From NCBI GenBank assembly GCA_017744915.1, contig JAGIAH010000002.1, positions 372,001-436,000 on the forward strand: a stretch of DNA of 64,000 nucleotides, read 5' to 3'. This document shows, one piece after another, positions 1 through 64,000 of this stretch (positions are counted from its first letter, which is position 1; each line of letters begins with the position of its first letter). The notes beneath the pieces were generated by a model. The model saw only the letters and a list, made by a program, of their open reading frames with translations, was not told the origin of the DNA and searched no databases. This DNA comes from Agrobacterium tumefaciens. Lineage in GTDB: Bacteria; Pseudomonadota; Alphaproteobacteria; Rhizobiales; Rhizobiaceae. The position numbers and the translations under genes were made by a program.

Positions 1-2091
<2,091 letters not shown>

Positions 2092-2505
2092 TGGTCGGTC
2101 AGCACCTTGGTGGGAGGAGAGGGTCTGAGAGGTTGATCCGGCTTGCCTTTGTTGATGCCAGTTTATGCATCGATATGGAGGCGTGGCAACAGCAATTTTT
2201 TCGGAAAATTGAACGGCTTAGCGTAATGAAAAATAAGAGTTTTTCTCGGCCTCCCAAGGATCGCCGAAAGCTTTGCCAGCCCTGTCTGTGCCGTTCTTGA
2301 ACGGATTTTCTTGGTCCTTGCGATGCCCGGCATCGCTCAGGAAAGGGGAAGAGGCTGCAATACTTCTGAAATGGTTCACCGGTCCTGAAATCTGTTTCGA
2401 ACTATCGGATCACACACTAGCCTTCGCGGTCGCGAAAATTCAATAAAATAAATGCAACGGTACGGCTGTCGCGCCGACATAGGGCGGCGCAGGCATAAAA
2501 TCCGG
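2092..2505. other. Intergenic region upstream of glgP, no gene seen
   Basis: About 410 bases between glgP (start 2091) and the terminator-like repeat. It should carry the glgP promoter. It has AT-rich patches (about 2195-2240 and 2435-2455) but no clear -35/-10 pair or operator that I can defend. Short open frames here lack family features and ribosome binding sites. Confidence 0.6.
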
Positions 2506-2525
2506 CCGTTGATCGCCATCAACGG
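2506..2525 (-). terminator. Perfect inverted repeat just after the amidotransferase stop codon
   Basis: The sequence is CCGTTGAT-N4-ATCAACGG, starting 6 bases past the TAA of the minus-strand amidotransferase gene. On the minus strand the stem is followed within a few bases by ATTTTATG, giving a weak U-tract. I read it as the terminator of the racemase-amidotransferase unit. Its core (TTGAT-N4-ATCAA, 2509-2522) also fits an FNR/FixK box, but the position behind a gene argues against that role. Confidence 0.5.
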
Positions 2526-2531
2526 AGATGT

Positions 2532-3302
2532 TTACGGCAGGGAAAAGGATTCCATCGTCATTTCGCCGGCGCGGATCGTTACCCTGGTATTCGGCGGAAC
2601 GGCGCACCACGGGGTGCAGTCGAAGGAAAAGGGTTCCGAACTCAACGCAATGCCTTCGTCCAGCCCGCGCCAGTAAAGCGTCGGTGGCTTGTCGTCGCTC
2701 GACCAGCGGAAGGCATGCAGGCAATCGCCATCCATCAGCACGGCGCTGAACCGCAGGGCCGAGGAGACGCCCGCCGCAATCATCCTTTGCTGGCAGAGAT
2801 GCAGTGCTGTGGAGATGGCCTGTACCGGATCGGCATCGAGGCCGAGGCCGGCGGCGATCAGGAAAATGGCTTCACTGTCGCCGGTGCCGCGCCGGGAGGC
2901 ATAGATATCGTCCGGGATAAGGGAATCGATGTCGCGCCTTATCTGCTCGTAACCGCCGATCTGGCCGTTATGCATGAAGAGATATTGGCCATGTGCAAAG
3001 GGGTGGCAATTGGCACGGGAGACTTCGCCTGATGTGGCGGAGCGGACATGGGCCATGAACATGCCGGAGCGAAGCTGATGGCAAAGGGCGGCCAGATTGG
3101 CATCGGACCATGCGGGCCTTGTGTCGCGAAAGACGCCGGGCGTTCCCCGCTCACCATACCATCCAAGGCCGCAACCATCGCCATTGACAACGGTTTTCGC
3201 TTCCCTTGCGGCCATGGACTGGCTGACCAGCGACGCTTCCGGCTCGATCAGCAGGCTGTCGAGCCAGACGGGTTTACCGGAATAGGCAAAAAGGCGGCAC
3301 AT
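2532..3302 (-). CDS. Class II glutamine amidotransferase (YafJ/EgtC-like)
   Basis: A 256-residue Ntn-type glutamine amidotransferase domain with nothing fused to it. The start MCRLFAYSG places the nucleophile at Cys2. Further family motifs are the RSATSGEVSRANCHPF stretch and MHNGQIGGYEQIRR. Free-standing proteins of this type include YafJ and EgtC; the acceptor substrate cannot be read from sequence. The start codon directly abuts the stop codon of the upstream racemase gene (TGA 3305-3303, ATG 3302-3300), so the two are probably translationally coupled. An unusual amino acid or gamma-glutamyl compound is a reasonable guess for the shared substrate, but this is inference. Confidence 0.9.
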   Translation of the reverse strand: MCRLFAYSGKPVWLDSLLIEPEASLVSQSMAAREAKTVVNGDGCGLGWYGERGTPGVFRDTRPAWSDANLAALCHQLRSGMFMAHVRSATSGEVSRANCHPFAHGQYLFMHNGQIGGYEQIRRDIDSLIPDDIYASRRGTGDSEAIFLIAAGLGLDADPVQAISTALHLCQQRMIAAGVSSALRFSAVLMDGDCLHAFRWSSDDKPPTLYWRGLDEGIALSSEPFSFDCTPWCAVPPNTRVTIRAGEMTMESFSLP

Positions 3303-4016
3303 TCATGCGGCTCTGTCGAATGCCTTGTCTCCGAGCGCGAAGCCGACGGCGGCCTTCGCGTGAATGGCGGTCGAATCGTAACCCGGCAGCGGCAGCGTGT
3401 CGGGATCGATCAGCAGGGAAATCTCGGTGCAGCCGAGAATGACGGAATCGACACCCAGCGCACGGGCCTTTTCGATGACGGCAAGGTAGCGTTCACGCGA
3501 GCAGGACTTGATTTCGCCCTGGCACAGCTCGCCGAAAATGATGTCGTGGATTGCAGCCCGGTCTTCTGCCTCGGGCACAACCACGTCGACGCCGTGTTGG
3601 CGCATGCGGTCGGTGTAAAAGCCGTGTTCCATCGTGTAGCGGGTGGCAAGCAGCAGCGGCTTGCGGCGCCCGTCCGCTTTCAGGGCGGCAGCCGTTTCGT
3701 CGATGATGTCGATCAGCGCCACGCCCGACATTTTTTCAACCGTGTCCGCAACGAGATGCATGGTGTTGGTGCAGATCAGCACGCAATCGGCACCGGCATT
3801 GGCAAGGCGGGCACCGGCAGCGCCCAGAAGCGCGCCAGCCTCATCCCAGCGATCAGCCTTCTGAAGGGCGACAACCTCGGAAAAATCGAGCGAATGCATG
3901 ACGATATCGGCCGAGACCAGACCGCCGCGGCTGTCGCGCACGGCCTCATTGATCATGCGGTAATAGGTTGCGGTGGATTCCCAGCTCATGCCGCCGATCA
4001 GGCCGATGCGTTTCAT
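3303..4016 (-). CDS. Aspartate/glutamate (hydantoin) racemase family protein
   Basis: A 237-residue racemase-fold protein. It starts MKRIGLIGGMSWEST, typical of YgeA/aspartate racemase-like members. Catalytic-type cysteines sit in ICTNTMH (Cys82) and ILGCTEI (near residue 195). I chose ATG 4016 over the longer frame to 4112 because AAGGGG lies 6-8 bases ahead of it and homology begins there. It is first in a two-gene unit with the amidotransferase and faces the Lrp-family regulator across 152 bases. The usual Lrp-neighbour logic suggests it acts on an amino acid that is also the effector. Confidence 0.88.
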   Translation of the reverse strand: MKRIGLIGGMSWESTATYYRMINEAVRDSRGGLVSADIVMHSLDFSEVVALQKADRWDEAGALLGAAGARLANAGADCVLICTNTMHLVADTVEKMSGVALIDIIDETAAALKADGRRKPLLLATRYTMEHGFYTDRMRQHGVDVVVPEAEDRAAIHDIIFGELCQGEIKSCSRERYLAVIEKARALGVDSVILGCTEISLLIDPDTLPLPGYDSTAIHAKAAVGFALGDKAFDRAA

Positions 4017-4168
4017 AAGTTTCCCCTTATCAAGTTTGATTGAAGATAAGGATGCCATCGCCGCCACGAAAACGGCGTGCGTTTTTTCGGGTATTTCAGT
4101 GCGCATACGCAAGTATGAAGCGTATTATACGGAAAATCTGCAAACCCGTTGCGTTATTGCGTTAACCG

Positions 4169-4645
4169 GTGCATTCTTTATGGATGATTGATGATCGTGA
4201 CCGCCGAATCCTTGCGATTCTCCAGGAAAATGCCGAAACCCCGCTCGCCGATATTGCGGAGGAGGTTTCCCTGTCGCTATCCGCCTGTTCGCGCCGCATC
4301 ACGCGGCTGCGGACTGAGGGGTACGTGACGGGCACGATGGCGTTGCTCGACCGGCGGAAGATCAACCTTCCGACCACGGTTTTCCTGCTGGTGAGAACGG
4401 GCCTGCATGCCGAGGACTGGCTGGACCGGTTCCATGCCGCCGTCAGCACCATACCGGAGATCGTCGAGGTTCACCGGTTGACCGGCAATTTCGACTATAT
4501 TCTGAAACTGGTGCTGCCGAATGTCGAATATTACGACACGGTCTACAAACAGATCCTGCGCCGTGTTCAGCTTTATGACATGTCCGCCTATATCTCCATG
4601 GAGACGGTAAAGCTGTCTTCGTCGCTGCCGACGACGCATATCTGA
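4169..4645 (+). CDS. Lrp/AsnC family transcriptional regulator
   Basis: 158 residues. The N-terminal winged helix-turn-helix begins [17 protein letters not shown], with the recognition region [21 protein letters not shown]-terminal RAM-type effector domain follows ([19 protein letters not shown]). It is divergent from the racemase-amidotransferase pair, which is its most likely target together with its own gene. Start MHSLWMIDD; the internal ATG six codons later is also possible. No specific amino-acid effector can be predicted. Confidence 0.93.
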
Positions 4646-4675
4646 GAGATTATTGAGCCTCGGCCAGCGCCCCAG

Positions 4676-5659
4676 TCAGCGCGCCGCCTCGAAACGGACG
4701 CCGAAGCGGAAGCTTCGTGTTTCGCCCGGTTGCAATGTAATCGCAGCCGCAAGTTCCTGATGGTTGAAGGCATTGGTGGGCGTTTCCACCGGTTCGAGCG
4801 CGATGGATTGCCGCCTGTCGCGGGCGAGTGTATCGCCGGTGAAGACATGCATGTGGCCACGCTCCTGCCAAACCGTGAGGCTCGAACCGTCATGCGGGTT
4901 TTCGAGCCGTGTCTCGTAAAGCCCGTTTTCGGATGAGGTCAGGTCGGTGAAGCAGACATCCAGCACATGGCCGGATAGTGGCGTATGGAGAAAGCGGGCA
5001 TCGTCCAGTTTGATTATCCCGCCCTGTGGCGCCCGCAGGGGAATGAGATCCTCGTCCGTTTCGATCGCGGTTCGCGAGGGCAGCGTGAGAAGCAGGTCGT
5101 CGATGGACGCCGTGCCGGGCAGGCGGAAATAGGGATGCCAGCCGGCGGCGAAGGGCAGGGGCCGGTCGCCGCGATTGGTGCCGCGTATGTCGATGGTGAC
5201 GTCATGCCCGGCAAAGCGATATTCCACCTCGATGGCGAGCCGATAGGGATAACCCCTGAAATCTCCCGGCGCTATTTCCGCTAGGAAGACGAGAACCTGC
5301 GCGCCATTTTCCTCGAAGGACCGGTCGAGGACAAAGGGCAGGGCGCGGGCAAAGCCATGGAAAACAAGGTCCTCATGGGCAAGCACCGGCTCTATGTGAT
5401 GCGTTTCCCCGGCGAAATCATACCGGCCCTGCGGAATGCGGTTGGTGAAGGGCGCGAGAAAGCCGTTTCTTACGCCGTTCTGCGACTTTAACTCCGCGGC
5501 CGTCAGATATCCGTCAACCAGATCGTCGCCCTTTTCGCCATCGGCAGAGAGCGGTCGCCAGCTGAGAAGCGTTGCGCCTTCATAGGCGATCTCGGCGCAA
5601 AAACCGTTGCCGGAAACGGTCAGACCGGCAATCCCCGTGCCTGTTGCGGAAGTGGTCAT
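4676..5659 (-). CDS. Aldose 1-epimerase family protein
   Basis: 327 residues of the galactose mutarotase-like beta-sandwich family, interconverting alpha and beta anomers of a sugar. Motifs visible are NRIPQGRYDFAG, HGFARALPF and the active-site region GWHPYFRLPG. ATG 5659 was chosen because AAAGGA stands about 10 bases ahead; the ATG nine codons earlier has no comparable site. The gene converges with the Lrp regulator (30 bases between stops). Upstream genes on the same strand handle sugar acids, so a role in the same catabolic block is likely but the sugar is unknown. Confidence 0.9.
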   Translation of the reverse strand: MTTSATGTGIAGLTVSGNGFCAEIAYEGATLLSWRPLSADGEKGDDLVDGYLTAAELKSQNGVRNGFLAPFTNRIPQGRYDFAGETHHIEPVLAHEDLVFHGFARALPFVLDRSFEENGAQVLVFLAEIAPGDFRGYPYRLAIEVEYRFAGHDVTIDIRGTNRGDRPLPFAAGWHPYFRLPGTASIDDLLLTLPSRTAIETDEDLIPLRAPQGGIIKLDDARFLHTPLSGHVLDVCFTDLTSSENGLYETRLENPHDGSSLTVWQERGHMHVFTGDTLARDRRQSIALEPVETPTNAFNHQELAAAITLQPGETRSFRFGVRFEAAR

Positions 5660-5833
5660 CGGGAATTGTCCTTTGCATGCATGCATCTGCGACGGCCGGG
5701 CCGATTGCCTCGCCGATTCGCCCGATCATCTTCGCTGCAGCGACATTTCGCAATGACTATGATGCGCCGCACACATCCATGGTGGGCGCTTTCCGCAACC
5801 TTATTCTCACGAGGCGTGGCGCCCGCGAGGAGA

Positions 5834-6727
5834 TCAGTCCGGGAAGGTTCGTCTTGCGCCGCTGAAAAATTCCATCAGCGCCGCCTGGTCTTCTCCACCG
5901 AGCCCCGCCGCCGTCAGCATGCGGTGCACCTCGGCGCAAACCGCCGTCAGTGGCATGGCCGTGTTGGTGCGCCGGGCGAGATCCTGCGCACCATTCAGGT
6001 CCTTGACCATATTGTCGATACGGCCGGTGCGGCGGTAATCCTTCGCCACATAACGCGGCATATATTCCTGCAGGATGGCACTGTCGGCGCGGCCGCCCTT
6101 CAGCGCCTGCGGGATTTTGGCGGCATCGACGCCGGCATCCAGCGCAAGCTGTGTTGCTTCTGCCACCGCGAGGAAGTTCAGCCCGCACAGAACCTGGTTG
6201 ATGAGCTTGGTCGTCTGCCCGGCGCCGCTTGGCCCCATATGGGTGTAGTTGCTGGCCACATGCTGCAGCACGCGGTGGGCATCGGCCACATCCTTCTCGT
6301 TGCCGCCGGCCATCAGCGTCAATTGCCCGATGAGAGCCTTGGGTGCGCCGCCTGAAAGCGGGCTGTCCACCCAGCGCAGACCCTTGTCAGCGGCATCGGC
6401 CGCCAGTTCCTTGGTCGCTTCCGGGTCGATGGAGGACATGTCGATGATCAGCGTGCCGGGCTTTGCCCCGGCCGCCACGCCATCCTTGCCGAAGACGGCG
6501 ATGCGGACGATTTTCGGCGAATTGAGGCTGAGGATGACCACATCTGAAACGGCGGCCGCCTCCGCCGCGGTTGGGGCGCTCGCAGCGCCAAGGCTGGTCA
6601 GCGCCGCCACTTTTTCCGCATCCAGATCGAAAACCGTCAGGTGATTGCCGGTCTCCACCAGCCGCGTGCCGATCGCACCGCCCATGGCGCCGGCGCCGAT
6701 GAGGGCGACTTTGTTCTTCTCGGTCAT
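5834..6727 (-). CDS. NAD(P)-dependent beta-hydroxyacid dehydrogenase (3-hydroxyisobutyrate dehydrogenase family)
   Basis: 297 residues. The Rossmann motif is LIGAGAMGGAIGTRL near the N-terminus, the substrate motif DSPLSGGAPKALIGQLTLMAGG occurs near residue 120, and the catalytic-lysine motif GAGQTTKLINQVL near residue 170. Relatives include tartronate semialdehyde reductase, 3-hydroxyisobutyrate dehydrogenase and L-threonate dehydrogenase; sequence reading cannot separate these. The start is ATG 6727 with GGGAGGAGG 11 bases ahead; a GTG three codons earlier is too close to that site. It follows idnO on the same strand after a strong hairpin, so it may be partly cotranscribed with the idonate/gluconate genes. 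Confidence 0.9.
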   Translation of the reverse strand: MTEKNKVALIGAGAMGGAIGTRLVETGNHLTVFDLDAEKVAALTSLGAASAPTAAEAAAVSDVVILSLNSPKIVRIAVFGKDGVAAGAKPGTLIIDMSSIDPEATKELAADAADKGLRWVDSPLSGGAPKALIGQLTLMAGGNEKDVADAHRVLQHVASNYTHMGPSGAGQTTKLINQVLCGLNFLAVAEATQLALDAGVDAAKIPQALKGGRADSAILQEYMPRYVAKDYRRTGRIDNMVKDLNGAQDLARRTNTAMPLTAVCAEVHRMLTAAGLGGEDQAALMEFFSGARRTFPD

Positions 6728-6774
6728 GCTGTTCACGGCCTCCTCCCAAGGTGTCGTGGTATTATCAAGTCACG

Positions 6775-6804
6775 TCCGGATGGCGGCCGAGGCCACCATC
6801 CGGA
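6775..6804 (-). terminator. Long GC-rich hairpin after idnO
   Basis: Arms TCCGGATGG/CCATCCGGA extend inward through a GGCC/GGCC pair with one mismatch, giving a stem of about 14 bp and a tiny loop, 10 bases past the idnO stop. There is no good U-tract on the minus strand, so it may attenuate or protect the transcript rather than fully terminate. Confidence 0.5.
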
Positions 6805-6814
6805 AATGGCATTT

Positions 6815-7570
6815 TTAAAGCGAGGCGGTGATACCGCCGTCGACGTAGAGAATATGGCCGTTCACGAAGGACGAGGCGTCGGACGACAGGAAAATGCAGG
6901 CGCCGACAAGCTCTTCCACCTTGCCCCAGCGTCCGGCCGGCGTGCGCTTTTCAAGCCATGCCGAGAAGGTTGGGTCCGCCACCAGGGCGGCGTTGAGCGG
7001 AGTGTCGAAATAACCGGGCGCAATGGCATTGCATTGCAGGCCATATTTGGCCCAGTCCGTCGCCATGCCCTTTGTCAGATTGCCGACTGCACCCTTGGTG
7101 GCGGTGTAGGGCGCGATGCCGGGGCGGGCAAGTGCGGTCTGAACGCTGGCGATATTGATGATCTTGCCGCGTCCGCGCGAAATCATGTGGCGCGCCGCGG
7201 CCTGTCCGGCGTGGAATACCGAGGCGATGTTGGTCTGCAGCAGGCGCTCGAAGGCGTCGGCCGGAAAATCCTCAAGCGGCGTGCGGTGCTGCATGCCGGC
7301 ATTGTTGACGAGAATATCGATTGCGCCAACCTCCGCCTCGAAGCGGTCAATGGCCTCGCGCACCGCGCTGTGATCGGTGGCGTCGAAGGCAAGCGTCCTT
7401 GCGCCCTTGATGCCGGCAGCGGCGGCTTTCAGCTTCGCCTCGTCCCGCCCGTTCAGCACCACTTCCGCCCCGGCTTCCGAAAGTCCTTGCGCCAGCGCGA
7501 AACCGATGCCCTGGGACGAACCCGTGATCAGCGCGCGGCGGCCGGAAAGATCGAACAAATTAAGGCCCAC
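6815..7570 (-). CDS. idnO: SDR oxidoreductase, probable 5-keto-D-gluconate 5-reductase / gluconate 5-dehydrogenase
   Basis: 251 residues. It has the classical short-chain dehydrogenase signature: ITGSSQGIGFALAQGL, NNAG, catalytic Ser in IASVQ, and YTATKG (Tyr-x3-Lys). It should reduce 5-ketogluconate to gluconate with NAD(P)H. The start is GTG 7570, with GGAGG 5 bases ahead (GGAGGAAACAGTG); the frame stays open to 7711 but that extension crosses the operator. The function call rests on the divergent idnD-like gene and on the GntR/IdnR-type palindrome between them. Other SDRs of sugar-acid metabolism remain possible. Confidence 0.8.
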   Translation of the reverse strand: MGLNLFDLSGRRALITGSSQGIGFALAQGLSEAGAEVVLNGRDEAKLKAAAAGIKGARTLAFDATDHSAVREAIDRFEAEVGAIDILVNNAGMQHRTPLEDFPADAFERLLQTNIASVFHAGQAAARHMISRGRGKIINIASVQTALARPGIAPYTATKGAVGNLTKGMATDWAKYGLQCNAIAPGYFDTPLNAALVADPTFSAWLEKRTPAGRWGKVEELVGACIFLSSDASSFVNGHILYVDGGITASL

Positions 7571-7610
7571 TGTTTCCTCCAGTCTCTCGACATTGCATTC
7601 ATGAAGATAT

Positions 7611-7626
7611 ATGTTACCGATAACAT
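7611..7626. promoter_or_regulatory. GntR/IdnR (LacI-family)-like operator between idnO and idnD
   Basis: Perfect palindrome arms ATGTTA-CCGA-TAACAT, 41 bases upstream of the idnO start and 159 upstream of idnD. It closely matches the operator form I recall for the enterobacterial gluconate/idonate repressors (ATGTTACC...TAACAT). No LacI-family gene is in the window, so the regulator would be encoded elsewhere. Confidence 0.75.
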
Positions 7627-7784
7627 TCATCTGTTTGAGGGCGGATGTCAAGGCTGACGCGCCCGTTTTCGGTACGTATCGGGCGGGTGGCGAACTGGCA
7701 AGGCGGGTCAAGGCGCGCCTTGCGGCAGCAATTTGAATGCGGAATTTTTATGCGCCGCAGTGGCGCGCTTGAACGGGAGTTGTC

Positions 7785-8816
7785 ATGAAAGCGATTGTCG
7801 CCCACGGGGCAAAGGATGTGCGCATCGAAGACCGGCCGGAGGAAAAGCCGGGGCGGGGCGAGGTGCGGCTCCGTCTGGCCAGGGGCGGAATCTGCGGCAG
7901 CGATCTGCACTATTACAATCACGGCGGTTTCGGCTCCGTGCGGCTCCGTGAACCCATGGTGCTGGGTCATGAGGTTTCCGCCGTCATCGAGGAACTCGGC
8001 GAAGGTGTTGAAGGGCTGAAGATCGGCGGTCTGGTGGCGGTTTCGCCCTCCCGCCCTTGCCGGACCTGCCGCTTCTGCCAGGAAGGCCTGCACAATCAGT
8101 GCCTCAACATGCGGTTTTATGGCAGCGCCATGCCCTTCCCGCATATTCAGGGCGCGTTCCGCGAAGTTCTGGTGGCGGATGCCCTGCAATGCGTGCCGGC
8201 CGATGGCCTCAGCGCCGGTGAAGCTGCCATGGCGGAACCGCTGGCGGTGACGCTGCATGCCACGCGTCGCGCCGGAGATTTGCTGGGGAAACGCGTGCTC
8301 GTTACGGGTTGTGGCCCCATTGGCATCCTCTCCATTCTGGCTGCGCGCCGGGCGGGTGCGGCTGAAATCGTTGCCACCGACCTTTCCGATTTCACACTCG
8401 GCAAGGCGCGCGAAGCGGGGGCGGACCGTGTCATCAACAGCAAGGATGAGCCCGATGCGCTCGCCGCTTATGGCGCGAACAAGGGAACCTTCGATGTTCT
8501 CTATGAATGCTCGGGTGCGGCAGTGGCGCTCGCCGGCGGTATTACGGCGCTGCGTCCGCGTGGCATCATCGTCCAGCTCGGGCTCGGCGGCGATATGAGC
8601 CTGCCGATGATGGCGATTACCGCCAAGGAACTCGACCTGCGCGGCTCCTTCCGCTTCCACGAGGAATTCGCCACCGGTGTCGAGCTGATGCGCAAGGGTC
8701 TGATCGACGTCAAACCCTTCATCACCCAGACGGTCGATCTTGCCGACGCCATCTCGGCCTTCGAATTCGCCTCGGATCGCAGCCGCGCCATGAAGGTGCA
8801 GATCGCTTTTTCGTAA
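7785..8816 (+). CDS. idnD: Zinc alcohol dehydrogenase, probable L-idonate 5-dehydrogenase
   Basis: 343-residue medium-chain, zinc-dependent dehydrogenase that should oxidise L-idonate to 5-ketogluconate with NAD(P)+. Catalytic-zinc residues appear in GGICGSDLHYY (Cys near 38) and GHE (near 61). Four structural-zinc cysteines lie in PSRPCRTCRFCQEGLHNQC. The coenzyme motif is VTGCGPIGIL. ATG 7785 is well placed after GGGAG. Divergent from idnO with a shared operator, which supports a two-step idonate to gluconate route. L-threonine or sorbitol dehydrogenases are the main alternatives. Confidence 0.85.
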   Translation: MKAIVAHGAKDVRIEDRPEEKPGRGEVRLRLARGGICGSDLHYYNHGGFGSVRLREPMVLGHEVSAVIEELGEGVEGLKIGGLVAVSPSRPCRTCRFCQEGLHNQCLNMRFYGSAMPFPHIQGAFREVLVADALQCVPADGLSAGEAAMAEPLAVTLHATRRAGDLLGKRVLVTGCGPIGILSILAARRAGAAEIVATDLSDFTLGKAREAGADRVINSKDEPDALAAYGANKGTFDVLYECSGAAVALAGGITALRPRGIIVQLGLGGDMSLPMMAITAKELDLRGSFRFHEEFATGVELMRKGLIDVKPFITQTVDLADAISAFEFASDRSRAMKVQIAFS

Positions 8817-9235
8817 GCGCTTTCCTGCGAACGGATATGACGGCATTTCAATCGGCGGTGGATTATTCCGCCGCCGATTTTTTATGCGTGGTTTTTTCGC
8901 GCAGTGCGATGCGGGAAGATGTTATCGATATCATTGGTTGTCGCAAGGCCGCAGCGTGATCGCGTAACTCCATGTAGGACTACGCTCAATTGTCCGTTAT
9001 ACCGGCCTCGAGCCGGTATCCAGCCAGCCCAAGCCCTTGGGCTGAAAGACTCTTCCCGTCGCGCGCGAGCCGTGTCGGCTAGATTCCGGCTCAGGGCCGG
9101 AATGACGGAAGCGAGGTCATGAAGGCAGCAACCATCAACTCGCTCTAATATCCCAAAATTACAGTCGCATAGTTTGCCGGCCCTGATCGCCCCTAACCGC
9201 CCATTGGGGACCTCTCCGCTACCACTTTGCACATT
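8817..9235. other. Intergenic region holding a repeat element and the regulator promoter
   Basis: No gene seen. It contains the inverted-repeat mosaic element at 8993-9109 and leads into the FNR/FixK-type box at 9236. A weak palindrome about 10-70 bases past idnD could act as its terminator (gcggtggattattccgccg, 8855-8873). Confidence 0.6.
8993..9109. repeat. RIME-like intergenic mosaic element, two inverted hairpin units
   Basis: A 34-base unit at 8993-9026 (stem TACCGGC/GCCGGTA) recurs in opposite orientation at about 9076-9109 (stem ATTCCGGC/GCCGGAAT). Between them are a third hairpin (AGCCCAAG/CTTGGGCT) and a GCGCGCG run. A third copy of the unit lies at 16349. This matches the architecture of the palindromic intergenic repeats of Rhizobiaceae (RIME class). 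Confidence 0.75.
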
Positions 9236-9249
9236 TTGACGCAGGTCAA
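9236..9249 (+). promoter_or_regulatory. FNR/FixK-type box (anaerobox) upstream of the cyd locus
   Basis: TTGAC-N4-GTCAA is a perfect dyad with the rhizobial FixK/FnrN consensus, 76 bases upstream of the regulator start. Low-oxygen activation of a cytochrome bd operon through such a box is well known in related bacteria. Confidence 0.8.
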
Positions 9250-9324
9250 AAAGGTGATTTGCCGCCTGCCGTTTTTTGCGTTATCGAAATTTCAGAAATT
9301 ACTGAAAATTCAGGAAGTGAAGAA

Positions 9325-9903
9325 ATGCCAACCAGCCTGTCCCCGCTCGTTCAGTCCTTCGTGCTGCATTTCGGCGAGATGGGCAGTCGTTGGGGAATCA
9401 ATCGCACCGTCGGCCAAGTCTATGCTTTGCTTTACATTTCGCCGCAGCCTCTCTGTGCGGACGAGATCGTCGAGGCGCTTGGCATTTCCCGTTCCAACGT
9501 ATCGATGAGCCTGAAGGAGCTTCAGGCGTGGAACCTTGCAATTCTCAAGCACTTCCCTGGCGACAGGCGCGATTTTTTCACGACGCCGGATGATGTCTGG
9601 CAGATTCTGCGCACGCTCGCTGAAGAGCGGAAAAAGCGCGAGATCGATCCCACCCTCAGCGTGCTGCGCGAAATCCTGATGGAGACGCCGGAAAACGAAG
9701 ATGAGCGGCATGCGCAAAGGTGCATCGACGAGATGAAGACGCTGATCGAGCAGCTGACCGGCTGGTATGACGATGTGAAGCGGCTGGAGACCGAAAGGCT
9801 GGCCTCGCTTCTGGCGCTCGGTTCGAAGGTCACGAAGCTTCTGGAGGCGAAGGACAAGATCGTCTCGCTTGCCAGACCCCGTGGCGCGAAGAAGAACGGG
9901 TGA
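9325..9903 (+). CDS. GbsR/MarR-family transcriptional regulator
   Basis: 192 residues. The N-terminal winged HTH includes TVGQVYALLYISPQPLCADEIVEALGISRSNVSMSLKEL, written here in parts: TVGQVYALLY, then ADEIVEALGISRSNVSMSL. A charged helical C-terminal half follows, suited to dimerisation. ATG 9325 has AGGAAG about 8 bases ahead; the earlier in-frame start at 9259 lacks this. It lies 12 bases before cydD on the same strand and after an FNR-type box, so it is likely part of the cyd transcript and a regulator of it. The signal it senses is not evident. Confidence 0.85.
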   Translation: MPTSLSPLVQSFVLHFGEMGSRWGINRTVGQVYALLYISPQPLCADEIVEALGISRSNVSMSLKELQAWNLAILKHFPGDRRDFFTTPDDVWQILRTLAEERKKREIDPTLSVLREILMETPENEDERHAQRCIDEMKTLIEQLTGWYDDVKRLETERLASLLALGSKVTKLLEAKDKIVSLARPRGAKKNG

Positions 9904-9915
9904 GGGTGATCGGTC

Positions 9916-11697
9916 GTGACCATATCCGCACAAATGCCCCGGTCGGCCGATGGTGATGCCGCAGACTGTCCCGTGCCCGATGCCGGGCAACGACGGTTCT
10001 TTGGCCGAACCCGGCGCAACACCGCCCCAGACAAGGTCGCAGTAAAAACGCGACATGCGCCGGCGGTTGGCAGATCCGTCGCCCTGCTGCATGTGCTGCC
10101 GGCGCTGCTCTGGCTGCCGCAGGCGGGCCTGCTGGCCTTTTCAGTCGGAAAAATTGCCGATGGCGAGCCGATGATGGCGATCGTGCCGGCGGCTGTTGCG
10201 GTTCTTATCCTTGGTCTTCTCAAGGCGTGGCTGGAAAAAATCGCGGCGCGGCTGTCCTTCCGGGCCGCACGCGCAGCACTTTCGCAGCGGCGGTTCGAGG
10301 CGCTGCAGGCGGTGGCGAAGGTTTCCCCGCTTGATCTGTCGCGCACGGCCTCGGGTGAAGCGGCAGGCGTCGTGGCGGAGGCTGCGGAAGCGCTGGTGCC
10401 CTATCTTTCCCGGTTCCAGCCGGCACGTATGAAGGCCACCATCGTTCCCCTGGTTTTTGTGCTCGCCATCCTGCCCTTTACCTGGATTGCAGCGCTGGTG
10501 CTCCTGCTCGCCATGCCCACCATCCCGCTTTTCATGGCGCTCATCGGCTGGCAGGCCAAGGCCGCCAGTGAAAAACAGCTGGCCGAGACCGGCAACATGA
10601 ATGCCTTTCTGCTCGATCGCCTGCGCGGGCTGGAAACGATCCGCACGCTCAAGGCCGTTGACCTGACGGCGGCGCGCCTTGGTGCCGATGCGCAGAACCT
10701 CAAGAAGCGGACGATGGCCGTTCTGAGGATCGCTTTTCTCTCCTCTGCGGTGCTGGAGCTTTTTGCGGCGATCGGCGTTGCCATGACCGCCGTCTATATC
10801 GGTTTCCACCTGCTCGGTTTTCTCGATTTCGGCGCCTGGGGCGAAAAGCTCACGCTGGCCGAAGGCCTCTTTATCCTGCTGCTTGCGCCAGCCTTTTTCG
10901 AGCCGCTGCGGGAACTCTCCGCCGTCTGGCACGACCGCGCAGCCGGTGAGGCGTCGCTCGATGCGCTCGCCACATTGACGGTGGGCGGTGCGGCCATCGT
11001 GGGCGAGGGTGCGGATGTGGTGCGCGCGCCATTTTCAACGCCCGGCCTGCTGGAGATGAACAACCTTTCCTTCGCCTACCCTGGCGCTCCGCCTGTCATC
11101 CGGAATTTCAACCTGACGGTTCAGCAGGGCGAGAGAGTTGCGATTCTTGGGCCTTCCGGTTGTGGCAAATCCACTGTACTCTCCTTGATTGCCGGGTTGG
11201 CCGAGGCGGGTGAGGGCGTAATCAGGATCGGCGGTGTCACGCTTGATGATGCAACGGCGGATGGGCTGCGCGGAACGATCGGCTGGGTCAGTCAGAAGCC
11301 GTTCTTTTTTGCCGGGTCCCTGAAGGCGAATATTCGTTTTGGCCGCTCGGCGGTCAGCGATGCCGTGGTGGAAGAGGCCCTGCACCGCACCGGGCTGGAT
11401 GGATTGACGCAGGCGCGCCGGCACCTGCAGATCGGTGACGGCGGATATGGCATTTCGGGCGGGGAGGCGGTGCGGCTCGCCATAGCGCGCGCTTTCGCAG
11501 ACCCGGCGACGCAGCTTGTTCTGGCCGATGAGCCGACCGCGCATCTCGACCGGGAAACGGCGGCTCTCGTCACGGATAGTCTGCTGCGACTGGCAAGGGG
11601 CAGGACATTGATCGTCGCGACCCATGATCCGGTGCTTGCGGCACGCATGGACAGGGTCGTGGATATGACGATGATCCATTCGAGGGGGCAGCCATGA
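9916..11697 (+). CDS. cydD: Thiol reductant ABC exporter subunit CydD
   Basis: 593 residues. CydDC is the heterodimeric inner-membrane transporter that exports glutathione/cysteine and is needed to assemble cytochrome bd. An N-terminal membrane half is followed by an ATPase half with Walker A GPSGCGKST (near 415), signature ISGGEAVRLAIARAF and Walker B LVLADEPTAHLD. The start is GTG 9916; an ATG at 9934 is an alternative, since the first 40 residues are not typical of the family. It overlaps cydC by 4 bases (ATGA). Confidence 0.95.
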   Translation: MTISAQMPRSADGDAADCPVPDAGQRRFFGRTRRNTAPDKVAVKTRHAPAVGRSVALLHVLPALLWLPQAGLLAFSVGKIADGEPMMAIVPAAVAVLILGLLKAWLEKIAARLSFRAARAALSQRRFEALQAVAKVSPLDLSRTASGEAAGVVAEAAEALVPYLSRFQPARMKATIVPLVFVLAILPFTWIAALVLLLAMPTIPLFMALIGWQAKAASEKQLAETGNMNAFLLDRLRGLETIRTLKAVDLTAARLGADAQNLKKRTMAVLRIAFLSSAVLELFAAIGVAMTAVYIGFHLLGFLDFGAWGEKLTLAEGLFILLLAPAFFEPLRELSAVWHDRAAGEASLDALATLTVGGAAIVGEGADVVRAPFSTPGLLEMNNLSFAYPGAPPVIRNFNLTVQQGERVAILGPSGCGKSTVLSLIAGLAEAGEGVIRIGGVTLDDATADGLRGTIGWVSQKPFFFAGSLKANIRFGRSAVSDAVVEEALHRTGLDGLTQARRHLQIGDGGYGISGGEAVRLAIARAFADPATQLVLADEPTAHLDRETAALVTDSLLRLARGRTLIVATHDPVLAARMDRVVDMTMIHSRGQP

Positions 11698-13385
11698 TCG
11701 CGCGTTTTGCCATATTGAGACCCGTCATCGCCCTGTTCTGGTCGACGCGGCGCGGTATGCTGCTTGCGGGCGCGGTTCTGGCGGTCACGACGGTTCTGGC
11801 GGGCATCGGTCTTCTCGGCGTGTCCGGCTGGTTCATCACGGCGACAGCCATTGCCGGCCTGCTGCCGGCGACGGCCTTCGCTTTCGATGTCTTTGCCCCC
11901 TCAGCCGCCATTCGCCTTCTGGCGCTGGCGCGCACCGCTTCCCGTTATGGCGAACGCATGACGACCCACGAAGCCACTCTTTCCGTGCTTGCAGCACTTC
12001 GGGAGAAACTGTTTCGTGGTTTTGCCGCACCACAGGCAGCCAAATCCCTGGAGGCGAGGCCCGCGCGCCTGCTGAACCGGCTGACGGCGGATATCGATGC
12101 ACTGGATTCGCTTTATCTGCGCGTCTTGGTTCCTGCCGCCGTCGCCATCCTCGCCGCGCTCGTGACCGGCTTCGGGCTTGCTTTCCTGCATCCGCTTGCC
12201 GGCGTGCTGGCGGCAACCTTCCTCATCGCGGCGGGGCTGGGCATTTCTGCGCGCTCTGCCTTGAGGGCGGAAAAATTCTCGCGCCGGCGGGCCATCGGGC
12301 TCGAGGCTTTGCGCGCCCGCACGGCCGATCTCGTGAGCGGACAGACGGAACTGCTGACCACGGGACGGCTTTCCGCGCAGGTTGCGGCGGTCAAGCGGGC
12401 GGATGATTATCTCGCTGCCTGCGATCACAGCCTCAACCGCATCGAGACCAATGCCGGCTTTTCCTTTGGTCTTTCAGCGGCCATTCTCCTGAGCTCCGCC
12501 CTTCTCGGCATGGCCTGGCTGGCGGAGCATGGGGTGGTGAGTGCACCCGCCGCCGCACTTGGCCTGCTGGTCTGTTTCGCCGCGCTGGAGCCTTTCACGG
12601 CGCTTCGTCGCGGGGCGATGGAACTGGGCCGCACGCTGTTTTCCGCAAGGCGTATTGCGCCGCGCCTTTCTGCAACGGCTGAGGCGCATTGTCCTGCGTT
12701 GCCCGCGGGTGGCGTGGCGGCGGAGCTCATAGGCGTGCGTCTGGAGCGGGAAGGGAACGGCAATCCGGTTCTGACGAATATCAACCTTGTAATCGCCTGC
12801 GGGGAACGGGTCGCGATCGTCGGTCCGAGCGGTGCCGGCAAGACAAGCCTCATCCAGGTGGTGGCGGGCGAGTTGCGCCCGGCTGTGGGCTCGGCCCGTG
12901 CCTTGCCGTCCACCCTGATGACGCAGCGCAGCCAGCTTTTCCGTGACAGCATCGCCGACAATCTGCGGCTGGCAAAACCTGCGGCAACCGTGGGCGAGTT
13001 GTGGGACGCGCTCGAGGCGGCCGGGCTTGCCGAACACGTCAAAACCTTGCCGAAAGGGCTGGAAACGAGGCTCGGCGAGGCCGGGCAGGGTCTGTCCGGC
13101 GGCCAGTCGCGCCGGCTGGCGCTCGCCCGTTTCCTGCTGGCCGACCGGCCGTTCTGGCTTCTAGACGAGGTGACGGAAGGGCTGGATGGCGAGACCGCCC
13201 GTGACGTGCTCGGCAGGCTTTTCGCGAAGGCAGAGGGAAAGACTGTCTTGATGATCACCCATAATCGCCGCGAGGCGGAATTTGCCGATCGTATCATCGT
13301 GCTGAAAGAGGGGCGCCAACTTGATGAATGTCAAAGCGGCACTCCGGAATACGGCGCAGTGCTTGAGACACTGCGCCCGGACTGA
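11694..13385 (+). CDS. cydC: Thiol reductant ABC exporter subunit CydC
   Basis: 563 residues, the partner of CydD. It starts with hydrophobic membrane helices (LAGAVLAVTTVLAGIGLLGV and following), then an ATPase domain with Walker A GPSGAGKTS, signature LSGGQSRRLALARFLL and Walker B FWLLDEVTEGLD. The ATG is inside the cydD stop region with GAGGGGG ahead, indicating coupled translation. The next gene, cydA, begins 67 bases later. Confidence 0.95.
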   Translation: MIARFAILRPVIALFWSTRRGMLLAGAVLAVTTVLAGIGLLGVSGWFITATAIAGLLPATAFAFDVFAPSAAIRLLALARTASRYGERMTTHEATLSVLAALREKLFRGFAAPQAAKSLEARPARLLNRLTADIDALDSLYLRVLVPAAVAILAALVTGFGLAFLHPLAGVLAATFLIAAGLGISARSALRAEKFSRRRAIGLEALRARTADLVSGQTELLTTGRLSAQVAAVKRADDYLAACDHSLNRIETNAGFSFGLSAAILLSSALLGMAWLAEHGVVSAPAAALGLLVCFAALEPFTALRRGAMELGRTLFSARRIAPRLSATAEAHCPALPAGGVAAELIGVRLEREGNGNPVLTNINLVIACGERVAIVGPSGAGKTSLIQVVAGELRPAVGSARALPSTLMTQRSQLFRDSIADNLRLAKPAATVGELWDALEAAGLAEHVKTLPKGLETRLGEAGQGLSGGQSRRLALARFLLADRPFWLLDEVTEGLDGETARDVLGRLFAKAEGKTVLMITHNRREAEFADRIIVLKEGRQLDECQSGTPEYGAVLETLRPD

Positions 13386-13452
13386 GATTTTTTGAGAGCC
13401 GGCGTCGTCTTGAAAATGGAAGGCCGGCCTTCCGGAAAAGGTGGGTAAGACT

Positions 13453-15030
13453 ATGGAACTCGACATAGTGGCGCTGTCGCGCCTGCAATTTGCAGTGACG
13501 GCTTTATATCACTTCCTGTTCGTTCCCCTGACGATCGGGCTGTCGGTGGTGATCGCCATCATGGAAACGGTCTATGTCATGACCGGGCGCACGATCTGGC
13601 GGCAGATGACGAAATTCTGGGGCACCCTGTTCGGCATCAATTTTGTGCTCGGTGTTTCCACCGGCATCGTCATGGAATTCCAATTCGGCATGAACTGGAG
13701 TTATTACAGCCATTATGTCGGCGATATCTTCGGCGCACCGCTGGCGATCGAGGGCATGATGGCCTTCTTCCTGGAAGCCACCTTCGTTGGCCTGTTCTTT
13801 TTCGGCTGGGACAAGCTGTCGAAACTCGGCCATCTCGTCGCGACATGGTGCGTGGCGATCGGCTCGAATTTTTCGGCGTTGTGGATATTGATCGCCAATG
13901 GCTGGATGCAGAACCCGACGGGCTCCGCCTTCAATCCCCAGACCATGCGCATGGAAGTGACGGATTTCTTCGCGGTCCTGTTCAACCCGGTGGCGCAGGC
14001 GAAATTCGTACACACCGTTTCCGCCGGCTACGTGACGGCCTCCATCTTCGTGCTCGGCGTTTCCGCCTGGTATGTGCTGAAGGGCCGCCATGTCGATCTC
14101 GCCAAACGATCGATGACGGTTGCCGCCTCCTTCGGTCTGGCGTCTGCACTTTCGGTCGTCGTGCTGGGGGACGAAAGCGGTTATCTCTCCACCGAACACC
14201 AGAAGATGAAGCTCGCCTCCATCGAGGCCATGTGGGAAACCGAGCCGGCGCCCGCCCCCTTCACGGCCATTGGTTTTCCGGACCAGGAAGCGCGCGAGAC
14301 GCATTTTGCGGTGAAGATTCCTTGGGTGATGGGTCTCATCGGCACCCGTTCGCTCGATACGCAAATTCCAGGCATCAACGATCTTGTCGAGCAGGCGAAG
14401 ACCCGCATCCGCGATGGCATCAAAGCCTATGATGCGCTGATGCAGATCCGCACCACCGGCAAGGGCGCGCAGCTGCCTGAAGAGGTGAGCGGCACCTTTG
14501 CGGAACTCGGCCACGAACTTGGTTATGCGCTGCTGCTCAAGCGTTATGTCGACGATCCGCGTCAGGCGAGCGAAGAGCAGATTGCCAAGGCCGCGGCTGA
14601 CACCATCCCACATGTGCCGACCCTGTTCTGGGCGTTCCGTATCATGGTCGGTCTCGGCATCTTCTTCATCCTGCTGACGGCGACCTTCTTCTATCTTTCG
14701 GCCCGCCGCCGGCTGGATCATTATCCGCTGTTGCTGAAGGTGGCGGTCTTCGCCATTCCGCTGCCGTGGATCGCGGCGGAAATGGGCTGGGTCGTGGCCG
14801 AATTCGGCCGTCAGCCATGGATCATCGAAGGCGTGCTGCCAACGGCCGCTGCCGTCTCCAGCCTCAGCGCTTCAACGGTGCTGATTACGCTCCTGTGCTT
14901 CATCGCCATCTACACGGTGCTGTTCATCGTCGAAATGGGGCTGATGCTGAAGGCGATCCGCAAGGGGCCGGATCCGGACCATGAGCCGGAAGCGCCGCTC
15001 GTTCCTGAAAAACTCGTCGCTGCGGAGTAA
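13453..15030 (+). CDS. cydA: Cytochrome bd ubiquinol oxidase subunit I
   Basis: 525-residue, multi-pass inner-membrane haem subunit that oxidises quinol and reduces oxygen with high affinity. It begins MELDIVALSRLQFAVTALYHFLFVPLTIG; the early histidine (YHFLF) is the usual haem b595 ligand region. The conserved stretches FQFGMNWSYYSHYVGDIFG and EMGWVVAEFGRQPWIIEG are visible. The periplasmic Q-loop region is moderately short. The start at ATG 13453 has AAGGTGGG ahead; a GTG four codons earlier is less likely. Microaerobic induction is expected from the upstream FNR-type box. Confidence 0.97.
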   Translation: MELDIVALSRLQFAVTALYHFLFVPLTIGLSVVIAIMETVYVMTGRTIWRQMTKFWGTLFGINFVLGVSTGIVMEFQFGMNWSYYSHYVGDIFGAPLAIEGMMAFFLEATFVGLFFFGWDKLSKLGHLVATWCVAIGSNFSALWILIANGWMQNPTGSAFNPQTMRMEVTDFFAVLFNPVAQAKFVHTVSAGYVTASIFVLGVSAWYVLKGRHVDLAKRSMTVAASFGLASALSVVVLGDESGYLSTEHQKMKLASIEAMWETEPAPAPFTAIGFPDQEARETHFAVKIPWVMGLIGTRSLDTQIPGINDLVEQAKTRIRDGIKAYDALMQIRTTGKGAQLPEEVSGTFAELGHELGYALLLKRYVDDPRQASEEQIAKAAADTIPHVPTLFWAFRIMVGLGIFFILLTATFFYLSARRRLDHYPLLLKVAVFAIPLPWIAAEMGWVVAEFGRQPWIIEGVLPTAAAVSSLSASTVLITLLCFIAIYTVLFIVEMGLMLKAIRKGPDPDHEPEAPLVPEKLVAAE

Positions 15031-15036
15031 GATATC

Positions 15037-16194
15037 ATGATCCTGCATCAACTCATCGACTATGAAATCCTTCGCGTCATCTGGTGGCTGCTGCTCGGCG
15101 TATTGCTTATCGGCTTTGCCGTGACGGGTGGTTTCGATCTCGGCACCGGCGCGCTGCTGCCCTTCGTGGCGAAGACGGATATTGAGCGGCGCGTCGTCAT
15201 CAATTCCATCGGTCCGGTTTGGGAGGGCAATCAGGTCTGGCTCATCCTCGGAGCCGGCGCGATTTTTGCCGCCTGGCCACCGCTCTATGCGGTGTCGTTT
15301 TCAGGGTTTTACCTGGCGATGGCGGCGATCATGTTCGCGCTGATCCTGCGTCCGGTTGGTTTCAAATATCGCTCCAAGCGCGAGAGCACGGCATGGCGCA
15401 GCGCCTGGGACTGGGCCTTGTTCGTTGGCGGCTTTGTGCCGGCGCTGATCTTTGGCGTGGCCATCGGCAATGTGCTGCAGGGTGTTCCCTTCCACTTTAA
15501 CGACGACCTCAGGATTTTCTACGACGGCACGACGCTGTTCGAGCTTCTGAACCCCTATGCGCTTCTCTGCGGCCTCGTTTCTGTCGCCATGCTGGTGATG
15601 CATGGGGCGGCGTGGCTGGTGCTGAAGACCGAAGGGCCGGTGGCCGCCCGCGCCCGCAACTTCGGCAGCATTGCAGCCCTTGCCACCACCGTTCTTTTTG
15701 CGCTCGGTGGTGTCTTTCTCTGGCTCGGGATCGATGGTTATCGCTTCACCTCGGACGTCGTGACCGACGGCCCCTCCAACCCGCTGTCCAAGACCGTCGA
15801 GGTTGCGGGTGGCGTCTGGTTTGCGAATTACGCCGCACATCCTTGGATGATGCTGGCGCCCGCGCTCGGTCTTGTCTTCCCGCTCGTCGCCTTCATCCTG
15901 TTCAGGGCCCGCAGGGAAGTTCTGGCGTTGCTATCCAGCTCGCTCGCGATTTTCGGCATCATCGCCACCGTCGGGCTGACGATGTTTCCCTTCATCCTGC
16001 CGTCCTCGGTGGATCCGAAATCGAGCCTGACGGTGTGGGACGCCTCGTCCAGCCATATGACGCTGTTCAACATGCTGGTCGTCACGCTCATCTTCGTTCC
16101 GTTGATCGTTGCCTACACATCGTGGGTCTATCGCGTGCTGTGGGGCAAGGTGGATGAAAAGGCGATCCGCGACGACAGCGGCCATGCTTATTGA
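15037..16194 (+). CDS. cydB: Cytochrome bd ubiquinol oxidase subunit II
   Basis: 385 residues with about nine hydrophobic membrane helices. Family motifs include GGFDLGTGALLPF and IGPVWEGNQVWLI near residues 30-70, and WDASSSHMTLFNMLVV toward the C-terminus. It starts 6 bases after the cydA stop, with CGGAG as ribosome binding site. Subunit II structurally supports the oxygen-reducing site in CydA. Confidence 0.97.
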   Translation: MILHQLIDYEILRVIWWLLLGVLLIGFAVTGGFDLGTGALLPFVAKTDIERRVVINSIGPVWEGNQVWLILGAGAIFAAWPPLYAVSFSGFYLAMAAIMFALILRPVGFKYRSKRESTAWRSAWDWALFVGGFVPALIFGVAIGNVLQGVPFHFNDDLRIFYDGTTLFELLNPYALLCGLVSVAMLVMHGAAWLVLKTEGPVAARARNFGSIAALATTVLFALGGVFLWLGIDGYRFTSDVVTDGPSNPLSKTVEVAGGVWFANYAAHPWMMLAPALGLVFPLVAFILFRARREVLALLSSSLAIFGIIATVGLTMFPFILPSSVDPKSSLTVWDASSSHMTLFNMLVVTLIFVPLIVAYTSWVYRVLWGKVDEKAIRDDSGHAY

Positions 16195-16216
16195 TCAAGA
16201 AAGAAGGAGATCGAAC

Positions 16217-16339
16217 ATGTGGTATTTCGCCTGGCTGCTCGGCCTGCCTCTCGCCGCCATCTTCGCCGTCATGAATGCCATGTGGTATGAGCTGATGGAA
16301 GAAAATGCGAAAAAGGCCGAAGCGAAGCTGGATAAATAG
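16217..16339 (+). CDS. cydX: Small cytochrome bd subunit CydX/YbgT
   Basis: A 40-residue protein starting MWYFAWLLGLPLAAIFAVMN, with one membrane helix and a charged tail rich in Glu/Lys. The MWYFxWxLG start and the place right after cydB (22 bases) are diagnostic of CydX, which stabilises the haems of the oxidase. ATG 16217 has AAGGAGA about 8 bases ahead. Easily missed because of its size. Confidence 0.93.
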   Translation: MWYFAWLLGLPLAAIFAVMNAMWYELMEENAKKAEAKLDK

Positions 16340-16348
16340 AGCCTCTCC

Positions 16349-16400
16349 TCCGTCATGCCGGACTAGATCCGGCATCCAGTCACGGCGCGTCTGCGCCGTG
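16349..16400. repeat. Second copy of the RIME-like unit plus adjoining hairpin
   Basis: The 34-base unit at 16349-16382 (stem ATGCCGGA/TCCGGCAT) matches the one at 8993 in 27 of 34 positions. Differences within the stem pair up as compensating changes. A second hairpin, CACGGCGC/GCGCCGTG (16381-16400), follows. It lies directly after cydX. Confidence 0.7.
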
Positions 16401-16433
16401 AGAGCGGATGATGCAATTCTGCCAAATATACAA

Positions 16434-16460
16434 GGGCGGCATCCGGTCCGGATGCCGCCC
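16434..16460. terminator. Bidirectional terminator between cydX and the convergent small genes
   Basis: Perfect 13-bp arms GGGCGGCATCCGG/CCGGATGCCGCCC around a single T, flanked by AA on the left and TT on the right, so both strands can fold it. It sits between the end of the cyd operon and the end of the minus-strand small gene at 16496. Confidence 0.75.
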
Positions 16461-16495
16461 TTCTCGTAAAGCAGCCGCGCCTGCAATGCGCAGCG

Positions 16496-16684
16496 TCAGT
16501 GGATCGCGATGCCGCGCTTGTCCGCTTCTTCCTTGATGATGTCTTCGACGAGGGCTCTCTTGAGATTTGGATTTCCCAGCAGATAATCGTCGGCGATTTC
16601 GAAGATCGACTTCGGGTTTTCCGTCCTGTGCAGGGTGTCGAGGTCCCGGCCGATCTGTTCTCGCAGGCTGGAATAGTCGTCCAT
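16496..16684 (-). CDS. Small conserved-looking hypothetical protein (62 aa)
   Basis: Starts MDDYSSLREQIGRDLDTLHR and ends DKRGIAIH. It is highly charged and predicted helical, with no signal peptide, membrane segment or known domain. The ATG is preceded by GGGAGA at good spacing, and codon use matches its neighbours, so I regard it as real. It lies 20 bases after the DUF3597-type gene on the same strand and may be cotranscribed with it. No function proposed. Confidence 0.65.
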   Translation of the reverse strand: MDDYSSLREQIGRDLDTLHRTENPKSIFEIADDYLLGNPNLKRALVEDIIKEEADKRGIAIH

Positions 16685-16704
16685 CGCGGCTCTCCCGTTG
16701 TCGG

Positions 16705-17118
16705 TTAATCCAGAAGGTCGGCCGGAACCTTGCCGCCGTTTTCGGAGAGTTTCTTGATCACGGCCTTGTGCAGCCAGATATTCATCGTCGCCGAATCCGA
16801 GGTGTCGCCGCTATAGCCGAGCTCGCCCGCCAGTTCCTTTCTGGCGCCGAGGCTGCTGTCCAGGTCAAGCGCCTTCAGAAGATCGACGATCGAATGTTTC
16901 CAGTCGAGTTTCTGGCCGTTCTTCTTGACTGCGGCATCCAGAATGGAGGCGACGTCGACATTGCCGGCGGGTGCCGGAGCCGCGGCTGTCGGTGCGGCAG
17001 GCTGGGCCGGTGCTGCCGGGCTTGCGGTTGTCGTTGGTGCTCCGGCCGGCGCGGAGGTCTGCGGCGCGGCCTCGGCCTTGCCGAAAATCGCATTCTTGAT
17101 CTTGTCGAAAAAGCTCAT
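16705..17118 (-). CDS. DUF3597 domain protein
   Basis: 137 residues. It begins MSFFDKIKNAIFGKAEA, followed by an Ala/Pro/Thr-rich linker (residues about 18-52) and a compact C-terminal domain. In that domain, VDVASILDAAVKKNGQKLDW, HSIVDLLKALDLDSSLGAR and TMNIWLHKAVIKKLSENGG match DUF3597 (YcgJ/LysM-associated small proteins). GGGAGA precedes the ATG. The next gene upstream is a GlsB-type stress protein, 12 bases away, suggesting a stress-linked unit. Biochemical role unknown. Confidence 0.85.
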   Translation of the reverse strand: MSFFDKIKNAIFGKAEAAPQTSAPAGAPTTTASPAAPAQPAAPTAAAPAPAGNVDVASILDAAVKKNGQKLDWKHSIVDLLKALDLDSSLGARKELAGELGYSGDTSDSATMNIWLHKAVIKKLSENGGKVPADLLD

Positions 17119-17130
17119 GGTGGTCTCCCT

Positions 17131-17382
17131 TTATCGGCGAAATGCCCGCCCGACGGCGATGAGAATGCATGCGCCGATGAAACCGGCGATGAGATAGCCA
17201 ATCCAGCCTCCGAGCGAGACGCCCACGAGCCCCAGAAGGAAATTGGCGACGATGGCGCCGACAATGCCGAGGATAATGTTCATGAAAACACCCATATTGC
17301 TTTTCATGAACTGTTCGGCGAGCCAACCGGCTACGCCGCCGATGATGATTGCTGCAATCCAGCCAACTTGTGCGTCTTCCAT
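17131..17382 (-). CDS. GlsB/YeaQ/YmgE family stress-response membrane protein
   Basis: 83 residues, almost entirely membrane segments rich in glycine (GWIAAIIIGGVAGWLAEQF, GIVGAIVANFLLGLVGVSLG, GYLIAGFIGACILI). This is the transglycosylase-associated (GlsB/YeaQ) family, integral inner-membrane proteins induced by stress. ATG 17382 (MEDAQVGW) is preceded by AAAGGCC; the frame extends upstream without homology. It heads a three-gene minus-strand group with the DUF3597 gene and the 62-residue protein. Confidence 0.9.
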   Translation of the reverse strand: MEDAQVGWIAAIIIGGVAGWLAEQFMKSNMGVFMNIILGIVGAIVANFLLGLVGVSLGGWIGYLIAGFIGACILIAVGRAFRR

Positions 17383-17448
17383 AACAGGCCTTTCCTTTGT
17401 GAGAGAGGTCAAAAGGCATATGGACAGGCTTTTGCGCGCACTGATCCC

Positions 17449-17474
17449 CCCGCCTTGAATAGACCTCAGGCGGG
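17449..17474 (-). terminator. Weak hairpin downstream of nadC
   Basis: CCCGCCT/AGGCGGG arms around a 12-base loop, 60 bases past the nadC stop on the minus strand, with no clear U-tract. It could end the nadABC transcript or lie in the leader of the GlsB gene. Confidence 0.35.
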
Positions 17475-17534
17475 ACAATAACGAAGATGCCGGCGATTGG
17501 TTCCGTGCGGCTGGGTTCGCCTCAACCCTTTTCG

Positions 17535-18392
17535 TCAGCTCTGGCTTTGGAAGTCCAGCCCGATATCGAGAACCGGCGCGCTGTGGGTGATCCAGCCGAT
17601 GGAGATGAGGTCAACGCCACTTGCGGCAATGGCGGCCGCCGTTTGCGGGTTGATGCGGCCGGAGGCTTCGGTGATGGCGCGACCGGCAACGATTTCCACC
17701 GCCTCGCGCAGCGTTTCAGGCGTCATATTATCGAGGAGAACCGCATCCACGCCCTCTTCCATGGCCTCGTGCAGTTGCGCGAGCGTATCGACTTCGACCT
17801 CGATCTTGACGAGATGTCCAACACCCTGTCTCGCGCGGCGGATGGCCTCACGCACGCTGCCGGCGACGGCGATATGATTATCCTTGATGAGAACGGCGTC
17901 ATAAAGCGCAAAACGGTGGTTCATTCCGCCACCGGCGCGCACGGCATATTTTTCCAGCGCCCTGAGCCCCGGCGTCGTCTTGCGGGTGCAGGCGACTGAA
18001 GCCTTGGTGCCGGCAATGGCGGCAACGATTTTTGCGGTGACTGAGGCGATGCCCGAGAGATGGCCGAGAAAATTCAGCGCCGTGCGTTCCCCGGTCAGAA
18101 GCCCGCGTGAGGGCCCTTCGATGGTTGTGATGATATCGCCGGGCGCTACCGCCGCGCCATCCGGAATGTGCCGCGTCATCCTGATCGCCGGGTCCACAAG
18201 CTGGAAGGCAAGTTCCGCCGCATCGAGACCGGCAATGATGCCCGGCTCCCGCGCGGCCATGACGACGACCGAGCGATGATCGGCGGGGATGACGGCGGCG
18301 GAGGTTATGTCGCCTGCGAGCCCCAGGTCTTCCAGAAGGGCGTTGCGCACGAGTGGTTCGATGATGAGACGTGGCAGGGGGGAAAGGGTCAT
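17535..18392 (-). CDS. nadC: Nicotinate-nucleotide pyrophosphorylase (carboxylating)
   Basis: 285 residues. It converts quinolinate and PRPP to nicotinate mononucleotide, the third step of de novo NAD synthesis. Motifs: LLEDLGLAGDITSAAVIP near the N-terminus, GERTALNFLGHLSGIAS, ACTRKTTPGLRALEKYAVRAGGG (cited in two parts: ACTRKTTPGLR, EKYAVRAGGG), and LIKDNHIAVAGS. ATG 18392 overlaps the nadB stop region, consistent with a coupled nadA-nadB-nadC operon. The open frame continues upstream inside nadB, without homology. Confidence 0.95.
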   Translation of the reverse strand: MTLSPLPRLIIEPLVRNALLEDLGLAGDITSAAVIPADHRSVVVMAAREPGIIAGLDAAELAFQLVDPAIRMTRHIPDGAAVAPGDIITTIEGPSRGLLTGERTALNFLGHLSGIASVTAKIVAAIAGTKASVACTRKTTPGLRALEKYAVRAGGGMNHRFALYDAVLIKDNHIAVAGSVREAIRRARQGVGHLVKIEVEVDTLAQLHEAMEEGVDAVLLDNMTPETLREAVEIVAGRAITEASGRINPQTAAAIAASGVDLISIGWITHSAPVLDIGLDFQSQS

Positions 18393-18393
18393 G

Positions 18394-19965
18394 TCAGGCG
18401 CTCCGCGCGAAACCGGCCGTTGAAAGGCTCGAAGAAGAAAGCTCGTGGGCGAGGGTGATGACGTCATTCAGGCTCAGCCTTCGTCTTGTCGCCACCGCAT
18501 CCTTTTGCGGAAAATCGTCGCGGAAATGTGCGCCGCGCGATTCCATCCGCAGGGCCGCGAAAACGGCGATGGAGAGTGCGACGACCGCCGGGTCGGATGC
18601 CGGGCCGTTCCGCTCGGCAAGCGGCAACAAATCGCCAATGGCTTCGGCCAACCCCGCGGCATGTCTGACGATGCCGAGATGACGGGAAACGAGGGGTCGG
18701 ACAGCAGCGGGATCTGCCGGCGGAAAATCAGCTGTTGTGTCGGGCGTGGCGTCAGCCACCGGTTTTGTCGCGGGCGCGGGCCGGCCGGCAATATCCTGAG
18801 CCGCGCGCATGCCCATGGCGGCGGCTTCCAGCAGGGAGTTGCTGGCAAGCCGGTTTGCGCCGTGAAGGCCCGTGCAGGCGGTTTCACCCGCAACCCAGAG
18901 ACCGGGCACCGAGCTTCGGCCTCTGTCATCCGTGGCGACACCGCCCATATGGTAATGCACGGCCGGGCGGACCGGCACGAGTTCGCGGGCGGGGTCTATG
19001 CCTGCCTCGCGGCAGAGCAGGTCGATCGACGGGAAACGGGTAGAAAAGCCGGAGCCGAGCGCCTGCCGGGCATCGAGAAAGACCTTGCCGCCGCGCAGGA
19101 TTTCACGGTCGATGGCGCGGGCGACAATATCGCGCGACGCGAGTTCCGCGCCCGGCACCGCCGCCATGAACCTTTCGCCATTTTCATTGAGAAGCAGCGC
19201 GCCTTCGCCCCGCACGGCTTCGCTCACCAGCGCCAGCGGCCGCCGGGGCGAGGAAAGCGCTGTCGGGTGAAACTGCACGAATTCCATATCGGCAAGGACG
19301 GCGCCGGCACGGGCGGCGAGCATGATGCCCTGCCCGAAATTGCCGGAAGGATTGGTCGTCGCCTCATAAAGCCCGCCGAGGCCGCCCGTGGCCAGAACGA
19401 CCCGGCCTGCCGCCAGAACGAAACCGCCGCTTGGGCCCTGGCAGGCGAGACCGGAGATCACGCCATCCTCCGTCAGCAGCCGGCGCACTTCCGTGCCTTC
19501 CAGAACCGTGATCGAAGGCGTGCGGCGAACGGTGGCTGCAAGGGCCCTGACGATTGCGGCGCCTGACCCGTCGCCTTCGGCATGGAGAATGCGCCGCCGG
19601 CTATGGGCGGCCTCCAGCCCGAAAACGTAGTTGCCGCCGGCATCCCGGTCGAAGCGAACGCCCGCCCGCTCCAGCGCGCCGATGACGGTGGGGGCCGCAG
19701 AGACGATGCCAACAGCCATATCCTCATCGCAAAGGCCATCGCCTGCGGCCAGCGTGTCGGCAAGATGCAGTGCTGCGCGGTCGTCAGGGCCGAGGCTGGC
19801 CGCGATGCCGCCCTGCGCCCAGGCGCTGGAGGTTTCGCCGCCGAGCGCGCCGCGCGTCAGAAGCAGCACCGGCTGCGGCGCAAGCGTCAGCGCCGCCATC
19901 AGCCCGGCAATGCCGCTGCCGACAATGACCGTCGAGTCCTGCGACGACGGGAGGCGCTCGCTCAT
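18394..19965 (-). CDS. nadB: L-aspartate oxidase
   Basis: 523 residues. FAD enzyme oxidising L-aspartate to iminoaspartate for NadA. The dinucleotide-binding motif [16 protein letters not shown] is at the N-terminus. [17 protein letters not shown], the FVQFHPTAL motif and [20 protein letters not shown] are characteristic of the succinate dehydrogenase/aspartate oxidase flavoproteins. ATG 19965 overlaps the nadA stop by 4 bases (ATGA). The C-terminal region (after residue 400) is Ala-rich, as in other rhizobial NadB. Confidence 0.95.
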
Positions 19966-20933
19966 ACCGCCAGCATCCTTTCCACGGCACGGCGGGCGGC
20001 GACGGCGATGGCCGGATCGACCGTCACCTCGTGGCGGTTTTCCTCCAGTGCGGCGCGGATATTGCCGAGCGTGATGCGCTTCATATGCGGGCAGAGATTG
20101 CAGGGACGGATGAATTCGACATCGGGGTGATGTACGGCGACATTGTCGCTCATCGAGCATTCCGTGAGCAGGACCACGCGGGCGGGGCGCTCGCGGCCGA
20201 CATAATCCGACATGACGGCGGTGGAGCCGGAAAAATCCGCAGCCTCGACGACATCGGGCGGACATTCGGGATGCGCCAGCACGGTGACGCCGGGATGGCT
20301 TTCCCTAAGTTCCCGAATGTCATCGGCGGTGAAAAGCTCGTGCACCTCGCAATGGCCATGCCATGCGATCAGCTCGACATTGGTTTCCCGCGCCACGTTC
20401 TTTGCCAGATATTCATCCGGCAGCATCAGCACGCGCGGCACGCCGAGCGATTCCACCACCTGCCGGGCATTGCCGGAGGTGCAGCAGATGTCGGACGCCG
20501 CCTTCACTGCCGCAGATGTGTTCACATAGGTGACGACCGGAACGCCGGGATAGGCCTGGCGCAGAAGGGCAATGTCTTCGGGTGTAATGGAATCCGCCAG
20601 CGAGCAGCCGGCGCCCATATCCGGAATGAGCACGGTTTTTTCGGGATTGAGCAGTTTTGCCGTCTCGGCCATGAAATGCACACCGGCCAGAACGATCACA
20701 TCCGCCTCCACCTCCATTGCCTTGCGGGCAAGGGCGAGGCTGTCGCCAACGATATCGGCGACACCGTGGAAGATTTCCGGCGTCTGGTAATTATGGGCGA
20801 GGATGACGGCGTTGCGTTTGCGCTTCAGCTCGAGGATCGCGTCCACATCATCCTGAAATCCCATCCATTCGGCCTTGGGAATGACGCGGCTGACGCGGTC
20901 ATAAAGGCTTGCGGCAGAAATCTGTTCGTTCAC
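19962..20933 (-). CDS. nadA: Quinolinate synthase A
   Basis: 323 residues with the GTG start. It condenses iminoaspartate and dihydroxyacetone phosphate to quinolinate on a [4Fe-4S] cluster. Motifs: [47 protein letters not shown] and the cluster cysteines in [15 protein letters not shown] and [10 protein letters not shown] place the start at GTG 20933 because GGGAGAG sits 6 bases ahead of it. The ATG at 20948 is only one base from a palindromic operator and has no ribosome binding site. Regulated by NadQ, by position of the operators. Confidence 0.95.
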
Positions 20934-20949
20934 GATGCGCTCTCCCATT

Positions 20950-20968
20950 TATACTCTTTTTGAGTATA
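20950..20968. promoter_or_regulatory. NadQ operator 1, in the nadA leader
   Basis: Perfect dyad TATACTC-N5-GAGTATA, ending 17 bases before the nadA GTG. It resembles operator 2 and the NadQ motif I recall for alphaproteobacteria (TACTCA...TGAGTA). Confidence 0.8.
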
Positions 20969-20979
20969 TCTAGGACAAA

Positions 20980-21006
20980 GACATATTCTCATTATGAGTA
21001 TATGTC
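20980..21006. promoter_or_regulatory. NadQ operator 2, overlapping the nadQ stop
   Basis: A 27-base near-perfect palindrome (GACATAT...ATATGTC around CTCATTATGAG) with one symmetric mismatched pair. Its right end enters the nadQ stop codon, so it lies in the 55-base gap between nadQ and nadA. Confidence 0.8.
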
Positions 21007-21907
21007 AATTGCGAGAGAGGGGCAGTTTCGTTCCGGAAAGGGCGCGTTCATCGAGAACGGTCTGGCGGAAGCGGAAAAGCTTCGCCGGGCGGCCGCCGGT
21101 TTCTGTCGCCATGTCGCCGGTTTCTTCCACCAGTTGCTGCTGTTCGATCAGCCGGCGGAAATTCTGCTTGTGCAAGGTCAGCCCTGCCAGCGCCTCGATG
21201 GCGCGCTGCAATTGCAGGAGGGTAAAGCTGTCAGCCATCAGTTCGAACACCACCGGTCGGTATTTGATCTTGGCCCGGAGCCGGGCAATGCCGGTCGCAA
21301 GGATGCGGCGGTGATCGGCAAACATCGGCCTGCCGAAATTGATCCGCGGTTCGCCCTGCGCTTCCTCGACCAGCCCGGCCTCATAGAGCAACTCATAACG
21401 CTGCAGGGTCAGCTCCTCGTTCCAGCCGCCGCCATCCAGCCCGAAGGTGAAATCGGCGCGGAGATGACGCTGGTCCCGGTAGGCGGGGTCGGAATCGGCC
21501 CGCGCGCGCAGCCTGTCGATGATGCTGTCGAGAACCTCGGGGCGTCCCTGCCGATGGTCCTCCCAGGGGAAATATTCATACCAGCCGTGCCAGAGGGGGC
21601 GTTTATCAACCAGGGCCTCCTGCTCGCGCACCAGCCCGAGATAGCCGATGGAAATGGTTCTGCCGCCCAAAATCTCGTTGTTGCGGTCGCGATCGGCAAA
21701 AGTATAGAGCTGTTCGAGATAACCGACGGGGTGATGCGTCTGTTCGTGAATCCATTCCCGCAGCCCGCTTTGAAGCGTTCTGTGCCCGAATTCGAAGGGA
21801 CCCGACGGAAGGGCAGCGCCTTCACGAACGGTCATGACGCGGGGCTCGTCCGTGGTGATGGCGGTGACGACGGCGATGAGTTCGGCATGGGCAAGCCCGA
21901 TGGTCAC
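21005..21907 (-). CDS. nadQ: NadQ, Nudix-related repressor of NAD synthesis
   Basis: 300 residues. The N-terminal half is Nudix-like (LIAVVTAITTDEPRVMTVREG, FEFGHRTLQSGLREWIHEQTHHPVGYLEQLYTF in parts) but without a proper Nudix catalytic box. The C-terminal half has a winged-helix-like region (LQLQRAIEALAGLTLHKQNFRRLI and RPAKLFRFRQTVL). This layout and the place directly upstream of nadABC match NadQ of alphaproteobacteria. GTG 21907 has GAGGAG 5 bases ahead; the longer frame begins with TTG and is not supported. Likely senses NAD pool state and binds the two palindromes before nadA. Confidence 0.88.
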   Translation of the reverse strand: MTIGLAHAELIAVVTAITTDEPRVMTVREGAALPSGPFEFGHRTLQSGLREWIHEQTHHPVGYLEQLYTFADRDRNNEILGGRTISIGYLGLVREQEALVDKRPLWHGWYEYFPWEDHRQGRPEVLDSIIDRLRARADSDPAYRDQRHLRADFTFGLDGGGWNEELTLQRYELLYEAGLVEEAQGEPRINFGRPMFADHRRILATGIARLRAKIKYRPVVFELMADSFTLLQLQRAIEALAGLTLHKQNFRRLIEQQQLVEETGDMATETGGRPAKLFRFRQTVLDERALSGTKLPLSRN

Positions 21908-22117
21908 GGCGGCTCCTCTGGTCACTGGCTTCAGGATCAACCTTCTTTGGCACAGGAAGGTTGGTTCGCCAACATGGCGGCCAAAAAGGGCTGTCGATAG
22001 ATCTGTCCCACGAAAACGGGTCCTATCAGACAAAAGGATGAATTCTTGTGGTTAGCCGTCTATCGTCTGATATGTTAGAGACCCGCCACAAGAATTTCAG
22101 ATTGTAGAAGGCCGACA

Positions 22118-22489
22118 TTGGAGAACATATCTCTCGAAGAGACACTTGTGGGGTATTTTACCTGGAACATCGGGCAAAATCTGATTTATCTCGATGCCGT
22201 GGCCGCCCGCCTGCGTGACGTTTCCCCGGAAAAAGCCGCCTGCGGCATTCCGGTCGAAGATTTCATTGAGCGGATTGAAAGCGGCGCGCGGGCGCGTGTC
22301 GCCAAGGCGGTTTATAATTCGCTGACAAATGGCGTGTTTTATGATCAGGAATACCGCATCCAGCTTGAATGCGGCGGTTTTCGCTGGCTGCGGACAACCG
22401 GAAGGGTGATCCTGGACAGCGACCGGATTCCGATGATGGCCATGGGCACGGTGCGCGATGTCAGCGCGGCCAAGATTTTATTGATGTGA
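22118..22489 (+). CDS. Small single-domain PAS protein
   Basis: 123 residues, essentially one PAS fold. YFTWNIGQNLIYLDAVAARL resembles the PAS N-terminal strands, and EYRIQLECGGFRWLRTTGRV followed by MAMGTVRDVSAAK is the typical PAS/PAC ending. No kinase, cyclase or HTH is attached, so it probably works through a partner. The start is TTG 22118, with AGAAGG ahead; there is no ATG before the domain. It stands alone between nadQ (opposite strand) and the exported protein at 22564. Confidence 0.75.
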   Translation: MENISLEETLVGYFTWNIGQNLIYLDAVAARLRDVSPEKAACGIPVEDFIERIESGARARVAKAVYNSLTNGVFYDQEYRIQLECGGFRWLRTTGRVILDSDRIPMMAMGTVRDVSAAKILLM

Positions 22490-22563
22490 TATGCGGTCGC
22501 ACCTCTTTTTAATGAGGCGGCCGACCGATTTTATTTCGTTCATTGTTTTGATGTTGCGGTGAC

Positions 22564-23061
22564 ATGGTCCGGCAGATCGCAATTTTGCTGTTTCAGATCG
22601 TCCTGGCCATAGGCCTCGGCATAGCCGGCATTCGCATCGCTTCGCTTGTCAATGGCGAGGCGACCTCTGCGCCGGCAGGTCTGGCGGCCAACACGGAACT
22701 GTTGTGGACGACTGCGCCGGTGCGGGTCGATCCTCGTCGGCAGAATTATGAGCGCATTCCGACACCGCCCGATCGGTACCCGCTGAAAATGCATGCGGAT
22801 CAGCGCCTGCGTATCATCTCCAGCAACCGCTTCACCTTCAAGGGGCAGGAATTCCGCCTCGCCGGCGTGGAGGAGGTCGATCGCAACCGCGTCTGCACCG
22901 GTGCCGATGGTCGCCGTTATGCCTGCGGCCTCAATGCCTTCAAGGCGCTGGAGAACCGTCTGCGCGGCAGATATGTCGAATGCCGGGTGGTGGAGGAGGG
23001 AAGTCCGCGATCCGTGGAGTGCCGGATCAACGAGCAGGATGTCCGGGCGCCACTGCAATAG
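22564..23061 (+). CDS. Exported or membrane-anchored SNase-like protein
   Basis: 165 residues. An N-terminal hydrophobic helix (IAILLFQIVLAIGLGIAGIRIA) is a signal anchor. From about residue 85 the pattern FTFKGQEFRLAGVEEVDRNRVC, then ACGLNAFKALENRLRGRYVEC, resembles staphylococcal nuclease-like OB folds found widely in rhizobia. The catalytic Asp/Glu/Arg set of active nucleases is not obvious, so it may be a non-catalytic relative. Four cysteines could form disulfides in the periplasm. It converges with fecR, 32 bases apart. Confidence 0.6.
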   Translation: MVRQIAILLFQIVLAIGLGIAGIRIASLVNGEATSAPAGLAANTELLWTTAPVRVDPRRQNYERIPTPPDRYPLKMHADQRLRIISSNRFTFKGQEFRLAGVEEVDRNRVCTGADGRRYACGLNAFKALENRLRGRYVECRVVEEGSPRSVECRINEQDVRAPLQ

Positions 23062-23093
23062 GCGGTGACGCCGGCACGTCGTGCCGAAGCCGA

Positions 23094-24065
23094 TCAGGAC
23101 GTAACGACGATGACGGGGCCAAGCTTATATGTCTTGATGTTGAGGGCGGTGCGCAGGAAATTCAGCGCACCCTCCGTATCGGTAACGAAGAGGGTGCCGC
23201 TGACGACACGTCGTGCAGTTGCCTCGTTTCCGATGACGATGCGGCCGTTGAAGTGCCGCTGGATTTCCTCGACCACATAGGACAGGGGAACATTGTCCAC
23301 GGTGAGCTGGCCTCGGCGCCAGGCGAGAGCCGTATCGGTATCCGTTTTCCGAACGGTATATTCTCCCGTGACGTTTGAGTGGAGGATTTCTTCTCCTTCC
23401 GTCAGTCTGACGGGCGCGCTTTGCTGCGCCTTGAATTCCACCTTCACCGAATGTTCGGCAACGGCGATGCGCGTATCGTCATCGCTTCGGCGAACGTCGA
23501 AGGCCGTACCGAGGGCCGTGACCACGGTATCATCAGTGCGGACGGAGAAGGGGCGCTTCTCATCCGGGCTCACCTGAAAAAATGCCTGGCCGCGCAAGAG
23601 CCGAACGATCCTTTGGCCGCTGCTGAAATCAAGCGCGATCGCAGACGATGCGTTCAATTGCACCCGGGAACCATCTTCCAGTGTCACTTCAGGCATTTCG
23701 CCGGTGCCGGACATGACATCCGCACGGAGGCGCATGGGGCCGTCCAAGGCAACGAACAGAGTTCCGGCGGCAATGATCGCCACGATCGACGGGATGACCG
23801 CGCCGCGCCGTCGCGGCGCGGGGGCAACGGGCATGTCGCGAAGCCCGGCATCGGAGCGGATCGCAGTTCTGGCTTCGCCGAGAATGCGCTTCGCAGCCGT
23901 GTAGGCCCGACAGTTTTCCGGGTCGAGCTCCATCCAGCGACGGAACTCCGCCCTTTCCGTTTCCGACTGTCCGGGGTCGCGGTTGCGAAAGACCCAGTCG
24001 GCTGCATCCCTGTTTCGCTTGCGCTGATCGCGCGTCAGACGTCTACCTTGCACGGAACGCTCCAA
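23094..24065 (-). CDS. FecR-family anti-sigma/signal transducer
   Basis: 323 residues. Cytoplasmic N-terminal domain (AADWVFRNRDPGQSETERAEF, then FRRWMELDPENCRAYTAAKRI) of the DUF4880/FecR type. One membrane helix lies near residues 88-107 (AVIPSIVAIIAAGTLFVAL). The periplasmic FecR domain contains VTLEDGSRVQLNASSAIALDF and LRGQAFFQVSPDEKRPFSV. It should hold the adjacent ECF sigma until the siderophore receptor signals. The start is TTG 24065 with GGAGAG 5 bases ahead. It follows the sigma gene after 47 bases. Confidence 0.92.
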   Translation of the reverse strand: MERSVQGRRLTRDQRKRNRDAADWVFRNRDPGQSETERAEFRRWMELDPENCRAYTAAKRILGEARTAIRSDAGLRDMPVAPAPRRRGAVIPSIVAIIAAGTLFVALDGPMRLRADVMSGTGEMPEVTLEDGSRVQLNASSAIALDFSSGQRIVRLLRGQAFFQVSPDEKRPFSVRTDDTVVTALGTAFDVRRSDDDTRIAVAEHSVKVEFKAQQSAPVRLTEGEEILHSNVTGEYTVRKTDTDTALAWRRGQLTVDNVPLSYVVEEIQRHFNGRIVIGNEATARRVVSGTLFVTDTEGALNFLRTALNIKTYKLGPVIVVTS

Positions 24066-24112
24066 TTCTGCTCTCCCATGTGTAGACGAATGAGTTGTGT
24101 CGATTGGGACGT

Positions 24113-24655
24113 TTACTCCATTTCAAAAAGGCGGTCGAGGCAATGGCTGAGCGCGCGCCGGAGGTGCCGGTCGACCATATTGCGTGAAATTTTCAGTTTC
24201 GCGGCGATCTGGTCCGGGGAAAGATGATGCAGCCTGTGCAACACGAACGCCGTCCGCCGCTTTTCGGGCAGGTCGGCGATGGCCTGCTTGAGGATCGTCA
24301 GCCGCGCCTCGATGGCCAGTCCCTGATCGGGCGGGCTGTCGGTCGCCGACACGGCCCTTGCATCTTCATCCGTGCCGGAAAAAAGCCTGGACTCGAATTG
24401 CTCCCGCCTGATCCGGTCGATCCGCATGTTGGAAGCGGCGCGACACAGGAATGCTTTTATCGATCGTTTGCCGGACAGGGCATCGGGCTGCAATGCGAGT
24501 TTTACGTAGAGATCGTGTACGATTTCACGCGCGGCCCCGTCCGAGCGGCTGCGCCCTCCGACCGCCTTGATGATGTCGCCGTAATGCTCGACGATCGCCC
24601 GGTTCAGCAGGTCGGTTCCGTCATTTTCATTGAGGCTTGCCATCGACATCCGCAT
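24113..24655 (-). CDS. ECF sigma factor of the FecI type
   Basis: 180 residues. Region 2 is around GAAREIVHDLYVKLALQPDAL and AFLCRAASNMRIDRIRREQFESRLF (quoted in part). Region 4 has LPEKRRTAFVLHRLHHLSPDQ and the HTH IAAKLKISRNMVDRHLRRAL. Together with FecR and the STN-containing TonB receptor it forms an iron cell-surface signalling system. Probable targets are the receptor, transporter and synthesis genes on the same strand. ATG 24655 has AGGA 5 bases ahead; two further ATGs follow within five codons. Confidence 0.93.
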   Translation of the reverse strand: MRMSMASLNENDGTDLLNRAIVEHYGDIIKAVGGRSRSDGAAREIVHDLYVKLALQPDALSGKRSIKAFLCRAASNMRIDRIRREQFESRLFSGTDEDARAVSATDSPPDQGLAIEARLTILKQAIADLPEKRRTAFVLHRLHHLSPDQIAAKLKISRNMVDRHLRRALSHCLDRLFEME

Positions 24656-24949
24656 TGCTTTCCTGGTGCTCCGTAATCTGCAATGTGCGACAAATGAAGG
24701 CGTTTTCACCTATCCATGCCGGTGACGAATTTCTAGTGGCGGGAAAAAAGCGATGCAAGTGCAATGATTTAAGGTAGCGGCCGTTAAAAAATCCACCGCC
24801 CGCCAAAAGCGGACAGTTTTTATCATGTTTATATCTGGATTCATTACATCTTTTGGTCAGCGGGCGAATGCGGGGAGCCGCCGGAGACGGGATTGGCCCT
24901 TACGAAAAACCTGACGAATGTTGCGAGGCAGCCACAGGTCTTGCGTCGC
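24656..24949. promoter_or_regulatory. Intergenic region with the sigma-gene promoter
   Basis: About 290 bases without a gene. AT-rich stretches near 24780-24860 are plausible promoter sequence for the sigma/fecR pair. A TGAA-N6-TTCA dyad at 24694-24707 is one base short of the IRO spacing; I see no convincing iron box. Confidence 0.45.
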
Positions 24950-25741
24950 TCAGCCCCGTGAAGGCACGGGAACACACATCGGTGTTCCCGAAAGCGGGTC
25001 CGGCATGATCACGGCGTTCACACCGAAGACATCGAGGACATTTCTGTCCGTGATGACGGCGCTTGCCGTACCCGCATCAAATATCTTGCCGTCCTTGATG
25101 AGCACGACCTCATCGGCGTAACGGGCGGCCTGATTGAGATCGTGGAGGACGGCGACGATGGTGCGACCGTCGTGAACAAGTTGTCTTATCAGATCCAGTA
25201 TCTCGATCTGGTGAGCGAGATCGAGGAAAGTTGTCGGTTCATCGAGGAGAAGAATGTCCGTTTCCTGGGCGAGCGCCATGGCGATCCATGCGCGTTGCCG
25301 CTGGCCGCCGGACAGCGCTTCCACCTGACGGCCGGCGAGTGATGTCATATCGGTCAGATCGAGAGCATGGACGCAGGCGTCCTCATCGTGTCTGGACCAC
25401 CGCTCGAAAAGCCTGCGATGGGGATAACGCCCCTGACGGACGAGTTCCGCGACCGACAATCCTTCCGGGGCCTGGGGGCCCTGTGTAAGGACGCCGATCT
25501 GCTTCGCACGGTCTCGCGAGAGCATTTTCCTTGTTGGCGTGCCGTCGAGAAATATTTCCCCTTTCATAGGGGCCAGAAGGCCGGCGAGCGCGCGCAATAT
25601 AGTGGATTTGCCGCATCCGTTTTTCCCGACGAGAACGGTGAAGCGCCCGGATGGAATTTTCAGGTTCAGGCCTTCGACGATGACGGAACCGTTATATCCA
25701 AGGGAAAGATCGCGCGTCGCGAGACGATAAGGTTCAGACAT
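24950..25741 (-). CDS. Ferric-siderophore ABC transporter ATP-binding protein (FecE/FepC-like)
   Basis: 263 residues. Walker A GKNGCGKST (near 40), Q-loop, signature LSGGQRQRAWIAMALAQ and Walker B ILLLDEPTTFLDLAHQ, the last being the wording typical of iron-complex importers. It energises the two FecCD permeases encoded just upstream; its start overlaps the permease stop by 8 bases. It is the last gene of the substrate-binding protein/permease/permease/ATPase operon. Confidence 0.95.
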   Translation of the reverse strand: MSEPYRLATRDLSLGYNGSVIVEGLNLKIPSGRFTVLVGKNGCGKSTILRALAGLLAPMKGEIFLDGTPTRKMLSRDRAKQIGVLTQGPQAPEGLSVAELVRQGRYPHRRLFERWSRHDEDACVHALDLTDMTSLAGRQVEALSGGQRQRAWIAMALAQETDILLLDEPTTFLDLAHQIEILDLIRQLVHDGRTIVAVLHDLNQAARYADEVVLIKDGKIFDAGTASAVITDRNVLDVFGVNAVIMPDPLSGTPMCVPVPSRG

Positions 25742-26708
25742 GCCTGCGACCCTTCAGAAGATAGGCAAAAAACGGAGCGCCGAGCAGCGCCGTGACGATA
25801 CCGGCGGGCAGTTGCGCCGGTGCGATGACCGTGCGGCCGACAATATCGGCGATCAACAATAAAAGACTGCCTGTCAGGCCGGCGACGGGAATGAGGGAGC
25901 GATGGGCTGGGCCCACGATCCTCTTCGCGATGTGCGGGGCGATCAGGCCGACAAAGCTCACCAGGCCCACGGCGGCAACGGTGGCTCCCGATATCAGCGT
26001 GCAGAGCACGATCAGGAATGCGCGCACGAGATTGACCTTTTGTCCAAGGCCCGTCGCCACGTCGTCGCCGAAACGGATGAGGTCCAGTTGACGGCAGCAG
26101 AACCAGCTCAAGGCAAGCGGGGCGGCGAGCCAGATCAGAAGGCTTTGAACCCTGGACCAGTCCGCCCCGTAGACGCTGCCCGAAAGCCAGACCATGGCGC
26201 GCTGAACATCCCCGACATTGCCGAATGCGGTCAGAAAGCTGGTTCCTGCGCCAGCCAGGGCGCTCAGGCCTATGCCGACAAGGATGATCCGGAGAGAGGA
26301 TGTTCCGCGTTTCCAGGACAGGAAATAGACGGCGGCCGCCATCGTGACTGCGCCCGCAAAGCCCGCCCAGGGCAGAACGGTCGGTGAAACATCGGCAAAA
26401 ACGATGATAACCACGCTTGCGGCGAGCGCTGCGCCGGCATTGATGCCCAAGACGCCGGGCTCCGCCAGGGGGTTGCGCATGACGGTCTGCGAGATCGTCC
26501 CGGCAACGGCAAGGCCTATGCCGGCAAGCAGGGCCAGTATCGCTCTCGAGAGCCGGAATTCGATGACGATCATCTGCAGATCGGGCGATGCCCCGCCGGC
26601 AACCGCATCGGCAACGTCACGCCAGGCGATCGACTGGTCTCCCCACATCATTGCGGCAACCACGGCCAGGAGGTTCAGAATGATCAGGACGGTTATGGCT
26701 CGCGTCAC
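25734..26708 (-). CDS. FecCD-family siderophore ABC permease (second)
   Basis: 324 residues, about 9-10 membrane helices. Family motifs: LSRAILALLAGIGLAVAGT, NPLAEPGVLGINAGAALA and GLVSFVGLIAPHIAKRIVGPAHRSLIP (in parts). The start is GTG 26708, within the GTGA overlap with the upstream permease; the frame runs on upstream but only as a shadow of that gene. It pairs with the other permease as a heterodimer. Confidence 0.94.
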   Translation of the reverse strand: MTRAITVLIILNLLAVVAAMMWGDQSIAWRDVADAVAGGASPDLQMIVIEFRLSRAILALLAGIGLAVAGTISQTVMRNPLAEPGVLGINAGAALAASVVIIVFADVSPTVLPWAGFAGAVTMAAAVYFLSWKRGTSSLRIILVGIGLSALAGAGTSFLTAFGNVGDVQRAMVWLSGSVYGADWSRVQSLLIWLAAPLALSWFCCRQLDLIRFGDDVATGLGQKVNLVRAFLIVLCTLISGATVAAVGLVSFVGLIAPHIAKRIVGPAHRSLIPVAGLTGSLLLLIADIVGRTVIAPAQLPAGIVTALLGAPFFAYLLKGRRHV

Positions 26709-27757
26709 GGCTTGTCCGTCCCCGTGCGATAGCGCGCCAGCCAGAGGAAAAATGGCGCCCCGATCAATGCCATCGTGACGCCGACGGGGAAACTCTGGTT
26801 GGCGAACATCATCCGTCCGGCGAGGTCGGCAACGACGACCATGATCGCGCCGATGACGGCGCTGAAAGGAACGATCCAGCGGTAATCCACGCTGATGGCG
26901 AGGCGAACGATATGCGGCACGACGAGGCCGACGAAGCCGACCGGCCCGACAAGCGCGACCGCGCTTCCCGAAAGGAGAATGACGATCACGACCGACAGGC
27001 CGCGCCAGAGAGCGGGGTTCTGGCCAAGCGCCGTGGCGACATCGGTGCCCAGGCTCAGGGTCGTGAGATGACGTGCGAGAACAAGCGATCCCATCAGCCC
27101 CGCAAGCGAATATGGCATGACGGCAAAGACCTGATCCATCGTCCGCCCGCTCAGGGAACCGACGGTCCACAGGCGCACGGCATCGAGCGTCGTCTGGTCG
27201 AAGATCAGAATTGCCGTTGTCAGCGAGGTGAGGAATGTTGCGACCACCGCACCGGCCAGCACCATCACCAGCGGTGTTGCGCCGACGCGACCGACCGAAC
27301 CGATGAAGAAAACGCAAAAGGCCGCAAATGCCGCACCGGCAAAGGCATACCAGACCAGCACGTTACCATCCGAAACGCCAATAATCGTCAGGCTGGCGAC
27401 GACCGCGAAAGCTGCGCCGGCATTGATGCCCAGGAGACCCGGCGAAGCCAGGGGATTTCTCGTCACCGCCTGCATGATGGTACCCGAAACGGCCAGGCCC
27501 GCTCCCGCAATCATCGCAGCCGCGATGCGCGGCAAGCGCAGCAATGTCACGACCAGATGATCGCGCGAGCCGTCAAACCGGAAGATTGCGGCGAGGACCG
27601 TCGACGGTGAAATGGGGTTTGGACCGGCCATCATCGCCACGATGGCGCAAACCATCAGGCCGCCGATTGCGAGGAGGAGCAGGGCCGCGCGGGAAAATTT
27701 TACCCGGCGAGAATTGATCGGCCTTTCCGCCTGTCGAAGTCCGCAAAACGACGTCAC
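26705..27757 (-). CDS. FecCD-family siderophore ABC permease (first)
   Basis: 350 residues. LLRLPRIAAAMIAGAGLAVS, NPLASPGLLGINAGAAFAV and GFVGLVVPHIVRLAI are classic FecCD motifs. The start is GTG 27757, overlapping the substrate-binding-protein stop (GTGA). The N-terminal 30 residues are positively charged before the first helix, as expected for the cytoplasmic side. Confidence 0.94.
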   Translation of the reverse strand: MTSFCGLRQAERPINSRRVKFSRAALLLLAIGGLMVCAIVAMMAGPNPISPSTVLAAIFRFDGSRDHLVVTLLRLPRIAAAMIAGAGLAVSGTIMQAVTRNPLASPGLLGINAGAAFAVVASLTIIGVSDGNVLVWYAFAGAAFAAFCVFFIGSVGRVGATPLVMVLAGAVVATFLTSLTTAILIFDQTTLDAVRLWTVGSLSGRTMDQVFAVMPYSLAGLMGSLVLARHLTTLSLGTDVATALGQNPALWRGLSVVIVILLSGSAVALVGPVGFVGLVVPHIVRLAISVDYRWIVPFSAVIGAIMVVVADLAGRMMFANQSFPVGVTMALIGAPFFLWLARYRTGTDKP

Positions 27758-28674
27758 GGCGTGCCCGGCAGATATTTTTCGATGTCGTCGAGAACCCGGT
27801 TCGCGGAGCCTATGCCGTTGAAGCTCATCCATGTTTCGCGCTTGACCCGGTGGGCGTTTCCGGAGGCGACGGCGGGCATCATCTGCCAGAAGGGGTTGCT
27901 GGTGGTGCGGGCGGCAAGTGCATCGTCGAGGGCCGTTTCATATTTGCCGGACACGACGTAAAGAAGGATTTCACCGTCGAGAAGGGTGAGGTCTTCCCAT
28001 TCGGGCCGCTTGAACACCGTGTTGTCCTCGGTCGTTTCATAAGCGCTCCGCTTTACGCCTGCATCGCGAAGAACCACATAGGGCGCATAGGCGGCCGGGC
28101 CGTCGAGATAGACGTGAAATCCGGTGGGTGTCACCCGCAGTACCGACATCGTCCGGGATCCTGTTTTGCTCCTGATCGCGGAAACACGGCTTTCATAGCT
28201 GGCGAGCATGCGCGCCGCCTCTTCGCTTTTTCCGGAAAGGAGGGCCAGCGTTTTGAAATGTTCCTTCCAGTCCTTCGCGGCGATGAGTGCGGTCGGCGCA
28301 ATTTTTTTGAAGTTCTCGTAGGACTGGCTGTGCAGGGCCGCATCGCCGATAATCAGGTCCGGTTTCAACGCCACGATGCGTTCCAGACTGGGCTGCCGGG
28401 CTTCGCCAATATCGGAAACCATCGCTCCATCGGCTTTTTCCCTCAGTTCGTGGTCCTGAACGGACATAAGCGGCGCGCCAACCAGCGGCAGTCCCAGTTC
28501 CAGCGCCATTCCCAGATTATAGAAGGGATCGAGCACGACGATCCTGCGGGGCGTATCCGGCACGCAGACGGGTGCACCATACAATCCGGATGTGAACGAC
28601 CGGCCAGGACACTGCGCCGAAGCGCCCGAAGCGAAAAGTCCGATCAGCAATATGAAAAACGATCGCAGGATCAT
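27754..28674 (-). CDS. Periplasmic ferric-siderophore-binding protein
   Basis: 306 residues. Sec signal peptide MILRSFFILLIGLFASGASA, then the helical-backbone FepB/FecB-type fold: RIVVLDPFYNLGMALELGLPLVG, PSLERIVALKPDLIIGDA and the central long helix. It passes the ferri-siderophore from the TonB receptor to the FecCD permeases. GGAG lies 8 bases ahead of ATG 28674. The spacing from the receptor gene (54 bases) holds a hairpin. Ligand unknown but presumably the island's product. Confidence 0.92.
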   Translation of the reverse strand: MILRSFFILLIGLFASGASAQCPGRSFTSGLYGAPVCVPDTPRRIVVLDPFYNLGMALELGLPLVGAPLMSVQDHELREKADGAMVSDIGEARQPSLERIVALKPDLIIGDAALHSQSYENFKKIAPTALIAAKDWKEHFKTLALLSGKSEEAARMLASYESRVSAIRSKTGSRTMSVLRVTPTGFHVYLDGPAAYAPYVVLRDAGVKRSAYETTEDNTVFKRPEWEDLTLLDGEILLYVVSGKYETALDDALAARTTSNPFWQMMPAVASGNAHRVKRETWMSFNGIGSANRVLDDIEKYLPGTP

Positions 28675-28695
28675 TGGTGACTCCAGAAACGGAAA

Positions 28696-28719
28696 CTGCG
28701 CGGCTTGAAAGCCGCGCAG
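28696..28719 (-). terminator. Hairpin between the receptor and binding-protein genes
   Basis: Perfect 9-bp arms CTGCGCGGC/GCCGCGCAG with a 6-base loop, 8 bases after the receptor stop, followed on the minus strand by TTTCCGTTTC. It could partly terminate transcription so that the receptor is made in excess over the importer. Confidence 0.55.
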
Positions 28720-28727
28720 GCAACGGA

Positions 28728-31166
28728 TCAGAACTTGACTTTGAGGTTGAGACCGACGCTGCGGCGCTCCCCGAGCGTGGCGGCAATATCGTTGTCGTTG
28801 TAGACGAAATATTCCTCATCCAGAAGGTTCTGAGCGAAGGCGTTGATTTCCCACCTTTCGGTCTTGTAGCCCGCCTGGAGGTTCACGATCCAGCGGCTGT
28901 CGAGATAATCGTGCGGCAGGCTGCCCAGACGGGCCAGGTAGCTCGAGGTATATTTGGCGTCTGCGCCGACATAGACGCCGTTGTCAAACGTGTAGCGAGC
29001 GCCAAGACCCAGCGACCACTCCGGCGCTTCCGGGAATGGCAAGCCGGACAGATTGCCATAGGTCAGATCGTTGAAGTTCTTGAACTCGGTATGGACATAG
29101 CCGAGTGATGCGAAGGTTTCGAGGTTGTCAGTTACCTTGAACGACGGCTCGAACTCGAAGCCCCATGCTTCCGACGACGCGGCGTTGATGATGCGCCGGC
29201 TGAGCAGATCCGTCGGGTCGAGCTGCATCAGAACCTGCTGGTCCGAATATTTGGTGAGGAACACGTTTGAATTCACGGTCAGCCGGTCATCCATGAACGA
29301 GCCTTTGTAGAAAATCTCGTAGGTCGATGCCGTTTCGGGTTCGTAGTTATAGGCCGTCCGCCGATACGAATCGTAGCTCGCGCCGCCGGTCCGGAAACCC
29401 TGGGAATAGGTAATGCCGACCGTCTGTGTGTCCGTCAGCTCTTTCGAAAGGCCGATTTTCGGTACGAAATTGACCTCGTTGAAGGATGCGGCATAGTCCG
29501 TCAAAACGGTTGCCCTGCCGCCAAGCGGCTGGGTCCGCACCAGATGTTGGGTTATGTCCTGATCCGTATAGTCCAGCCGGCCGCCGAGGGTAATTTTCCA
29601 TGTCGGGACGAACTCGTATGTCGCCTCTCCGAAAATGGCGGCATTGAATGATTTCTGCGTATTGTGCTGCACCTGATTGCGGTTGACGGTGGCGCTCAGC
29701 GGAATGGTGCGATCGTAGAAGTTCTTTTCGTCTTCATAGGCGAAATAGACGCCGCCGACCCAGTCCCATTTGTCACCTTCATAATTGAGACGCAGCTCCT
29801 GGGAGGCGATCCATTCCTTGTAGTAGCCATGATAGGTGTTGATTTCGCCCGGGGTTCCATAATTGACCGAAAGACGATCAGCGTCGGAATAGCTGAAGGC
29901 CGAAAGTGAAGTCAGTTTCAGCTCGTCTGAAAAATCATGGGTAACCTCCAGTCCGACATTATGCACGTCGGTCGGGCGATATTCTATGTAGGCTGGCAGC
30001 AGATAATCGCCGCGTTTCTGGTCGAAACTGAAGGGAATGGAGCCTGCGGGACCACCGATGTCGCGAACAGCGGGATTGTCATGTGAAAACGAGTAGCTGA
30101 GAAGGGCGCGTGTCTCCGGCATTTCCGCCGGTTCAAACAGGACCTTGCCGCGAACCTGGTAATAAAAATCGTGCGTGAACTCATTGTAGTTCTCGTAACC
30201 CACGAAGGTCGGGTAATTGATGTCGTTCTTGCTTCGCTGAACCTCACCGGAAATACGAATGGCGAGCTGATCGTCCATCAGCGGCGTATTGAACATGAAG
30301 CCGGTGCCGTATAGATTGCCGGTGGCGATCGTGGTCGAAAGTTCCGCCTCCTTTTCGAAGGTGGGATCCTTGGTCTTTATATAGATTGCACCAGCCATGG
30401 CAGCGCGCCCCGACAGGGTGGACTGCGGGCCGCGATAGACCTCGACCTGTTCGACGTCAAACAATCCGCGTGCCCCACGGCGTGCGCCGCGAACCGTCTG
30501 CTGAACGCCGTCGATGTAGAGCGTGGCAAGAGGCGCGCCACCGGGGACAAGGCCCTCGGAACTGACACCACGAATGATGAAGCCGGCATCGGCCCAGTCG
30601 CCATCCATGACGTTTGCCATGCGGCGGAAGCTATCGCGGAAACTCCGTATCTGGCTGTCGGCGATCTGGTCCGCGGTGACGATGCCGATGCTCGAGGAGG
30701 TGCTGGCAAGCGTCGTGGCGTTGCGTGAACCGTAAATCGTGATGGCCTGCAGCTGGGTCGCGCCATCGGCACCGACGGCCGCGACGCCTGCAGGCGCCGC
30801 CGCAAGGCTAAGGGCGATCTGGTTCTGGCCGGCAAACCGCGACTGGACGCCGGTTCCTGCAAGCACTGCGTCAAGCGCCTGGGAAGGCGTGAGGTTGCCG
30901 CTGGCGCCCCGCGACGTCTTGCCGTTGGCGACAGACCCGTCAAAGAGAATCTGCAGGCCGGTTTGTGTGGCAAGCTGATTGAGCGCGCTGGTAAGGGGGC
31001 CGGCGGCAATCGAAATCTGTCGCGGCGCGCTGCGTGTCTGGCCTTCGCTCTGCGCTGCGGCAGGCACATATAAGGCCAGCGCCGATACCGAAGTTGTAAG
31101 CAGCATTGCTACCCAACCCGCCAGACCGGTTCGAGCCGCTCTGCCGTTCATTCCCTTGCATTCCAT
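28728..31166 (-). CDS. TonB-dependent siderophore receptor with N-terminal STN signalling domain
   Basis: 812 residues. A signal peptide (LAGWVAMLLTTSVSALALYV up to PAAAQ) is followed by an STN domain (residues about 50-120: ISIAAGPLTSALNQLATQTG ... LTPSQALDAVLAGTG), a plug domain (IADSQIRSFRDSFRRM, GFIIRGVSSEG, VEVYRGPQSTLSG), and a beta-barrel ending GLNLKVKF with the terminal Phe of outer-membrane proteins. The STN domain marks it as a transducer that signals to FecR. ATG 31166 was preferred to an upstream start and to ATG 31151, which has its Shine-Dalgarno too close. Confidence 0.95.
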   Translation of the reverse strand: MECKGMNGRAARTGLAGWVAMLLTTSVSALALYVPAAAQSEGQTRSAPRQISIAAGPLTSALNQLATQTGLQILFDGSVANGKTSRGASGNLTPSQALDAVLAGTGVQSRFAGQNQIALSLAAAPAGVAAVGADGATQLQAITIYGSRNATTLASTSSSIGIVTADQIADSQIRSFRDSFRRMANVMDGDWADAGFIIRGVSSEGLVPGGAPLATLYIDGVQQTVRGARRGARGLFDVEQVEVYRGPQSTLSGRAAMAGAIYIKTKDPTFEKEAELSTTIATGNLYGTGFMFNTPLMDDQLAIRISGEVQRSKNDINYPTFVGYENYNEFTHDFYYQVRGKVLFEPAEMPETRALLSYSFSHDNPAVRDIGGPAGSIPFSFDQKRGDYLLPAYIEYRPTDVHNVGLEVTHDFSDELKLTSLSAFSYSDADRLSVNYGTPGEINTYHGYYKEWIASQELRLNYEGDKWDWVGGVYFAYEDEKNFYDRTIPLSATVNRNQVQHNTQKSFNAAIFGEATYEFVPTWKITLGGRLDYTDQDITQHLVRTQPLGGRATVLTDYAASFNEVNFVPKIGLSKELTDTQTVGITYSQGFRTGGASYDSYRRTAYNYEPETASTYEIFYKGSFMDDRLTVNSNVFLTKYSDQQVLMQLDPTDLLSRRIINAASSEAWGFEFEPSFKVTDNLETFASLGYVHTEFKNFNDLTYGNLSGLPFPEAPEWSLGLGARYTFDNGVYVGADAKYTSSYLARLGSLPHDYLDSRWIVNLQAGYKTERWEINAFAQNLLDEEYFVYNDNDIAATLGERRSVGLNLKVKF

Positions 31167-31214
31167 TGAAGCCCCCGCGCCCGTGCGCTCAATACGCACG
31201 TTTCAGAACAATAT

Positions 31215-31230
31215 GACGGTAACAACCGTC
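31215..31230. promoter_or_regulatory. Dyad in the receptor promoter/leader
   Basis: GACGGT-N4-ACCGTC perfect inverted repeat about 50 bases upstream of the receptor start. It could be an operator or a leader hairpin. It is not an IRO (TGA-N9-TCA) box. Confidence 0.4.
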
Positions 31231-31305
31231 CGCTCATGCTGAAGACGATCAAAGGAGGCGTAATGGGACTCTCAAGTCGAAAAAAAATTATGGAAAATAA
31301 ACATT

Positions 31306-32202
31306 TTATTTTAGGCAGATACGGGTGCGCATTTCCTGAAGCAGAATGGCATCACGTTCTTCATTTGACTTCAGCACACAGGTCGCACATTTTTCCGCTC
31401 CCTCGACGGTATAGTACCGGCAGCATCCGCCCCGCGCGCGGAACGTGTAGGTGAATGGTTCCTTCAATGTGCTGTCGTGCAGGGTGAGGTCAAAGTAGCC
31501 CAGCTGGCGGTTGTTCAGCGGCGATCCCTGCGCTTTTACGATCGCCATTGCCGAGGCCATTGCTTCGGGCAGACAGCCGAATCGTCTTCCGACATCGAGA
31601 AACCTGCCGGCTATTCCATCGCCAATCAGCCGCCACTGCGCGTTTTTCGAAAAGCCCGTCCGTTTTGCCAATGCTGCGACCAGCGGTTCGAAATGCCGCT
31701 CGACGCCCATGCGGAACCTTTCGCACAACGCCGCGTGGTCTGTGACTATCGAAAATGGCCCTGCATGCCGATCCGTAAATATTTGCGGCGAAAGCAGCCT
31801 GACGCGGGCGCGCCGCACCGTCATCGGCTCTCCATCATGCTCGCCATGATAGGTGTAGAACTGCAATGAGACAGCGTCGGGCGACAGGTCCGGCACCAGG
31901 CCGCGGCCAACCAGCAACGGAACGGTCGCCATGAAGAAGATGTAGCAATAATCGCTCATCAAGAAGGCCGCGCGACTTTTGAGATCGACGCCGGGATTGA
32001 ACGATCCCTCATAGTCGAGGAACTCTTCGAGTTCCTCCGGGCTGGAAAACAGCCCGGCGGCGGTTATCCAGCCGGGAAGCATCGGGCCGGCGCTGCAGGG
32101 CACCTCGGGCCACATGGATTGCTGGAGAGCGGTCGCTTCCGTCAGAATATCGTCGGTGGTGGGCACGCCGGCGGCCTCCTGATATCTCATTGTCCGCCGC
32201 AT
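31306..32202 (-). CDS. FhuF-type ferric-siderophore reductase
   Basis: 298 residues. The C-terminus carries the FhuF [2Fe-2S] signature C-C-x10-C-x2-C (GGCCRYYTVEGAEKCATC). The rest matches the ferric iron reductase family in outline (SDYCYIFFMATVPLLVGRG, WRLIGDGIAGRFLDVG). It should release iron from the imported siderophore in the cytoplasm. It lies 38 bases after the thioesterase gene on the same strand, so it probably ends the biosynthetic transcript before the receptor's own promoter. ATG 32202 or 32190 could be used. Confidence 0.9.
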   Translation of the reverse strand: MRRTMRYQEAAGVPTTDDILTEATALQQSMWPEVPCSAGPMLPGWITAAGLFSSPEELEEFLDYEGSFNPGVDLKSRAAFLMSDYCYIFFMATVPLLVGRGLVPDLSPDAVSLQFYTYHGEHDGEPMTVRRARVRLLSPQIFTDRHAGPFSIVTDHAALCERFRMGVERHFEPLVAALAKRTGFSKNAQWRLIGDGIAGRFLDVGRRFGCLPEAMASAMAIVKAQGSPLNNRQLGYFDLTLHDSTLKEPFTYTFRARGGCCRYYTVEGAEKCATCVLKSNEERDAILLQEMRTRICLK

Positions 32203-32240
32203 CCGTCAGATTCGCACATCAAATCCGGCTCACGCCTCTC

Positions 32241-32972
32241 TCATCGAACAGCCATAGTCTGCATCGCATCGGTTTGCCACAGCTGGCCCAGTTTGCCAAT
32301 AAAGCCGGCGAAGGCCTGCGGCGGGAGCATATGCGAGCCTTCGATCCGATGCATGGTGACGTTCGACCCGATACAGCTTTCCCAGGCACGCGCCGCGCTC
32401 CAGCTGACGAGATGGTCGGCATCGGCCACGAATACATGCACCGGAAGGGTAACCGGGGCATGCGGGGGCGTAAATTCATAAGTCTCGCAAATGCGAAAAT
32501 CATTGCGGAGAACCGGCTCGAACAGGGCCATCGCCTCCCTGTCGCGCAATATTGCGTCCGGCGTTCCGCCGATCTCCACCAGCGACTGGTGGAAATCTTC
32601 GCTCGACATGATGTGAATGGGTTCACGTCCCTCAAGGACACGGTCGGGCGCGTTCGAGCCGAGGATGTAGAATGCGTGGGGAAGTGGCAGGCGCCGGATG
32701 GAGAGGTTCCGGAGCAGCTCATATGCCACCACCGCGCCCATGGAATAGCCGAACAGGGCATAGGGCGCCTGCAGCAGACCGGAGATTTCGCCTGCGACAT
32801 GGTCGGCAAGGCTTTCTATATCGCGCGGCAGCGGCTTGGTGAAATGGGCTTCGCGGCCAGGCAGGGGGACGGGGAAGACGTCGAAGACGCTCTCGGAATG
32901 GACCCATGACCGGAACAGGCTTGGGCCGGCGCCGGCTGGCGGAAGGCAAATCAACCTGGGGCGAACTGTCAT
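32241..32972 (-). CDS. Type II thioesterase of the NRPS/PKS locus
   Basis: 243 residues, alpha/beta hydrolase. ICLPPAGAGPSLFRSW at the N-terminus, nucleophile Ser77 in GYSMGA, Asp in VADADHLV and His in EGSHMLPP. Type II enzymes clear misloaded or stalled carrier domains. I chose ATG 32972 because AAGGAG lies 6 bases ahead; a start at 32990 would overlap the C-PCP gene. Because no NRPS in the window has an integrated TE, a role in final release cannot be ruled out, but the reductase domain at 57.7-58.9 kb is the better candidate. Confidence 0.9.
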   Translation of the reverse strand: MTVRPRLICLPPAGAGPSLFRSWVHSESVFDVFPVPLPGREAHFTKPLPRDIESLADHVAGEISGLLQAPYALFGYSMGAVVAYELLRNLSIRRLPLPHAFYILGSNAPDRVLEGREPIHIMSSEDFHQSLVEIGGTPDAILRDREAMALFEPVLRNDFRICETYEFTPPHAPVTLPVHVFVADADHLVSWSAARAWESCIGSNVTMHRIEGSHMLPPQAFAGFIGKLGQLWQTDAMQTMAVR

Positions 32973-32986
32973 CGGGGCTCCTTGTC

Positions 32987-34660
32987 TCATATTTCAATCG
33001 CATTGTGCTCGCCGACGGGGGCGGCCGTTGCTTTCAGCGCATCGATGAATGCCGAAAACGCCGCAAGGACCGGGCGGTCGAACAGGACCTTTACGGGAAA
33101 GTTGATGGCAAATTCTCTCCGCGCCCGGTTGACGACCCTCGCAGCCAGAAGCGAGTGACCGCCAAGGTCGAAGAAATGATCCGTATTGCGCCGCACCTCG
33201 ACTTTCAGAACCTCTGCCCAGATCCGGGCCATAGCTTCTTCCGTCGGTGTCCAGGCCGTTGTCGGAGAAGGGGTGGAGATGGGGAGATCATGGTGCGTTT
33301 CCGCTGCCGCGAGTGGCATAGGCCTATCGGCATTGACCGCAGTGATATCCGCATCGGATATATCCGGAATTCGCGCCGCGCCGCCGGCCATCTCGCCGAT
33401 TGCGGCTTCAAGCTCTTTCAGAAATGCTTCAATCTCCCGCTCGGTCATGCTCCGTCTATCGTATCGGGCGGCAATCGAAATCTTGCCCGCGTCGGCAACG
33501 GCAAACAGGGTGAGCGGATAGTGGGTCCATTCATCGACCTCGACGCCGGCGACGGCAAATGTCGCGTCCGACGAGACATCCCGCGGGACGGGGTAGTTTT
33601 CAAAGACCAGAAGGCAGTCGAAGAGATCGCCCCGCCCGGCCTGTATCTCCCGTAACGGAAGATAGTCATGCTCCGCACAGGCGGACTGGCGTTTCTGCAG
33701 TTTTTGCAGCCATGGGGCAAGGTCGTCCTGTTCAACCTCGACGCAGACCGGTAGCGTGTTGATGAACAGGCCGACCATATTTTCCACGCCCGGCAGTTCC
33801 GGAGGTCGCCCCGCCGTCGTCGCGCCGAAGACGACATGCCTGCTGCCGGTCTTGCGGGCGATGGTGATGGCAAGGACGCCCTGCAGCAGGGTGTTGGACG
33901 TAATGCCCATGTCCCTGCACAGTTTTGCGGCTTGCGCCGAAACCACGGGAGCGCATGTGAGGTGACGACTGGAAAAGTCGGCCTCGCCGGTGGCGGCGTG
34001 TGTAATTCTGCACGGCCCGGCGATCCCGGCGGTGTAATCCGTCCAGAATTCCCGCGTCGCCTCACGCTTCCTGCTTTTCAGCCAGGCGATATAATCCACA
34101 TAGGGCCGCGGCGCGGCCAGAGCGGGGCGGGAAGAGCCACACCGCCTCTGATAGGTTCTGAAGGCATCCTCGACGAGGCGGCCGGCCGACCATCCGTCGA
34201 GAATGATATGATGATACTGAAGAATGAGGCGCGAATTTTCCCCGCCGCAGTCGATCCATTGCAGGCGTATCAGCGGAGCCTTTTTCAGATCGAAAGCCTG
34301 TCGCCGGTTGTCGGACAGAAGCGTGCCGAGGTGTCTTTGCTGCTCGTCGGCATCGATGCCCGACCAATCCAGCTGCGACCAGACGAGACCGGCATCGCCG
34401 TGAACCACCTGAAAGGGTTCGTCTCTTTCTTCCCAGTGAAACGTGGTGCGCAGAACCGCATGCCGCGACACAATCTCGCGCCAGCAATCATGCATGATCC
34501 GCGCATCGACGGCGCCCTTCAGATGCAGGACGATCTGGGGAACGTAAACGCCCTCGTCAGGCGTGGCGATGGAATGGAACAGCAATCCTTCCTGCATCGG
34601 TGACAGCGGATAGATGTTTTCGATGGCCGGGCGGCGGCTTTCGGAGGGGCGATTGTCCAT
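32987..34660 (-). CDS. NRPS condensation-carrier didomain (C-PCP, no adenylation domain)
   Basis: 557 residues. C domain (about 15-440) begins YPLSPMQEGLLFHS, wording typical of DCL domains that accept a D-residue donor, with intact active site HHIILDG (near 150). PCP (about 470-540) has DHFFDLGGHSLLAARV; its Ser is the phosphopantetheine site. There is no A domain, so the PCP must be loaded in trans or receive the chain itself. It follows the E-domain NRPS by 4 bases, which fits donor D-peptidyl transfer. Confidence 0.93.
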   Translation of the reverse strand: MDNRPSESRRPAIENIYPLSPMQEGLLFHSIATPDEGVYVPQIVLHLKGAVDARIMHDCWREIVSRHAVLRTTFHWEERDEPFQVVHGDAGLVWSQLDWSGIDADEQQRHLGTLLSDNRRQAFDLKKAPLIRLQWIDCGGENSRLILQYHHIILDGWSAGRLVEDAFRTYQRRCGSSRPALAAPRPYVDYIAWLKSRKREATREFWTDYTAGIAGPCRITHAATGEADFSSRHLTCAPVVSAQAAKLCRDMGITSNTLLQGVLAITIARKTGSRHVVFGATTAGRPPELPGVENMVGLFINTLPVCVEVEQDDLAPWLQKLQKRQSACAEHDYLPLREIQAGRGDLFDCLLVFENYPVPRDVSSDATFAVAGVEVDEWTHYPLTLFAVADAGKISIAARYDRRSMTEREIEAFLKELEAAIGEMAGGAARIPDISDADITAVNADRPMPLAAAETHHDLPISTPSPTTAWTPTEEAMARIWAEVLKVEVRRNTDHFFDLGGHSLLAARVVNRARREFAINFPVKVLFDRPVLAAFSAFIDALKATAAPVGEHNAIEI

Positions 34661-34664
34661 GGTG

Positions 34665-37600
34665 TCACAAGCTCTTTAGCAGATTGTCGAGTTCGTCCTG
34701 GCCGAGATCCATGAGCGGGAAATCAGTGGGGCTGAAACCCGCGCCGGAACCCGTCAGGCAATGCCGGATCAAGATTTCAAGATTTTCCCGGAAATGGCCG
34801 GCCAGCGTCCTGATGGTGTCTTCGCGATGCAGCTGCGCGCCATGGACCCATTGCAGTTGCAATTCGCCGCGCACGACCATGGCATTGATCTCGAGGATCG
34901 CATCGCGCGGGTTGCGCGGCCCGTGCATCGGGCCGGAGGCTATGCCTGAGGGAGCAAACAGGCTCTCGGCCCCGAACATGGCGTCCATCTGGCCGAGATA
35001 GTTGAAGCGGACCTGCGGTTTCCCGCAGTCCAGATGCTCACCCTTCCCGCGAAGATATTTCAGAACGCCGAAGCCCACGCCATTATTGGGAATTCGCCGC
35101 AACGTGTCCTTGACGTCAAGGAGCAGCCGGTCGGGGGTGGTCTCCGCCGGCGTGTCGAACAAGACGGGATAAAGCGCGGTCAGCCATCCCACGGTTTCGG
35201 AAATGTCGAAATCCTTGAACAGATGCGGTCTGCCGTGGCTTTCCATGTCGATGCGCAGGCGCGGTTGGCCGCTCCACTGTCGCAGCGCCAGATAAAGAGC
35301 TGCAACGAGAACTTCGTTCGAGGTTACGCTGAAGCCTTCCGGCACGTCCCGAAGCAGTTCTTTCGTTGTCCTGGCATCGACCGTCTGCCGGTAAGTCACC
35401 GCATCCGATACGTTATTGCCGCCGTTTTTGTAGTCGAGGGGCAGGGGCTGCACATCTTCGTCGCAGATGCCGTGCCAGTATTCCTGCTCATCGTCGAAAA
35501 GCTCCGATCGGGAAAGCCGGCTGTGCCATTCGCCTGCAGTGGCTATGCCGGAGCGAGCGGCACCGTTTTCCAGATAGTGGCGCTCGATATCCGCAACGAT
35601 CATTCGCCACGATATGCCGTCGACGATGAGGTGGTGGGCGGCAAGGATGAGACGCCCGGATCCATCTGGTAATGTCGCCAGGATTGCGCCGAAGAGAGGC
35701 CCGGCGCCAAGATCGAAGCCGGCATGAAGTTTTTTGGCAAGATCCGTGACATCGTTTTCATCTGCGGCGGCAAACCGCTGCATGGGCTGCATGGCTGACA
35801 GCGGCGCGAACTCCTGCCGCCATTCTCCATTTTCGCGCGAAAATCTGGCGCGAAGCGATGGATGTTCACCGAGCACCTGGGAAATCGCTTTTTCGAGTCG
35901 GTCGGGATCGATGGTGCGGGTGGGCTTCAGGATCAGGCCCTGATTCCAATGGGCGAGATCGGGTAGATCCTGCTCCAGCAGCCAGTGCTGTATCGCTCCC
36001 AGCGTGCCTTCATCATGGCTGTGACCCGTCTCGGCCGTCGCGGCGCTTTCGGCGCCTGTCGCTTCGGCAAGCGATGCCAGCGTGGGATACAGGAACACGT
36101 CGCGCGGGGTCATTCTCAAGCCCTTCTGGCGGGCCTGTGACACCAGCTGGATGGCGAGGATGGAATCGCCGCCGAGCGAGAAGAAATTGTCGTTTGGCCG
36201 AATGTCCTCGCAGCCCAGCAGGCCCTGCCATATCCCCGCCAGCATTTCCTCCTGCCCGGTTCGCGGGCGAGCGGTTTCGTGGGAACGTTCGCCATAGGCT
36301 GCGGGATCCGGCAGGGCGGACCTGTCCAGCTTGCCGTTCGGCAGGCGCGGAAGGGCATCGAGTTTCCTTGCAAGGACGGGAACGAAATGCTCGGGCAGGC
36401 GCTGCCTGAGCGTTGTGACAAGTCCGGTGATCTCCAGTTCGGGGTCGCCGGCAATCCACATTGCCAGGCGCGGATGATTGGAGGCGTCGTACCAGAGCCC
36501 GGCAACGGCCTCATGCACTCCTTCCTGCTGAAGCAAAGCGGCTTCTATCTCGCCCGGTTCGATGCGAAAACCGTTCAGCTTCAACTGTCGGTCGCCGCGT
36601 CCCATGTAATCCAGACCACCGTCATCACGCCTGCGGACGATATCGCCGGTCCGATAGATGACGCGGTGCTCACTGTGCTCCGCAAAGGGATTGGGCAGAA
36701 AACGCTCGGCCGTCTGGCCCGGCCGGTTCCAGTAACCGCGCGCCAACCCGCTGCCGGACAGGAACAGTTCGCCGGGCACGCCAACGGGAACCTCGTTCAA
36801 CTCGCCGTCGAGCACATAGGCGCGGGTATTGGCAATCGGCACGCCGATCCCGAACCACTCTCCCGATTTCGGTACAGGCGCCACCGTGGAATAGGTTGTG
36901 TCTTCGGAGGGGCCGTAGAGGTTATAGAGGTTTTCGACATGGTCGTTGGCGTAAATCCGCCCGACAAGTTCACGCGGAAGCGGCTCTCCCGCCAGGCACA
37001 CCGTTTTTACGGTTTGCGGCAGGGGCCCAAGTTTCAGTAGTTCGGACATTGGCGTCGGAACCGTGTTCACGAGCGTTACGTCGTCCGCGAATGGCGCGTT
37101 CGGGAAGGCGAAGAGATCGTCCACCATGAAGATGCGCCCGCCTGCCGCAAGCGTCGCAAATATCTCGAAGATCGAAAGATCAAAGCAGATCGACGTGGAG
37201 GCCAGCACCCCGGACAGCTGATCGCGCGTGAAGCTGTGCAGGCACCATTGCACGAAAGCGACGGCGTTGCGATGTTCGATGGCCACGCCCTTCGGCCTGC
37301 CGGTCGAACCGGAGGTGTAGATGATATAAGCGAGATCGGACCCGGACGTTCCCGATGCTGGAACGGCCCCTCCTGCCAGATTCTCCACCATGCCGGGCGT
37401 CATGCACCGGAGGGCCTGTCCGGCAGCCGAAATATCATCATCGCTCGTGACCAGGATGAGTGCCAGATCGGCGTCCGCAGCGATGAATTCTATCCGGTCC
37501 TCCGGGTAACGCGGGTCCAGCGGCACATAGGCCGCACCGGTGCGAAGAACGGCGAGTATGGCGGCCACCAGTTCCACGCTCCGCTCGAGGCGGATACCGA

Positions 37601-40600
37601 CCCGTTTTCCCCTTCCGATGCCGGACGCGGCCAGCCCGCTTGCGAGCCGGTCGGCTTTTTGGTCGAGTTCGGCATAGGACAGGCTGCGTTCCTGATCTGT
37701 AACGGCTATCGCCTGCGGACTGGTTTCGACGCTCGCTTTGACGAAGTCGTGCAGGCAGCGCCGCTGCTGTTCGAATGCCGCGTCCGTCCCGTTCCAGTGC
37801 CGCAGCCTTCTCCGCTGGCTCTCGGGCAGCATGGGCAACCGGTCGAGTGGCATGTCAGGGTGTTCGACAATCCTTTCAAGCAGGGCGACCAGCGCATCGC
37901 CGAGCGATTCCATGGTGGCCCGGCGGAAAAGATCGCTGCGATATTCGAGGCGGCATAAAAGTTCCCCGGCCGTTTCGTGGATGAACAGCGTCAGGTCCAC
38001 GCGTGATGACGTGTCGGGAAGCGCCAGCCTTTCCCATTCCATCCCGGCAAGCGGGATTGTCTCACGTCGGGTTTCGACGGTGGAGACCAGCATGGCCTGA
38101 AACAGCGGGTTGTGGCTCCACGATCGCGGAAGCGAGAGCGCATCGACCACCTTCTCGAAGGGCGCGGCCTGATTTGCGAAAGCACTCAATGCCGTTTCGC
38201 GGGTGGCCCTGAGCGCATCGTTGAAGCTTTCGCCGCCCTGCGTCTGCAATCGGATCGCCAGTGTATTGGCGAACATCCCGATGACCTTTTCCAGATCGGG
38301 GTGGAAGCGCTCGGATACCGGTGTGCCTATGACGATATCGCGCATGCCGCTGGCGCGCTGAAGCAGCGTCGAGAACGCCGTCAGCATTCCCATGAAAAGG
38401 GTTGCGCCCTGCTGGTCGCAGAGCTTGCGCAATTTTGCGAACAAACCCGCTTCGAGCGAAAAACGGACGCTTTCGCCGGAAAAGCCCTGTATGGCGGGCC
38501 GCACGAAATCCGTGGGCAACTCCAGCAGAGGGGGAGCGCCGGCAAGTGTCCTGCACCAGTAATCAACCTGATCCTGCGTGTCCTGTTCCCGTTGCCAGAG
38601 TGTAAAATCCGCATATTGCAGCGGCAGTGTCTCGCCTGCCGGTGCCACACCCTTCAAAAGTAAGGCGTAGAACGTGGCAACCTCATTCAGGAGAATTTCC
38701 GCCGAAAGGGCATCGCCGATGATGTGGTGCAATATGAAAAGCAGAACATGGTCCTGCGGGCCGGTGCGCAAAGCGTGAATGCGGAGCAGGGGTGCAACGG
38801 CAAGATCAAATGGTCGGCGCGCGCAATCGAGCAGGGCGGCCTCAAGCTCCCTGTCACCGATCTCTTCCGGCACGATCCTGAACATGATCTCCGCGTCGGT
38901 CTCGACAAAGGGCTTGCCATCGACCGAGACGAACCGGCTGCGCAGGATTTCCTGTCTTTGCGCTGTCAGTGTGAGTGCGCGCGACAGAATTTCGAAATCG
39001 AGCGGCCCGCTTATCTTCAGGGCAAATGGAATATTGTAAAGGGGGCTGTCCGGCTCAAGCTGCGCCAGCGCCCATTGTCTGTTCTGTGCGTAGGAAAGCG
39101 GTGTCCGGCCGGTCCTTTGCCGTTTTGACAGTCCGGATAAATCCATATCCGTCCTCAGTCCCGCCGTGGAGACCAGAGCGTCGATCGCGCCCGCAAATTC
39201 GGCGAGTTTCGGTTTCTCGAAAATGGTGCGCAGGGGTATTTCGATGGCGAAAGACGCGCGCAGGCGCGCAAGCATGCGGGTTGCCAAAAGGGAATGGCCG
39301 CCGACCGTGAAGAAATTATCGTTACGCCCCACCCTCGGAGCGCCAAGCAGTTCACACCAAAGGGAGGCGACGATCTGCTCGGTGCCGTCCTGCGGTGTGG
39401 AGTAAGCGACTGAGGATGATATGTTTTTCGGGCGTTCAAGCCGCTTGCGATCGATCTTTCCATTGGCGTTCAATGGAAAACTGTCCAACCATACATAAGC
39501 GGAGGGAAGCATGTAGGAGGGAAGCTGCGAAGCGAGTGCTGCACGGATTTGATCCTCATCCACGTGGCCTGCCGCGCGGCGGCAATAGGCGACGAGATGG
39601 CCCGACCCTTCGCCGTCCTGCCAAAGGGCAACGACAGCCTGTTCGACGGACGGCTGCGCGACGAGGATTGCCTCGATCTCGCTGAGTTCGATGCGGAAGC
39701 CGCGAAGCTTGACCTGAAAATCGGCGCGGCCGACATAGAGGAGATGCCCGGCGGCGGAGCGCCGCATGAGGTCTCCTGTTCGGTAGAGCCTCGATGTATC
39801 AGGGCTTCCGTTCGAACGTCCGGCCGACCTTTCCACGAATGCGCGTGAGGTCAGATCGTCGCGATTGAAATAGCCGGGGCTCAGACCGTCGCCGCCGATA
39901 TAAAGCTCTCCGACGACGCCCGCCGGCACGGGCATCAGTGCATCATCGAGCAGATAAAGCTGCGTATTGGCGATCGGTTCGCCGATCGGCAGGGCGGGAA
40001 GATCCAGATGTTCGGGGCCAATGCGCGTGCAGGTCGACCATATGGTCGTCTCGGTCGGGCCGTAGAGGTTCCACAATTCGCCACCGGCCGCCAGCAGACG
40101 GCGGGCAAGGGCGGGTTCGAGAGCCTCGCCGCCGCATAGCATTCTGAAACCCGCCGGAGCCTGCCAGTCGGCATCGGCCATCAGCCGCCATGTCGCAGGT
40201 GTCGCCTGCATCATCGTCGCGCCGTGTTTCCGGATAAGCTCTGCGAGCGCCATGTCGTCATAGACGTCATCGGCTTCGGCCACAATCAGCAGACCGCCGA
40301 CCATGAGCGGCATCATCAGCTCGAGGGTGGCGATATCAAAGGCAGGTGTCGTGACGGCGAGGAAGCGATCCTCGGCGGACATGCCCGGACGTCTCGCCAT
40401 GCTGGTGAGAAGATTGACCAGACTTTTCTGCCTGATCGGTACACCTTTCGGCCGACCCGTCGAACCGGAGGTGTAGATGATATAGGCCAGATCATCCGGC
40501 GATACCTCACGAAGCGGATTGCCGAAGGAGCCGGCTTTACCCAGCAAGGGTTCAATCGCCAGGCAATCGCATTCATGTGCCGCGCGGTCATCGTCAGCTT

Positions 40601-42371
40601 CGCTGACGAGTATGATGTCGGGACGGCAGTCCTCGAGAATGAGTGCGCGCCGTTCCGCCGGATGTCCGGGGTCGAGAGGCACATAATGGCCGCCGAGCTT
40701 CAGCACCGCGAGAATGGCGATGACGAGATTTTCGGAACGCGGCAGGCAGATGGCAATGCGGGGATGCGATTTCCCGTTGCCGATATGATCACGCAAACCG
40801 GATGCCACCCGGTTGGCGGCATCATTCAGGTCGCTATGGGAAAATTCGCGGGTTCCGCAGCGCAGGGCCGCAAACGGGCCGCGCGCCTGTGCCGTGTCTT
40901 CCAGCAGCGATGCGACGTCTTTCGATGGAAAGGCGGTGGCGGTTTGGTTTGCAGCTACCATGGCGGCATGTTCCGCCTCGTCCAACAGGTCGATTTCGGC
41001 GATGCGCCCGCCGGGATCCGATACCAGGCCGCCAAGCAGTCTCGTGAAATAGGCGGAGAAGCGGGCCACAGTTTCGGGCAGGAAGAGTTCCGTATTGAAC
41101 TCGAAAATTCCACTGAACCCTTCCGTTCCCCGTCCCTCATGCATGTCGAGGCTGAGGTCGAAACGCGATGCGCCTGAATCCAGCGCCACCGGCGTGACCT
41201 TGATATCACCGAGGTCGAAAGCGGCGCCGGAAGCGTTGTGAAGGACGAAGGTCGACTGGAACAGCGCGTTGTGGCCGATGTCGCGCTCGACGTTCAGCGT
41301 ATCCACCACCTGCTCAAAGGGAACATCCTGGTTGGAGAGGGCGTCCAGCGTCGTGTCGCGCACCCTTGAAAGGACCATGTCGAACGTGTCGTCGGGCTGC
41401 AGGCGGGTTCGCATGACAAGATTGTTGACGAAAAGCCCGATGAGATTGCGGGTCTCTGCCCTGTTGCGGTTCGATGCCGTCGTGCCGATGCAGATGTCGT
41501 CCGATCGCGAGAGACGGGCGAGCAGGATCTGATATGCCGCCAGCAGCACCATGAAAGTGGTCAGTTTCCGGCTTCTTGCCAGATCCTTGATGGCGGCGGA
41601 CAGCGCGGGCCCAAGGTGGAATTTGTGCCGGGCGCCGTGAAAGGCCTGCGTGACCGGACGGGGAAAGTCGAATGGGAGCTGAAGAAGCAGCGGAGCGTCG
41701 CGAAGCTGCTCACGCCAGTAGCCGAGCTGGCCTGAGAGTTCCGCCGTTCCATTGCGCTGCCATTCGGCATAATCGCGATACTGGATATCCAGTGCGGGCA
41801 GCTGTGCGGGGGACGGGGATCCGGCCGCGCTGTAAAGCCTGTAGACCTCATCGATGAGGATCTGCAACGAGGCGTAGTCGGAAATGATATGATGGATCAC
41901 CATCACGAGGATATGTTCGTCAGGCGCGACGGCGAACAGGCGGACGCGAAACAGCGGACCCTGCGCCAGCGCGAAGGGCTGACGAGCAAAATGGCCTATG
42001 GCGGCGTCTTGCGCAGGTTCGTCATCGCCGAGATCCTGAAAACTGAAATCCGCCGTTGATCGGGTGGCGATGGTCTGGAACGGTTCCCCGTCCAGAACCT
42101 CGAAAACGGTTCGCAGGCTTTCATGGCGCTGGACGACGATATCGAAACAGGTCTTCAGCCTGTCGCGGTCGAGAGGGCCTTTCAGCCGGACGGCCACGGG
42201 TATGGAATAGGCACCCGTCCCGGGCTGCATCTGCTCCACGAACCAGATGCGCTCCTGGGCGTGGCTGAGGCGGAAATTCCTTTTTTCGGATGCCTGCTGG
42301 CCTGCCATCAGGCGTTGCAGAAGCTGGCGCTTTTCATCCGGCGTCAGCCTGGAGATATCCATTCTGTTCAC
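34665..42371 (-). CDS. NRPS, C-A(Gly)-PCP-C-A(Ala-like)-PCP-E
   Basis: 2568 residues, two elongation modules and a terminal epimerase. C1 about 30-460 (HHIISD near 160), A1 core YIIYTSGSTGRPKG near 628, PCP1 GGHSLL near 1024, C2 from about 1090 (HHIIGD near 1215), A2 core near 1683, PCP2 GGDSIL near 2067, E domain about 2120-2560 (HHLIVDG near 2246, FNYLGQ near 2456). My pocket reading: A1 D-I-L-Q-L-G-L-I-W-K, the known Gly code; A2 D-L-F-N-C-A-L-T-Y-K, one change from the Ala code. PCP2 has the GGDS form usual before E domains. The start is GTG 42371; ATG 42362 is possible. Confidence 0.95.
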   Translation of the reverse strand: MNRMDISRLTPDEKRQLLQRLMAGQQASEKRNFRLSHAQERIWFVEQMQPGTGAYSIPVAVRLKGPLDRDRLKTCFDIVVQRHESLRTVFEVLDGEPFQTIATRSTADFSFQDLGDDEPAQDAAIGHFARQPFALAQGPLFRVRLFAVAPDEHILVMVIHHIISDYASLQILIDEVYRLYSAAGSPSPAQLPALDIQYRDYAEWQRNGTAELSGQLGYWREQLRDAPLLLQLPFDFPRPVTQAFHGARHKFHLGPALSAAIKDLARSRKLTTFMVLLAAYQILLARLSRSDDICIGTTASNRNRAETRNLIGLFVNNLVMRTRLQPDDTFDMVLSRVRDTTLDALSNQDVPFEQVVDTLNVERDIGHNALFQSTFVLHNASGAAFDLGDIKVTPVALDSGASRFDLSLDMHEGRGTEGFSGIFEFNTELFLPETVARFSAYFTRLLGGLVSDPGGRIAEIDLLDEAEHAAMVAANQTATAFPSKDVASLLEDTAQARGPFAALRCGTREFSHSDLNDAANRVASGLRDHIGNGKSHPRIAICLPRSENLVIAILAVLKLGGHYVPLDPGHPAERRALILEDCRPDIILVSEADDDRAAHECDCLAIEPLLGKAGSFGNPLREVSPDDLAYIIYTSGSTGRPKGVPIRQKSLVNLLTSMARRPGMSAEDRFLAVTTPAFDIATLELMMPLMVGGLLIVAEADDVYDDMALAELIRKHGATMMQATPATWRLMADADWQAPAGFRMLCGGEALEPALARRLLAAGGELWNLYGPTETTIWSTCTRIGPEHLDLPALPIGEPIANTQLYLLDDALMPVPAGVVGELYIGGDGLSPGYFNRDDLTSRAFVERSAGRSNGSPDTSRLYRTGDLMRRSAAGHLLYVGRADFQVKLRGFRIELSEIEAILVAQPSVEQAVVALWQDGEGSGHLVAYCRRAAGHVDEDQIRAALASQLPSYMLPSAYVWLDSFPLNANGKIDRKRLERPKNISSSVAYSTPQDGTEQIVASLWCELLGAPRVGRNDNFFTVGGHSLLATRMLARLRASFAIEIPLRTIFEKPKLAEFAGAIDALVSTAGLRTDMDLSGLSKRQRTGRTPLSYAQNRQWALAQLEPDSPLYNIPFALKISGPLDFEILSRALTLTAQRQEILRSRFVSVDGKPFVETDAEIMFRIVPEEIGDRELEAALLDCARRPFDLAVAPLLRIHALRTGPQDHVLLFILHHIIGDALSAEILLNEVATFYALLLKGVAPAGETLPLQYADFTLWQREQDTQDQVDYWCRTLAGAPPLLELPTDFVRPAIQGFSGESVRFSLEAGLFAKLRKLCDQQGATLFMGMLTAFSTLLQRASGMRDIVIGTPVSERFHPDLEKVIGMFANTLAIRLQTQGGESFNDALRATRETALSAFANQAAPFEKVVDALSLPRSWSHNPLFQAMLVSTVETRRETIPLAGMEWERLALPDTSSRVDLTLFIHETAGELLCRLEYRSDLFRRATMESLGDALVALLERIVEHPDMPLDRLPMLPESQRRRLRHWNGTDAAFEQQRRCLHDFVKASVETSPQAIAVTDQERSLSYAELDQKADRLASGLAASGIGRGKRVGIRLERSVELVAAILAVLRTGAAYVPLDPRYPEDRIEFIAADADLALILVTSDDDISAAGQALRCMTPGMVENLAGGAVPASGTSGSDLAYIIYTSGSTGRPKGVAIEHRNAVAFVQWCLHSFTRDQLSGVLASTSICFDLSIFEIFATLAAGGRIFMVDDLFAFPNAPFADDVTLVNTVPTPMSELLKLGPLPQTVKTVCLAGEPLPRELVGRIYANDHVENLYNLYGPSEDTTYSTVAPVPKSGEWFGIGVPIANTRAYVLDGELNEVPVGVPGELFLSGSGLARGYWNRPGQTAERFLPNPFAEHSEHRVIYRTGDIVRRRDDGGLDYMGRGDRQLKLNGFRIEPGEIEAALLQQEGVHEAVAGLWYDASNHPRLAMWIAGDPELEITGLVTTLRQRLPEHFVPVLARKLDALPRLPNGKLDRSALPDPAAYGERSHETARPRTGQEEMLAGIWQGLLGCEDIRPNDNFFSLGGDSILAIQLVSQARQKGLRMTPRDVFLYPTLASLAEATGAESAATAETGHSHDEGTLGAIQHWLLEQDLPDLAHWNQGLILKPTRTIDPDRLEKAISQVLGEHPSLRARFSRENGEWRQEFAPLSAMQPMQRFAAADENDVTDLAKKLHAGFDLGAGPLFGAILATLPDGSGRLILAAHHLIVDGISWRMIVADIERHYLENGAARSGIATAGEWHSRLSRSELFDDEQEYWHGICDEDVQPLPLDYKNGGNNVSDAVTYRQTVDARTTKELLRDVPEGFSVTSNEVLVAALYLALRQWSGQPRLRIDMESHGRPHLFKDFDISETVGWLTALYPVLFDTPAETTPDRLLLDVKDTLRRIPNNGVGFGVLKYLRGKGEHLDCGKPQVRFNYLGQMDAMFGAESLFAPSGIASGPMHGPRNPRDAILEINAMVVRGELQLQWVHGAQLHREDTIRTLAGHFRENLEILIRHCLTGSGAGFSPTDFPLMDLGQDELDNLLKSL

Positions 42372-42376
42372 GTTTA

Positions 42377-45300
42377 TCAGTCCTTTTGGCTGGAGAGCAG
42401 CTGCTCCAGCATTCGATCCACGTCGCTCTCGGAAAGGTCGTTGACGGAGGCACCCGCAACGACTGGGGAAATACCGGTTTCCACTGCGTCCGATACGGAA
42501 GGTGAAAGTGAGCCGAGCAATTCGGATTGGGCCTTGACGGTGGTGGCGCCAAAGAGCTGCGCGAGCGTCAGGTGAACCGAAAATTCCTGCCTTATGCGCG
42601 ACAGCAGCTGCATGATCGTCAGTGAATCGCCGCCCGCTTCGAAGAAATTGTCCTCCACGCCGGCGTTGTCATTGGCCAGGAGCTCGTGCCAGATCGCCAG
42701 TAATGCGGCCTCGCTGGCCGTTGCCGGGGCAACGGCGTTTCGCGCCCTTGTGCCCGGTGCGGGCAGGGCCTTTCGGTCAACCTTGCCGTTGGCGCTGAGA
42801 GGCAGTCGATCCATGATCACGAATTCGCGCGGGACCATGTAGGCGGGAAGTTTCGCGGCAAGAAATGCACGCAGCCGCTCCGAGAGGGTTTCACCGCGCA
42901 TTTGCACGGATGCCTGCCACTGCGTACTCCATGCGGGATCGATAGTCCCGCCGGCGAGAACGTAAAGCGGCTCTTCATCCGCTTCGGTTGCCAGTGCCGA
43001 GGCCATGGCGGAAAGATCGGCGCCACCGGCTGCACATAGGCCGATATCGAGACGGGGGGCGTGCATCATCATGACCTGCGCCATATGGCCGGCTTCCAGA
43101 AGGCAGAAGTCGCGGGATTTCTCCCCGTAGCTGCGCGCCATTGCCGCCTTGCGGCCGATGAAAACCACGAGGAAAGCGCATTGCCCGACAATATCGTCGC
43201 TCTTGCCCGCAATCGCGTCGATCTGTTCCTGCGAAACATCCTTCAGGAATTCCAGCCGATGCTCTGCGGGATGATGGCGATACCAGCCGGCAGACAGCCC
43301 CTCGATCCGGCCTTCACGGACCAGAATATAGGTCTGGACAGGGTAAATACCGCCGGCGGACGGGTAGAGCGCCTTTTTCAGCGGTGTTCCCGGCATCTCG
43401 AAGGCCTGTATGCTGGCCAGAAGATGCCCGATTTTCGGAAGCTCCGCCGGAGCCGGTAAAAACCGGCGATGGCTTTGCCGGGCAATCGCCTCGTGGATCA
43501 GGCCCTCCGGAGAAGACAGGTCGATGCTCCTTCCGGCGTAGTGCAATCCGCCTGCGCCCGAACGGGCGGTTTTCGCCTCCAGTTTGCCGATGAGGCTGCC
43601 TGTCGTATCCGCAACGATATAGGCCACGAGGGCAGGCGGCTGGCCCACCGTCGTCACCACGGCTTCGGCGACATTTTCATTTTGCTGCAGCGCGGTTTCG
43701 ATTTCTCCAAGCTCGATCCGGAAGCCGTTGACCTTGACCTGGAAATCTTCGCGCCCGAGGAATTCCAGCAGTCCCTCCGGCCGCAGCCGTCCGAGATCGC
43801 CGGTATCGTAAAGCAGAAGCGCTCCGCTTTCCGCGTCCTCTTCATCCGCAAAGCTGTCGGGTATGAAGCGGTCGGCGGTCAGTTGCGGCCGACCCCAGTA
43901 ACCCCGCGCGACACCGATGCCGCCGATAAACAGCCGACCCGTGACCCATGGCGGGCAGGGCCTTCCCTGATCGTCCAGGACATACCAGCGCTGGTTTGCC
44001 AGCGGCTTGCCATAAGGGATGCTGGTCCAGCCCGGCAGAGCTTCCCCGATGGGATGGAAAACCGACCAGATGGAGGCTTCGGTGGCGCCGCCAAGGCTGA
44101 TGAGATCGGCATTGGGCAAATGTGCTTTTAAAGTGGGCGGCAAGCTGACAGGAATCCAGTCACCGCTCATCATGATGAGACGCAAGGGCGGTTTTTCCCG
44201 CAGCGCCGGCAGTTCGGCCAGCAGCAATTGGGCAAGGGCCGGAACCGAGTTCCAGACTGTTACCCGATGCTGCAGCAGCAGTTTCATCCACCGGGCGCTG
44301 TCCGACACCTCCTCGCGCACGGGCATGACGATGGCGCCGCCAACGGCAAGCGGACCGAATATATCGTAGACCGAAAGGTCGAAGCTGAGGGAGGAGAGCG
44401 CGAAGACCCGATCCTCGGCGCAAACGCCAAAGCGGAGATTGATATCGAGGATCGTGTTCAGCGCGCCGCGATGGTCGATCATCACGCCCTTGGGTTTTCC
44501 GGTCGAACCGGAAGTGAAGATGATATAGGCAAGATCCGACGGCACGGCAGCCGAGGGCGAGGGTCTTGCTCCGCCATTTTCGGGAACCGCAATCACCGTC
44601 ACCCGCTGCGGCCAGTCACCCCCTTCGGCGATGACGAGATCGGCCGCCGTGTCTTCCACCAGTTCGAAACGCCGTTCCGCCGGCAGGTCGGGATCAACCG
44701 GCACATAGGCTGCGCCGCTTGCCAGAATGCCGAGGCAGGCGATCACCTGATTTGCGCCCTTGGGCAGCGAAACGGCAACCCGGTCGTTCGGGCCGGCACC
44801 CGCTGCCTGAAGGTTTGCCGCGAGCGCCAGCGCGCGCTCGGCGACCTGTCCATATGTCAGTTCGACGCCTTGTGCGCAGACGGCGATTTTCTCCGGGCTT
44901 TCCGTCGCCCTCAGGAAAAATGCCTCATGCAGCAGCCGTGTGTCGTCAGGAAGTGCGATTTTCGCCCTGTTGTTGAGCGTTTCGAAGGCCCGGCAATCAA
45001 CAATGGCCGGCTCGGCCTGCCATGCCGCATCGTCGCTGACCAGCGCCCGCAGCAATGTTTCATAGGCGGCAAACATCATGTCCAGCATGGAGGGCGGGAA
45101 GAGTTCCTCGACGGCATCCCAATTATAGACCAGATCGCCCGCATCTTCGGAAACCTGATGGTCGAGATAGACCTGCGGCGTCTGGCTGACGCTGTCCACC
45201 AGTCTGGTATCCAGACGCGGAGCGTTGTCGTCTTTCGCGGTCTGTCCCAGTACGCTGGTGAAAACCACGGGCATCAGCGCGCCGCCAGAGCGTCCGTTCT

Positions 45301-48300
45301 GCTTCGCCAGTTCGCGAAGCACCGAGACGCCGCTGAAAAGCCTGTGTTCCAGGTCTTCCATCAGGCGCAGCTGGACTTGCTGCGCGCGCGTGGTGAAGTC
45401 GGCACGGGCCGAAAAATCAAGCCCTAGCAGCAGCGACGCGGTGAAGTCGCCGACGATCTTTTCCACGTCCTGATGAACCGGTTCGCGATTGAAGACGGTC
45501 AGATTGAGGGTGAATTCCTGACGCCTGCTCCAGCGTGCCAGAACCTCCGCAAAGATCGTCATGATCGCGGCTGTCGGGGTCAGGCCGGCGCTCTGGGCCA
45601 GCTCCTTGAAGCGCGACCAGTCTTTCGCGGCAAGCCGGCCCCGGCGGCGGGTGAAGCGCGGGTGTTCGATCTGTGACGGATTGCATGCCAGCGGCAGATC
45701 CGGTGAGGCCGGCAGGGTGGCTATCCGGGCGGACCAGTGTTCTTTTGCCCGCTTATAGGCGGCGCTGTTGTGCGCGGATCTCTCGAAGAGAACATAGTCG
45801 CGGAATGTCAGTCCGATTTCGGGAAGCGCGCGTTTCTGCATGAGGGCCGCCAGTTCGCTGCCCATCAGTTTCAGTGACCAGGCATCACCGATGAGGACGT
45901 CGAAACTGACGAACAGCCTCGTCGTCTTTTCATCCAGCCGGGCGGCCTCGATGTGGAATAGCGGCCAGCGGTCCGCCTTGAAAATATTGTGCGACAGCCT
46001 GTTTCTGATGTCGATCAGGCGCGTGGCGCGATCGGCCGCAGCGCGCAGATCCGCAACCGGCATCGCATAGTGGGGAACATCCGCCAGCACGCGCTGCCGC
46101 CCGTCCGGATCGACGACCGCACGCAGCATGTCGTGGCGTGCGACCAGATCGTTTATGGCGTTTTCCAGCGCATCGGTATCGAGATTGTCGATATCGAATT
46201 CCCGGTAGCCGTGGGAGCCGACGCTGCCGAGTTCGAAGCCCTGGTTGCGGCCGATCCAGTAGGCATGCTGGATATCTGTCAGGGGAAACGGCTCATGGCG
46301 GTTTTCAGGATCGTGGATCACCGCGTGGCCGTCGGCCTGGGCAACGTCCTCGGCCGCATTCTCTAGCCGGTTTGCCAGCTGGGCGATTGTCGGGGTCTCG
46401 AAAATTGCCTTCAGCGGCAACGAAACCCCGAAATCGGCCTTTATGCGGGCGATGATCCGGATGGCGAGGAGCGAGTGTCCTCCCATCTCGAAGAAGCTGC
46501 GCTCGACATCGGTCACGCCTGTCTGAAGGACGTCCTGCCATATGGCCGCAAGCTTTTGTTCGAGATCGTTTCGCGGCGCCGTGCCGCTGCCGCCCGGCGC
46601 GCTTATCTCCAGTGAGCGCAAGGCATTCCGGTCGATCTTGCCGTTCGGCAGGTGCGGCATGGCCGACAATATGGTCCACAAGGCCGGAACGAGGTGGGAC
46701 GGCAGGTGTTTTGCCAATGTCGTTCGAATGTCGTCGGCGCTCAGATGCCGGCCGGCATCGAGAGAAATGTAAGCGGCGAGCTGGCGGTCCGGGCTTGCCT
46801 CATCGCCGATGACCGCGACGACGGCCTCGTCGATGCCATCGATATCCTCGAGCCGGTGTTCGATCTCGCCGGTCTCGATACGCAGGCCCCTGATCTTGAC
46901 CTGATTGTCGAGACGCCCGTGGAATTCCAGCATGCCATCAGCACGGCGCCTGACCCGGTCGCCGGTGCGATAAAGATAGGCCGATGATCGCCCGGAAAAC
47001 GCATCGGGAACGAAACGCTCCGCCGTCTGGCCCGGGCGCCGGAGATATCCGCGGGTGACCCCGGCTCCTCCGAGATAAAGCTCGCCCGCCAGACCGTCAG
47101 GCCGCAAACGCCCCGCCCGGTCGAGGACGTAAGCCTGCGTGCCTGGCAGGGGCGTGCCGATCGGAACCGTTCTTTCGTCGCCACCGGCGCAAACGATCGT
47201 TCCGGTCGAATAGGTCGTATCCTCCGAGGGTCCATAGAGATTGTGTATGCGCGCCTGCGGCGCCTTTTGCGCCAGCTCTTCGAGCAGGACCGGCGGCAGC
47301 GGTTCCCCGGCGAGATTGATGGCGCGGACCGATTTCGGAAGCGTGTCGTGGCGCAGATATTCGCGCAGCAGACTTGGTACGGTGTTGATCAGGTTGATCT
47401 CGGCCACATCCTGCAAACGCGGCACATCGAAAAGCGTGTTGGCCAGAACCACCTGACCGCCGCAGGAAAGGGTGCCAAAAATCTCGAATATGGAAAGATC
47501 GAAGCAGACCGAGGTCGATGCCAGCACACTTGCAAGCTCGTCACCGGTGAAATTGCCGGCGGTCCACTGCATGCGGGCAGCGGCGTTGCCATGCGTGATC
47601 GCGACACCCTTCGGTCGTCCCGTGGAGCCGGACGTGTAGATGATATAGGCAAGATCGGCCAGGCCGCTGGTGTGGGTTGGGGTGAAGGCCGCATCGGGAA
47701 GTTTACCGACCTCAAGGAGCGCCAAATCTTCCGCCGCATCGAATGCCAGCCGGTCGCTGTCGGTGAGGACGACCCTTATGGCCGCATCCTGTGCGATGAA
47801 AGCAAGCCTTTCGGACGGATAGTCCGGATCGAGCGGAACATAGGCAGCACCTGTCTTCAGGACGCCGAACAGAGCTGCGAGGAGATCCGGCGTGCGTCGC
47901 ATGCAGACGCCGACGATGGAACCGCGGCCAAACCCGCCGGCGGCAAGCGCAGCGGCGATGGCATCACTTCGTTGATCGAGGGCCCGATAGGTAAGGTTGC
48001 CCTCTTCGCTTGCGACTGCGGATTTTTCCGGCGAGCGTGCTGCCTGCGCAGTCAGCGTCGCGTGCAGGCAAAGACCCTCGATTGTCAGCTCTTGACCGGC
48101 GGAACGGCTGATCTGCCCTCGTTGCTCATCGTTGCTGAGAAGGGAAAATTCCGACAGCCTGCGGGCAGGATCTTCAACGATCGTGCGCAGGACATGTTCG
48201 AAACGGCGCCAGATCGCAGCAATCGTCTCTTCGTTGAAAAGATCGGTCGCATATTCGATCTTGCCGCCGATATCCGGATCATTGTCTTCGAGATTGAAGC

Positions 48301-49573
48301 GGATCTCGTTTTTGGCCGCACCATCGGGCAGGCGCAGGGTTTCGATTTCAAGGCCGTCGAGTTCGGGCAACCTGGCCAGATTGTGCTGAAGATCGAACTT
48401 GGCCTGAAACAGCGGCGTCATTTCGGAAAGGGAGCGTTTCGGATTGAGAACCTCGACGATCCGCTCATAAGGCACGTCCTGGTTCGCAAGGCCTGTACGG
48501 ACGGTCTCGCTGACGCGCTGCAGCAGAACGGAAAAATCCGGATTTCCCGCAAGATCGGTGCGCAGCACCAGTGTGTTGACCAGCGGGCCGATCATCGCCT
48601 GGGTTTCCGGCCTGTCGCGGTTTGCGACTTCACTCCCCACCACTATGTCATCGCTGTCGCAATAGAGATGGAGCACGAGTTTGAAAGCGGAGAGGAGCAG
48701 AACGAACAGGCTTACATTATGGCCCCGCGCCAGCGCCCTTAGTTTTCCTGAAAGTTCGGGATCGACCGACACGGCAAATTGCGCGCCGAGAAAACTCGCA
48801 ATCGCCGGGCGCGGACGGTCGAATGGAAGGTCGAGCACCGGCAGTTCGCTTGCAAGCGCCGTCTTCCAGTAGGAGAGCTGGTTTTCGAGGACCGGGCCAC
48901 GCAGCATTTTCCCCTGCCAGATCGCCCAGTCGGCATATTGAACGCGAATATCCGGCAGCGGATGGGACTGTCCGGTTTTCCCCTTGTAGAAGCCCGCCAG
49001 ATCGCGGGCGAGCACCGTCATGGACCAGCGATCCCCGGCGATGTGATGCAGGCCGACCGCCAGCAGATGATCTTCGGTGGACAGGCGAACCAGCATTGCA
49101 CGCAATTGCGGGCGGCTCAGGTCATAGGGTTCCGAAAGCCGTTGCAGGATGTGCTGACGGGCATTGGCTTCCGGGTCAGTATCCTGCCCAAGGTCGAGGA
49201 ATTCGATGGCTGCGTCGCCATCGATCAGAATATCTTGTTGCGGAAAACCGTCCGCGCCGGGAATGAAGCGCGTTCGCAGCGGCTCATGCCGTTTGACGAC
49301 ATTTGCCAGCGCCTCTTCCAGCGCCATCCTGTCGAGCTTTCCGCGAAACCGCAGGACGCTGCGCATATTGTAGGCCGTGCTGTCCGGTTCAAGCTGCTGC
49401 ATGAACCACAGGCGCTGCTGTGCGAAGGACAGCGGACGGTCGCCATCACCGTCTTCACGTCCGGGAATGACGGAGTCGAGAGCCGATTGATAACCCCGCT
49501 CGGCAAGACGCTGTTCTATGAGGCGGCGGCGCTCGGGCGAAAGGTTCGCGAGTTTGGCGTAGAATTCGTTCAT
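42377..49573 (-). CDS. NRPS, C-A(Ala)-PCP-Cy-A(Cys)[Ox insert]-PCP
   Basis: 2398 residues. C1 about 46-480 (HHIAGDR near 176), A1 core near 641, PCP1 near 1031, heterocyclisation domain from 1094 (FPLTDIQHAYWIGR; active site DVLIGD near 1224), A2 core near 1682. An FMN oxidase of the McbC/SagB type, about 1990-2210, is inserted before the A10 motif (near 2260). PCP2 near 2315 (GGDSLT). Pocket reading: A1 D-L-F-N-N-A-L-T-Y-K = Ala; A2 D-L-Y-N-M-S-L-I-W-K = Cys. Predicted chemistry is Ala then Cys, cyclised to thiazoline and oxidised to thiazole. The start overlaps the PKS stop by 4 bases. Confidence 0.96.
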   Translation of the reverse strand: MNEFYAKLANLSPERRRLIEQRLAERGYQSALDSVIPGREDGDGDRPLSFAQQRLWFMQQLEPDSTAYNMRSVLRFRGKLDRMALEEALANVVKRHEPLRTRFIPGADGFPQQDILIDGDAAIEFLDLGQDTDPEANARQHILQRLSEPYDLSRPQLRAMLVRLSTEDHLLAVGLHHIAGDRWSMTVLARDLAGFYKGKTGQSHPLPDIRVQYADWAIWQGKMLRGPVLENQLSYWKTALASELPVLDLPFDRPRPAIASFLGAQFAVSVDPELSGKLRALARGHNVSLFVLLLSAFKLVLHLYCDSDDIVVGSEVANRDRPETQAMIGPLVNTLVLRTDLAGNPDFSVLLQRVSETVRTGLANQDVPYERIVEVLNPKRSLSEMTPLFQAKFDLQHNLARLPELDGLEIETLRLPDGAAKNEIRFNLEDNDPDIGGKIEYATDLFNEETIAAIWRRFEHVLRTIVEDPARRLSEFSLLSNDEQRGQISRSAGQELTIEGLCLHATLTAQAARSPEKSAVASEEGNLTYRALDQRSDAIAAALAAGGFGRGSIVGVCMRRTPDLLAALFGVLKTGAAYVPLDPDYPSERLAFIAQDAAIRVVLTDSDRLAFDAAEDLALLEVGKLPDAAFTPTHTSGLADLAYIIYTSGSTGRPKGVAITHGNAAARMQWTAGNFTGDELASVLASTSVCFDLSIFEIFGTLSCGGQVVLANTLFDVPRLQDVAEINLINTVPSLLREYLRHDTLPKSVRAINLAGEPLPPVLLEELAQKAPQARIHNLYGPSEDTTYSTGTIVCAGGDERTVPIGTPLPGTQAYVLDRAGRLRPDGLAGELYLGGAGVTRGYLRRPGQTAERFVPDAFSGRSSAYLYRTGDRVRRRADGMLEFHGRLDNQVKIRGLRIETGEIEHRLEDIDGIDEAVVAVIGDEASPDRQLAAYISLDAGRHLSADDIRTTLAKHLPSHLVPALWTILSAMPHLPNGKIDRNALRSLEISAPGGSGTAPRNDLEQKLAAIWQDVLQTGVTDVERSFFEMGGHSLLAIRIIARIKADFGVSLPLKAIFETPTIAQLANRLENAAEDVAQADGHAVIHDPENRHEPFPLTDIQHAYWIGRNQGFELGSVGSHGYREFDIDNLDTDALENAINDLVARHDMLRAVVDPDGRQRVLADVPHYAMPVADLRAAADRATRLIDIRNRLSHNIFKADRWPLFHIEAARLDEKTTRLFVSFDVLIGDAWSLKLMGSELAALMQKRALPEIGLTFRDYVLFERSAHNSAAYKRAKEHWSARIATLPASPDLPLACNPSQIEHPRFTRRRGRLAAKDWSRFKELAQSAGLTPTAAIMTIFAEVLARWSRRQEFTLNLTVFNREPVHQDVEKIVGDFTASLLLGLDFSARADFTTRAQQVQLRLMEDLEHRLFSGVSVLRELAKQNGRSGGALMPVVFTSVLGQTAKDDNAPRLDTRLVDSVSQTPQVYLDHQVSEDAGDLVYNWDAVEELFPPSMLDMMFAAYETLLRALVSDDAAWQAEPAIVDCRAFETLNNRAKIALPDDTRLLHEAFFLRATESPEKIAVCAQGVELTYGQVAERALALAANLQAAGAGPNDRVAVSLPKGANQVIACLGILASGAAYVPVDPDLPAERRFELVEDTAADLVIAEGGDWPQRVTVIAVPENGGARPSPSAAVPSDLAYIIFTSGSTGKPKGVMIDHRGALNTILDINLRFGVCAEDRVFALSSLSFDLSVYDIFGPLAVGGAIVMPVREEVSDSARWMKLLLQHRVTVWNSVPALAQLLLAELPALREKPPLRLIMMSGDWIPVSLPPTLKAHLPNADLISLGGATEASIWSVFHPIGEALPGWTSIPYGKPLANQRWYVLDDQGRPCPPWVTGRLFIGGIGVARGYWGRPQLTADRFIPDSFADEEDAESGALLLYDTGDLGRLRPEGLLEFLGREDFQVKVNGFRIELGEIETALQQNENVAEAVVTTVGQPPALVAYIVADTTGSLIGKLEAKTARSGAGGLHYAGRSIDLSSPEGLIHEAIARQSHRRFLPAPAELPKIGHLLASIQAFEMPGTPLKKALYPSAGGIYPVQTYILVREGRIEGLSAGWYRHHPAEHRLEFLKDVSQEQIDAIAGKSDDIVGQCAFLVVFIGRKAAMARSYGEKSRDFCLLEAGHMAQVMMMHAPRLDIGLCAAGGADLSAMASALATEADEEPLYVLAGGTIDPAWSTQWQASVQMRGETLSERLRAFLAAKLPAYMVPREFVIMDRLPLSANGKVDRKALPAPGTRARNAVAPATASEAALLAIWHELLANDNAGVEDNFFEAGGDSLTIMQLLSRIRQEFSVHLTLAQLFGATTVKAQSELLGSLSPSVSDAVETGISPVVAGASVNDLSESDVDRMLEQLLSSQKD

Positions 49574-52500
49574 CGTGCTTCTGCTCCTCCAAGTGCGCTC
49601 CGGACCTCACTGTCGGAAAGGCCTTCGATTTCCATCAGCAGCGCCGCCATCTCGTCCAGGTCGCCCTCATCGGGCATATGGGCGGCGATCATGCTCGCCA
49701 CGCGGGCGACGGTGGGGTTTTCGAAGAGGAGTTCACGCATTTCGATTTTGACCGGGAATGTTTCCCTCAGTTTGGCGACGACCCGGATGGCCAGAAGCGA
49801 GTGCCCGCCCAGCTCATAAAACCCGTCATCGGCACCGATCCCGCTCACACCGATCAGCTCTTCGAAAATGCCGGCGACCGTGGTTTCGATCCCCGTTCGC
49901 GGGGCGACGAAAGGCGTGGACATTGCCGGTCTGGAACGGCCCGCAACCGGAGCTTTCGGGAGCGGCGTGCTTTTGCCGGAGGCCGGCGTCACGGTGATGT
50001 CGCTGCGGGACATCATCGTTGTGCCGGTAATGCCGTTCTCGATGATCTTTTTCGTCAGGCTCCAGGCATCCTCCGAGCTCACCGCATAGGCATTGGTGTC
50101 GAGCGAAGAGCGTTTGCCGGCGGCCAGGACATCGATGAGCGGATAGCCGATGGCGAACCAGGGCATGCGTGTGGCGCGTGATTGGGCCGCAACAAGCAGC
50201 TCCACCGCCTGGTATCCCGACGTATAGGCGGCGAGCCCGACGCCACCGATGACGGTGGCGAGCGATGACTGGATGCAGCAGAAGCCCGCGCGGCGTTGTT
50301 CCATGGCCTGAATGAGCGCCCGTAACGGCGTGATGCGAACCGCTTCATTATAGGTGAGATGGGTTTCATCCATCATGGAAAGGGGCGCTGCCGCGTGCCG
50401 GTTTGCCTGAGGCATGCTCAGGAAAATCCCGTCGACCCGGCCATGTGTCGATACCACCTCATCCAGTGCGGCGCCGACCGCAGCCGCATCATTGCAGTCG
50501 ATCCGGCGGGTATCGAGGCCTACCCCCGAAAAAGTGGCGGCTTCTGCCTCTTGGGTGGATTGCAGCACGGTCAGGCGCGTGCCGGAAATTTTCGCCAGAT
50601 GATCCAGCCAGACGGTGCCGACGCCTTCGGCGATATTTCCGATCACGACATAAACGCCGTTTTTTCGCAGCCGGGTCGATGCCTGCGGTTCAGGCAGGTC
50701 AAGCGGCGCAAATCCATGCGACCACCGATGCGGGCCTCTTAGGGCGACCACCGGGCGGTTGCCGCCGAACTCCGCAAAAAGGCGATCGGCAACCGCCGCG
50801 TCCGCCATGTCCTGCGCGACGGCGATGTCGATATGTCTGCACGTCAGGTCTTCATATTCCTGACCGGCAACCTTCAGAATTCCCGGCAACCGCGACTGGA
50901 GCTCGTTGAGGCTCTCCAGGCCTGTGATATCCGTTGCCCCATGGGTGACCAGTGTGAGCGTGGTTGTATGCCCACGGGCGGCGAGCGCCCGCACGAGATT
51001 GAGCAAAGTCGTAATCTCGTCCCGTTGGCCGGGCTTCAGGGGCCATAGATAGAGGATATCCTGCGGCAGCGCCCCGCGTTCGCCGAGCGTGTCCAGCAGT
51101 TCGGCGAAATCCGCTGCCGACTGTCCAGCAAGGCTGAAGCAACGGAAGTCGCATTCCTCGAACCTCTCGCCTTCTATGGCGCGATAGACCTGCGCGCCGG
51201 CCCCTTCGAGCCGTGCGGCGAGCGATTTGCCGACGCGTCCTTCATCGAGGATCAGCACCCGGCGATTTCTGCAATCAGCCCCGCTTGCCGGCGGCAGGCG
51301 CTGCCATGTCGGACGATAGATCCTTGCACTGTCGCCGGAGGTCGAAATCAGCGTCTGTTTTTCCGCGGCCTGGCTGGAAATCCAGTAGCGCTGCCGCTGG
51401 AACGGATAGGTAGCCAGCGGCACGCGGTGGCCTTCCTGCGCGGCGGCCCGCCAGTCGAGGTGCCCGCCACTCCGCCAATAATGGCCCTGCGCGGCAAGAT
51501 ATTGGCTTGTCTCGTTCTCCGGGTTGGAGCGGCCGAGGCAGGTTATGAGGCGGTCTTCCGCAATGGCGTGTTGGCTGACCAGACCCGACAATGTCGAGCC
51601 CGGACCGGCCTCGATGAAAACGGCATTTTCCATGCCGAGAAGCGTCCGGGTACCCTCGTCGAAACGCACCGTCCGTTCCAGATGTCTGGCCCAGTAATTT
51701 GGATCCGTCGCTTCGGCGGCGCTCAGCCAGGTTCCCGTCACGTTGGAAATCATCGCAATGGAAGGCGGGGAAAGCTTTACGGCCTGCAATTCCCGGACAA
51801 AATGCGCCGCGGCCTCCGCCATCATCGGCGAATGGAAGGCGTGTCCGGTTTTCAGCCGGCGGGTCACGTGGCGGGTCTGTCTGAGTTCTGCTTCGAGCCT
51901 TGCAACGGCGTCCAAGCTGCCCGAAACAACACTCAGGCCCGGTGCGTTGCTGGCGGCAAGCGCGATGTCGGCGCCCAGCCAACGGTCGATCGGCGTGTCG
52001 GGATGGACGACCGCGAGCATTGCGCCGGGGGCTGCCTGTTGCATCAACCGGCCGCGCGCCACCACAAGCGACAGCGCGGTATCGAGATCGAAGACGCCCG
52101 CCAGGCAGGCCGCCACATATTCGCCAACGCTGTGGCCATGCAGCGCCTGCGGCGTCACACCCTGCGCCATCCATGCCTTTGCAAGGGCATATTCCACGGC
52201 AAACAGCGCCGGCTGGGCGAATTCCGTATGATTGATATCGTCATGTCCGGCAAAGAGATCGGCACGGAAATCGCGTTGCATGATCCCGGCAAGACGATCC
52301 GCGCAGGCATCGAAAGGCGTGCGGAAAAGCTCCACCCGGTCATAAAGGTCTCTGCCCATACCGGCATATTGGCTTCCCTGTCCCGGAAACAGGAATACCG
52401 GTGAGGGTGCGCTGCCGGCAACGGATGGCTTTTCCCCAGCAAGGCGACGTAGTTCTGTGACGGCCGACGCCATATCATCGGCAACCAGAGACTGGCGGTG

Positions 52501-54003
52501 GCTGAAGGCCTTACGGCCACTACGCAGCGTGAAGGCAACGTCCTCAAGCGAAAGGTCGGGTTGCGTTTCGAAAGCTTTCGCCTGTGCCGAAAGCAATTCC
52601 GAGAGGGCCGTTGCATTGCGCGCGGAAAAGACCAGAAGCTGCGGCGATGCCGGTTGTGTCTTCCGCCTCGTGCGCGCTTCCGCCGGCGCCTCTTCCAGCA
52701 CCACATGCGCATTCGTTCCGCCGATACCCAGCGAGCTGATGCCCGCTCTTCTGGGGTTTTCAAGAGCAGTCCAATCCCGCAATGCCGTATTCACCTCAAA
52801 GGGGCTCGCCGGGAAATCGATCTTCGCATTTGCCTGTTTGAAATGAAGGCTTGCGGGAATTTTGCCGTGCTTCAGGCAAAGCACGGTCTTGATGAAACCG
52901 GCAATTCCTGCAGCCGTATCGAGGTGGCCGATGTTGGTTTTCACGGAGCCGATTGCGCAATATCCGCTGCGCGGCGTCGTCTTGCGAAAGGCCTGCGTCA
53001 GGGCCGCAATCTCGATGGGGTCGCCCAGCGATGTTCCCGTGCCATGCGCCTCGATGTAACCGATGGAATCGGCCGATATTCCCGCAGCCGCATGGGCCTC
53101 GCTGATGACCATGGCCTGGCTGTCCACCTGTGGCGCGGTAAAGCTCGCCTTCAGCGCGCCGTCATTGTTGATGGCCGAGCCAATGATGACGGCCTCTATC
53201 GTGTCGCCGTCGGCAAGCGCGTCTTCAAGACGCTTGAGCACGACGACACCGACGCCGCTGCCGGGAACGGTTCCGGCGGCCTCCGCATCGAAAGCCCGGC
53301 AATGGCCGTCCGGAGACAATATCCCGCCTTCGCGCGCCACATATCCGTGTGAACGGGAAACCGTTACGCCGCCCGCGAGCGCAATATCGCATTCGCCTGC
53401 AATGAGGCTCTGCGCCGCGACATGCACGGAAACCAGCGACGAAGAGCAGGCGGTTTGCACCGTCATAGCCGGTCCACGCAGATTGAGTTTGTAAGCCGTG
53501 CGCGTCGCCAGAAAATCCTTGTCGTTGGCGACGAACAGTTCAAAGGGGCTGATCGATTGACGCACCGCTGCATTGGCATGCAGGTTCAGAAGATAGGTAT
53601 TGAAGCCGCTCGAGGCATAGACGCCGATGGAGCCGTCGAAGGTGTCGCCCTGATATCCCGCGCGCTCCAGCGCCGCCCAGGCGCATTCGAGAAACAGGCG
53701 CTGCTGCGGGTCGAGGATTTCCGCCTCGCTGGGGCTGTAACCGAAAAATTCGGCGTCGAACTGGTCAGCCCCCTCCAGCGGCGCGGAAGCGCGCACGAAA
53801 TCGGGGTCGGTCAACTGTTCGGGCGGGACACCCAGCGCGACGAGTTCCTCGTCGGTCCATTGCTTGACCGACTCCCGGCCATTGACCAGATTGTCCCAGA
53901 AGCTTTCGATATCCGAAGCTCCCGGAAACCGGCCTGCCATACCTATGACGGCGACCCGAAAGGCGTTCCGATCCTGGTTTGAAGCGCTGGTATAGTCGGA
54001 CAT
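49570..54003 (-). CDS. Type I PKS module, KS-AT-KR(degenerate)-ACP
   Basis: 1477 residues. KS about 15-440 with TACSSS (Cys near 182), EAHGTGT and KTNIGHLDTA; AT about 520-830 with GHSVGEY (near 623) and HAFHS (near 720), the malonyl-CoA pattern. KR-like region about 910-1330. ACP near 1400 (YELGGHSLLAIRV). The KR nucleotide motif reads VIGNIAEGVG instead of TGGxGxxG; Ser and Tyr are present, but the triad Lys is missing and the expected Asn is Tyr (AYTSGY). A beta-keto product is therefore likely. It adds one malonate unit, probably feeding the Ala module encoded next. Confidence 0.95.
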   Translation of the reverse strand: MSDYTSASNQDRNAFRVAVIGMAGRFPGASDIESFWDNLVNGRESVKQWTDEELVALGVPPEQLTDPDFVRASAPLEGADQFDAEFFGYSPSEAEILDPQQRLFLECAWAALERAGYQGDTFDGSIGVYASSGFNTYLLNLHANAAVRQSISPFELFVANDKDFLATRTAYKLNLRGPAMTVQTACSSSLVSVHVAAQSLIAGECDIALAGGVTVSRSHGYVAREGGILSPDGHCRAFDAEAAGTVPGSGVGVVVLKRLEDALADGDTIEAVIIGSAINNDGALKASFTAPQVDSQAMVISEAHAAAGISADSIGYIEAHGTGTSLGDPIEIAALTQAFRKTTPRSGYCAIGSVKTNIGHLDTAAGIAGFIKTVLCLKHGKIPASLHFKQANAKIDFPASPFEVNTALRDWTALENPRRAGISSLGIGGTNAHVVLEEAPAEARTRRKTQPASPQLLVFSARNATALSELLSAQAKAFETQPDLSLEDVAFTLRSGRKAFSHRQSLVADDMASAVTELRRLAGEKPSVAGSAPSPVFLFPGQGSQYAGMGRDLYDRVELFRTPFDACADRLAGIMQRDFRADLFAGHDDINHTEFAQPALFAVEYALAKAWMAQGVTPQALHGHSVGEYVAACLAGVFDLDTALSLVVARGRLMQQAAPGAMLAVVHPDTPIDRWLGADIALAASNAPGLSVVSGSLDAVARLEAELRQTRHVTRRLKTGHAFHSPMMAEAAAHFVRELQAVKLSPPSIAMISNVTGTWLSAAEATDPNYWARHLERTVRFDEGTRTLLGMENAVFIEAGPGSTLSGLVSQHAIAEDRLITCLGRSNPENETSQYLAAQGHYWRSGGHLDWRAAAQEGHRVPLATYPFQRQRYWISSQAAEKQTLISTSGDSARIYRPTWQRLPPASGADCRNRRVLILDEGRVGKSLAARLEGAGAQVYRAIEGERFEECDFRCFSLAGQSAADFAELLDTLGERGALPQDILYLWPLKPGQRDEITTLLNLVRALAARGHTTTLTLVTHGATDITGLESLNELQSRLPGILKVAGQEYEDLTCRHIDIAVAQDMADAAVADRLFAEFGGNRPVVALRGPHRWSHGFAPLDLPEPQASTRLRKNGVYVVIGNIAEGVGTVWLDHLAKISGTRLTVLQSTQEAEAATFSGVGLDTRRIDCNDAAAVGAALDEVVSTHGRVDGIFLSMPQANRHAAAPLSMMDETHLTYNEAVRITPLRALIQAMEQRRAGFCCIQSSLATVIGGVGLAAYTSGYQAVELLVAAQSRATRMPWFAIGYPLIDVLAAGKRSSLDTNAYAVSSEDAWSLTKKIIENGITGTTMMSRSDITVTPASGKSTPLPKAPVAGRSRPAMSTPFVAPRTGIETTVAGIFEELIGVSGIGADDGFYELGGHSLLAIRVVAKLRETFPVKIEMRELLFENPTVARVASMIAAHMPDEGDLDEMAALLMEIEGLSDSEVRSALGGAEAR

Positions 54004-54040
54004 ATGCAGTTCTCGCTGGATTTGAAATTGAACACACCCG

Positions 54041-54604
54041 TCACTTGTGGAACGGGCAGCCTTTCTTGGGGGGATCGATCATGCCGAGGCGGCCCCGTTC
54101 AAAACGCTGGAGCGTATCGATCGCCTTCCGGTCGCCGTATCGCAGACTTCCGGCGTCGGAGCCGACGAAACGGGAGCAGACGCCGACGTGGCCTTCCGCC
54201 AGATATTTGTAGGCTGCGACGAATTCCGCATGGGCGTCATGGAGCTCGACCGGCAGGGTGGCGAACAAGTCCTTCATCTCGCGCCAGACCTGGATGAGGA
54301 TCGCGTGATCGAACGACATCAGCCCGCTGAAATCATCGGATTCCACGGAAGGCGGCGTCATGGAGACGCGGATCGTGTTCTCGTAATCCGCTTTGCTGAA
54401 GCTCGCGGCGAGGTCCATGGAGCTGGCGGATGTGCGCAGGAGTACGGCGGCGGCCCGCAATTCCCTGTCCGCTTCGGCGTTGTTACCTTCATGCACCTGC
54501 ATGTTGAAGCGGCGCAGGCAAAGAACCAGCCCCTGCACGTTCATGAAAAACGCCCAGTGGAATTCGCGCCAGATCCGGGATGGCGGCGGGGGAGCAATGG
54601 TCAT
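54041..54604 (-). CDS. Unrecognised 187-aa protein of the siderophore operon
   Basis: Starts MTIAPPPPSRIWREFHWAFF and ends KKGCPFHK. It looks all-helical, with no signal peptide, and has scattered histidines (EFHW, QVHEG, SFDHAI, ELHDAHAEF). By eye, the order of helices around RELRAAAVLLRTSASSMDLA, KADYENTIRVSMTPPSV and DDFSGLMSFDHAI resembles tryptophan 2,3-dioxygenase-type haem proteins, a superfamily that includes tyrosine hydroxylases. That resemblance is weak and unverified. Coupled by ATGA to the gene before it and 37 bases before the PKS, so a tailoring role in the same pathway is likely. No function assigned. Confidence 0.8.
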   Translation of the reverse strand: MTIAPPPPSRIWREFHWAFFMNVQGLVLCLRRFNMQVHEGNNAEADRELRAAAVLLRTSASSMDLAASFSKADYENTIRVSMTPPSVESDDFSGLMSFDHAILIQVWREMKDLFATLPVELHDAHAEFVAAYKYLAEGHVGVCSRFVGSDAGSLRYGDRKAIDTLQRFERGRLGMIDPPKKGCPFHK

Positions 54605-55119
54605 TTTGCACACTCCACGCCGAAGCATCTTGCAAGCAGCCTTGCATGAACCTCAAAACCGTCAAACTGGGCCTTCGCGGCCTTTTCCGACAGGTGGGGT
54701 GCCCGGCAGAAAAGATCGGTGACGGACAGCGCGACCTGCAGGAAGCTGCGCAGCAGGGCGTGCGCGGGCTGGGTTGTGGCAATGCGGTTCACGCGGAAAT
54801 ACCGGTCGTAGTCATTCGCGTGGAAGGATGTCAGCGGCAGGCCGCTGACATCCACGATGCCGGGATCGGATACCGGTTTTTCCATATTGCCGAGGAGTGC
54901 GGCGATACGCGCGCGGCATTCGGGATAATGCAGCGTGAACGCCTCAAGGGCCTCGCAGATAATGTGCTGCAGGCGGGCTTTGTCGTGCTCCTCCGATGCC
55001 ATGACCGGCGCCAGCGCCTCCGGCAGGAGCAGATCGAGAGCTGCGTCTTTCAGAAGCCAGTCCCCGTCCGGTCCGGCATCCTCGTGCCGCACCGGGCTTG
55101 GCCATGGTTGGTCGTCCAT
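54601..55119 (-). CDS. Unrecognised 172-aa protein of the siderophore operon
   Basis: Starts MDDQPWPSPVRHEDAG and ends ARCFGVECAK. Predicted mainly helical, soluble. Notable stretches are EEHDKARLQHIICEALEAF, SFHANDYDRYFRVNR and HALLRSFLQVALSVTDLF. ATG 55119 is preceded by AGGACGAG. It overlaps the 187-residue gene by 4 bases, so the two are probably made in equal amounts and may form a complex. It lies 11 bases after the MbtH gene. I recognise no family. Confidence 0.78.
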   Translation of the reverse strand: MDDQPWPSPVRHEDAGPDGDWLLKDAALDLLLPEALAPVMASEEHDKARLQHIICEALEAFTLHYPECRARIAALLGNMEKPVSDPGIVDVSGLPLTSFHANDYDRYFRVNRIATTQPAHALLRSFLQVALSVTDLFCRAPHLSEKAAKAQFDGFEVHARLLARCFGVECAK

Positions 55120-55130
55120 GGGGTCTCGTC

Positions 55131-55370
55131 CTACTCTTGCGCGCCGGTTGCGTTCGCTGCTTCGCCGTCCATCAACCGCCGCAGGCTCAAGGGGCGCATG
55201 TCGGTCCACTCCACCTCGATGTGGTCGAGGCAGGCCTGCTTCGAGCCGGAAAAGCCGCTCAGGCGCCACCCTGTCGGGACCGCCTTGTAGACCGGCCATA
55301 TCGAATATCGCTCCTCGTCGCTGATCACGACGTTGTACTGCAGGTCTTCAGCCGGTGTCTGGGAACTCAT
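55131..55370 (-). CDS. MbtH-family NRPS accessory protein
   Basis: 79 residues with the full signature: NVVISDEERYSIWPVYKAVP, GWRLSGFSGSKQACLDHIE and WTDMRPLSLR. MbtH proteins bind A domains and enable their folding or activity. ATG 55370 has GGAG 8 bases ahead; an upstream TTG is not convincing. It starts 14 bases after the aminotransferase stop. Probably serves several A domains of the locus. Confidence 0.96.
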   Translation of the reverse strand: MSSQTPAEDLQYNVVISDEERYSIWPVYKAVPTGWRLSGFSGSKQACLDHIEVEWTDMRPLSLRRLMDGEAANATGAQE

Positions 55371-55384
55371 CGTGGTCACTCCGA

Positions 55385-56848
55385 TCAATGTCTGTCGAGA
55401 AGACGGTGGTCCGCCAGAGCCCTCAGGCCTTGCAGAACCGCGTCGTGAAGGAAGGCGATATCGTCATCGCCGTGGGCGGTGGAAAGAAAGCCGCCACGGT
55501 CTCCGGCGCGAAGGTGAATGCCGGAGGTCAAAAGAAGGAAGGAAAGCATGGTGACAGCCAGCGGCGAGATGCGGCTGCGGGCAGCGGATATGGCGAAGAA
55601 CGAACCGAAGCTCATGAGCGCAACGGGCAACCCCGCATCCTTGAGTGCGCCGTTCAGCCGTTCCACGAATGCCTGCGTCCTGGCGTTGAGGCCCTGTTGC
55701 AGGGCCGGTCCTTCCTCCAGCAGCCGCAGTGCGACTGCCTTGGCGGCGGCAAGCGCCAGCGGATGGCGGCAATAGGTGCCGGCAAAGAATGTCGGAGCCA
55801 CTTTCGGGAAAGACCTGTCGCCGTAAGCCCAGGCTCCGCCATCGACGAGGTCCATGAAACGCCCCTTGCCGGCGATGAGCGACAGCGGCAGTCCGCCGCC
55901 GGCGATTTTGCCATAGGTGGCAATATCGGCGTCTATGCCGAAATGGGACTGCGCGCCGCCGGGTGCGACGCGGAAACCGGTTATCATCTCGTCGAATATC
56001 AGTGCGCTTCCGGTTTTTTCGGTCACGCTGCGCAGCTCATGGAGAAATTCGCGGGGCTGCAGCTCCGGGTTACGGCTCTGGACGGGTTCGACGAGCACGC
56101 CGGCGAGACGGTCGCCGTGACGCCTGACATAATCGATGGAGCGCGGATTGCCATATTCCAGCAAAACGATATCGCGGGCGGAGGAGGGTGCTACACCCGA
56201 AAAGCCGGGAATTGCCCTGGTCAGCATCATGCGCTTCAGGAGTGGCTTCAGGGCCACGAGCCAGGCTGGATGAGACCGAAGCAACGCGCCCCTGCGGATA
56301 TATTCAAGTCTCGTGGCCTTGTGCAGGACAGCGTCGATGTGGCCGTGATAGGAACCGGTAAACAGGGCGATCTTGTCCCGCCCCGTTGCGGCGCGCGCTA
56401 TCCGCATGGCCGTTTGCACGGCTTCCGTCCCGGTATTGCTGAATGTGACGCGGTCTTTTCCGGTGATCCGGCAAAACAGCTCCGCGGTCTCGCCGGCCAG
56501 ATCGGATTGCGGCCCGAGCGCAAAGCCCTTTGCCAGCTGAGCTTCGATTGCCGTTCGGACGAAGGACGGATTGTGGCCGAAGAGATTGGTGCCGAGGCCC
56601 ATGAGAATGTCGACATATCTGTTGCCGTCGATATCCTGCAAATGGGCGCCTTCGGCATGGGTGGCGACGATGGGATAAAGCGCCTCCTTGGTCTCAAGCG
56701 TAAACGGAAGGCCGATCGAGCTTTTGTCCGAGAGGAAACGGCGGTTATAGGCGGCGGCGTGCTTCGAGCCCGGTGTCTTGAGATTGAAGCCGGCAACGAT
56801 TTCCGTGACGGGATCGGTCGCAGTGCCGGGATTATTGTGAATATTCAT
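55385..56848 (-). CDS. Class III PLP aminotransferase (glutamate-1-semialdehyde aminomutase-like)
   Basis: 487 residues. DIDGNRYVDILMGLGTNLFGH, FSNTGTEAVQTAMRIARAATG, SYHGHIDAVLH and LIFDEMITGFRV (PLP Asp) are clear; the Schiff-base Lys is in IATYGKIAGGGLPL (near 312). Relatives in NRPS/PKS clusters either aminate a beta-keto thioester (iturin, microcystin type) or aminate an aldehyde released by a reductase domain (myxochelin MxcL type). Its place two genes after the reductase NRPS favours the second. ATG 56848 has AGGAGG 7 bases ahead and overlaps the methyltransferase stop. Confidence 0.92.
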   Translation of the reverse strand: MNIHNNPGTATDPVTEIVAGFNLKTPGSKHAAAYNRRFLSDKSSIGLPFTLETKEALYPIVATHAEGAHLQDIDGNRYVDILMGLGTNLFGHNPSFVRTAIEAQLAKGFALGPQSDLAGETAELFCRITGKDRVTFSNTGTEAVQTAMRIARAATGRDKIALFTGSYHGHIDAVLHKATRLEYIRRGALLRSHPAWLVALKPLLKRMMLTRAIPGFSGVAPSSARDIVLLEYGNPRSIDYVRRHGDRLAGVLVEPVQSRNPELQPREFLHELRSVTEKTGSALIFDEMITGFRVAPGGAQSHFGIDADIATYGKIAGGGLPLSLIAGKGRFMDLVDGGAWAYGDRSFPKVAPTFFAGTYCRHPLALAAAKAVALRLLEEGPALQQGLNARTQAFVERLNGALKDAGLPVALMSFGSFFAISAARSRISPLAVTMLSFLLLTSGIHLRAGDRGGFLSTAHGDDDIAFLHDAVLQGLRALADHRLLDRH

Positions 56849-57741
56849 TCGACGGCCTCCTGTGTGACATCGCGCCCCGCGTGATCGCCGGCGATCTTCG
56901 TGCAAAGGAAATACACCGCCCTCTCATCGGTAACCGGACCGCCATCGGTGCTTCGCAATGTCACGGAAAAGCCGCAGGACTTGAGAAGCTCGGTCACGGT
57001 GTTGAGGTCATGGCCCCATACCGGGTTGGTGACGGAGTGGCGCTGCCAGTTCTTTCCCGGAATGCCGAAGCGGGCGATGAGCCCGAGTCTCTGGCGATTG
57101 GACAGCAATCCGGCTGCCAGCCGGTATGCAGTCTCCGCCGGGGAGAAGCCCGCCGCCTTTGATCGTGTATGAATTTCAACCGTGAACGAGCCCTCGTTCG
57201 CCCGTGAATCATATCGCGGCGTAATCAGCCAGGCGTAGTCATCGGTGAGTTCACCTTCGGCCGGCAGGTCGCGCCAATAACGCGCCATCTGGCCGGGATG
57301 GTTGATGTCGAAGGCAAAAATTCCCCCATCCTTCAGGCTGTGCCGGACGCTTGAAAAGACCTTCTGCAGGTCTTCGGGATTCTGGATGTGGTTGAGTGAT
57401 GCGCTGGTGCAGACCACACCGTCAAACGGCTGATCGAAGGTGAAATCCCTCGCGTCACCGAGGACGAATTCAAGATCGGGCGCGTTGCCGCGGGCATGAT
57501 TTATCATGTCCTGCGAACCATCCAGCCCGGTGACGGCATATCCGCGCGCCGCCATCAGCTTTGCGAGATGTCCCGTTCCGCAGCACAGGTCGAGAAGCGA
57601 AGCGCCGTCGGGCAGCCGGGAAAGGACCGCCCGTGCCAGCGGCTCGATCTTCTGCTCGCTATAGCGTGGGCCAAGCGTGTGGTTGTAGAGCCAGGCCCAA
57701 TGGTCGTAGTTGCTGGCTTCGCTTGATATTGCTGTGCTCAT
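56845..57741 (-). CDS. SAM-dependent methyltransferase (class I)
   Basis: 298 residues. Motif I LLDLCCGTGHLAKLM (near 49), then VTGLDGSQDMINHAR, LGDARDFTF and the post-motif GGIFAFDINHPGQMARYW. This is the general small-molecule N/O-methyltransferase fold; the acceptor is not readable from sequence. It is wedged between the reductase NRPS (4-base overlap) and the aminotransferase (4-base overlap), so I infer that it N-methylates the amine made by those two enzymes. Confidence 0.9.
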   Translation of the reverse strand: MSTAISSEASNYDHWAWLYNHTLGPRYSEQKIEPLARAVLSRLPDGASLLDLCCGTGHLAKLMAARGYAVTGLDGSQDMINHARGNAPDLEFVLGDARDFTFDQPFDGVVCTSASLNHIQNPEDLQKVFSSVRHSLKDGGIFAFDINHPGQMARYWRDLPAEGELTDDYAWLITPRYDSRANEGSFTVEIHTRSKAAGFSPAETAYRLAAGLLSNRQRLGLIARFGIPGKNWQRHSVTNPVWGHDLNTVTELLKSCGFSVTLRSTDGGPVTDERAVYFLCTKIAGDHAGRDVTQEAVE

Positions 57742-60700
57742 TGTTCACCCTGCTTTCGCGCGTCGGCCGACGCCGCGTTCAGAAAATTGGCCCTGGCGAA
57801 GGCGCGCAGATATGTCCGCAACAGCTCGAATGTCAGGGCCGGTTCGCGGAATGGCGCGTCGGACATGGCCTCCTGTGTGAGCTGGCAATCGAAGTTGCGC
57901 GTCTGTTTTTCGTCGCTCTTGCCGGCGGCGGAAGGGGAGCGCAGCAGTCCCAGCAACGGATAGAGCGGGTGGTCGGGCGTTCCGCGCGCCACATCGCTCA
58001 GCATGTCCTGCCATTCCTGCTGCGAAACCCGTTTCAGCTCGATCCCCTCCAGCGCGCAGGCCTCGAAGAGGCGGGCGCTCGAAACGGGGGTGGAGTGAAT
58101 GAGGTGGAAAGCCTGTCCCGCTGAAGCGGGTTTGCCGGAAAGGTGGACGATGGCCCTTGCCACATGGTCGACGGGCAGCATGTCGAGCAATCTTTCGCCT
58201 TCCGGCGCCGTCCCGGTGTAAAGATAGGCCTGAACCAGCCGGCATAATATGTCCGAACTGTTGAAAGCGCCCGTAACGCTGTCACCCGATATCGCGCCCG
58301 GCCGGTAGATCGTGACCGGCAGTCCCCGCCTGCCGGCCTCTTTCACCAGGTGCTCCGCGGCCCATTTGCTCCGGTTGTAGCCGCCGGCGGGTGCGGCAAA
58401 TCCGTCTATGCTCTCCAGTTCGCTGACGGGCCGCGCATCGTCGCCGGAACCGCGGCGCGGCGTGATGGCGCTGAGTGTCGAGATGTAATGAACGGGCCGA
58501 CCGGCTCCGGCGCAGGCCAGTTTGAGAACTTCGCGGGTTCCAAGGACATTGCTCTCGCGCAGCCTCTCATATCGATGCAGGTGGTGAACTTCCGCGCCAT
58601 TGTGGAAAATGCAGTCGGCATTCCGGACGATGTTTTCGTAATCGTCACCGGTAAGCCCGAGGCCCGGTCGGGAAAGCTCTCCCTTTATTATCGCCACCCG
58701 TTCCGTCAACGCGGATTGTGGCAGATCATAGTGCTGGAAGGCCTGTCTTATGCGGCTCATTCCATCCTCGCCGCGCACCAGGCAGGTCACCCTTCTTGTG
58801 GTGTCGCGAAGCAACTCGCGAAGCAGATAGGTCCCGAGAAAACCGGTAGCGCCCGTCAGGAAAACGTGGGCGGTGCTGTCTGCTGCTCTCGCCGCGGCTT
58901 TCGGCCGGATTGCATCGTCAAGCCTTATGTCACGCTTCAGCAGGAGGGCTTCATCGTCATTGCCTTCGCCACCGGCGTCTCTTGTCCGCAGGCGATTTGC
59001 CAGCGCTTCCACCGTGGAGGCGTTGAAGAGATCGAGAACGCTGATGTCGAGCCCGAACTCCTCCTTCGCCACGGCGCAAAGGCGGGTGGCCAGCAGCGAG
59101 TGGCCGCCAAGCGTGAAGAAATCGTCGGTCGCGGCAACCTGATCGATGTTCAGAATTTGCCCGAACGCGCTGGCTATCCGGGTTTCCATCTCGCCTTCGG
59201 GCGCACGGCCATCGGGATTTGTTTCCGCGCGCGGTGCGGGAAGCTTCGAGGGATCGATCTTGCCATTCACGGTCAGCGGCAGCGCCTCGAGCCAGTCGAA
59301 CGTGTCGGGCACAAGAAACTTCGGCAGGCGGTTTGCCAGCCATTGGCGGATATCCGAGGGGGTCGGCCTGATTGCCGCGTCCTGGTCGATCTGAGGTACC
59401 GCATAGGCGGCGAGCCGCTTGCCGCCACGCCCGTCGTCGCGCACCGCCACTGTCGCCGAAACGATTGCCGGGTGGGCGAGCAGGCCGGCCTCGATCTCCC
59501 CGGGTTCGATCCGGTATCCACGAATCTTGACCTGGCTGTCCAGTCGCCCCGAAACGTGAATCCGGCCATCCGGCAGCAATACGGCCCGGTCACCCGTGCG
59601 GTAAAGAACGCCCGCGCGGCCGTCTCTGATAAACGGATCGGGAACGAAACGTTCGGCGGTCAACGCCGCCCTGTCATGATAACCGCGCGCTACGCCGCAG
59701 CCGCCGATATGAAGTTCTCCGGGCACGCCGAAGGGCAGCAATTCGAGGTTGTCGTCCAGCACATAGAGCTGCTTGTTTGCGGCGGGTCTCAAAACCGGCA
59801 CGGCGGGAAGCCCGCCCCCCATATCGACCATGCTGGCGTTGACGGTCGTTTCGGTGGGGCCGTAGGCGTTGATGAAGCGGCGATGTCTTCCCCATCTCTC
59901 GACAAGTTCCGGCATCGGAACCTCGCCGCCGACCAGAACGGTGTGCAGTGACGGCAGATCATCGACCGGCAGGGCGAGCAGGGCCGATGGCGTCATCGTC
60001 AGGTGTGTGACGTGCCGCTCGCGCAGGATATCGGCCAATTCTGCCCCCGGAAGCGTGGCATGTCTGGGCAGGAGGAGAAGTTTGGCGCCGGCGCCGAGGC
60101 TCATGACGAGTTCGGGAATGGAGGCGTCGAAACTGAAGCTGAAGAATTGCAGCACACAATCGCCGGGTTTGACATCGCAAGCCCGGATCTTGTCTCTGGT
60201 CAGGTTGACCAATCCGCTGTGGTCGACGAGGACGCCCTTTGCCTTTCCTGTCGAGCCGGACGTGTAGATCACATAGGCGAGCTGCGAATGACGGGTGACC
60301 GTTTTAAGGTTGTCGGCACGTTCGCTGTCAGGGAATTCCCCATCCAGATCAAGCCGGGCGGCTGTCGTCGGGAGGTCGATCGCGCTGTGGGTGATGACAA
60401 GCCGGGCGTCTGCGTCTGACAGCATGTTGCCGATCCGCTCCGCAGGGTAATCCGGATCGAGAGGCAGATAGGCGCCGCCCGCTTTCCAGACCGCGAGCCA
60501 GGCCACGATCATGTCGAAACCACGCGGCAGCGCGATGGCCACAACCGTTTCCGCGGTGACGCCTTTACGGCGCAGAAGACGGGCCAGTCTGTTTGCGCGC
60601 GCATTGAGCTCGCCATATGTCAGAACGTCATCGTTATCAGCGCGGGGCACAAGCAGCGCCACGGCCTCCGGCGCGCGCGCTGCCTGCGCTTCGAACAGTT

Positions 60701-62306
60701 CATGAAAGAAATGGGAACCGGCGTGCTCCTGCGCCGTGCTGTTGAAGGCGCCGACCCGTTCCTGCTGTTCTTCCTGCGTCAGAAGGGCAAGGGTGGCGAC
60801 CGGCAGGGCGGGATCGGCGACGATGGATTTCAGCAACTGGCGGAAATGCCCGGCAAGCAAACCGATCGTATCGGGGCGGAACAGCGCGGTCTTGTATTCG
60901 ATCGTGCCGGAAAGCCCGGCTTCCGTCTCCCGCAGATCGAGGCAGAGGTCGAGCCTTGAGACCTTGTCCTGGCGGGCAAGCCGGCGCATTTCTAGGCCGG
61001 GAAGCCGGATACGCTCGCGCGGTGCCGCGTCGAGTTGGAATTTTATCTGGAACAGCGGGTGGCTGTCCGGATCGCGTTGTCCGCCGACCATATCGACAAT
61101 CCGCTCGAACGGCATGTCCTGGTGGCTGATGACCCGCTGCAGGGTGGCATGGGTTTCCCGCAGGGCCTTCTCATAATTGCCGAAGGGATTCACATGCGAT
61201 CGGACGGGAAGCGGATTGACGAACAACCCGATCAGTTCCTCCGTTTCCACATGTGGGCGGCTGGCGACGGGCGTGCCGATCACCAGATCGGTCTGCCCGG
61301 TATAGCGGTGGATCAATATGTTGAAGGCGGTAAAGAGCGCGGTGAACAGTGTCGTGCCCTGCGCCGCGGCAATCCTGCGCAGCGCATCGGTCGTTTCCCC
61401 GTCTATCGCGAATTCATGCAGTTCACCCGCATGCCCATGGCCCGCGCTGCGCGCCATATCCGTCACCAGCTGCGTGGTCTGCAGGGGTTGGGAAAGATGC
61501 TGTTTCCAGAAATCATCAAGCGCTCCGGCGGTTTCCCCGGCCAGACGCTCGCGCTGCCACGCGGCAAAGTCGCCATATTGTATCGGCAAGGCAACGTTCA
61601 CGACAGCTTCGCCGGAAACCTCCGCGCTATAAAACGCACCGAGATCCCTCAGCAGAATTTCCGTTGACCAACCGTCGGCGCAGATGTGGTGCAGCGTCAA
61701 AACGAGGACATGGCGGCCTTCACCGCAATTGATGGCGAGAAGGCGAACGGGAGGTTCGATGGCAAGATCGAAGGGCCTGCTCGTTTCCGCGTGGATGATA
61801 TCGTCCATTGCCGCAGCGGCCGGTGAAATTTCCATCAGCGAAAAGGGCGCGTCGCATTCTGCGGATATGGTTTGCTTCGGCACGCCGCGGTCGCTGTAAA
61901 TGCGGGCGCGAAGCACCGCGTGGCGGTTCATGACGCGTGCAAGCGCCACCTTCAGCGCAGCGAGATCGAGAGTGCCGCGGACCTCGAGTGCAATGCATAT
62001 GTGGTGCAGTGCCGAGCCGGGGTAGATCTGGTCGATCAACCACAGTCTTTCCTGTGCGAATGATAGCGGCGGGCAAGCCCCGTCAAGGGGCGGAATGGCA
62101 TTCTGGCCGGGCGCACCGGCATTCGCGTGCGCCATGTTGAGAAAGGCCAGGATATCGTTTTTTCTGGTCCGGATTTCGCTCATCACGGCATCACTCAAGC
62201 GGCCATCAGGGTCCGAACATTTGAGGCTTCCGGCGTCGATCCAGACACGGATATTGTCCCGGTGCAGCCGGGTTATGAGGGTTTCGACAGGCTCGATGTA
62301 ATTCAT
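57738..62306 (-). CDS. NRPS with docking domain and terminal thioester reductase, dock-C-A-PCP-R
   Basis: 1522 residues. N-terminal TubC-type docking domain (about 1-58, MNYIEPVETLITRLHRDNIR); C from about 75 (HHICADG near 207); A core VIYTSGSTGKAKG near 678; PCP GGHSLLATRL near 1068; NAD(P)H reductase from about 1150 (GATGFLG near 1153, catalytic YNRSK near 1309). The pocket reads D-A-P-T-L-G-A-V-N-K, which shares six of ten positions with Tyr/Phe-type codes, so an aromatic residue is only a guess. The R domain should release the chain as an aldehyde or alcohol; this is probably the last module although first in the operon. ATG 62306 has AAGGGG ahead. Confidence 0.95.
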   Translation of the reverse strand: MNYIEPVETLITRLHRDNIRVWIDAGSLKCSDPDGRLSDAVMSEIRTRKNDILAFLNMAHANAGAPGQNAIPPLDGACPPLSFAQERLWLIDQIYPGSALHHICIALEVRGTLDLAALKVALARVMNRHAVLRARIYSDRGVPKQTISAECDAPFSLMEISPAAAAMDDIIHAETSRPFDLAIEPPVRLLAINCGEGRHVLVLTLHHICADGWSTEILLRDLGAFYSAEVSGEAVVNVALPIQYGDFAAWQRERLAGETAGALDDFWKQHLSQPLQTTQLVTDMARSAGHGHAGELHEFAIDGETTDALRRIAAAQGTTLFTALFTAFNILIHRYTGQTDLVIGTPVASRPHVETEELIGLFVNPLPVRSHVNPFGNYEKALRETHATLQRVISHQDMPFERIVDMVGGQRDPDSHPLFQIKFQLDAAPRERIRLPGLEMRRLARQDKVSRLDLCLDLRETEAGLSGTIEYKTALFRPDTIGLLAGHFRQLLKSIVADPALPVATLALLTQEEQQERVGAFNSTAQEHAGSHFFHELFEAQAARAPEAVALLVPRADNDDVLTYGELNARANRLARLLRRKGVTAETVVAIALPRGFDMIVAWLAVWKAGGAYLPLDPDYPAERIGNMLSDADARLVITHSAIDLPTTAARLDLDGEFPDSERADNLKTVTRHSQLAYVIYTSGSTGKAKGVLVDHSGLVNLTRDKIRACDVKPGDCVLQFFSFSFDASIPELVMSLGAGAKLLLLPRHATLPGAELADILRERHVTHLTMTPSALLALPVDDLPSLHTVLVGGEVPMPELVERWGRHRRFINAYGPTETTVNASMVDMGGGLPAVPVLRPAANKQLYVLDDNLELLPFGVPGELHIGGCGVARGYHDRAALTAERFVPDPFIRDGRAGVLYRTGDRAVLLPDGRIHVSGRLDSQVKIRGYRIEPGEIEAGLLAHPAIVSATVAVRDDGRGGKRLAAYAVPQIDQDAAIRPTPSDIRQWLANRLPKFLVPDTFDWLEALPLTVNGKIDPSKLPAPRAETNPDGRAPEGEMETRIASAFGQILNIDQVAATDDFFTLGGHSLLATRLCAVAKEEFGLDISVLDLFNASTVEALANRLRTRDAGGEGNDDEALLLKRDIRLDDAIRPKAAARAADSTAHVFLTGATGFLGTYLLRELLRDTTRRVTCLVRGEDGMSRIRQAFQHYDLPQSALTERVAIIKGELSRPGLGLTGDDYENIVRNADCIFHNGAEVHHLHRYERLRESNVLGTREVLKLACAGAGRPVHYISTLSAITPRRGSGDDARPVSELESIDGFAAPAGGYNRSKWAAEHLVKEAGRRGLPVTIYRPGAISGDSVTGAFNSSDILCRLVQAYLYTGTAPEGERLLDMLPVDHVARAIVHLSGKPASAGQAFHLIHSTPVSSARLFEACALEGIELKRVSQQEWQDMLSDVARGTPDHPLYPLLGLLRSPSAAGKSDEKQTRNFDCQLTQEAMSDAPFREPALTFELLRTYLRAFARANFLNAASADARKQGEQ

Positions 62307-62628
62307 ATGCCGCCCCTTGGCTGCATTGGCGTCACGCAACCCAAGCAACGCTCGGCGCGCCTTTTCAGGTCGGCGTCGAGCGGTAGGGTTTTCATCGCTG
62401 AAACAACTATCAATTGCATTTTCAGTTGCCTGAAGCCGGTCGTCAATTTCAATTTCTTATTCTTGACTAAGCGATTCAAGAATTATATGCAAGAGGTAAT
62501 TGTTGTCATCGACAGGCAGCGGGCAGTGATGCCTGCCGCTGGCGATTGAGTGTGGGCGGTCAGAACGATGAGCATCTTATGGTTGCTTGTCGCGAATATT
62601 GACGGCCAGACGTCAGGAGTTTTTTCAG
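62307..62628. promoter_or_regulatory. Divergent promoter region of the siderophore operon
   Basis: 322 bases between the NRPS (minus) and the acyl-AMP ligase (plus), with no gene. It holds the IRO-type palindrome at 62459-62483 and a GC-rich dyad (CAGCGG...CCGCTG, about 62518-62540). No clear FecI-type -35/-10 pair could be recognised. Confidence 0.7.
62459..62483. promoter_or_regulatory. IRO-type iron box (RirA-like operator)
   Basis: Perfect palindrome ATTCTTGA-N9-TCAAGAAT, containing TGA-N9-TCA, the rhizobial IRO motif linked to RirA repression of siderophore genes. It lies 153 bases upstream of the NRPS start and 146 upstream of the acyl-AMP ligase, so it can serve both divergent transcripts. 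Confidence 0.75.
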
Positions 62629-64000
62629 ATGCAGATCATACCCATGTTCGCTCGAAAACCATCTGGAGAAAGAGATTTTATAACGATAATACATAGGCTT
62701 GATGATGTTGCCTCTACCCGGCCGACGGAGGAGGCGTTTCGTTTTTACCCTGATGATCCAGGAGCGATAGGCGAAAGCCGCAGTGACGGCTGGACATGGG
62801 GAGAATTGAACGCTCGCGTCAAAATTGTTTCCGACGAGATTTCCAGGACGGGTCTTGTCGGGCAGGGCGGCCGGATCCTCATCGTCTATCAGCCTGGCCT
62901 CGCCTTCATCGCAGCCTTCCTCGGATGCCTGCATGCAGGCGCCGTACCGGTGCCGGTTCCGGCGCCGCGGCGAAATGAAGGAATACACCGTTGGTTGCAT
63001 ATTGCGAGAGATGCCGGCATCTCGGGAATTGTCTGCGCCGCCGAATTGAAAGAGCTGCTTGAGCCGCTCCAGAGGGCCGTCGGCCACGGGTTCTGCCTGG
63101 CGCCTTCAGGTGCCGATCCAAATCTTCCGCTTCACGAACTTCCGCCGTCATCGAGCCTGCCTGCCGTTTTCGACGGAAGCCGGATCGCATTCCTGCAATA
63201 TACGTCAGGTTCGACCAGCGATCCGAAAGGCGTCATGGTCACCCATGCGAACCTGATGGCCAACCTGCGGCAGATCAGCCTTGCTTTTCATTATGGCCCG
63301 GAGGACCGGTCTGCGACATGGCTGCCCCATTATCATGATATGGGGCTGATCGACGGAATTCTGTCGCCTATCTTCAACGGATTTCCGGTATCGATCATGG
63401 CGCCGGCGAGCTTTCTCAGGCGTCCGTTGCGGTTCCTCGAGCTGGCGACGCAAAACAGAGCAACGATAATCGGCGGGCCGAATTTTGCCTATGAACATTG
63501 CGCCGATCGTTACAGCGCCGAAGGCGCGGCAGAACTCGATCTCTCCAATATCAGGATAGCCTATAATGGCGCAGAGCCCGTGCGTCCGCACACGCTCAGG
63601 CGTTTCAGCGCCCTGTTTGCGGAACGCGGCTTCCGGCACGAGGCCTTCTACTGCTGCTATGGTCAGGCCGAGGCTACACTTTTCCTGACCGGAAATGCCC
63701 CGTCCGATCCACCGGTTTTGCGACGCTTCGAGCGCGAAACGCTCGCGAAACAGGCAATGGCGCTGCCGCTGCCCGTTGATTCTGGCGAGCATGATGCAAT
63801 CGAGCTGGCGGCCTGCGGCCGTCCCGGAGCGGGTATCGAGATTGTCGTCGTGGATCCCGAAGAAAATCGGCTGCTTGAGGATGCGCAAGTCGGCGAATTG
63901 TGGATTCGCGGTCCGAATGTCACTCCCGGTTATTGGGCGAGGGCCAAAGCAAGCGCGGAAAGCTTCGACCAGACAATTGCCGGTGAGGGCGGCTGGCGCC
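62629..64000 (+). CDS. Fatty-acyl-AMP ligase (FAAL), 3' end outside window
   Basis: Open from ATG 62629 to the window edge (457 codons). AMP-binding motif LQYTSGSTSDPKGVMVTH (near 190), the FAAL-typical WLPHYHDMGLIDGILSPIF, and YGQAEATLFLTG (near 347). FAALs activate a fatty acid as acyl-AMP and hand it to a carrier protein, usually the first step of a lipopeptide. AGGAG lies 9 bases ahead of the ATG. In many systems the ligase is fused to ACP/NRPS modules, which would be beyond the edge. Divergent from the reductase NRPS with the IRO box between them. Confidence 0.93.
   Translation, partial: MQIIPMFARKPSGERDFITIIHRLDDVASTRPTEEAFRFYPDDPGAIGESRSDGWTWGELNARVKIVSDEISRTGLVGQGGRILIVYQPGLAFIAAFLGCLHAGAVPVPVPAPRRNEGIHRWLHIARDAGISGIVCAAELKELLEPLQRAVGHGFCLAPSGADPNLPLHELPPSSSLPAVFDGSRIAFLQYTSGSTSDPKGVMVTHANLMANLRQISLAFHYGPEDRSATWLPHYHDMGLIDGILSPIFNGFPVSIMAPASFLRRPLRFLELATQNRATIIGGPNFAYEHCADRYSAEGAAELDLSNIRIAYNGAEPVRPHTLRRFSALFAERGFRHEAFYCCYGQAEATLFLTGNAPSDPPVLRRFERETLAKQAMALPLPVDSGEHDAIELAACGRPGAGIEIVVVDPEENRLLEDAQVGELWIRGPNVTPGYWARAKASAESFDQTIAGEGGWR

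Follow-up and report, generated by a model that had tools for sequence, protein, structure and literature searches.

What does an NRPS with a terminal R domain make when it lies beside a methyltransferase and an aminotransferase? We addressed this question in a stretch of 64,000 nucleotides from Agrobacterium tumefaciens (hereafter the window), for which a sequence-only reading had proposed a path from thioester to aldehyde, amine and N,N-dimethylamine, and on to Dmaq. We put the probability at roughly 93% that this DNA carries the fabrubactin (fbn) cluster and that the three genes, together with MbtH, FbnL and FbnM, form its Dmaq cassette and provide a Tyr-to-Dmaq route. The proposed chemistry is supported by fbn synteny, by A-domain signatures and by the FbnL/FbnM pair; it looks right and is not new, the fbn system being already known.

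The coordinates and architecture first given for the three genes, a dock-C-A-PCP-R NRPS with overlapping genes for a SAM methyltransferase and a class III aminotransferase, were borne out by domain profiles and motifs (Table 1). A profile search of the FbnH-like NRPS returned TubC_N (7-56), Condensation (80-516), AMP-binding (538-877) with its C-terminal part (937-1016), PP-binding (1043-1106) and NAD_binding_4 (1150-1386), an order of TubC dock, C, A, PCP and R. The thioester reductase model TIGR01746 scored 389 bits on this protein, compared with a cut-off of 213. Neighbouring genes among the three overlap by 4 bases, and the motifs of the C, PCP and R domains, the methyltransferase and the aminotransferase are intact (HHICADG, GGHS, GATGFLG, YNRSK, LDLCCGTG, YGKIAGGG). 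Identities to the copies in the presumed C58 genome (see below) were 86.7% for the NRPS, 88.3% for the methyltransferase and 91.7% for the aminotransferase. Matches of the methyltransferase to N,N-dimethyltransferases were modest only.

Table 1. Features of the siderophore cluster in order of position.
Feature	Position	Strand	Basis or remark
Ferric-siderophore uptake: FhuF-type reductase, TonB receptor, binding protein, two FecCD permeases	25734-32202	-	
Thioesterase-family protein, probably type II	32241-32990	-	domains, C58 alignment
FbnQ-like C-PCP protein	32987-34660	-	domains, C58 alignment
FbnP-like NRPS, C-A-PCP-C-A-PCP-C	34665-42371	-	domains, C58 alignment, A signatures
FbnO-like NRPS, C-A-PCP-Cy-A(nitroreductase insert)-PCP	42377-49573	-	domains, C58 alignment, A signatures
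FbnN-like PKS module, KS-AT-KR-ACP	49570-54003	-	domain profiles, C58 alignment
FbnM, assigned heme subunit	54041-54604	-	96.8% identical to presumed C58 copy
FbnL, assigned partner subunit of Tyr-to-DOPA heme peroxidase	54601-55119	-	90.1% identical to presumed C58 copy
FbnK-like MbtH protein	55131-55370	-	95% identical to presumed C58 copy
FbnJ-like class III aminotransferase, 487 aa	55385-56848	-	PF00202, E 2.2e-45
FbnI-like SAM methyltransferase, 298 aa	56845-57741	-	Methyltransf_25, E 1.4e-20
FbnH-like NRPS, 1522 aa	57738-62306	-	profile matches and motifs
FbnG-like fatty acyl-AMP ligase (FAAL) and ACP, divergent arm	62629-64000	+	
PKS, FbnE-like monooxygenase and NRPS after the FbnG-like gene	L009:2915-11987		beyond window end

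The same operon runs on past the aminotransferase to MbtH, FbnL, FbnM and then a PKS, genes that were absent from the sequence-only reading and whose starts were taken from an annotated relative. The strongest evidence for Dmaq lies here, in MbtH, FbnL and FbnM, just beyond the three genes first noted. The assignment of the latter two as FbnL and FbnM is made by position and similarity. According to the passages available from PMC12971057, these proteins make up a two-protein heme peroxidase whose oxidation of Tyr to DOPA is the first step towards Dmaq, and antiSMASH detects Dmaq by the pair. FbnM is a homologue of SfmD (3-methyl-L-tyrosine peroxygenase; E 3.4e-12) over the C-terminal half of that protein, with H100, H139 and C143 aligned to positions 274, 313 and 317 of the SfmD heme motif. 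We take these residues to be the heme ligands and the thioether Cys; both His residues and the Cys were kept in 34 of 35 alignment rows. Bis-His ligation of the SfmD-type heme is confirmed in print, within the excerpts available. Whereas SfmD is a single chain of 365 residues, the window has two genes, FbnL and FbnM. The predicted model of FbnL superposed on SfmD residues 18-165, in its N-terminal half, which is suggestive only of a shared fold. Searches of FbnL against the PDB, with the single sequence and with a profile, gave no useful match, nor did searches of FbnL and FbnM against Pfam at E 10. A close FbnL relative carries the precomputed Pfam label PF27188.1. Row content differed between alignments: A3 (28 rows) at no stage held loci L021, L023 or L030, A4 (26 rows) was without L017, L018, L021, L023 and L042, and A5, the input to structure prediction, was without L012-L014.

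We then compared the cluster with a genome of the genus (G399) that we take to be A. fabrum C58, the fabrubactin producer. All 21 cluster genes tested aligned in order to its second contig at 80.2-96.8% identity, the gene order and divergent layout were the same, and the nine-residue A-domain signatures were identical in six of six cases (A domains kept at E 1e-10 and >250 residues). The FbnE orthologue and the FbnG FAAL, 95.8% and 89.8% identical to the presumed C58 copies, occur in the expected order. In passages of PMC12971057 and PMC11837247 the flavin monooxygenase has the letter E, the FAAL the letter G and the heme peroxidase the letters L and M; these agree with the gene order here, from which we took the letters H, I, J and K. 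The colinear genes, the shared signatures and the order of the letters together make it very probable that the window is the fbn cluster in another Agrobacterium genome, the difference seen from C58 being ordinary sequence divergence only. The alignment with the C58 fbn genes that had been suggested as a check was thus passed, the identity of C58 being presumed. It is unlikely that the same cassette serves a product other than fabrubactin in this species: identity to C58 is 80-97% and not 100%, and the middle NRPS set of the Allorhizobium S4 relative differs, but both the gene order and all six A signatures agree with the presumed C58 cluster.

Within the genus, FbnM was found in 6 of 39 genomes. 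In the sampled family it occurred in 6 of 394 genomes at E 0.001, two of these proteins being merely 32-35% identical, and in the sampled order in 2 of 397; the genome of the window is counted each time. On the divergent arm, the longest ORF of the FbnG-like gene begins at a TTG at 62587, with an ATG at 62629, and the gene extends beyond the window to L009:2881. A scan for the iron box TGA-N9-TCA gave 19 matches where 12.5 were expected; 6 of 100 shuffles scored as high, and the signal is not convincing.

The A domain of the last module has the signature DAPTLGAVN, read at pocket positions that were mapped by motif and that we take to follow the GrsA convention. Counting A domains fused to R or lying in the reading frame upstream of it (kept at E 1e-20 and >350 residues), we found DAPTLGAVN in 22 of 22 A domains extracted beside R, all from loci with FbnL and FbnM; they come from the window, from the presumed C58 and from 20 other loci, and 15 of the 22 lie in the same protein as R. 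The signature was absent from the other 31 A domains of the same extraction. These include that of the R-domain NRPS at L015, where an FbnM relative occurs without FbnL and the signature is DPWGLGLID. Within the examined stretches, L027, L028, L031, L036, L037 and L038 had no A domain beside R. Because of its orthology to fbn, the DAPTLGAVN domain would be expected to select DOPA, which Vinnik reportedly named in 2021 as the Dmaq precursor in fabrubactin.

To follow the cassette across genomes, we scanned contigs for FbnM, which gave 27 loci; the scan used exact peptide patterns, by which near genomes may be missed, and C58 and Anabaena cylindrica are absent from its output. Up to 10 kb on each side of every locus was examined, less on short contigs, with profiles built from the window, the presumed C58, Allorhizobium S4 and Gloeocapsa. 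FbnL was present at all 27 loci and MbtH at 26; the counts were 24 for the aminotransferase, 23 for the methyltransferase and 21 for the R domain. Eight of the 13 aminotransferase, methyltransferase and R gaps were matched elsewhere in the same genome. For L030 (a Pedosphaera MAG) and L041 (a Verrucomicrobiales MAG), the trio of R, methyltransferase and aminotransferase was found side by side on a different contig of the genome, and these two loci were therefore rejected as cases of FbnL/FbnM without it, which would have weakened the link; the R-domain matches elsewhere in the L036 and L038 genomes could be other R domains. Three of the remaining gaps fall in one incomplete MAG of 1.4 Mb (L040), in which R and the methyltransferase were not found and the aminotransferase match was distant only, and two on a cut-off contig (L042). 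The Dmaq cassette is thus conserved across phyla, with R, methyltransferase and aminotransferase adjacent in cyanobacterial and proteobacterial loci, in a planctomycete MAG and in the MAGs labelled Pedosphaera and Verrucomicrobiales. Three cyanobacterial loci other than anachelin, and Methyloversatilis, differ in having R fused to a CmlA-type domain and not to C-A-PCP.

The clustering of R domain, methyltransferase, class III aminotransferase and tyrosine hydroxylase in the window resembles the anachelin cluster of Anabaena cylindrica PCC 7122, in which Dmaq is assigned to genes 11-15; the legend there lists Red, MT, AmT and TyrH (PMC4247773, 2014, in the part available). Unlike the window, that cluster has a salicylate starter and a Thr-Ser-Ser part. 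The same excerpt describes a Nodularia cluster as orthologous to siderophore clusters in Nostoc PCC 7120 and A. tumefaciens C58 and there leaves C58 untied to Dmaq. Passages of PMC12971057 report Dmaq biosynthesis for the fabrubactins.

Taken together, a route can be proposed for the window. FbnL and FbnM would oxidise Tyr to DOPA, which the FbnH-like NRPS, as the last module, would load and put onto the growing peptide; its R domain would free the peptide reductively, as an aldehyde. The FbnJ-like aminotransferase would convert this aldehyde to a primary amine, and the FbnI-like methyltransferase would turn the new amine into an N,N-dimethylamine. Once the catechol had been oxidised to a quinone, ring closure by the dimethylamine would yield the iron-binding end, a dihydroxyquinolinium (Dmaq). 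We infer that amination comes before methylation and that two methyl groups are added, and likewise the manner of ring closure.

The conversion of aldehyde to amine would follow the MxcG/MxcL logic of myxochelin biosynthesis. Like MxcG, the FbnH-like protein is an R-domain NRPS, and it matches the MxcG model with 678 bits, far below the NCBIfam equivalog cut-off of 2300 bits; unlike the myxochelin system, the window has FbnL/FbnM and a methyltransferase. An ending of the MxcL type only, in which a simple (di)methylated amine is made and the aromatic residue is left as a plain Tyr/DOPA amine with no ring closure, would fit the related stand-alone aminotransferase of Gloeothece citriformis PCC 7424, which follows an R-domain NRPS (DAEDIGSIV) beside iron transporters on a plasmid absent from the matches listed for FbnM. 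It would also fit the cluster itself, whose 21 genes showed no tyrosinase, laccase or P450 domain. We consider it very improbable for the window, as FbnL and FbnM share the operon with the NRPS and the product of the orthologous fbn cluster is reported with Dmaq; the plain MxcL-like reading was rejected with Gloeothece as the contrast. The occurrence of R and aminotransferase in this other setting, with another signature, indicates that the pair is insufficient alone to predict Dmaq and that FbnL/FbnM and DAPTLGAVN carry the call; the Dmaq reading itself stands.

In a midpoint-rooted tree of 24 cassette aminotransferases and 8 controls, 23 of the 24 formed one group (support 100/99). Seven of the 8 controls were placed singly outside this group. 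The eighth, Gloeothece, paired with the remaining cassette row, L035, beside the group. The fragmented L026, L027, L033 and L042, the duplicates L013 and L014, and L012 (not a duplicate) were left out, and L015, without an aminotransferase match, is not in the tree. That R instead yields an alcohol while the aminotransferase works on the beta-keto acyl chain of a PKS module is hardly credible: the closest solved structures, MxaA for R and the mycosubtilin AMT domain for the aminotransferase, would suit it, but the single aminotransferase group, the KR in both PKS modules of the cluster and the kept adjacency of the trio across the loci named above speak against it.

Within the Dmaq route, the same lack of tyrosinase, laccase and P450 domains means that there is no evident ring-closing enzyme among the 21 genes. 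Closure may be spontaneous, catalysed by FbnL/FbnM or carried out by an enzyme elsewhere. It is doubtful that FbnL/FbnM act twice, first making DOPA and then, as a peroxidase, closing the quinoline ring on the dimethylamino-catechol. At L012 both the FbnE-like monooxygenase and the nitroreductase insert are present. FbnE recurs in S4 (L013) and at the margin of L037; for most of the remaining loci the 10-kb flanks end short of these genes. Neither was found in a 40-kb stretch of Gloeocapsa (L014) that has the full cassette, and both therefore look dispensable for Dmaq. The ring is named 6,7-dihydroxy in the available part of PMC4247773 and 7,8-dihydroxy in that of PMC12971057. The catechol had further been taken to supply an iron ligand that was otherwise missing. 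The catechol end is supported, but it is not the sole likely ligand, since an FbnE orthologue is present and FbnE is proposed, in a passage of PMC12971057, to make two alpha-hydroxycarboxylate ligands.

Overall, a structural prediction made blind was correct and is now placed in a known siderophore family. FbnL, FbnM and the DAPTLGAVN module provide a compact marker set for finding Dmaq siderophores, and the conserved cassette narrows the remaining chemistry, ring closure, to a few testable proteins.

In all four of the Dmaq-type loci that were checked, three of them cyanobacterial and one from Methyloversatilis, we observed a fusion protein in which the R domain is joined with a TubC dock and with a diiron hydroxylase of the CmlA type. 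The A domain with the DAPTLGAVN signature is encoded in each of these loci by an NRPS frame of its own, located upstream of the fusion.

Location of the fused R-domain proteins and of the split cassettes
Feature	Locus	Position or contig
R domain/CmlA-type/TubC fusion	L014 (Gloeocapsa)	12853-15828
R domain/CmlA-type/TubC fusion	L029	3257-6562
R domain/CmlA-type/TubC fusion	L034	2529-5597
R domain/CmlA-type/TubC fusion	L039	3535-6846
MAGs with split cassette	L030, L041	G802:C117, G804:C113

The cassette is split in the two MAGs labelled Pedosphaera and Verrucomicrobiales, where one contig carries MbtH-FbnL-FbnM and a second contig the R domain, methyltransferase and aminotransferase. In a Planctomycetaceae MAG (L037) all six components are found in one place; the start of an FbnE-like gene is seen at the margin of this stretch.

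On plasmid pAB510f of Azospirillum sp. B510 (L015:5012-11429), an R-domain NRPS adjoins a 354-aa FbnM relative of SfmD size and a methyltransferase, and a P450 gene comes after this group. Perhaps this is a saframycin-type cluster. A Gloeothece citriformis plasmid (L061:15185-21377) carries an R-domain NRPS and a stand-alone aminotransferase, and genes for iron ABC transporters come next. The signature of this NRPS, DAEDIGSIV, is similar to a Lys-type code, and the two genes possibly specify a myxochelin-like ending.

In the window itself, two TGA-N9-TCA sites, weak as evidence, are located between the divergent cluster arms (62431-62478). The second module of the NRPS at 42377-49573 consists of a Cy domain (DVLIGDAWS), an A domain with a nitroreductase domain insert and a PCP. 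Its A-domain signature is DLYNMSLIW, a Cys code, and the module is likely to give a thiazole.
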